The notes below the pieces were generated by a model. That model was not told where the DNA came from. It searched no databases and saw only the letters and a list, made by a program, of their open reading frames with translations. DNA of 21,371 bases from IMG/VR virus record IMGVR_UViG_3300035698_032126, positions 1-21,371 of that record; one strand, written 5' to 3'. Below, in pieces: positions 1 to 21,371 of the stretch; positions within the stretch are counted from its first letter, which is position 1, and each line of letters opens with the position of its first letter. This DNA is from a virus. Made by a program: the position numbers and the translations under genes.

Positions 1-163
1 CCTTGGGGTCTCCATCTCAACCGTGCAGAGACGGGAGGCGGGGGACTGGCAAATCACCAAGGAGGCCGCCCTTGCGATTCTTTCTCTCCGCGTCCGAAAA
101 ACGAGACGCGGGCCACGGAAGCCCAACACCATGATGACCAATTCTGCCCCACCCAAACCATGA
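1..163 (+). CDS. C-terminal end of a helix-turn-helix (XRE-like) DNA-binding protein, partial
   Basis: An open frame enters from the left edge (codons from base 2) and stops at TGA 161-163, giving 53 visible residues. The first part reads LGVSISTVQRREAGD..., which fits the recognition-helix half of XRE/Cro-type helix-turn-helix domains (LGVS..TV.R.E.G followed by an I...A...I.L helix). It is followed by a basic tail (RVRKTRRGPRK) and a short disordered end. The stop overlaps the next ATG by ATGA, so it is the upstream cistron of the small-gene operon. It could be a phage repressor, an excisionase-like protein or a small terminase-type DNA binder; with only the 3' end present I cannot choose. 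The same stretch is also open in the frame of the next gene, but that reading has no recognisable domain. Confidence 0.55.
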   Translation, partial: LGVSISTVQRREAGDWQITKEAALAILSLRVRKTRRGPRKPNTMMTNSAPPKP

Positions 164-248
164 ATACAAAAACCGAAGATCGATCCGCGAACGACACCGC
201 TGAAACTCCGAGCGACAGCGGGGCAGAATTGGGTCGATCAACTGTTCG
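125..248 (+). repeat. 5' gene module, copy 1 of a diverged duplication
   Basis: This 124-bp segment spans the end of the HTH gene, the start codon at 160 and the first codons of the next gene. It resembles 454-577, also 124 bp, which sits in the same position around the next start codon. The best-conserved part is the last 47 bp of each copy, with 37 of 47 bases identical by eye. The encoded shared motif is ETPS-x2-G-x2-LG-x-STVR. Confidence 0.6.
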
Positions 249-498
249 ACGGATTATTGAAGCCGCGAAGGATCGGATGCAGACAGCCACGATAATCAAT
301 ATCGCGGCTGACATATCTTTGCATCAAATGAGTGGGCGAGAGGCCGCTGAAATGATCTTGATCGAAGCGGGGATAACTTTGGAGGAAGCCGTCGAAGTGC
401 TTGATGGGTGTCGTCTGGAGCGTGTCTCGGAAATGATCGGATTGTATTCAGCGAACACCACGATCACCAATCCATCCCCAACCAAATCGAAATCATGA
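160..498 (+). CDS. hypothetical protein (112 aa), small-gene operon member A
   Basis: I do not recognise this protein. ATG 160 overlaps the stop of the HTH gene (ATGA), and the ORF itself ends in an ATGA overlap with the next gene, which supports translation by coupling. The N-terminus is hydrophilic and contains ETPSDSG..LG.STVR, a motif also found in the next gene. It is followed by a predicted helical body (AAKDRMQTATIINIAADI, EAAEMILIEAGITLEEAVEVL) that looks like a compact all-helical fold. The C-terminus is polar and rich in Thr, Ser and Pro. It is exactly as long as its neighbour (112 aa). The position upstream of head genes suggests an early or middle accessory protein, but no function can be given. 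Confidence 0.7.
   Translation: MNTKTEDRSANDTAETPSDSGAELGRSTVRRIIEAAKDRMQTATIINIAADISLHQMSGREAAEMILIEAGITLEEAVEVLDGCRLERVSEMIGLYSANTTITNPSPTKSKS
447..457 (+). repeat. 11-bp repeat TTCAGCGAACA, copy 1
   Basis: TTCAGCGAACA occurs here and exactly again at 1254-1264, each time 34-38 bases before the ATG of the next overlapping small gene. Weaker matches (CCAACACC-ATGATGACC at 123 and CCGAACACCCAGATCAGCC at 774) occupy similar positions before two other starts. It is coding in the upstream gene, giving Tyr/His-Ser-Ala-Asn, so it may be protein-level conservation or a nucleic-acid signal. Confidence 0.5.
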
Positions 499-577
499 AA
501 ACAGATAATCAAATCAGTGAACCCTCAATCGAAACCCCAAGTGAACGCGGGGATGGATTGGGTGGATCGACTGTTCG
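454..577 (+). repeat. 5' gene module, copy 2 of a diverged duplication
   Basis: This is the second copy of the 124-bp segment at 125-248. It surrounds the ATG at 495. Near the start codon this copy has a 6-bp insertion relative to copy 1, compensated further downstream. Confidence 0.6.
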
Positions 578-833
578 GCAATCTCCTGTCGATCACGCGC
601 AAATCATCCGAACATGGGAAGACTCCTTGGAAGGCATGAAGACCAAAATCAAGGATGAGCAAAAGAAAGCCGAGGTCGCCAGAATCATCGTTGGAGCGTT
701 GCAAGAGGCATACTGGCGTCTGGAGGGGCGTCTGGACGTGGCGAAAGAACTGGTCAGGAAGCAATCTATTTTGCCGAACACCCAGATCAGCCGCCGCGAA
801 GCCGCGCCGCAACCAGAAGGAGGAGTGAAATGA
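495..833 (+). CDS. hypothetical protein (112 aa), small-gene operon member B
   Basis: The start at ATG 495 is chosen because it makes an ATGA overlap with the previous gene; an in-frame start further upstream would lie deep in that gene. The N-terminus shares the ETPS..G..LG.STVR motif with the preceding protein. The rest differs: a charged, Lys/Glu-rich helical stretch (EDSLEGMKTKIKDEQKKAEVARIIVGALQEAYWRLEGRL in outline) has coiled-coil character. I do not recognise a family. The last codons contain the only strong Shine-Dalgarno sequence I see in the window (GGAGGAG, 819-825), which serves the next gene. Confidence 0.7.
   Translation: MKTDNQISEPSIETPSERGDGLGGSTVRQSPVDHAQIIRTWEDSLEGMKTKIKDEQKKAEVARIIVGALQEAYWRLEGRLDVAKELVRKQSILPNTQISRREAAPQPEGGVK
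819..825 (+). promoter_or_regulatory. strong Shine-Dalgarno (GGAGGAG)
   Basis: GGAGGAG ends four bases before ATG 830. It stands out because nearly every other start in this window lacks a recognisable purine-rich site, and it supports the choice of ATG 830. Confidence 0.7.
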
Positions 834-1057
834 AGGCCAATACTGGAAGTCAACCGCGTAGCGGTTGGCTGGATCGTGCTGGTAGGTGGTCGCGGTGGCG
901 CGTGGAAGGCAAGGGACTAGACGCCTTCCATCGTCGTGGGGCCGCGATCATCGCTCAGATACACGGCCAAGAGGCGGCTCTTGAGTATGTCCGCAAAGCC
1001 CCGCTATCTATTCCACCTACCACACCAGTCAGCCACAAGGGATCCAATAACCGATGA
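830..1057 (+). CDS. hypothetical protein (75 aa), small-gene operon member C
   Basis: This is a small basic protein starting at ATG 830, in ATGA overlap with the previous stop and behind a good Shine-Dalgarno. It is rich in Arg, Trp and Gly at the N-terminus (SGWLDRAGRWSRWRVEGKG), then has a short helical region (AAIIAQIHGQEAALEYVRKA) and a Pro/Thr-rich tail. I do not recognise it. The Arg/Trp-rich start could bind nucleic acid, but that is only a guess from composition. It is followed by another ATGA overlap, so it is part of the same translationally coupled chain. Confidence 0.65.
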   Translation: MKANTGSQPRSGWLDRAGRWSRWRVEGKGLDAFHRRGAAIIAQIHGQEAALEYVRKAPLSIPPTTPVSHKGSNNR

Positions 1058-1314
1058 AAACCACGCCTGACGCGATCCCGCAGTTGGCTGGAATGGACTG
1101 TTCGCGGATTTTAATCGACTGCCCCCGATGTGGGGCAAAACCCCCGATTGCCCACAATCTAGGAGGTGGTCCGAGGTTTGCGGGCGTGCGGGCGTGCGGC
1201 AATGGATGCGGCACATGGTCCGCCGAGGACCGCCAGAACTGGGGATATATTCATTCAGCGAACAGGTTGATATCCCATCATCCTAAGGTTCCAGAAAATG
1301 ACATCGGCATATAA
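1054..1314 (+). CDS. putative zinc-ribbon protein (86 aa), Lar-like arrangement of cysteines
   Basis: ATG 1054 overlaps the previous stop (ATGA). The protein has CPRCG at about residues 23-27 and CGNGCG at about residues 48-53, a CxxC...CxxxC pattern expected to bind zinc, followed by W-S-A-E-D-R-Q-N-W. This order (CPxCG, a loop, a second Cys pair, then a helix ending in W) resembles the small zinc-ribbon proteins of phages such as the Lar restriction-alleviation family. The second pair is CxxxC rather than CxxC, so the assignment is loose. The C-terminus (HSANRLISHHPK) is not conserved with anything I know. The 3' end overlaps the next gene by 17 bases. Confidence 0.5.
   Translation: MKTTPDAIPQLAGMDCSRILIDCPRCGAKPPIAHNLGGGPRFAGVRACGNGCGTWSAEDRQNWGYIHSANRLISHHPKVPENDIGI
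1254..1264 (+). repeat. 11-bp repeat TTCAGCGAACA, copy 2
   Basis: Exact second copy of the element at 447-457, 34 bases upstream of ATG 1298. Confidence 0.5.
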
Positions 1315-1639
1315 ACGCCTCATAATCAAGCGGAAGAGCGAAAAGGCCCGTTTGCGCGCCACGCGGGGCTGGGTCACTCGCCACGCGGCGATGGCTGCTC
1401 GCCAGCCATCTCCAGAGGACGAATGGCAGCGCGAGCGCCGGAAGGCCGTCCTCATGAAGATCATCACGATCACGGATCCTCGCTCTGGCGAGACGATTCG
1501 TCTCCAACTCTGGAATGGCCGGGGCGCGCGGGTGAATCAGATTTCTGTGCGCACCAAGGGGAAGCCCTGGAAAGCTCTCGGGCGGACTCGCCTGGCGGAT
1601 TCGTTAGCAAAATTTTTGACCTCAGCTGAGCGTCCCTGA
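1298..1639 (+). CDS. hypothetical basic protein (113 aa)
   Basis: ATG 1298 lies 17 bases inside the previous gene. The first half is strongly basic (many Lys and Arg: YKRLIIKRKSEKARLRATRG). The second half begins with Met53 (base 1454) and reads as a small beta-rich unit (MKIITITDPRSGETIRLQLW...ISVRTKG.PWKAL) ending in a helix. A shorter protein from 1454 is possible. No family is recognised; the basic first half suggests nucleic-acid contact, which is inference only. It is the last gene before the head module. The position where a terminase might be expected is instead filled by small genes like this one. Confidence 0.55.
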   Translation: MTSAYKRLIIKRKSEKARLRATRGWVTRHAAMAARQPSPEDEWQRERRKAVLMKIITITDPRSGETIRLQLWNGRGARVNQISVRTKGKPWKALGRTRLADSLAKFLTSAERP

Positions 1640-1649
1640 GCCCGGCTTT

Positions 1650-1656
1650 TTTGACA
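1650..1656 (+). promoter_or_regulatory. TTTGACA leader motif
   Basis: TTTGACA(TC) lies 13 bases before ATG 1670, in the 30-bp gap between the small-gene block and the head module. There is no Shine-Dalgarno between the motif and the start. A sigma-70 -10 box at 16-18 bases spacing is not visible, so this is not a normal promoter. See the same motif at 3470, 4066, 7566, 14085 and 19779. Confidence 0.45.
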
Positions 1657-1669
1657 TCCTGCTTTTGCC

Positions 1670-1957
1670 ATGGCCGATAGTTCCACTCTTGTCAGCGCGC
1701 TGGTGCGCAAAGCCTCCGCCATGGGGGAGATCAATGGCAAGGCCTGGATCAACGAGCAACATCAGACCGCCCTCGAGGCCGTCTTGGCGGGCGATGAGGA
1801 GGTCACTAGCCTCTCCTTCGAGGGCGGATCTCACACGAGCCGCCAGCGGATCAGCTCGCAGGATTTGCTCGAGGCGTGCGAGTTCGCCCTCCAGGAGCTC
1901 GAGCTCACCTTCGTGAGCGGGCCGATCATTCCTCAATTCTCCGGGATCCCTAGATGA
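1670..1957 (+). CDS. gpW-like head-tail connector protein (95 aa)
   Basis: This is the small gene directly upstream of the portal, with ATGA overlap, where lambda-type phages carry gpW (head completion/adaptor protein that closes the portal after packaging). The body 'VTSLSFEGG..TSRQRISSQDLLEACEFAL' matches the gpW pattern of a short beta-hairpin followed by a helix. At 95 aa it is longer than lambda gpW (68 aa). The N-terminus is helical and polar. Identification rests on position plus a weak pattern. Other small connector types are possible. Confidence 0.55.
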   Translation: MADSSTLVSALVRKASAMGEINGKAWINEQHQTALEAVLAGDEEVTSLSFEGGSHTSRQRISSQDLLEACEFALQELELTFVSGPIIPQFSGIPR

Positions 1958-3474
1958 AGATCGGCAAGGCATTTCAGGCCGCGCGCCAGGCCTTCTCCGC
2001 TACGCTCTTCGATTCGGCGAACGATCTCGGCAATCGCACCAGCACGATCACCTTCCCTCTCGATAGCCGGAAGGAGATCCGCCCCGAGGAGCGGCGGCGG
2101 CTGATCAAGAAATCCCGCTCGCTGCGAAATAATCTCGGGCTCGTGCGCCGTCTCATCAATGGCACCACTCGGTACTCGCTGGGCCGGGGGCTCATCCCCT
2201 CCGCCGCGACCTCGGACAAAGATTTTAACGTCGCCGCCGATGCCTACTTTGATCGCTGGGCCATGTCCACGCTTTGCGACGTTTCCGGGAGGATGAATTT
2301 CTACCAGATGCAGCGAGTGATCTGCCGCGAGATGTTCACCGATGGCGAGGTCTTCGCCGGGCAGGTGAAAGATTCCGATGATCGCTGCCAGCTGCAGCTC
2401 CTCAAGACCGAGCGCGTCGGACCGGCCCCTGGAGGCAATGCCCTCGATCCTTACGAGGACGGGATCGAATGCGATGCCCAGAACACCCCGCTCAGCTACG
2501 GGGTGCTTTCCTACGATGCTCGCGGCGCGGTCCGCCGAGTGAATACCAGCGCGGAGGATGTGATCCACATTTATGATCCCGAGCGCATCGGGCAAAGACG
2601 TGGCCTGCCCTGGCTCTATCATGGCCAAAACAGCCTCCTCGATATTCTCGACATCACCGCCTTCGAGAAGGCCGCCGTGAAGCTGCACTCCTATTTCGCG
2701 GCCGCGATCACCACGCCGACGGGCAAAGCTCCCAACGGGGTGCGGCAGCGCGCCGCTGCAGCGACCAGCTCCGGCGATGCCGCGGCCGATGCCGAGAGCC
2801 GGCAGTACGAATCCTTCCTCGGTGGCGCCGCCATTCCCGTGCTGAAAAAAGGCGAGGAGATCAAGTTTTTTACCAGCGACCGGCCGAGCCTGACCTTTGC
2901 GGGGTTCATCGATTTTCTGGTGCGCGATATCGCCTGGGGCTTTGGCGTTTCGCCCGAGTTCATCTGGTCGGTCGCCGGGCTGGGCGGGGCAAACACCCGA
3001 TTCATATTGCAAGATTCCGAATGGTTCTTCGACGAGGTGCGGCAGCTGCTCATCGATATATTTTGCCAGCGCGTATATTCCTGGGTGATCGCCAATGGCA
3101 TCCTCAATAGTGAGCTGCCCATGAGCAAAGATCCCCTCTGGCACGCTTGCAACTGGCAGGGGCCGCCATCGCTCACCGTTGATCGGGGGCGCGATGGTCG
3201 CCTTTTTATCGAGCTCGTAAAAAACGGGATGATGTCTCGCCAAGATTGGTGGTCCGCCCTGGGTAAAGATGGGCTCAAAATGCGCCGGGCCGTCATCGAC
3301 GAGCTGGCCGAAGATATCTCCTACTGCCAAGAAAAATCCGTGCCGATAGGCTACTACCTCCAGTCCATGCCTGGGCAGTCGGGAGTCGCCGAGGCCCCAG
3401 GCGGAGCCATCTCCGCCGAGCAGTCCGCCGCCTTGGGGGCCGCCCTGATTGAGCATTTCAAACTCGAAATTTGA
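1954..3474 (+). CDS. portal protein, lambda gpB family
   Basis: This 506-residue protein forms the dodecameric ring at the capsid vertex through which DNA is packaged and to which the tail connects. The N-terminal region (LRNNLGLVRRLINGTTRYSLGRGL), the segment MFTDGEVFAGQV, the stretch EDVIHIYDPERIGQRRGLPWL and the later region 'VSPEFIWSVAGLGGANTRFILQDSEWFF' are characteristic of lambda-type (phage_portal_2) portals. Length fits the family (about 500-530 aa). ATG 1954 overlaps the gpW-like gene. The C-terminus (EAPGGAISAEQSAALGAALIEHFKLEI) is less conserved. The stop codon TGA is itself the centre of a TTTGACA motif that precedes the protease gene. Confidence 0.93.
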   Translation: MKIGKAFQAARQAFSATLFDSANDLGNRTSTITFPLDSRKEIRPEERRRLIKKSRSLRNNLGLVRRLINGTTRYSLGRGLIPSAATSDKDFNVAADAYFDRWAMSTLCDVSGRMNFYQMQRVICREMFTDGEVFAGQVKDSDDRCQLQLLKTERVGPAPGGNALDPYEDGIECDAQNTPLSYGVLSYDARGAVRRVNTSAEDVIHIYDPERIGQRRGLPWLYHGQNSLLDILDITAFEKAAVKLHSYFAAAITTPTGKAPNGVRQRAAAATSSGDAAADAESRQYESFLGGAAIPVLKKGEEIKFFTSDRPSLTFAGFIDFLVRDIAWGFGVSPEFIWSVAGLGGANTRFILQDSEWFFDEVRQLLIDIFCQRVYSWVIANGILNSELPMSKDPLWHACNWQGPPSLTVDRGRDGRLFIELVKNGMMSRQDWWSALGKDGLKMRRAVIDELAEDISYCQEKSVPIGYYLQSMPGQSGVAEAPGGAISAEQSAALGAALIEHFKLEI

Positions 3475-3476
3475 CA
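3470..3476 (+). promoter_or_regulatory. TTTGACA leader motif
   Basis: TTTGACATC contains the TGA stop of the portal gene (3472-3474) and lies 13 bases before ATG 3490. No clear -10 box follows. Confidence 0.45.
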
Positions 3477-3489
3477 TCGCGGGGTCGGC

Positions 3490-4524
3490 ATGTCCGCCCT
3501 TCGTTCTCGAGTCTTCTTCGCCCTGGGTGCCTCCGCGACTCCCCTCACCATCGAAGCCCTCCAAGCCACCCCGCTCGTGCAGGGCGTCTCCGTGATCATG
3601 CAGGGTCCGGCCAAGGGCCACTTTAAGTTCGACGAGAACGATCAGCCGGTGCCCGTGTACATCGATGAGACCACCCTGCAGCAAGTCATGGCCTGCGCCT
3701 CCACTTATACCGGCGGGCTGCGGGTCAATGCTGGCCACTACACCGGCGTGCTCGATGCCGCCGGATTCCTGGCAAACTATCGCATCGACGGCGAGAAGCT
3801 CCGGGCCGACATGACCTTGTTCGAGTCCTTCGAGAAATTCGACCACCTGCTCACGCTCATCACCACCATCCCGGACACCTTCGGGCTGAGCATAGATTTC
3901 TCCGGCCCCTCCGATTTTCGCGAGGGTAAAGCCTTCGCTCGATGCCAGGAGATCTACTCCGCCGACCTCGTGCCGGTGCCTGCGGCCAACGAGCACGGTC
4001 TCTTTGCGGCTGGAGATTCCCAGCGCCGCTGGGTCTTTAGCAATGCTGGAAAACTCGCCTCCGAATTTGACACTCCCGAAAACAACAACATGACTCTCGA
4101 ACAACTTTCCGCCCAAGTCGCCGCCGCCCTCACGCAATTCGCCGATGCCAACACGCAAATCGACGCAGCCTCCGCGCAAATCGCTGGCGCCGTCGCCAAG
4201 GTTGATGGAGTTGTCGCTAAGGTCGCAGAGATCGAAACGAAATTCAGCGCCCTAGATGGCAAGTTCACCGCCCTCGGCGATGTGCCCGCCATCGGCACCA
4301 GCCTCGCCGAGGTGAAAGTGCTCGCCGAATCCCTCCAGGCAGACAGCGGAGATCTGCGCACCAAGCTCGCCTCCCGCATGGGAATCGAATTTGCCGCCCG
4401 GGCCGGCGCCAATCCCGCCGGCGGGAAAAAGGCAGACGGACCGGGCGAGACCCGGAAGGCCTTCGAGATCCCGTCGAGCGAACGCAACACCGCAGCCATC
4501 CGCAGCCTCCTCGCCGCGAAATAA
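3490..4524 (+). CDS. prohead protease fused to a scaffolding domain
   Basis: This 344-residue protein should cut scaffold and capsid precursors inside the prohead. The protease domain covers about residues 1-180: a conserved His in NAGHYTGVLDAAGF (His83), a Ser in FGLSIDFSG (Ser134) and the closing motif EIYSADLVPVPAANEHGLF (about 154-172), all typical of herpesvirus-assemblin-like prohead proteases. Residues about 200-300 are Ala/Gln/Lys-rich and helical (AQVAAALTQFADANTQIDAASAQIAGAVAKVDGV) as in scaffold proteins that form coiled coils. The C-terminal tail (AFEIPSSERNTAAIRSLLAAK) resembles scaffold tails that bind capsid. The arrangement parallels lambda gpC/Nu3, including an internal start at 4090. 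Start ATG 3490 follows a TTTGACA motif. Confidence 0.85.
   Translation: MSALRSRVFFALGASATPLTIEALQATPLVQGVSVIMQGPAKGHFKFDENDQPVPVYIDETTLQQVMACASTYTGGLRVNAGHYTGVLDAAGFLANYRIDGEKLRADMTLFESFEKFDHLLTLITTIPDTFGLSIDFSGPSDFREGKAFARCQEIYSADLVPVPAANEHGLFAAGDSQRRWVFSNAGKLASEFDTPENNNMTLEQLSAQVAAALTQFADANTQIDAASAQIAGAVAKVDGVVAKVAEIETKFSALDGKFTALGDVPAIGTSLAEVKVLAESLQADSGDLRTKLASRMGIEFAARAGANPAGGKKADGPGETRKAFEIPSSERNTAAIRSLLAAK
4066..4072 (+). promoter_or_regulatory. TTTGACA leader motif, inside the protease gene
   Basis: TTTGACACTC lies within the coding sequence (Phe-Asp in SEFDTP), 17 bases before the internal ATG 4090. Unlike 3470 and 7566, it is not a stop codon context here, which argues that the motif is more than a by-product of stop codons. 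Confidence 0.45.
4090..4524 (+). CDS. scaffolding protein from an internal start (lambda Nu3-like)
   Basis: Met201 of the protease-scaffold fusion (ATG 4090) follows a disordered linker (TPENNN) exactly at the protease/scaffold boundary. Starting there would give a separate 144-aa scaffold, as Nu3 is made within lambda C. The leader TTTGACA-17 nt-ATG is the same arrangement seen before independent genes here, and there is no Shine-Dalgarno. The product would be an Ala/Gln-rich helical scaffold that is removed before DNA packaging. This is inference from architecture and the motif; the alternative is that scaffold is released only by proteolysis. Confidence 0.5.
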   Translation: MTLEQLSAQVAAALTQFADANTQIDAASAQIAGAVAKVDGVVAKVAEIETKFSALDGKFTALGDVPAIGTSLAEVKVLAESLQADSGDLRTKLASRMGIEFAARAGANPAGGKKADGPGETRKAFEIPSSERNTAAIRSLLAAK

Positions 4525-4582
4525 TCAGCCGCCCCATCCTCTCCTTCCTTTCACTCACCCAACCTCACCACACTCTCCCAAA

Positions 4583-5599
4583 ATGAAAACCACCATCGCC
4601 CTCATCCTCGCCAGCGTCCTCGCCATCACCCGTGACATCGCCTCGGCACTCTTCGGGCGCCACTACCTCCCGCATATGCGAGTCGGAGGCTGGGTCACCC
4701 TCCTCGACATCAAAAAGATGGAAGACGGAATCGGCCACGACATCGTGGAGGAAAACGTGGCCAATCATCCCGAGCTCCTTCTCGTGCCCGCAGAGACCAT
4801 GACTGGCACATCCATGCAGCTGACCGTGCGCACCGACCTCCCCACCATCGGATTCTCCGAGCCCAATGCTGGCATCACTCAGAGCAAGGGCGGCTACCTC
4901 ACCCGCACGTTTAATACCGCCTTCCTCGATGCGCTCATCAAAACCGATGTGCGTCTCTTGCAAAATCGCACGGCCGAAAGCGCCGGCCGCTACCTCGCCA
5001 GCGAGCAAAGCGGCTACGTGGAGGCAGCCGTGCGCCACGCCGGGCGTCAGTTCTGGTATGGGGTCGCCAATGACTCCAAGGGATTCCCCGGCCTGATCGC
5101 CCAGATGTCCACCGATGCCGACCACGTCATCAATGCCACCGGCACCACCTCCGCGAAATCCTCCGTCTTCTTCCTCAGCCTCGGGCCGAGCAAGGTCGAG
5201 TGGCTCCTCGGCAATGGCACCTCCATCGCATTCGATGAATGGCGCAAAGAGACCGTCTCCGCCCCCGATGGCAAAGGCGGCGAGATCGAGGCCATGACCT
5301 CCTGGATGCACTTCGCCCCCGGAGCCCGACTGGCCAACCGCAACGCCATGCTCAGGATCAAAAACCTCACCGAGGAATCCGGCAAGAAACTCACCTGGGA
5401 TCTCATGCAGGACGCTCAACAGAAATTCATCGACGAGCTCGGCATGGTGCCGACCCACGTCTTCATGACAGGGCGCTCGCGCCGCCAGTTGCGCGATGAG
5501 AGTGTCACCGCCGAAAACAAAAACCCACCGCTGCCGACCGAGTTCGAGGGCATCCCCATCGTGCAGTCTCACAGCCTCAGCAACACCGAGACCATCTAA
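4583..5599 (+). CDS. major capsid protein (HK97-like fold expected)
   Basis: This 338-residue protein follows protease/scaffold directly, which is the canonical capsid position. The C-terminal part has the pattern of phage coat proteins: a long helix (LTWDLMQDAQQKFIDELG), a strand-turn (VPTHVFMTGRSRRQLRDE), then FEGIPIVQSHSLSNTETI, as in the P domain and A domain of HK97-fold coats. The central part (FNTAFLDALIKTDVRLLQNRTAESAGRYLASEQSGYVEAAVRHAGRQF in outline) is consistent with the spine helix. I chose ATG 4583, since the open frame upstream lies inside the protease gene. The first 24 residues (MKTTIALILASVLAITRD...) are hydrophobic and resemble a signal peptide, unusual for a coat; a start at 4676 would remove them. 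The gap before it is pyrimidine-rich without Shine-Dalgarno. Confidence 0.82.
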   Translation: MKTTIALILASVLAITRDIASALFGRHYLPHMRVGGWVTLLDIKKMEDGIGHDIVEENVANHPELLLVPAETMTGTSMQLTVRTDLPTIGFSEPNAGITQSKGGYLTRTFNTAFLDALIKTDVRLLQNRTAESAGRYLASEQSGYVEAAVRHAGRQFWYGVANDSKGFPGLIAQMSTDADHVINATGTTSAKSSVFFLSLGPSKVEWLLGNGTSIAFDEWRKETVSAPDGKGGEIEAMTSWMHFAPGARLANRNAMLRIKNLTEESGKKLTWDLMQDAQQKFIDELGMVPTHVFMTGRSRRQLRDESVTAENKNPPLPTEFEGIPIVQSHSLSNTETI

Positions 5600-5640
5600 G
5601 TCTCCGGATCAACCACTCACTCTCCACCGCTTAAAAAATC

Positions 5641-6048
5641 ATGACCACAGCCAGAACCTCCACCGACGCCCTCCTGCGATCCCTCGCGGCCTTGCCCAAT
5701 GCGGGCAACACCGTCAACACAGCTGCCATCGACCTCGGGCAAAATCCCGCCTTCGCGCTGGAAGCCGTGCAAGTCAAGCTCTCCAGCGAAGAGGCCACCG
5801 GAGCCAACTCCAAAAACATCAACATGGTGCTCCAGCACAGCGATGAGGAGAGCGCCAACTTTACTAATGTGAGCGAACTGGCCGCCCCCCTGCTGAGCGT
5901 CTCCGAGAGCGGATCCGCCTATCCCGCGGGATCGGCCAGCGTCTATCTGCCGCCATCCGCCAAGCGCTACCTCCGCGCCAGTGCGACCGGCGAAGCTACG
6001 GGCGGCAATGCCAGCAATGGTAACTTTACCGTCGAGCTCCTTTTCTAA
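5641..6048 (+). CDS. capsid cement/decoration protein (Bbp16-like)
   Basis: A 135-aa beta-rich protein directly after the coat gene, where decoration proteins stabilise the expanded shell. Residues 'AIDLGQNPAFALEAVQVKLSSEEATG' and 'MVLQHSDEESANFTNVSEL' resemble the Bbp16 family of capsid cement proteins of Bordetella phage BPP-1 and relatives (IDLG..., then a strand with Q-x-S-D-D...F). The match is from memory of the pattern, so the family name is tentative. It has an A-rich start context (TTAAAAAATCATG) and a pyrimidine-rich leader like the capsid and tube genes. A strong terminator follows 50 bases after the stop. Confidence 0.6.
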   Translation: MTTARTSTDALLRSLAALPNAGNTVNTAAIDLGQNPAFALEAVQVKLSSEEATGANSKNINMVLQHSDEESANFTNVSELAAPLLSVSESGSAYPAGSASVYLPPSAKRYLRASATGEATGGNASNGNFTVELLF

Positions 6049-6097
6049 GCGATCTCGAGCCCGACGTGACGGCAGGAGCCATCCTGGCCTATCATTG

Positions 6098-6136
6098 GCC
6101 CCGCGCCCTGAGTCATCAGGCGCGGGGCTTTTTTTT
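6098..6136 (+). terminator. strong rho-independent terminator after the head module
   Basis: Perfect 10-bp GC-rich stem, GCCCCGCGCC (6098-6107) with GGCGCGGGGC (6119-6128), an 11-base loop, then eight T (6129-6136). It ends 10 bases before ATG 6147 of the glycosyltransferase-like gene, so it separates the head genes from the following genes and probably reduces their expression compared with capsid. Confidence 0.9.
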
Positions 6137-6146
6137 ATCCATTTCT

Positions 6147-6833
6147 ATGCCATCCCAATCCCTCTTTCTGGCCCTCCCGACCTACGGCGATCTTAATCCG
6201 CTCTTCACCCAGTCGCTGATTAAATTCCTCGCCGATCCCGGAGTGCCGCTTAAGGTTAAATTCCAATGCGGCGACTCGCTCGTCAGCCGAGCGCGCAATA
6301 CCCTTAGCGCGCAGTTTCTCGCCAGCGACTGCACCCACCTGCTCTTCATCGATAGCGATCTGATCTTCAGCCGCGACCAGGTGCTGCAATTACTCAGCCA
6401 CGGCAAACCCGTAGTGGGTGGCTTCTATCCGAAAAAACAAGACGGGGAACTGGCCTGGGTGTGCAATGCCTTCGCCGACGCGCCCGAGCAAGATCCTGGC
6501 ACCGATCTCCTGCGCGTGCGCTACCTCGGCACCGGATTCCTCCTCATCGAGCGCGCCGTCTTCGAGATGATGGCCGAGGCCTATGCCTTGCACTACACCC
6601 CCGACGGCCAGCCCGACGGAGTGGATTGGGACTTCTGGCCCGTGGGAATCCATCAGGCCCCCGACGGCCGGCGGCGCTACCTGAGCGAAGATTGGTACTT
6701 TTGCCAGCGTTGGGCCGACATGGGCGGCACCATCTGGGCCGATCCTCATGTCGTGCTCCGGCACTGCGGCCATGCCATCTATCCACTCCAGAGCCAAGTC
6801 GCCGGGATCTTCCCCCAGGCCCAGGCAGCCTAA
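6147..6833 (+). CDS. glycosyltransferase-like protein (GT-A fold) in the structural cluster
   Basis: A 228-aa protein that probably transfers a sugar from a nucleotide-sugar. It starts with a Rossmann-like strand (LFLALPTYGD), contains VSRARNTLSAQF and THLLFIDSDLIF with a D-S-D at residues 69-71 that fits the DXD metal/nucleotide site of GT-A enzymes, then GKPVVGGFYPKK, GTGFLLIERAVFE, and SEDWYFCQRW (about 180-189) with a C-terminal HVVLRHCGH that could complete metal binding. This order is typical of GT2-like enzymes encoded by phages and giant viruses. It lies between capsid and connector genes with a terminator just upstream, as for an inserted accessory gene (moron). The acceptor is unknown: capsid or tail protein, or a host surface sugar. 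ATG 6147 is chosen as the first start after the terminator. Confidence 0.75.
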   Translation: MPSQSLFLALPTYGDLNPLFTQSLIKFLADPGVPLKVKFQCGDSLVSRARNTLSAQFLASDCTHLLFIDSDLIFSRDQVLQLLSHGKPVVGGFYPKKQDGELAWVCNAFADAPEQDPGTDLLRVRYLGTGFLLIERAVFEMMAEAYALHYTPDGQPDGVDWDFWPVGIHQAPDGRRRYLSEDWYFCQRWADMGGTIWADPHVVLRHCGHAIYPLQSQVAGIFPQAQAA

Positions 6834-6836
6834 GCC

Positions 6837-7163
6837 ATGAACCGCGACCTCCTCGCCGCCAAGTCTAAGCAGATGGCCACCCGGATCAACGACATCTACG
6901 GCACCCGGGCCATCTTCCGAGGAGCGGAGATCCGGCTCGCCATCGCGGCGCAAGAGTCCTCCATCGATCTCGCCACCGGTGGATTTCGCGAGACCGCCAG
7001 CTTCAAAATCCGCTTCCCCGCCTTCACCCAGCCGCCGCCTGCGGCCAAAGAGGTCGTGCTCGAGATCGGCACCGGCCGCAAATTTTTCCTCACCGGCCTC
7101 CTCACCGCAGCGGCCGATTCCGCCATCGCCCAGGAACACATCGCCAAAGCCGAACTCGCATGA
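6837..7163 (+). CDS. head-tail joining protein, FII-like (tentative)
   Basis: A 108-aa protein located in the neck region between head and tail-tube genes. After an N-terminal helix (LLAAKSKQMATRINDIYG) it has a beta-rich core (TRAIFRGAEIRLAIAAQ...ASFKIRFPAF...EVVLEIGTGRKFFLTGLL). The 'v.l..G..f.v..' ending resembles gpFII-type connectors that sit between the gpW ring and the tail. The start ATG 6837 is three bases after the previous stop and it ends with an ATGA overlap with the next gene. Identification is mainly by position and fold impression. Confidence 0.5.
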   Translation: MNRDLLAAKSKQMATRINDIYGTRAIFRGAEIRLAIAAQESSIDLATGGFRETASFKIRFPAFTQPPPAAKEVVLEIGTGRKFFLTGLLTAAADSAIAQEHIAKAELA

Positions 7164-7570
7164 ATTCAGAAATCGAACGCGCCTTCGTCGCCGCCCTCCT
7201 CCCCGTCATGGATCCTCTCGAGGTCTTCTCCGGGCTCTCCGCCGAGCTCGTGCTGCCAGATATTGCGCGCCTGATCGTAGATGCCACGGCAGACAATGAG
7301 AGCCCGGTCTCCACACTCTGGCGGATGCCGCTCAACGTCCGCCTCGATTTTCCAGCCTTGCAGGAAGGAGGAAATCCCGAGGGCGACCTCCGCGCCGCCA
7401 TGTCCACCCTGCTCCTCTGGTTTCAGGATCAGAGTGCCGTCCTCGCCGCATTCAGTTCCACCGAGGTGGCCCTCATCCCCGGCTGGTACGTCGGCCACGT
7501 GCGCACTCGCACCGAGGCCGACCGCCTCATCGCCGAGCTCGAGGTCACCATCGGCCTGCGCGAAATTTGA
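7160..7570 (+). CDS. tail completion/terminator-like protein (tentative)
   Basis: A 136-aa protein overlapping the previous gene by ATGA. The sequence 'LPDIARLIVDATADNESP' followed by alternating strands and a helix ('AAMSTLLLWFQDQSAVLAAF') and a final strand 'RLIAELEVTIGLREI' fits the alpha/beta pattern of tail terminator proteins (lambda gpU type), which cap the tail tube and join it to the head. Position directly upstream of the tail-tube candidate agrees. The stop codon TGA lies in a TTTGACA motif. A gpZ-type or other minor neck protein is the alternative. Confidence 0.45.
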   Translation: MNSEIERAFVAALLPVMDPLEVFSGLSAELVLPDIARLIVDATADNESPVSTLWRMPLNVRLDFPALQEGGNPEGDLRAAMSTLLLWFQDQSAVLAAFSSTEVALIPGWYVGHVRTRTEADRLIAELEVTIGLREI

Positions 7571-7572
7571 CA
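7566..7572 (+). promoter_or_regulatory. TTTGACA leader motif before the tail-tube candidate
   Basis: TTTGACAAC contains the TGA stop (7568-7570) of the preceding gene. Here the next ATG (7627) is farther away, after a pyrimidine-rich leader. TTGTAT (7584-7589) is too close for a standard -10. Confidence 0.4.
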
Positions 7573-7626
7573 ACCTCCCCTCCTTGTATGCACCCCGCTC
7601 GCACAGTATCTCAACCCTAAAAAATT

Positions 7627-7950
7627 ATGGCCGTAACCTTTGGAATCACCAATCACGCGGGAGCCCTCGTCGAAAGCCTCGATGTGGAGAAGACCATCGA
7701 GACAGCCGTCCTCAAAGGCTCCGATGGAGTGGACAAACACGTCCATAACTTCAATCCCTTAAAAAAGTTTTCCCTCAAAACTCGTGGAGATGTCAGCGCG
7801 CTCGATGTGGGAGTGGGAGATCCCGGCATCACCGGCATCACTGGCGGCATCTCCGTCATCGAGTCGGTCAAAGACGGCGAGGTCAACACCGATTTCCCTT
7901 CCGCTGAAGCCAGCGGGACGAACTATCCCAGCGCGACCGAAGTCGAATAA
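7627..7950 (+). CDS. candidate major tail tube protein (107 aa)
   Basis: This small beta-rich protein (FGITNHAGALVESLDVEKTIETAVL...KKFSLKTRGDVSALDVGVGDPGI) lies immediately before the tail assembly chaperone genes, the standard position of the tube subunit. 'HNFNPLKKFSLKTRGD' recalls the beta-sandwich core of tube proteins. At 107 aa it is shorter than most tube proteins (about 130-250 aa), so a minimal tube or a partner protein should be considered. Its leader (pyrimidine-rich, then CCCTAAAAAATTATGG) resembles those of the capsid and cement genes, consistent with high expression. The stop TAA shares a base with the ATG of the next gene. Confidence 0.5.
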   Translation: MAVTFGITNHAGALVESLDVEKTIETAVLKGSDGVDKHVHNFNPLKKFSLKTRGDVSALDVGVGDPGITGITGGISVIESVKDGEVNTDFPSAEASGTNYPSATEVE

Positions 7951-8402
7951 TGAGCGACCCCTCCCGGCGGAGCTTTGTCTCTCTCAACGTGCCGGTCGAA
8001 GAGCGCGCCGACCTCCGAGCCTTCGTCATGGCCGCCGCCGTGCTGGGCATCCCGCTCGCGCCCATCAATGACTTTGTGGAATACCGCCGAGTCGATGCCA
8101 CGGGGCAGCCGAAGCAGACCGTCTCCTGGTTTCTCGCGCAGCGCGATCCCACCGGGCGCTACAAAACCAACGCCCTCTACCGCCAATGGCGCGACCCCGC
8201 CTGGCTGGCCGCGAATCCCGAGCACCCCCTCGCCCTCATGCGCGCCTACTCCGCCGCCCTGCGCGCAGGCGAGGCCCACGAGGCCACCGGCGGGCTCATC
8301 CTCGCCGCCATCACCCGCGGGCAGAAACACGCCCACATCCCGCTGAACACCGATCTCGACCCCGTCCGCAAACAGCAACTCCTCGACATGCTCGACAAAT
8401 GA
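7950..8402 (+). CDS. unknown tail-module protein (150 aa)
   Basis: Starts by TAATG overlap with the tube candidate and ends by ATGA overlap with the chaperone gene, so it is co-translated with both. It has an N-terminal segment (SFVSLNVPVEERADLRAFVMAAAVLGIPL), a beta/helix middle (VSWFLAQRDPTGRYKTNALYRQWRDPAWLAANP) and a helical C-terminus (HPLALMRAYSAALRAGEAHEATGGLILAAITRG). I recognise no family. Most siphoviruses place the chaperone directly after the tube, so an extra gene here may be a third tube-associated or chaperone-like factor. Confidence 0.7.
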   Translation: MSDPSRRSFVSLNVPVEERADLRAFVMAAAVLGIPLAPINDFVEYRRVDATGQPKQTVSWFLAQRDPTGRYKTNALYRQWRDPAWLAANPEHPLALMRAYSAALRAGEAHEATGGLILAAITRGQKHAHIPLNTDLDPVRKQQLLDMLDK

Positions 8403-8815
8403 CAACCCAAGAACGCGCCCTCCTCAATGCCGACACCATGCACGACGACCACGACCGCACCTTCTGCGGCGTCGAACTCGCGCCCGTCACCGTCTGTGCC
8501 CGCCGCTACATCGAGCGGATGCTCTTTCGGTACAACCAGATCGGGGCCACCCCCAAAGAGATCGCATTTTCCTACGCATTTCTCCTCACCCACACCCTCC
8601 CCGAGATGCGGCGCCTCTCCCGTAGCCTCGATGATTTCGAGATCGCGATGGACAAATGGCTCCTCACCCTGCCAGATCCCCTCCCGGCCTCCGAGCTCAC
8701 CCAGCTCGAGGCCATCGTCGAGACAGACATGCGAGTCCTTGAGGCTGCCGCCATCGAGATCAAGCCGAAACCCGGCCAGGCTACCGCGGAAGCGGGCGCG
8801 CCCCCAAACTCCTAG
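8399..8815 (+). CDS. tail assembly chaperone, upstream frame (lambda gpG-like)
   Basis: A 138-aa mostly helical, acidic protein. The start ATG 8399 overlaps the previous stop (ATGA); longer in-frame readings run through that gene. Genes at this place in siphoviruses code the chaperone that binds the tape measure while the tail tube polymerises. The last codons contain the heptamer C CCA AAC (8803-8809) followed by TAG at 8813 and a stem-loop, so a fraction of ribosomes should shift -1 and add a second domain. Identity comes from position, size and the frameshift architecture rather than sequence similarity. Confidence 0.75.
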   Translation: MTTQERALLNADTMHDDHDRTFCGVELAPVTVCARRYIERMLFRYNQIGATPKEIAFSYAFLLTHTLPEMRRLSRSLDDFEIAMDKWLLTLPDPLPASELTQLEAIVETDMRVLEAAAIEIKPKPGQATAEAGAPPNS

Positions 8816-9006
8816 AGCCGGATCCGCTCGCCCAGGCCGTCTTGGCCTTGGCCCGCGAATCCGGCTGGACCGAAAGCTACATCCTGGAAACTTTGCCACT
8901 CGCCCGGCTCATGCTCTACATCCATGCCCTCCACTGGGCCAAGGGCGACTGGACCGTGCCTCCCACCGCCTCAGTAGACGACCAGTTGGCCGTGCTGGGT
9001 CTTTGA
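8399..9006 (+). CDS. tail assembly chaperone, -1 frameshift fusion (gpGT-like)
   Basis: Slipping -1 on C CCA AAC (8803-8809) leads into the frame running to TGA 9004-9006, adding about 65 residues (KLLEPDPLAQAVLALARESG, then a helical stretch with ESYILETLPLARLMLYIHAL and a short tail) for a product of about 202 aa. That frame has no good start of its own: it is open only from 8743 and has no credible start before the overlap. The added domain resembles the second domain of GT-type chaperones, which recruits tube subunits. In lambda G/GT the shift is also -1, at GGGAAAG. The stop TGA at 9004 lies in a TTTGACT variant of the leader motif. Confidence 0.8.
8803..8866 (+). promoter_or_regulatory. 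programmed -1 ribosomal frameshift signal (slippery heptamer plus stem-loop)
   Basis: C CCA AAC (8803-8809) fits the X XXY YYZ rule in the chaperone frame. After a 6-base spacer that contains the zero-frame stop TAG (8813-8815) comes an 8-bp perfect stem, AGCCGGAT (8816-8823) with ATCCGGCT (8859-8866). It encloses an inner hairpin AGGCC (8834-8838) / GGCCT (8844-8848). Spacing and order are as in known -1 signals. Confidence 0.8.
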
Positions 9007-9008
9007 CT
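9002..9008 (+). promoter_or_regulatory. TTTGACT variant of the leader motif
   Basis: TTTGACTTC contains the TGA stop (9004-9006) of the chaperone fusion and lies 14 bases before ATG 9023. It differs from the other six copies by one base. Confidence 0.3.
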
Positions 9009-9022
9009 TCGCTCCCACTGTG

Positions 9023-9661
9023 ATGATCAAGGCCGACATTAAAATCGACACCCGCGACTTCCTCCGTGCCCTCGAGCGGTTTTCGGAGAATTCCAAGCGC
9101 ACGAAGAAGGAAATCCTCCGCCAACAGGCGAAGCTCTTCATCCGCGACGTGGTCAAGATCACCCCGCCGAATAAAAACTTCGGCTACAACAAGCCCGGCG
9201 GCGAGGCGGCCATCCGCAACGATCTCGGCAAGCTCTTCTTCAGCTCGCCCCGAGGGATCACAGATCCGGGCTCCGCCCATCGGCAGCATCGGAATAGCCA
9301 AGGGCGCGTGGGCGGCCGGATCGAAAACAAAATTGCGGTGAAAGGCCTGGCCGCCTATCGGAAAAAAATCTTCGCGAAAGTCGGCATCCTCGCCAGCGGG
9401 TGGAATGCTGCCGCCCGTCGGCTGGGGTTGGTCCTCCCCGCCTGGATCTCTCGCCACGGCACCCGCCGAGGCCGAGTCGTCATCAAGACCGACGCCACCG
9501 GCATGAGCATCGAGGTCGTCAACTCCGTCCGCTTCGCCGGCGACGTGAAAGGCATCGACCGCCGCATCGCCTCCGCGCTGAGAAATCGCGCTCGGCAGAT
9601 GGATAAACAAATGGACGCCTTCGCCGTCAAACGTGCCGCCCGCGAGGCCGGGCTCACCTGA
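9023..9661 (+). CDS. tail completion protein, HK97 gp10-like (212 aa)
   Basis: The pattern 'ILRQQAKLFIRDVVKITPP' followed by a Gly-rich loop and a helix, then 'GILASGWNAAARRLGLVLPAWISRHG' and a final beta/helix region is typical of HK97 gp10-type (gpZ-like) tail completion proteins that act at the head-tail interface. It is very basic. ATG 9023 is preferred; a GTG directly before it (9020) is also possible and would add one residue. Its place after the chaperones and before the tape measure is unusual, since gp10-like genes normally lie upstream of the tube gene. Confidence 0.6.
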   Translation: MIKADIKIDTRDFLRALERFSENSKRTKKEILRQQAKLFIRDVVKITPPNKNFGYNKPGGEAAIRNDLGKLFFSSPRGITDPGSAHRQHRNSQGRVGGRIENKIAVKGLAAYRKKIFAKVGILASGWNAAARRLGLVLPAWISRHGTRRGRVVIKTDATGMSIEVVNSVRFAGDVKGIDRRIASALRNRARQMDKQMDAFAVKRAAREAGLT

Positions 9662-9677
9662 TCTCCTCCGCTCCCCC

Positions 9678-9707
9678 TTCATACTTCATAATTCATAATT
9701 CATAATT
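9678..9707 (+). repeat. 7-bp tandem array TTCATAM before the tape measure gene
   Basis: Four consecutive heptamers (TTCATAC, then TTCATAA three times, 9678-9705), ending in TT, in the 53-bp gap between 9661 and ATG 9715. The unit is the same as in the right arm of the inserted element at 13877-13904. Confidence 0.85.
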
Positions 9708-9714
9708 TTCTTAA

Positions 9715-11388
9715 ATGGCCAAAGAAATCCCCGTCAAATTTTCCTACCGCGACAAAGGGCTCGCGGGAGTCGCCTCCCGACTCGATGCCGTCTCCAACCG
9801 GGTCAACAAAAAATTCGGCGGCCTCTCGAAGTTTAATAACTCCATGAACAAGCTGGGGCGATCCTTCGCGCCCCTCATGAACGTCGCCAAGGGAGCCGCC
9901 GTGGCCGTGGGTGGCCTCCTCCTCGCGTCCGCCGGACTCGGAGCCGGGTTCAAAGGAGCCCTCGATGCCGGAGGGCGCCTGAGCGACCTTTCCTCCCGCA
10001 CCGGTATCGCCGCCGATAAACTCGCCATCCTCGAGCAAGCATTCAAAAATAATGGCATGGCCGCCGAGCAAGTCGGGCCAGCCGTCAACAAACTCCAGCG
10101 CGCCGTGGTCGAGGCCGGGCAGGGGCTCACCACATACCAGCGGGCCTTCGACACCATCGGCGTCTCGTGGAAAGACCTCGAGAAGATGTCTCCCGACGAG
10201 CAATTCGACGCCGTGCGGACAGCCCTCGCCGGCATCGCCGATCCGACCGCCCGGGCCGCTGCCGCCATGCAGATCTTCGGTCGCTCCGGCGGGCAGATGC
10301 TCACCCTCTTTGCCGATGGTGGGGCCATGACCGAGGCTGCCCGCAACGTAGGCGAACAGGCCACCATCCTGCGCGACAACGCCGATCTCTTCGATAAAAT
10401 CTCCGATCAACTCGGCCTCACCGGAGTCAAGACCCAGGGATTCTTTGTCGGCATGGCCGAGCAAATCGCCCCCGTCATCCAGCCCTTGATGGACTTCTTC
10501 TCCGGGACCGACTTTGCCCAGACCGGGCGACAATTCGGGGCAGCGATTGCCCTCGGCATCCAGGCCCTCACCGATGGGAGCATGTGGAGCATCTTGCTCA
10601 CCAGCGCCCAAGTCACCATCGGCACCGCCATCAACTTCCTCTGGGCCGCGCTGAGGTCGGTCCTCGTGGGTACAGGGCAACTCCTCGTCTCAGCCTTTCG
10701 GGTCGCCATGGACATGTTCTCCATCCTCGGCAAATCCGAGTTCTGGAGCGGCATGGGCAATCAGCTCCTCGCCATGGTCAATGGATTCGCCGCCGTCTTC
10801 TACGGCGTCTTTGCCAAAATCGTCGAGATGATGCGGCCCATCCTGAGCAAAGTCGGTCTGGGAGGGGTGGTCGATTCCATCTCCGGTGGACTCCGCGGAG
10901 CCGAAAAAAACACCGCCGATGCCGCAGCCCAACAATCGGCAGCAGCAAAGCAGGCACAGACCCCGTTCAATGAGCAAATCAAAACCCGTCTCACCGACGA
11001 AGCCAAAGCCATCGGCGATTCCATCACCAATGGCTTCGCCAATGCCGCCGACATCACCGGCACCGGGGCGGCCCAAGACTCCCTCGACAGTCAACTCGGC
11101 ACCCTGACCGACAAAGTGCGTAAGCTGCAAGACGCCGCCCTGGGCAAAGGAGCCAAAGACAAAGGGATCCGCCCCGATGGCGCAGACGGCGGGGATGCCG
11201 CAGGCAAAGGCGGTCGCCCCACCGCCTCGCGGCTCAGCGCGATCTCAGGTTTCGGCGTCTTCGTGAAAGACCCCATCCTGGCGGAGAATCGCCGACAGTC
11301 CCAGCTCCTCGAAAAAATCGCCAAGAATACCGAGGACAAAAAAACCGTCAACCGGCCGATGCAAGATTTGACTCTCAAGTTCTCTTGA
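9715..11388 (+). CDS. tail tape measure protein
   Basis: A 557-residue protein that sets tail length and is ejected with the DNA. The N-terminus is helical and basic, followed by a Gly/Ala-rich hydrophobic segment (VAKGAAVAVGGLLLASAGLGAGFKGAL in outline), then 'GRLSDLSSRTGIAADKLAILEQAF...NKLQRAVVEA' and 'TALAGIADPTARAAAAMQIFGRSGGQML', which are standard tape-measure patterns (TGI...L..L..A.., ...R...A..IFG..G..ll). A second hydrophobic region lies around residues 280-385. The C-terminus has a Gly/Asp-rich linker and 'ILAENRRQSQLLEKIAKNTE', another typical ending. By the rule of about 1.5 angstrom per residue the tail would be near 80-85 nm. Start ATG 9715 follows the heptamer array; no Shine-Dalgarno. 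Confidence 0.93.
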   Translation: MAKEIPVKFSYRDKGLAGVASRLDAVSNRVNKKFGGLSKFNNSMNKLGRSFAPLMNVAKGAAVAVGGLLLASAGLGAGFKGALDAGGRLSDLSSRTGIAADKLAILEQAFKNNGMAAEQVGPAVNKLQRAVVEAGQGLTTYQRAFDTIGVSWKDLEKMSPDEQFDAVRTALAGIADPTARAAAAMQIFGRSGGQMLTLFADGGAMTEAARNVGEQATILRDNADLFDKISDQLGLTGVKTQGFFVGMAEQIAPVIQPLMDFFSGTDFAQTGRQFGAAIALGIQALTDGSMWSILLTSAQVTIGTAINFLWAALRSVLVGTGQLLVSAFRVAMDMFSILGKSEFWSGMGNQLLAMVNGFAAVFYGVFAKIVEMMRPILSKVGLGGVVDSISGGLRGAEKNTADAAAQQSAAAKQAQTPFNEQIKTRLTDEAKAIGDSITNGFANAADITGTGAAQDSLDSQLGTLTDKVRKLQDAALGKGAKDKGIRPDGADGGDAAGKGGRPTASRLSAISGFGVFVKDPILAENRRQSQLLEKIAKNTEDKKTVNRPMQDLTLKFS

Positions 11389-11389
11389 A

Positions 11390-12094
11390 ATGAGCGAGGA
11401 CTACGAGCGGGAGATTTTTGGCAGCAGCGGCGTGGTGGATGAAATCGGAGTGGTCACGCACACCGTGCCCTACTACGCTAAGACGCGGGAGGAATGCCTC
11501 ACCGTGGCACGGGGCCGCCGAGTGGACGGGGTGCCGGAGAAGACCCGCTCTTATTCCCACTTCGAAGGAGGGCTCTACACCGTGACCGTAATTTACGAGG
11601 GCCAGAAAGAACCCGGCTCCGATCCCAAGGACATCCAATACAGCCTGCGCGGCAGCTACGAGGAAGAGGCCATCGAGGCCAACCCGCAGATCAAAGAGTT
11701 GATGAAAAAATACGGAGGTGTGCTCAAGGATGGGCGGGTCGTCTTTGACCCGACATACCAGGAAGCTGCCTCCAGTGGTCTCGGGCTCCTCAAAGGCGAT
11801 TCTGCCGAAAAAAAAAACCCCATGTTCGGGGTGGAAAAATACAAGAAGCTCGGAGTCGTCTGGCAGCGCACCTACGCCGTCAGCGCCATCCCCTCCGGCC
11901 TGCTCACAAAAGTGGGCAAAGTCATCGATTCCCCGCCTGGGTCTCCGCCGGAACTCAAGGGTCGCACCAAGTGGCTCATGATGCCACCGACCGCAAATAT
12001 CCGCGGCAACGTGACCGAGGTGACCGAGGAGTACTTTTTACTCGATGAAGAGATAGCCGATGGCGTCTACAAACAAGAGAGCGACATTACCTGA
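11390..12094 (+). CDS. minor tail protein candidate (234 aa)
   Basis: ATG 11390 is one base after the tape measure stop, indicating coupled translation. The protein is acidic with beta-rich stretches (GVVDEIGVVTHTVPYYAKTREECLTVARG, YSHFEGGLYTVTVIYEG), a helical middle and a final strand region (TANIRGNVTEVTEEYFLLDEE). In siphoviruses the genes after the tape measure encode distal tail and tip proteins. I recognise no family, so the role is inferred from position. Confidence 0.7.
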   Translation: MSEDYEREIFGSSGVVDEIGVVTHTVPYYAKTREECLTVARGRRVDGVPEKTRSYSHFEGGLYTVTVIYEGQKEPGSDPKDIQYSLRGSYEEEAIEANPQIKELMKKYGGVLKDGRVVFDPTYQEAASSGLGLLKGDSAEKKNPMFGVEKYKKLGVVWQRTYAVSAIPSGLLTKVGKVIDSPPGSPPELKGRTKWLMMPPTANIRGNVTEVTEEYFLLDEEIADGVYKQESDIT

Positions 12095-12714
12095 TGGACA
12101 TCCGTGATCTGCTCGTGAGGAGTGGGGATCCGGTGCTGCCCGCCGTCAATCGGCTGGCCCTGGCCCAGCGCGCCCTGCGGCTCCTTCCCGGTCGTGGCAT
12201 CCTCCTCTCGCAGATGCCAGGGGGCGTGAGCGTGAGTGCCCGCTCCGCCGTGCGCGGCTTCTCGGGGGCTTGGGCCGTCGCCCTGAGCGGGCGATCTGCC
12301 ACCATCAGCCTGGGGTTCGTCGATGGGCTCGAACCCATACTCGATGGCAAACTCCTCAGCGGCGTCGATGCCAAGGGCAACCCGCTACCGGAGGGTGCGC
12401 CCCGCCTGAAGCTCACCCCGGAAGAATTCACCCCCGCGGGCAAAAGCTGGATCGCCATCCGGGCCGAGACCGATCCCGAGACCGGCCGGATCCTCGCCCC
12501 GAAAGACCAGCCGCCCAAGCTCACCCTCGTCCAAACAAAAACCCTCTTCAGTCCAGAGAAAGACACCGTCGCCCTACATGCCGTCGCCCTGCTTCGTCGC
12601 CCCGCCAAGGACAAGCAAGGCCTCGGCACCGTCCATCAAATCGCCTTCTTCGACTACCAGCACCGCGCCGCCAAACAAGAGGGCCGCTGGCGGCATTTCT
12701 TCACGCCAGCGTGA
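12094..12714 (+). CDS. minor tail protein candidate (206 aa)
   Basis: Starts by TGATG overlap with the preceding stop. The first half has a hydrophobic helix region (PVLPAVNRLALAQRALRLLPG), then repeated short strands (GGVSVSARSAVRGFSGAWAVALSGRSATISLGFVDGL), consistent with a beta-rich tail tip component. The C-terminal part (VALHAVALLRRPA, VHQIAFFDYQHR) is unfamiliar. No family recognised. The final codons form one arm of a perfect inverted repeat (12697-12718). Confidence 0.65.
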   Translation: MDIRDLLVRSGDPVLPAVNRLALAQRALRLLPGRGILLSQMPGGVSVSARSAVRGFSGAWAVALSGRSATISLGFVDGLEPILDGKLLSGVDAKGNPLPEGAPRLKLTPEEFTPAGKSWIAIRAETDPETGRILAPKDQPPKLTLVQTKTLFSPEKDTVALHAVALLRRPAKDKQGLGTVHQIAFFDYQHRAAKQEGRWRHFFTPA

Positions 12715-12718
12715 AGAA
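12697..12718 (+). other. perfect inverted repeat at the gene end
   Basis: TTCTTCACGC (12697-12706) and GCGTGAAGAA (12709-12718) are exact reverse complements separated by 2 bases. The stop codon (12712-12714) lies in the right arm. No T-run follows directly, so it is a weak terminator candidate or an RNA-processing hairpin. It joins directly to the heptamer array starting at 12718. Confidence 0.5.
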
Positions 12719-12745
12719 TTTCAGATTTGAAATTTGAGATTTGAG
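12718..12745 (+). repeat. 7-bp tandem array ATTTSAR
   Basis: Heptamers ATTTCAG, ATTTGAA, ATTTGAG, ATTTGAG at 12718-12745, ending 9 bases before ATG 12755. The reverse complement of the unit (YTSAAAT) is related to the AATYTCM array at 16530-16564. Confidence 0.8.
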
Positions 12746-12754
12746 ATTATCGGA

Positions 12755-13747
12755 ATGAACTTTCTTTTGTCGCGCAACTGGAACACCAAAGTCCTCGAGC
12801 CCCATGCCCAGTGCATCGCTCGCTCCGGAGCCCGCACGCATGTTTCCCACTCCTCCGAGGGGCAAGTCATCGATCTGACCGGCTCGGCCCTCTGGCGGCA
12901 TCCGTGGTTTACGGATCCGGCGTGGAATCCAAAACAGAACCGCTGGGAGGCCACCGTCAATCCAGGGCTCGTGAATGGCGAAGATCCACTCGTGCCCGGC
13001 GCCGAGATCGACGGTCTCGATGAGCCCGGCCTCCTTGATGCCAAGGCCCTGCCCCTGCACCGGCTCCGGAGCGTGCCGGGCGAAGAGGAGCGGGTCGATC
13101 CCTACTTCGCCGCTCTCGGGGTGCGCGAGCCGGAAAATCCCTTCTCCATTTCCGCGCTGGGGCGAGTCACCCTCGATGCCACCACGCGCGAGGATGAAAA
13201 CCCGCTCCCCCCTCGCGCCCTCGTGGCGATGGATTTTTATCTCACCGTCGCGCGGGCCACCTATGAGCCGCAGGTATCCGTCGTCGATGCCTCGGGTACC
13301 AGCGGGCAAGTCGTGGATTATTCCGTCACCTTCAACACCGACAACCTCCGGCGCGTTGGCCCCCGTGCGCGGCTGATGCAGGCGGCGAAGTTTCCCGCGC
13401 CCCGCATCCCCACCTTCCAGGACCGCCTGGCCGGAGACTACCAGGCCGAAGGGGAAGATCGTCAACTCGTCTCCACCGTCTATCTCCTCTCCCCCCCGAA
13501 CCAACTCGCAGGAGAGCCCGATGCCACCTGGACCCCCTACGTCCGCCATGCCATCTTCTGGAACCTCGCGCATGCCGCCCGCAATCTACCTCCACAGAAC
13601 GCCAAGCCGCAGCGTTTCCAAGGCACCGGCCTCCCCCTGGCCGACATGCTCATCGGCCCCTGGCTGGCCCTGCAAAACGAGCTTTACCAAAAGGTTCTCA
13701 ACGCCTTCAACACCACCTCCAACGAAGGCAGATTCTGGACCGTGTAG
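12755..13747 (+). CDS. minor tail protein candidate (330 aa)
   Basis: ATG 12755 is preferred to an in-frame TTG inside the heptamer array at 12734. The protein begins MNFLLSRNWNTKVLEPHAQ and has a Trp-rich first part (LWRHPWFTDPAWNPKQNRWEATVNPG in outline), many Pro/Leu loops, 'ALVAMDFYLTVARATYEPQVSVVD' as a beta region and a helical end ('GPWLALQNELYQKVLNAFNTTSN'). No family recognised. Located between tape measure and tip/fibre genes, it is probably a distal-tail or hub component. Its stop is followed within three bases by the inserted repeat element. Confidence 0.7.
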   Translation: MNFLLSRNWNTKVLEPHAQCIARSGARTHVSHSSEGQVIDLTGSALWRHPWFTDPAWNPKQNRWEATVNPGLVNGEDPLVPGAEIDGLDEPGLLDAKALPLHRLRSVPGEEERVDPYFAALGVREPENPFSISALGRVTLDATTREDENPLPPRALVAMDFYLTVARATYEPQVSVVDASGTSGQVVDYSVTFNTDNLRRVGPRARLMQAAKFPAPRIPTFQDRLAGDYQAEGEDRQLVSTVYLLSPPNQLAGEPDATWTPYVRHAIFWNLAHAARNLPPQNAKPQRFQGTGLPLADMLIGPWLALQNELYQKVLNAFNTTSNEGRFWTV

Positions 13748-13749
13748 AA

Positions 13750-13904
13750 AATTATAAATTATGAAGGATGAAGTAAGAAGTGGGCCGCTTCGCGCCCGAG
13801 TGCCGCGCTCCCGCGCGGAAGAATTTCCAACCGCGCTCCCAGGCGAAGCCTGGCTCGCGGGGCCTCCGGGCCCCACTTCATACTTCATAATTCATCCTTC
13901 ATAA
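13750..13904 (+). repeat. inverted-repeat, hairpin-rich intergenic insert (MITE/REP-like)
   Basis: The left arm has heptamers AATTATA, AATTATG, AAGGATG, AAGTAAG, AAGTGGG (13750-13784); the right arm has TTCATAC, TTCATAA, TTCATCC, TTCATAA (13877-13904) preceded by CCCCAC. The arms are imperfect reverse complements. Between them are three hairpins: CCGCGC/GCGCGG (13803-13818), CCAGGC/GCCTGG with a GAA loop (13839-13853) and GGGGCC/GGCCCC (13859-13874). No ORF longer than a few codons is convincing. The layout suggests a non-autonomous dispersed repeat of the host or phage genome. Confidence 0.75.
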
Positions 13905-13910
13905 TTTTCC

Positions 13911-14072
13911 ATGTTCGGCATCAACAAAGCCTCCCGCCTGCGGGCCGAATTCGAGACCGAGGGTCGGGTCGAAGCGCCCGCGCCCCTTGATCCCCAGTTT
14001 CCCTATGAGGTCCGGCCCTTCGATGCGGCATTCTTTGGCGTGAGTCTGGCCAGCGAGCCCGAGGAAGAATGA
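13911..14072 (+). CDS. short acidic ORF (53 aa) after the repeat element
   Basis: ATG 13911 to TGA 14070-14072 gives a 53-aa protein: MFGINKASRLRAEFETEGRV..., a Pro-rich middle, and an acidic end (SLASEPEEE). The codon pattern with many C/G third positions resembles the neighbouring tail genes, and it starts six bases after the repeat, so it may be real. It could be a small tail-associated protein, or the remnant of a gene cut by the insertion. I recognise no family. Confidence 0.5.
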   Translation: MFGINKASRLRAEFETEGRVEAPAPLDPQFPYEVRPFDAAFFGVSLASEPEEE

Positions 14073-14084
14073 CCTCTCTGCAGG

Positions 14085-14091
14085 TTTGACA
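14085..14091 (+). promoter_or_regulatory. TTTGACA leader motif before the tip/fibre gene
   Basis: TTTGACAAC lies 14 bases before ATG 14106, in the 33-bp gap. The leader TTTGACAAC...CCCGCATTGATG is close to TTTGACAAC...GGCACGATTGATG before ATG 19800. Confidence 0.5.
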
Positions 14092-14105
14092 ACAAACCCG
14101 CATTG

Positions 14106-16529
14106 ATGCGCGCGCTCCTCTTTGTTGGCCTCCATGATGGCCGGGTCTATTCCTCCGCTTCGGGCAGCGGATATACCTTCCCAAAATACCGGGCGCGGCA
14201 GACCCGCACCTATGCCCTGCGGTTCCTAAACCTCGTCAATGGAGTCGTGGTGGAAGAAGAACTCCACATCCGCTCCCTCAAGGCCTCCATCGGCTGGATC
14301 GAGCGGCCACCGGTCTCCGGGCAATGGAAAGTCAAAGTGGGCGTGGCCACCACATCGGCCACCAATACGACCACCCTCCTCGAGCACAACGTCAGCCAGA
14401 GCGAGATGCAAACGAGGCTCAATGCCGTCGCAGACCGCCCCGATGATTTCCGGGTCCTCCGCGTCGGATCCGGCTGGCTCCTCGGGCGGGAGGATGGCGC
14501 GGCCGTCGAACTCTCCATCGTCGAAAACACCCTCGATCCCCTCAGCATTGCCAGTATCGAGGGCAACCAAATCGCCGGCGACTGGTGGTATGAGCTCAAA
14601 CTCCTGCAAAGCCCCCTCGCCTTCACCGACAGCTCCGCCCAAGTCCTGCCAGCGGCCCCCACGATAGAGACCCTCGTCGATGGTTACACCGATCCCAGCG
14701 GCACCTATTTTGTCAACGAGATCCAGAGATTCCGCCTCCCCGCAGATTTTCGATCCCTCTTCTATTTTCGCTACAATTCCGAGCGCACCGATCTGCTCTC
14801 CGTTGAGGACGGGATCGATAAATACAAAACCGTCCTCGACGCCATCCTTGCCCGCGATGGGGCCTTCGTCGCCACCCGCAACCCGCAAACGAACGTCGTG
14901 GATATCGAATTCCAGGGCGAACTCTCCGGCATTGATGTCGACCAGCTCGAGATCGTCGTGCCGCCCGAGTCCACTCCGCCAGGAGACCAGACCTTCACGC
15001 TCGATCTCGGGCTCTGGCCCATGCTCGCCGCCCTCCGGGGCATCGACGAACTCAAAGACGTGCCCTTCGAGGTCGAAGCCGAGGTCGTTCCCAACGCTGC
15101 CGATATCGACGATCTCGACGTCGAGGCCCAGCCCATCAAGCTCTTCAACGTGCCGGTCGGAGTGGCCGCCCCACTCATCTGGCCAGCCCTTGCCACCGCG
15201 CAAGACATCCCCTGGCTGCGCGGCCCCGCTCCGAAAAACTACCTCCCCTCCGTGCCGGATCAAATCCTCACCGGCCAGCAACAAGCCTATCCCACCGTCG
15301 TGGGCAACGGGGTCCTCACCGAATTCGTGATCGATCACAACCTGGGAACCGAAGTCGCCTATGTCATCGTCCGCGAAAACGAAGTCGACGGGCGCATCCT
15401 CCTCCCCTCCGAATACACCGTTACCGTAGGCTCGGCCGATTCCCTCACCGTTACCTTCGATCTCGCGCCGTCCGCATCGGCCCTCCTCGTCAACATCGTC
15501 GGCATCGGGCCGGCCAGCGTCTTCCAGGCGCACACCCACACCATCGCGCAGGTCGATGGCCTGCAAGACATCCTCGACGACTACGGCAGCTCCATCGCCG
15601 ATCTCCTCGCCATCCTGCCGAGCACTGGGCCGGGAGTCACCTCCACCAGCAGCACCGGCATGGTGACCCTCCTGCCGCAACTCGCGGAAATCCTCCATCT
15701 CCCCGGAGGCGATTACCTGAGCGAAGGGGGGGGGCTCGATCCTGCCAGGCTCCCAGACCGCGCCCCCTACATGCTCCCGGCCATCCACGATGGCACCGTG
15801 GACACCCTGCCCGATCCGCTTCCCGACCCCGCTGCCAATGCGGGCAAAGTGTACCAAAACGAGACCGGGGCCGCCGTGCTCATCCCCGGCGGAGGGGGCA
15901 TTCGATCCTCCTACGTGGCCGACGATGGCTTCGTGGGTTGCGATGGCCGCACCCTCTTCCCCGCCATCCGCGATGGGGCGACGAATTCCTACTACCCGTC
16001 CCGCTTCGAGCGCACCCTCTTCACCATGGCGGTCAACGACAAACAACTCGCCGTGGGGCGCACCCTGGCCGTCGAGTTCGCCGTCCATTTGCAACTCGCC
16101 CGGGCCGCCCGCAATGCCGACCTCTTCAGCCAGGCGCAATGGGTCTTCCTCCTGGAGCTGGGCACCGCTCCGGCGGACACCACCCCCGATCCCGTCGGGC
16201 TCAACCTCTCCAGCATCGCCTGGTCCGCCACTCCCATCTTCGAGCAACGCATCGTGCTCGATCCGCTCTTCCGCTCCCATGCCTTCGGCGTGCGCATCGC
16301 GAGAGTCACTGGCGGTCTCAGCCTCGACCAACAAATCTACGGCATCTGGAGTGGCAACAACGCCGCCGCTCCCGCCAGCGCAAACTTCGTCCTCCGCGCC
16401 CGCCTGACCCGTTTCGATACCGAGAACAACCAGCCTCTCGCACGCGGCTTCGTCTTCCTCGGCCTCTCCGCAGGCCTCGAAGCCGATGGCAAAATCAAAA
16501 CCGCCCCAGCCCAAGCCGTGATCTCCTAA
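14106..16529 (+). CDS. tail tip/fibre protein (808 aa reading from the upstream TTG, 807 aa from ATG 14106)
   Basis: ATG 14106 is chosen over the adjacent TTG 14103. Residues 1-380 form a beta-rich region without recognised family (the early part reads GLHDGRVYSSASGSGYTFPKYRARQTRTYALRF in outline). Around residues 395-460 is a domain beginning VVGNGVLTEFVIDHNLGTE..., known from many phage tail and fibre proteins as a small adaptor domain. Around 476 is HTHTIAQVDGLQDIL, the H-T-H plus 'DGLQ..LD' trimeric fibre signature. A Pro/Gly-rich linker (about 560-600) leads to a C-terminal domain (SYVADDGFVGCDGR...LARGFVFLGLSAGLEADGK) that may be the receptor-binding part. Role: distal tail/fibre component in host recognition, by position and motifs. 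Confidence 0.8.
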   Translation: MRALLFVGLHDGRVYSSASGSGYTFPKYRARQTRTYALRFLNLVNGVVVEEELHIRSLKASIGWIERPPVSGQWKVKVGVATTSATNTTTLLEHNVSQSEMQTRLNAVADRPDDFRVLRVGSGWLLGREDGAAVELSIVENTLDPLSIASIEGNQIAGDWWYELKLLQSPLAFTDSSAQVLPAAPTIETLVDGYTDPSGTYFVNEIQRFRLPADFRSLFYFRYNSERTDLLSVEDGIDKYKTVLDAILARDGAFVATRNPQTNVVDIEFQGELSGIDVDQLEIVVPPESTPPGDQTFTLDLGLWPMLAALRGIDELKDVPFEVEAEVVPNAADIDDLDVEAQPIKLFNVPVGVAAPLIWPALATAQDIPWLRGPAPKNYLPSVPDQILTGQQQAYPTVVGNGVLTEFVIDHNLGTEVAYVIVRENEVDGRILLPSEYTVTVGSADSLTVTFDLAPSASALLVNIVGIGPASVFQAHTHTIAQVDGLQDILDDYGSSIADLLAILPSTGPGVTSTSSTGMVTLLPQLAEILHLPGGDYLSEGGGLDPARLPDRAPYMLPAIHDGTVDTLPDPLPDPAANAGKVYQNETGAAVLIPGGGGIRSSYVADDGFVGCDGRTLFPAIRDGATNSYYPSRFERTLFTMAVNDKQLAVGRTLAVEFAVHLQLARAARNADLFSQAQWVFLLELGTAPADTTPDPVGLNLSSIAWSATPIFEQRIVLDPLFRSHAFGVRIARVTGGLSLDQQIYGIWSGNNAAAPASANFVLRARLTRFDTENNQPLARGFVFLGLSAGLEADGKIKTAPAQAVIS

Positions 16530-16564
16530 AATCTCAAATTTCCAATCTCCAATCTCCAATCTCC
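16530..16564 (+). repeat. 7-bp tandem array AATYTCM
   Basis: Five heptamers: AATCTCA, AATTTCC, then AATCTCC three times (16530-16564), starting within the TAA stop of the fibre gene and ending 4 bases before ATG 16569. Arrays of the same unit length lie at 9678, 12718, 13750 and 13877. Confidence 0.85.
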
Positions 16565-16568
16565 GCCC

Positions 16569-17549
16569 ATGTCCGCACCCGTCATCTCAGCCTCAAGTTC
16601 GATTCTCGGATTCAAGAGAAACGAAGAATTTAATTTTCAACCCGCCGCCACGAATGCGCCGGTGATCTGGGAGGGGATCGGATTGCCTCCCGGAGTGACG
16701 GTGGACACCCAGGAAGTGAAGGCGGTGACTGGCGCGGAAGCGACAGATATCCTCACGAGTGCCGGGCATGGATACGCGAATGCGGATCGGGCCTATTTCC
16801 CGGCGCTGACAGGCGGCAGTGGGCTGACGGCCGGAACAATCTATTACGTGCGAGACAAGACGGATGATACGTTCAAGCTGGCGTCCACGCTGGGCGGCGC
16901 GGCGGTGAATTTCACCACGGATGTTACGGCGGGCCAGGTGCGCAAGGTGTCCTCAGGCATGCTCTCTGGAGCGTGCTCTGTGACCGGCACGTATGTGGTG
17001 ACGCTGACGGCCGTAAATGCGGCCGCCGAGAGCGGCAGTCGCCAATTTGTCATCGGGATCGACTCGGCGACCGCAGCGGACGCGGGCACCGGCGGCACGG
17101 CGATGGATTGGGAAATCGAGATGCTGGACCGCACGGTGGCAGGGGGGGGCAGTGCCGGGGCGCAGGCCGTGCTCGCCACCTGGAAGGAGGATGATGTCGT
17201 CATGGTCGCGATCCGATTCAACAAGTCCGGAGTGCCGGTGGATCCAGATCCGGACACGCTCCGGTTGGTGCTGAAGGAAATGGAGCCGGAAACGATGCTG
17301 GTGGAGGCGACGGATTTTGAAAAAATCGGCGATGGTGCGGAAGCGTATTTTAATCTCCCGGTCTCGCTCACCGGCCCGCTGCTGGCTGCGGCCCTCTCGA
17401 ACCATGAGGAGGACGAAGGCACTGGGTTTGACGCGCTGGCGGAAATCGAGTGGACCAGCGACGTCGTGCATAAAGGGACCCCGCTGGTTCTGAAGGGATC
17501 GACGAAGACTTTCAAAGTGCGCGTGGAACGCGACATCGCCGAGGGGTAA
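16569..17549 (+). CDS. Ig-like (putative-Ig/He_PIG type) tail protein with a nested domain
   Basis: 326 residues. The segments 'NFQPAATNAPVIWEGIGLPPGVTVDTQ' (about 22-48) and 'SSGMLSGACSVTGTYVVTLTAVNAAAESGSRQFVIGI' (about 128-164) are the two halves of a putative-Ig domain, which usually runs straight through GLPPGLxLD-TGxISGTP. Between them lies an insert of about 77 residues: 'TDILTSAGHGYANADRAYF...LTAGTIYYVRDKTDDTFKLAST' (about 59-107), a small beta module common in phage tail proteins. The rest ('WEIEMLDRTVAGG...DDVVMVAIRFNKSG') looks like a further beta domain. It follows the fibre gene and begins the G-rich block. Function: probable tail adhesion/adaptor protein. Confidence 0.75.
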   Translation: MSAPVISASSSILGFKRNEEFNFQPAATNAPVIWEGIGLPPGVTVDTQEVKAVTGAEATDILTSAGHGYANADRAYFPALTGGSGLTAGTIYYVRDKTDDTFKLASTLGGAAVNFTTDVTAGQVRKVSSGMLSGACSVTGTYVVTLTAVNAAAESGSRQFVIGIDSATAADAGTGGTAMDWEIEMLDRTVAGGGSAGAQAVLATWKEDDVVMVAIRFNKSGVPVDPDPDTLRLVLKEMEPETMLVEATDFEKIGDGAEAYFNLPVSLTGPLLAAALSNHEEDEGTGFDALAEIEWTSDVVHKGTPLVLKGSTKTFKVRVERDIAEG

Positions 17550-17553
17550 TCGC

Positions 17554-17781
17554 ATGACCTGGGCTGACCTGGCACCACTAGCACGCGGGGGGCAGATGCT
17601 GCGGCGCAAGGCGTGGAGCGCGGACCCCGCTCGCTCCGACGCGCGAATTTTCTTTTCCGCCGGAGCCGGGACCACGCGCACGGTGGCGGTCTATCGCTTG
17701 GGCGCAGCGGAAGCGGTGGTTACCACGGCCGACTTCGCGGAAGCTGATTTTTTAGCGGACGATTGGGAGCTGGCATCATGA
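17554..17781 (+). CDS. Tad2-like (DUF2829-like) small protein
   Basis: 75 residues, read from ATG 17554 with GAGGGG just upstream; the stop overlaps the next gene's ATG (ATGA). The N-terminus 'WADLAPLARGGQMLRRKAWS' matches the F-x-x-A-L-x-x-L-x-x-G-x-x-V-x-R-x-G-W start of the DUF2829 (Thoeris anti-defence 2, Tad2-like) domain, and 'DFLADDWEL' matches its D-L-L-A-x-D-W-E end. The middle contains AGAGTTR.VAV, shared with the second copy in the next gene. Tad2 proteins bind the gcADPR signal of Thoeris defence; whether this version does is unknown. Its place in a tail cluster suggests instead a structural use of the domain. The family call is from pattern memory. Confidence 0.55.
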   Translation: MTWADLAPLARGGQMLRRKAWSADPARSDARIFFSAGAGTTRTVAVYRLGAAEAVVTTADFAEADFLADDWELAS

Positions 17782-19256
17782 GCTTGATCCCGGTGGAATT
17801 GCGCGCGAACCCGGTGGAGGTGGCGGGTCGCACAATGCGGGAGCTGGCCTTGCCTGGTCGGGTGACGGTGGGCTTGACTGGCTATGGGCGGATCGACGGT
17901 GGAGGGATCTCGGTGGTGGGTCAAGGTCGGCAAATGGCGGCTGTCGGCGTGACACGGTTGGAGCGGCGGGGCGACCGGATCTGGGGGGTGCCTTGTCGCG
18001 GGAGGGGGCCGGTGCCCGTCGGTCTTTCGATGAGTTTCTCTGTTCATACCGGTTTCATGCCAAACGGTCCGGTGGGGACGTATCGTAGCGGATCATTCGC
18101 AGCTCCGGTCTCGGGGAAAGTAAACTTCATGGGGGACGTCGATAATTACTTGCAGGTGGATGGGGTGACGGCGTTGAGCTATGGCTCCGGCGCAGATGTC
18201 CGAAGTTATTCTAAGCGGGTGGTCGCAGGGCAGGTGATTCGGTGGGCTGCGGTGAATACGGGGGGCTTCGCGGGAGGGAGTTTTACGGTCTGGTTTGATG
18301 AGGACATGGTTTGGTCGGTGGGATCGGATCAGCCCCCAAGAAAGCACTCGTATGTTTTTCCGTTGCGTAAGGGCGAGACGATTATTTTCACGAATCCGTT
18401 TCCGGAATCGCATCGGGTGCGGGTTACGGGGTTGCTGCCATCGGGGGGGGCGGTAGGATGGGTTTCTCAGGCGAGTGACTCTAGGGCTCGTGGGGTGGCC
18501 GTAGCCGATAAGGTTTACCTCGGGGCTTATGAGACGACCGAGTTTTTTAGAGTGAGTGAGTCGTATAATGTCCCGCTGGCGAAGCTGCTCACACGCGCGA
18601 ATCAACCGGTGGGTGATGCTGATCGCGTAGATGAGGAGTGGGATGTGCCGCGTGGCGGGCGTTTTTTCATTGAGTCCGGATCCGCATCGTCGCTCATGAG
18701 TGCGAGATTCCTCGACGTGGTGGCGGGGCCTATTTTGCAGGCTCCGCTGAGTGCTGCAAAAGCGGGCGCGATCCAGGCTCTGGAGTGGGCGGCGGCGGGC
18801 TCTGGGGTGCCTTGGCGGCTGGTAGAGGCATCGGCGCGTGCGGGCTCTTGGGTCCGGCGGAATGGCTGGGTGGAATATACGCGCAGGATCCGCTTCGTCG
18901 CTGGGGCGGGCACGACCCGAGCGGTAGCCGTGGATGAGGCCGGCGAGGTGCTGACGCCATCTGGGTTTGGAGCTGCCGAATGGCTGGCTGGGGACTGGAT
19001 GGTGTGGGATGACGAGGAGCCTGCTCCGGTGGATGTCAGTGATTGGGTCTTCTCGGGCGGCGCGCAAACGATTGCTTTTGCGGTGGCGGCAGCGGCGGTG
19101 ACATCTGGCGAGAGTAGCGGTGGAGGGAGTCCTGAAGGCTTGGGCGGTGAGGGCTCGCCGCTTGCGAGCTTGGGTGAGGGATTCGTTTATCGGCAGGATG
19201 GCGTGGACATCCTGGTGCCAGCGCAGGATATCAATGGAGATTCGTGGCGGCCATGA
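17778..19256 (+). CDS. large tail-block protein with embedded Tad2-like domain (492 aa)
   Basis: ATG 17778 is chosen because it overlaps the previous stop (ATGA). Residues 1-75 are beta-rich and Gly-rich (GYGRIDGGGISVVGQGRQ). The middle (about 80-330) has many strands (SFSVHTGFMPNGP, GQVIRWAAVNTGG, GETIIFTNPFPESHRVRVTG) and looks like a beta-sandwich tail/appendage protein of unknown family. Residues about 346-411 repeat the layout of the preceding small protein: 'WRLVEASARAGSWVRRNGW', AGAGTTRAVAV, 'WLAGDWMVW'. The C-terminus has an Ala-rich strand segment, a Ser/Gly linker and 'GFVYRQDGVDILVP'. The DNA is G-rich on this strand, unlike genes before 16530. It could be a receptor-binding or adhesion protein. 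Confidence 0.65.
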   Translation: MSLIPVELRANPVEVAGRTMRELALPGRVTVGLTGYGRIDGGGISVVGQGRQMAAVGVTRLERRGDRIWGVPCRGRGPVPVGLSMSFSVHTGFMPNGPVGTYRSGSFAAPVSGKVNFMGDVDNYLQVDGVTALSYGSGADVRSYSKRVVAGQVIRWAAVNTGGFAGGSFTVWFDEDMVWSVGSDQPPRKHSYVFPLRKGETIIFTNPFPESHRVRVTGLLPSGGAVGWVSQASDSRARGVAVADKVYLGAYETTEFFRVSESYNVPLAKLLTRANQPVGDADRVDEEWDVPRGGRFFIESGSASSLMSARFLDVVAGPILQAPLSAAKAGAIQALEWAAAGSGVPWRLVEASARAGSWVRRNGWVEYTRRIRFVAGAGTTRAVAVDEAGEVLTPSGFGAAEWLAGDWMVWDDEEPAPVDVSDWVFSGGAQTIAFAVAAAAVTSGESSGGGSPEGLGGEGSPLASLGEGFVYRQDGVDILVPAQDINGDSWRP

Positions 19257-19735
19257 GGGAGGCGATGATGGTGGCCGCTGGCCGGGTGAGGATTCGGGAT
19301 GGCGCGGTGCTGGTGGGAGTCGGCCCTACCTGGCCGGTGACGATCTGGGTGCATGGTGGCTCGAACACGCATCCCACTCCGGCTTTCACCGGACCCTATA
19401 TTTCCAAGGTGGTTTCGAGCATGGAGGGGTGGGGCCACGTGGGCGTCAATCGTGGTGGTTATTCGTCGCTGGAGATCGCTGCGGAGGATGCGGCGGGAGT
19501 TGTCTGGGCGGCCGGAAGCGTGCGGTCCACCGTAGGGAGCCCGCCTGCGTATCACTGGCAGGATGATGCTCGGGGATATGCGCTGGGGTTGAAGCCAGGA
19601 TGGATTCCGTGGGCCTACTACACAATGCTTCCGGGGTGGGTGCTGCAACGGGATTACAACTCGGGAGGCCTGAGGTTCCCCTATCCGGGCTACCGGGTGG
19701 AGCGGCGAGGGGATTTTTACGTGTTCGCACCTTAG
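19253..19735 (+). CDS. hypothetical protein (160 aa) of the G-rich tail block
   Basis: ATG 19253 overlaps the previous stop (ATGA); earlier GTG 19244 lies within the previous gene. The protein is rich in Gly, Trp, Tyr and Pro (ISKVVSSMEGWGHVGVNRGG, YHWQDDARGYALG, PWAYYTMLPGWVLQRDYNSGG, YRVERRGDFYVFAP), suggesting a beta-rich surface or carbohydrate-binding protein. No family recognised. It shares the G-rich composition of the two genes before it and probably works with the 492-aa protein. It ends the block; the next gene returns to C-rich usage. Confidence 0.6.
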   Translation: MREAMMVAAGRVRIRDGAVLVGVGPTWPVTIWVHGGSNTHPTPAFTGPYISKVVSSMEGWGHVGVNRGGYSSLEIAAEDAAGVVWAAGSVRSTVGSPPAYHWQDDARGYALGLKPGWIPWAYYTMLPGWVLQRDYNSGGLRFPYPGYRVERRGDFYVFAP

Positions 19736-19778
19736 ACCTTCCTACCTTCCCACTCCGCCGCAGGCGGCGGCGGCGGGA

Positions 19779-19785
19779 TTTGACA
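19779..19785 (+). promoter_or_regulatory. TTTGACA leader motif before the baseplate/fibre gene
   Basis: TTTGACAAC lies 14 bases before ATG 19800 in a 64-bp gap that also contains a small hairpin, CCGCC/GGCGG (19755-19767). No T-run follows the hairpin, so it is not a convincing terminator. Confidence 0.5.
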
Positions 19786-19799
19786 ACCCGGCACGATTG

Positions 19800-20495
19800 A
19801 TGTTCGCCGTCGATCTCGATCTCCTTGTTATTACCCAGTCCGTCGTGGCGCGGACAGCCCTCGCCCGGGTGACCTTCGTGACTCGCAACAATCGCCGCGT
19901 GCCAGTGCAATTCTTCCGCCCCAGCCTCGTCGGAGCCGTCGAGCTCGCCACCGGATCCACCGGTCAGATCCTGATCAAAAAGCAGGGCACCCCCGCCGCG
20001 GGCGCGCTGGCCCGCGCGCTCACCTGGACGAAGGAAGGCAGCGGGACGGGCACCGTCTATTGGTTCGAACTCAATCTTTTCACCGACGAGCTGAACACCG
20101 CCTTTGCAGAAAACCCCGAGAGCCTGAGCGACCTCGTGCTCGAGATCACCTTCGTGGAAAACGCGAATGTGCAGACCGCCCCCGCCATCCCCTGCACGAT
20201 CTGGAACCGCTACCTCCAGTCCGATGAGGACGAGCCGACTCCTGCCGATCCGGACATGCCCGCCGCAGCGGACATCCTCGTTAAAATTGCGCAGACCCTA
20301 ACGGAAGGCGAAAAGACCCAGGCGCAGACAAATCTTGGGCTGGTCTCGATGATGTTTCGCGCCCCGGTGGCGGCCGAGCCGACCGCTTTCGATGATGCCG
20401 GAGCCCTGGGCGATTATCACTTTGCCGCCGCGAGCGGAAAACTCTGGACCCATACGGGCACGCAGTGGGTCTATGCGCGCTTCATCTCCGAATAA
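19800..20495 (+). CDS. baseplate/fibre-associated protein (231 aa)
   Basis: ATG 19800 is taken rather than the adjacent TTG 19797. The N-terminal part (RNNRRVPVQFFRPSLVGAVELATGSTGQILIKKQG, then ARALTWTKEGSGTGTVYWFELNLFTDELN) is beta-rich and recalls N-terminal baseplate/upper-fibre domains. The later part contains LTEGEKTQAQTNLGL (about 161-175), a very common fibre motif, and 'GDYHFAAASGKLWTHTGTQWVYA', a terminal domain of tail-associated proteins. Codon usage returns to the C-rich style of the structural genes. It precedes the next gene by 8 bases. Function: tail tip or fibre adaptor, by motif and position. Confidence 0.65.
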   Translation: MFAVDLDLLVITQSVVARTALARVTFVTRNNRRVPVQFFRPSLVGAVELATGSTGQILIKKQGTPAAGALARALTWTKEGSGTGTVYWFELNLFTDELNTAFAENPESLSDLVLEITFVENANVQTAPAIPCTIWNRYLQSDEDEPTPADPDMPAAADILVKIAQTLTEGEKTQAQTNLGLVSMMFRAPVAAEPTAFDDAGALGDYHFAAASGKLWTHTGTQWVYARFISE

Positions 20496-20503
20496 TTATT
20501 TTT

Positions 20504-21371
20504 ATGAAAACCATCTTGCTGCTCCTCCTCCTCGCCAGCGCCTCGCTCCTGCAGGCGGATGCCTTAGTCTATACCTTCACCGGCACGAGCGGAAAACCCC
20601 AAGAAGGCAGCCTCACCCTCACGCCTAGCACCACCCTCCGCGTGAGCGCGGGGGGAGCGGTGGAGGTCCTCAGCTCCGCAGATTTCCGCACCGCCATCGG
20701 CCTGGGCGACGCGGCAGAAAAAAATGTAGGAACGACCGCGGGCACCGTCGCGGAGGGCGATGATGCTCGCATCATTGCTGGCGGCACCGCCCTCCAGCCA
20801 GCAGGGGACGGCTCCGGCCTTGGTGAAATGACCAAAGCCCAAGTGGGCCTCAGCAACGTGGACAACACCAGCGATGCCACAAAAGACGCTACGACGGCAA
20901 CGCTCACCAACAAGACCCTCACATCTCCGGTCATCAACACCCCTACGGGCCTCGTCAAAGGTGACGTGGGGCTCGGCAATGTGGACAACACCAGCGATGC
21001 AGATAAGCCCGTTTCCACCGCAGGTCAGACCGCGCTCGACCTGAAGCTCGACGACAGCCAAGCCAGCTCCTTCGGCCTCACCCTCTTGGACGATGCCGAT
21101 GCCACGGCTGGCCGCGCTACGTTGGGCCTTGTGATCGGCACGAATGTCCTAGCACCGGCAGGCGACGGCTCCGCGCTCACCGGCCTAATCTGGTCGCAGA
21201 TCGGCAGCACGCCCACGACGCTCTCCGGCTACGGGATCACCGATGCGGTGGGCACCGGAGGCAGCCGGGCCGATCTCACCGGAGGCAGCGGCTCTCTGGA
21301 CCTCGCCGCATTTACTCTCGGCCTGCCTGCTGACGTGACTCGCCTGGGCAGCTCCATTGACCTAGCGAGCG
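20504..21371 (+). CDS. tail fibre protein with N-terminal signal peptide, 3' end beyond window
   Basis: ATG 20504 begins an open frame that runs to the end of the window (about 289 codons). Residues 1-20 (MKTILLLLLLASASLLQADA) have a Lys, a hydrophobic Leu core and an A-D-A end, a standard Sec signal peptide. The rest has typical fibre repeats: 'FRTAIGLGDAAEKNVGTTAG', 'AEGDDARI', 'KAQVGLSNVDNTSDATKD', 'GDVGLGNVDNTSDADKPVS...TAL', and 'TTLSGYGITDA', found in trimeric tail fibres and pyocin fibres. A secretion signal on a fibre is unusual for phages. The next domain, probably receptor-binding, is not visible. Confidence 0.85.
   Translation, partial: MKTILLLLLLASASLLQADALVYTFTGTSGKPQEGSLTLTPSTTLRVSAGGAVEVLSSADFRTAIGLGDAAEKNVGTTAGTVAEGDDARIIAGGTALQPAGDGSGLGEMTKAQVGLSNVDNTSDATKDATTATLTNKTLTSPVINTPTGLVKGDVGLGNVDNTSDADKPVSTAGQTALDLKLDDSQASSFGLTLLDDADATAGRATLGLVIGTNVLAPAGDGSALTGLIWSQIGSTPTTLSGYGITDAVGTGGSRADLTGGSGSLDLAAFTLGLPADVTRLGSSIDLAS
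20858..20877 (+). repeat. 20-bp direct repeat in the fibre gene, copy 1
   Basis: GTGGACAACACCAGCGATGC recurs exactly at 20981-21000 and encodes the VDNTSDA part of the fibre repeat. Confidence 0.85.
20981..21000 (+). repeat. 20-bp direct repeat in the fibre gene, copy 2
   Basis: Exact copy of 20858-20877, 123 bp downstream and in the same reading frame, so loss or gain of 41 codons by recombination would keep the fibre frame. Confidence 0.85.

Follow-up and report, generated by a model that had tools for sequence, protein, structure and literature searches.

Free and fused copies of a domain with a likely Tad2-type fold in the tail operon of an uncultured siphovirus

The tail gene cluster of an uncultured siphovirus encodes two copies of one small domain, one as a free-standing protein (P0001) and the other embedded in the protein encoded by the next gene (P0002), and structural modeling makes it likely that this domain has a Tad2-type fold. 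Other phages employ this fold in sponges that capture bacterial immune signals. The explanation preferred here, which is given about an even chance, is that a diverged Tad2-fold module has been reused as a part of the tail, with the free copy perhaps assembling onto the fused copy.

Results

The two copies are one homologous domain

The DNA analyzed here, referred to as the window, is an IMG/VR virus record of 21,371 bases, in which a long run of tail genes is found on the plus strand. It encodes a lambda-type portal protein (PF05136, E 5e-54), a GP7-type major capsid protein and a tape measure protein (phrog_8462, E 2e-20). The portal and the major head protein have their best matches in Akkermansia phages (27-28% identity), which gives no more than a hint of a host in the Verrucomicrobiota. 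A glycosyltransferase-like protein (positions 6066-6833; phrog_1574, E 3e-30, and a weak Anp1 match) is encoded between the head and the tail genes, and at 20504-21371 a tail-fibre-like repeat protein starts with the signal-peptide-like sequence MKTILLLLLLASASLLQADA, which is unusual for a tail fibre. The features of the region of interest are as follows.

16569..17549, plus strand: upstream tail gene, 326 aa, the conserved left flank (phrog_9370 tail fibre, E 5e-6; match in contig L039)
17554..17781, plus strand: P0001, free-standing protein of 75 aa with the predicted Tad2 fold (PF11195, 12.7 bits; AlphaFold2 model)
17659..17679, plus strand: AGAGTTR loop in the free copy (its residues 36-42; 7/7 residues shared with the fused copy)
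17778..19256, plus strand: P0002, tail-cluster protein of 492 aa with an N-terminal β-rich part and the embedded domain (ORF, translation and low-confidence model)
18813..19001, plus strand: embedded domain with the predicted Tad2 fold, P0002 residues 346-408 (45% identity to P0001)
18900..18920, plus strand: AGAGTTR loop in the fused copy (P0002 residues 375-381; from sequence)
19253..19735, plus strand: protein of 160 aa directly downstream of P0002 (ORF only, without family match)
19797..20495, plus strand: protein of 232 aa, the right flank (weak local match in L039)

The layout of the two reading frames is as described in an earlier, sequence-only reading of this DNA, and the ATG of P0002 at 17778 overlaps the stop codon of P0001 as ATGA. 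That reading had also proposed a shared layout of the two segments, and indeed each of the motifs ARxGxxxRRxxW, AGAGTTRxVAV and LAxDW is found in both the free and the fused segment, which are 45% identical over 62 residues (BLASTP, E 2e-11). The Smith-Waterman score of the two segments is 111, compared with a mean of 28 (sd 5.3) and a maximum of 59 for 2000 shuffled sequences. When the free copy is used as the query against the whole record, exactly two loci are found, at 17554-17778 and 18813-19001 (the latter with E 1.1e-8), and a two-sequence HMM detects no third copy in any ORF of the window or of L002, a contig that overlaps it. As judged from these comparisons, the copies are one homologous domain, present in one free and one fused form, and both the homology tests and the gene context uphold the earlier claim of such a pair inside a tail cluster.

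The codons of the two copies agree at 59-62% of the first and second positions and at 25% of the third positions, and in the AGAGTTR loop all seven residues are identical while all seven codons differ. The third positions are thus randomized and the first and second positions are kept, which points to an old duplication that is retained at the protein level and not at the DNA level; both copies appear to be maintained by selection acting on the protein. In the full-length model of P0002, which has a pLDDT of 31 and is used for the order of elements only, β-strands are predicted at residues 58-250, and the helix/strand order of the embedded domain is the same as in the free copy.

The pair sits in a variable slot amid conserved tail genes

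Over the initial 7.7 kb of the window, the contig L002, from another IMG/VR record, shares 7,728 of 7,729 bases with it and therefore belongs to the same virus; it stops short of the tail genes holding the pair. One real relative, the 48.5 kb contig L039, is found via its tape measure protein (42% identity). L039 is collinear with positions 1670-17549 of the window, including the portal, the tape measure, the tail-tip proteins and the gene upstream of P0001. On the left flank, positions 16569-17549 match L039 16468-17466 (31% identity, E 2e-17), and on the right flank the similarity of the gene at 19797 to L039 19846-20802 is local and weak (E 3e-4 over 41 residues). The pair is therefore located inside a tail operon between conserved tail genes, the conservation on the right being weak. 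Between these flanks L039 has two other proteins, of 439 and 344 residues, where the window has P0001, P0002 and the 160-residue protein, so that the slot filled by the pair is variable within an otherwise conserved tail operon. Distal tail or receptor-binding proteins would typically be encoded in such a slot.

The N-terminal 92 residues of the 439-residue protein of L039 look Tad2-like by eye; this candidate was rejected, as 42 of 200 shuffled sequences score as well against the pair. A PF11195 search of the L039 record gives no match.

Structure prediction points to a Tad2-type fold

The AlphaFold2 prediction of the free copy was made with an alignment of the two copies only, having no Tad2 sequence in it, and without templates. 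The resulting model, with a pLDDT of 67 and a pTM of 0.51, is moderately confident; along the chain its elements are helix, strand, short helix, strand, strand, helix and strand. When it is compared with the PDB by VIA-align, the first ten entries are Tad2 structures, two of which bear the title AcrIIA7, superposing over 68-69 residues with Z 7.0-7.7, values which, being below 8, can come from a common arrangement. After the Tad2 entries follow a neck protein of phage 812 (Z 5.3) and mitoribosomal proteins (Z 4.0 and below). With Foldseek, five Tad2 chains are retrieved with probabilities of 0.90-1.00 and everything else with 0.15 or less, and in the BFVD the top four matches are named Thoeris anti-defence 2-like. 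A sequence search of the PDB returns nothing relevant.

PF11195 is the sole Pfam match of the free copy; it is weak (12.7 bits, curated cut-off 25), although it covers positions 1-72 of the 73 of the profile. For the fused copy the Pfam search gives no PF11195 match, so that neither copy reaches the cut-off. For further comparison, 15 phage Tad2 proteins were used (that of SPO1 and 14 others). When the pair is aligned with this set by HHalign, a score of 29.1 (probability 69%) is obtained, whereas 300 column-shuffled versions of the pair average 10.0 and reach 20.5 at most. Each copy singly also beats all 300 shuffles, but over a short C-terminal stretch. An HMM of the Tad2 proteins ranks the free copy first among 297 ORFs of the window, yet with an E of 0.13. 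In SPO1, a second weak PF11195 match, to a lysine-rich protein of 138 residues, covers profile positions 3-28 only and is considered to be a chance match.

Because the Z scores may reflect a common arrangement, the case rests chiefly on two independent lines, profile and structure, which concur from the N-terminal helix through LAxDW, and on the drop in score that follows the Tad2 entries. A Tad2-type fold is likely for the modeled domain. The earlier assignment to the Tad2/DUF2829 family is thus borne out as regards the fold, for which the PDB, BFVD, Foldseek and HHalign comparisons make Tad2 the most likely choice and the model of the free copy retrieves Tad2 first, and it fails as regards a significant Pfam match.

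Relatives of the free or the fused protein were searched for in IMG/VR, GTDB genome contigs, phage records and plasmids, and none was found; a phage search with E up to 10 gives three partial matches at chance level. Nine viral contigs with DNA encoding AGAGTTxxVAV turned out to hold methyltransferases and chance matches, with no convincing relative among them. In L033 (IMGVR_UViG_3300032284_002307), a minus-strand frame of 106 residues contains IAFSAGAGTTKAVAV, which closely resembles the domain's conserved strand and loop; the R..W before and the DW after it are both missing, and the resemblance, having come from the motif scan itself, is likely to be due to chance.

Two family-wide Tad2 motifs are absent from the free and the fused copy

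According to a review, the gcADPR pocket of the Tad2 sponges is made up of the loops β1-β2 and β3-β4, strand β4, the loop β4-α3 and helix α3, while an insertion between β2 and β5 forms the cyclic-dinucleotide site (PMC12043709). The GWNG motif of the first loop and the W[VL][PA]SxxD motif before the last helix, both in loops that are described as pocket-lining, are each present in 15/15 phage Tad2 proteins and in 0/2 of the copies described here. At these sites the free copy has KAWSAD and TTADFAEADFLADDW, and the fused copy has NGWVEY and TPSGFGAAEWLAGDW. The R..W in strand 1, the hydrophobic frame and the terminal LAxDW are kept in both copies, and the cyclic-dinucleotide insertion is absent from both. 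With both motifs lost in both copies and the insertion absent, canonical gcADPR sequestration appears unlikely, and the step from the fold to this activity, as taken in the sequence-only reading, is not supported. The loss of the motifs means that the family signature is gone; it does not follow that no ligand is bound. The AGAGTTR sequence is a new, conserved loop of the copies' own. Because the profile cut-off is not reached and the two family-wide motifs are missing, the pair should not be filed as Tad2 family members, but as a diverged branch with a Tad2-type fold.

Discussion

A diverged Tad2-fold module as a proposed tail part

In the preferred explanation, the late tail operon holds both products of an ancient duplication of a Tad2-type domain (helix, three-stranded sheet, short helix and a last strand with LAxDW), one being the 75-residue protein and the other lying inside the next, translationally coupled protein. 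Both have lost the family-wide sponge motifs and share the AGAGTTR loop. The fused copy would belong to a variable distal-tail protein. The free copy probably binds to the fused one via Tad2-like oligomer contacts, and the resulting unit would decorate or stabilize the tail tip or join in receptor contact. Both proteins would then be present in the virion. The more specific proposal, that an immune-evasion fold has been converted into a virion tail part in which a free subunit docks on a fused copy of itself, is tentative and falls somewhat short of an even chance.

The preferred explanation may gain support from a known virion protein with a Tad2-like arrangement, the neck protein of Staphylococcus phage 812 (8qkh_S, 152 residues, L027:6431-6889). 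The N-terminal part of this protein, residues 17-90, can be superposed on the free-copy model with a Z of 5.3, which may be chance. It differs in having no sequence similarity, in coming from a contractile-tail phage and in being located in the neck and not in the distal tail, and it is not accepted as a homologue. In the paper describing this structure Tad2 goes unmentioned (PMC12886913).

Alternative explanations

It is conceivable, but unlikely, that the pair is an anti-defence sponge with an altered ligand, where the free copy, and perhaps a particle-delivered fused copy, binds an immune nucleotide different from gcADPR and AGAGTTR is the new contact loop of a rebuilt pocket. The known sponges share the fold, the free copy has the size of a sponge, a conserved Gly/Thr/Arg loop could hold a phosphate, and the Tad2 members already vary in their ligand, SPO1 Tad2 binding gcADPR and MoTad2 binding His-ADPR (PMC13299392). 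Such a sponge would, however, have to function without GWNG, without W[VL][PA]SxxD and without the cyclic-dinucleotide insertion (PMC12043709), and from within a tail operon where its gene is translationally coupled to that of a large tail-cluster protein. Of the two options that had been offered earlier, a structural or ligand-binding reuse of the predicted fold appears to fit better than a virion-delivered anti-defence activity.

The coupling of the two genes is also what would be seen if the free copy were an assembly chaperone, a late non-virion helper which covers the fused domain's partner surface up to the point where the tail protein is put in place: a small gene lies directly upstream of its presumed client, overlaps it and encodes a protein homologous to a part of it. 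Tail-fibre chaperones are not usually known to be paralogues of a domain of their client, and this explanation is considered distinctly unlikely.

The variable slot downstream of the tail tip, and a loop that is identical despite saturated silent sites, would also agree with a receptor- or small-ligand-binding domain, where the two copies, without mutual assembly, would each recognize a surface sugar or metabolite via AGAGTTR. This is considered to be quite improbable, as a free 75-residue protein without an attachment domain would need a partner in the tail. It is very improbable that the Tad2 link is an artefact, in which a duplicated small α-β domain of another fold looks Tad2-like only in an uncertain model: the pLDDT of 67, the Z below 8, the Pfam score below the cut-off and the HMM E of 0.13 would allow this, but profile and structure concur from the N-terminal helix to LAxDW, none of the 300 shuffles is as good and there is a clear gap after the Tad2 entries in two structural searches.

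Comparison with known systems

With the Tad2/DUF2829 proteins (PF11195; SPO1 Tad2, MoTad2, HgmTad2 and SptTad2) the free copy shares its size and the predicted fold over 68-69 of its 75 residues, and both copies share the R..W near the start and the LAxDW at the end. The Tad2 proteins are further characterized by a homotetramer with two gcADPR pockets and by the inhibition of Thoeris. The two copies differ in being below the Pfam cut-off, in having neither GWNG nor W[VL][PA]SxxD nor the β2-β3 insertion, and in their setting, where one copy is fused to, and the other coupled with, a tail-cluster protein.

A Tad2 domain within a longer phage protein is also found in Pasteurella phage Pmp13 (OR544130, L010:7-564), whose protein of 185 residues joins PF13876 (3.6e-29) to a Tad2-like PF11195 domain (2e-25). 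In this fusion the Tad2 motifs are intact and the partner is another small sponge-family domain and not a tail protein. The PF13876 family has been named as an Acb4 anti-CBASS sponge (PMC11722364), and, from its domains, the Pmp13 protein is possibly a double sponge against CBASS and Thoeris. Since Tad2 fusions to other small domains exist, the fusion as such is not new. In the open-access literature searched, no report was found of Tad2 or DUF2829 domains in tail proteins.

Several of the phage Tad2 proteins (L011:76-303, L013, L022 and L023) share an N-terminal domain of ~75-100 residues (IGTK...GYLVEY...GYISWSPK..F), which Pfam does not recognize in the two proteins tested. In Caudoviricetes sp. 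vir215 (L017:304-537), an archaeal virus with Methanomassiliicoccales as the host, a Tad2-like gene overlaps the start of an annotated tail protein gene, which is the same kind of neighborhood as that of the pair in the window.

Implications

At present, a Tad2-like profile or fold readily earns a small phage protein the label anti-Thoeris. The pair suggests that the fold also occurs without the sponge motifs and in a tail setting, and therefore the fold alone should not be read as anti-defence. If the preferred explanation is true, the Tad2 fold would be not only a sponge but also a module for tail assembly or contact. The pair also raises the question of whether the tail part or the sponge is the older, and it provides a two-gene system for testing this order.
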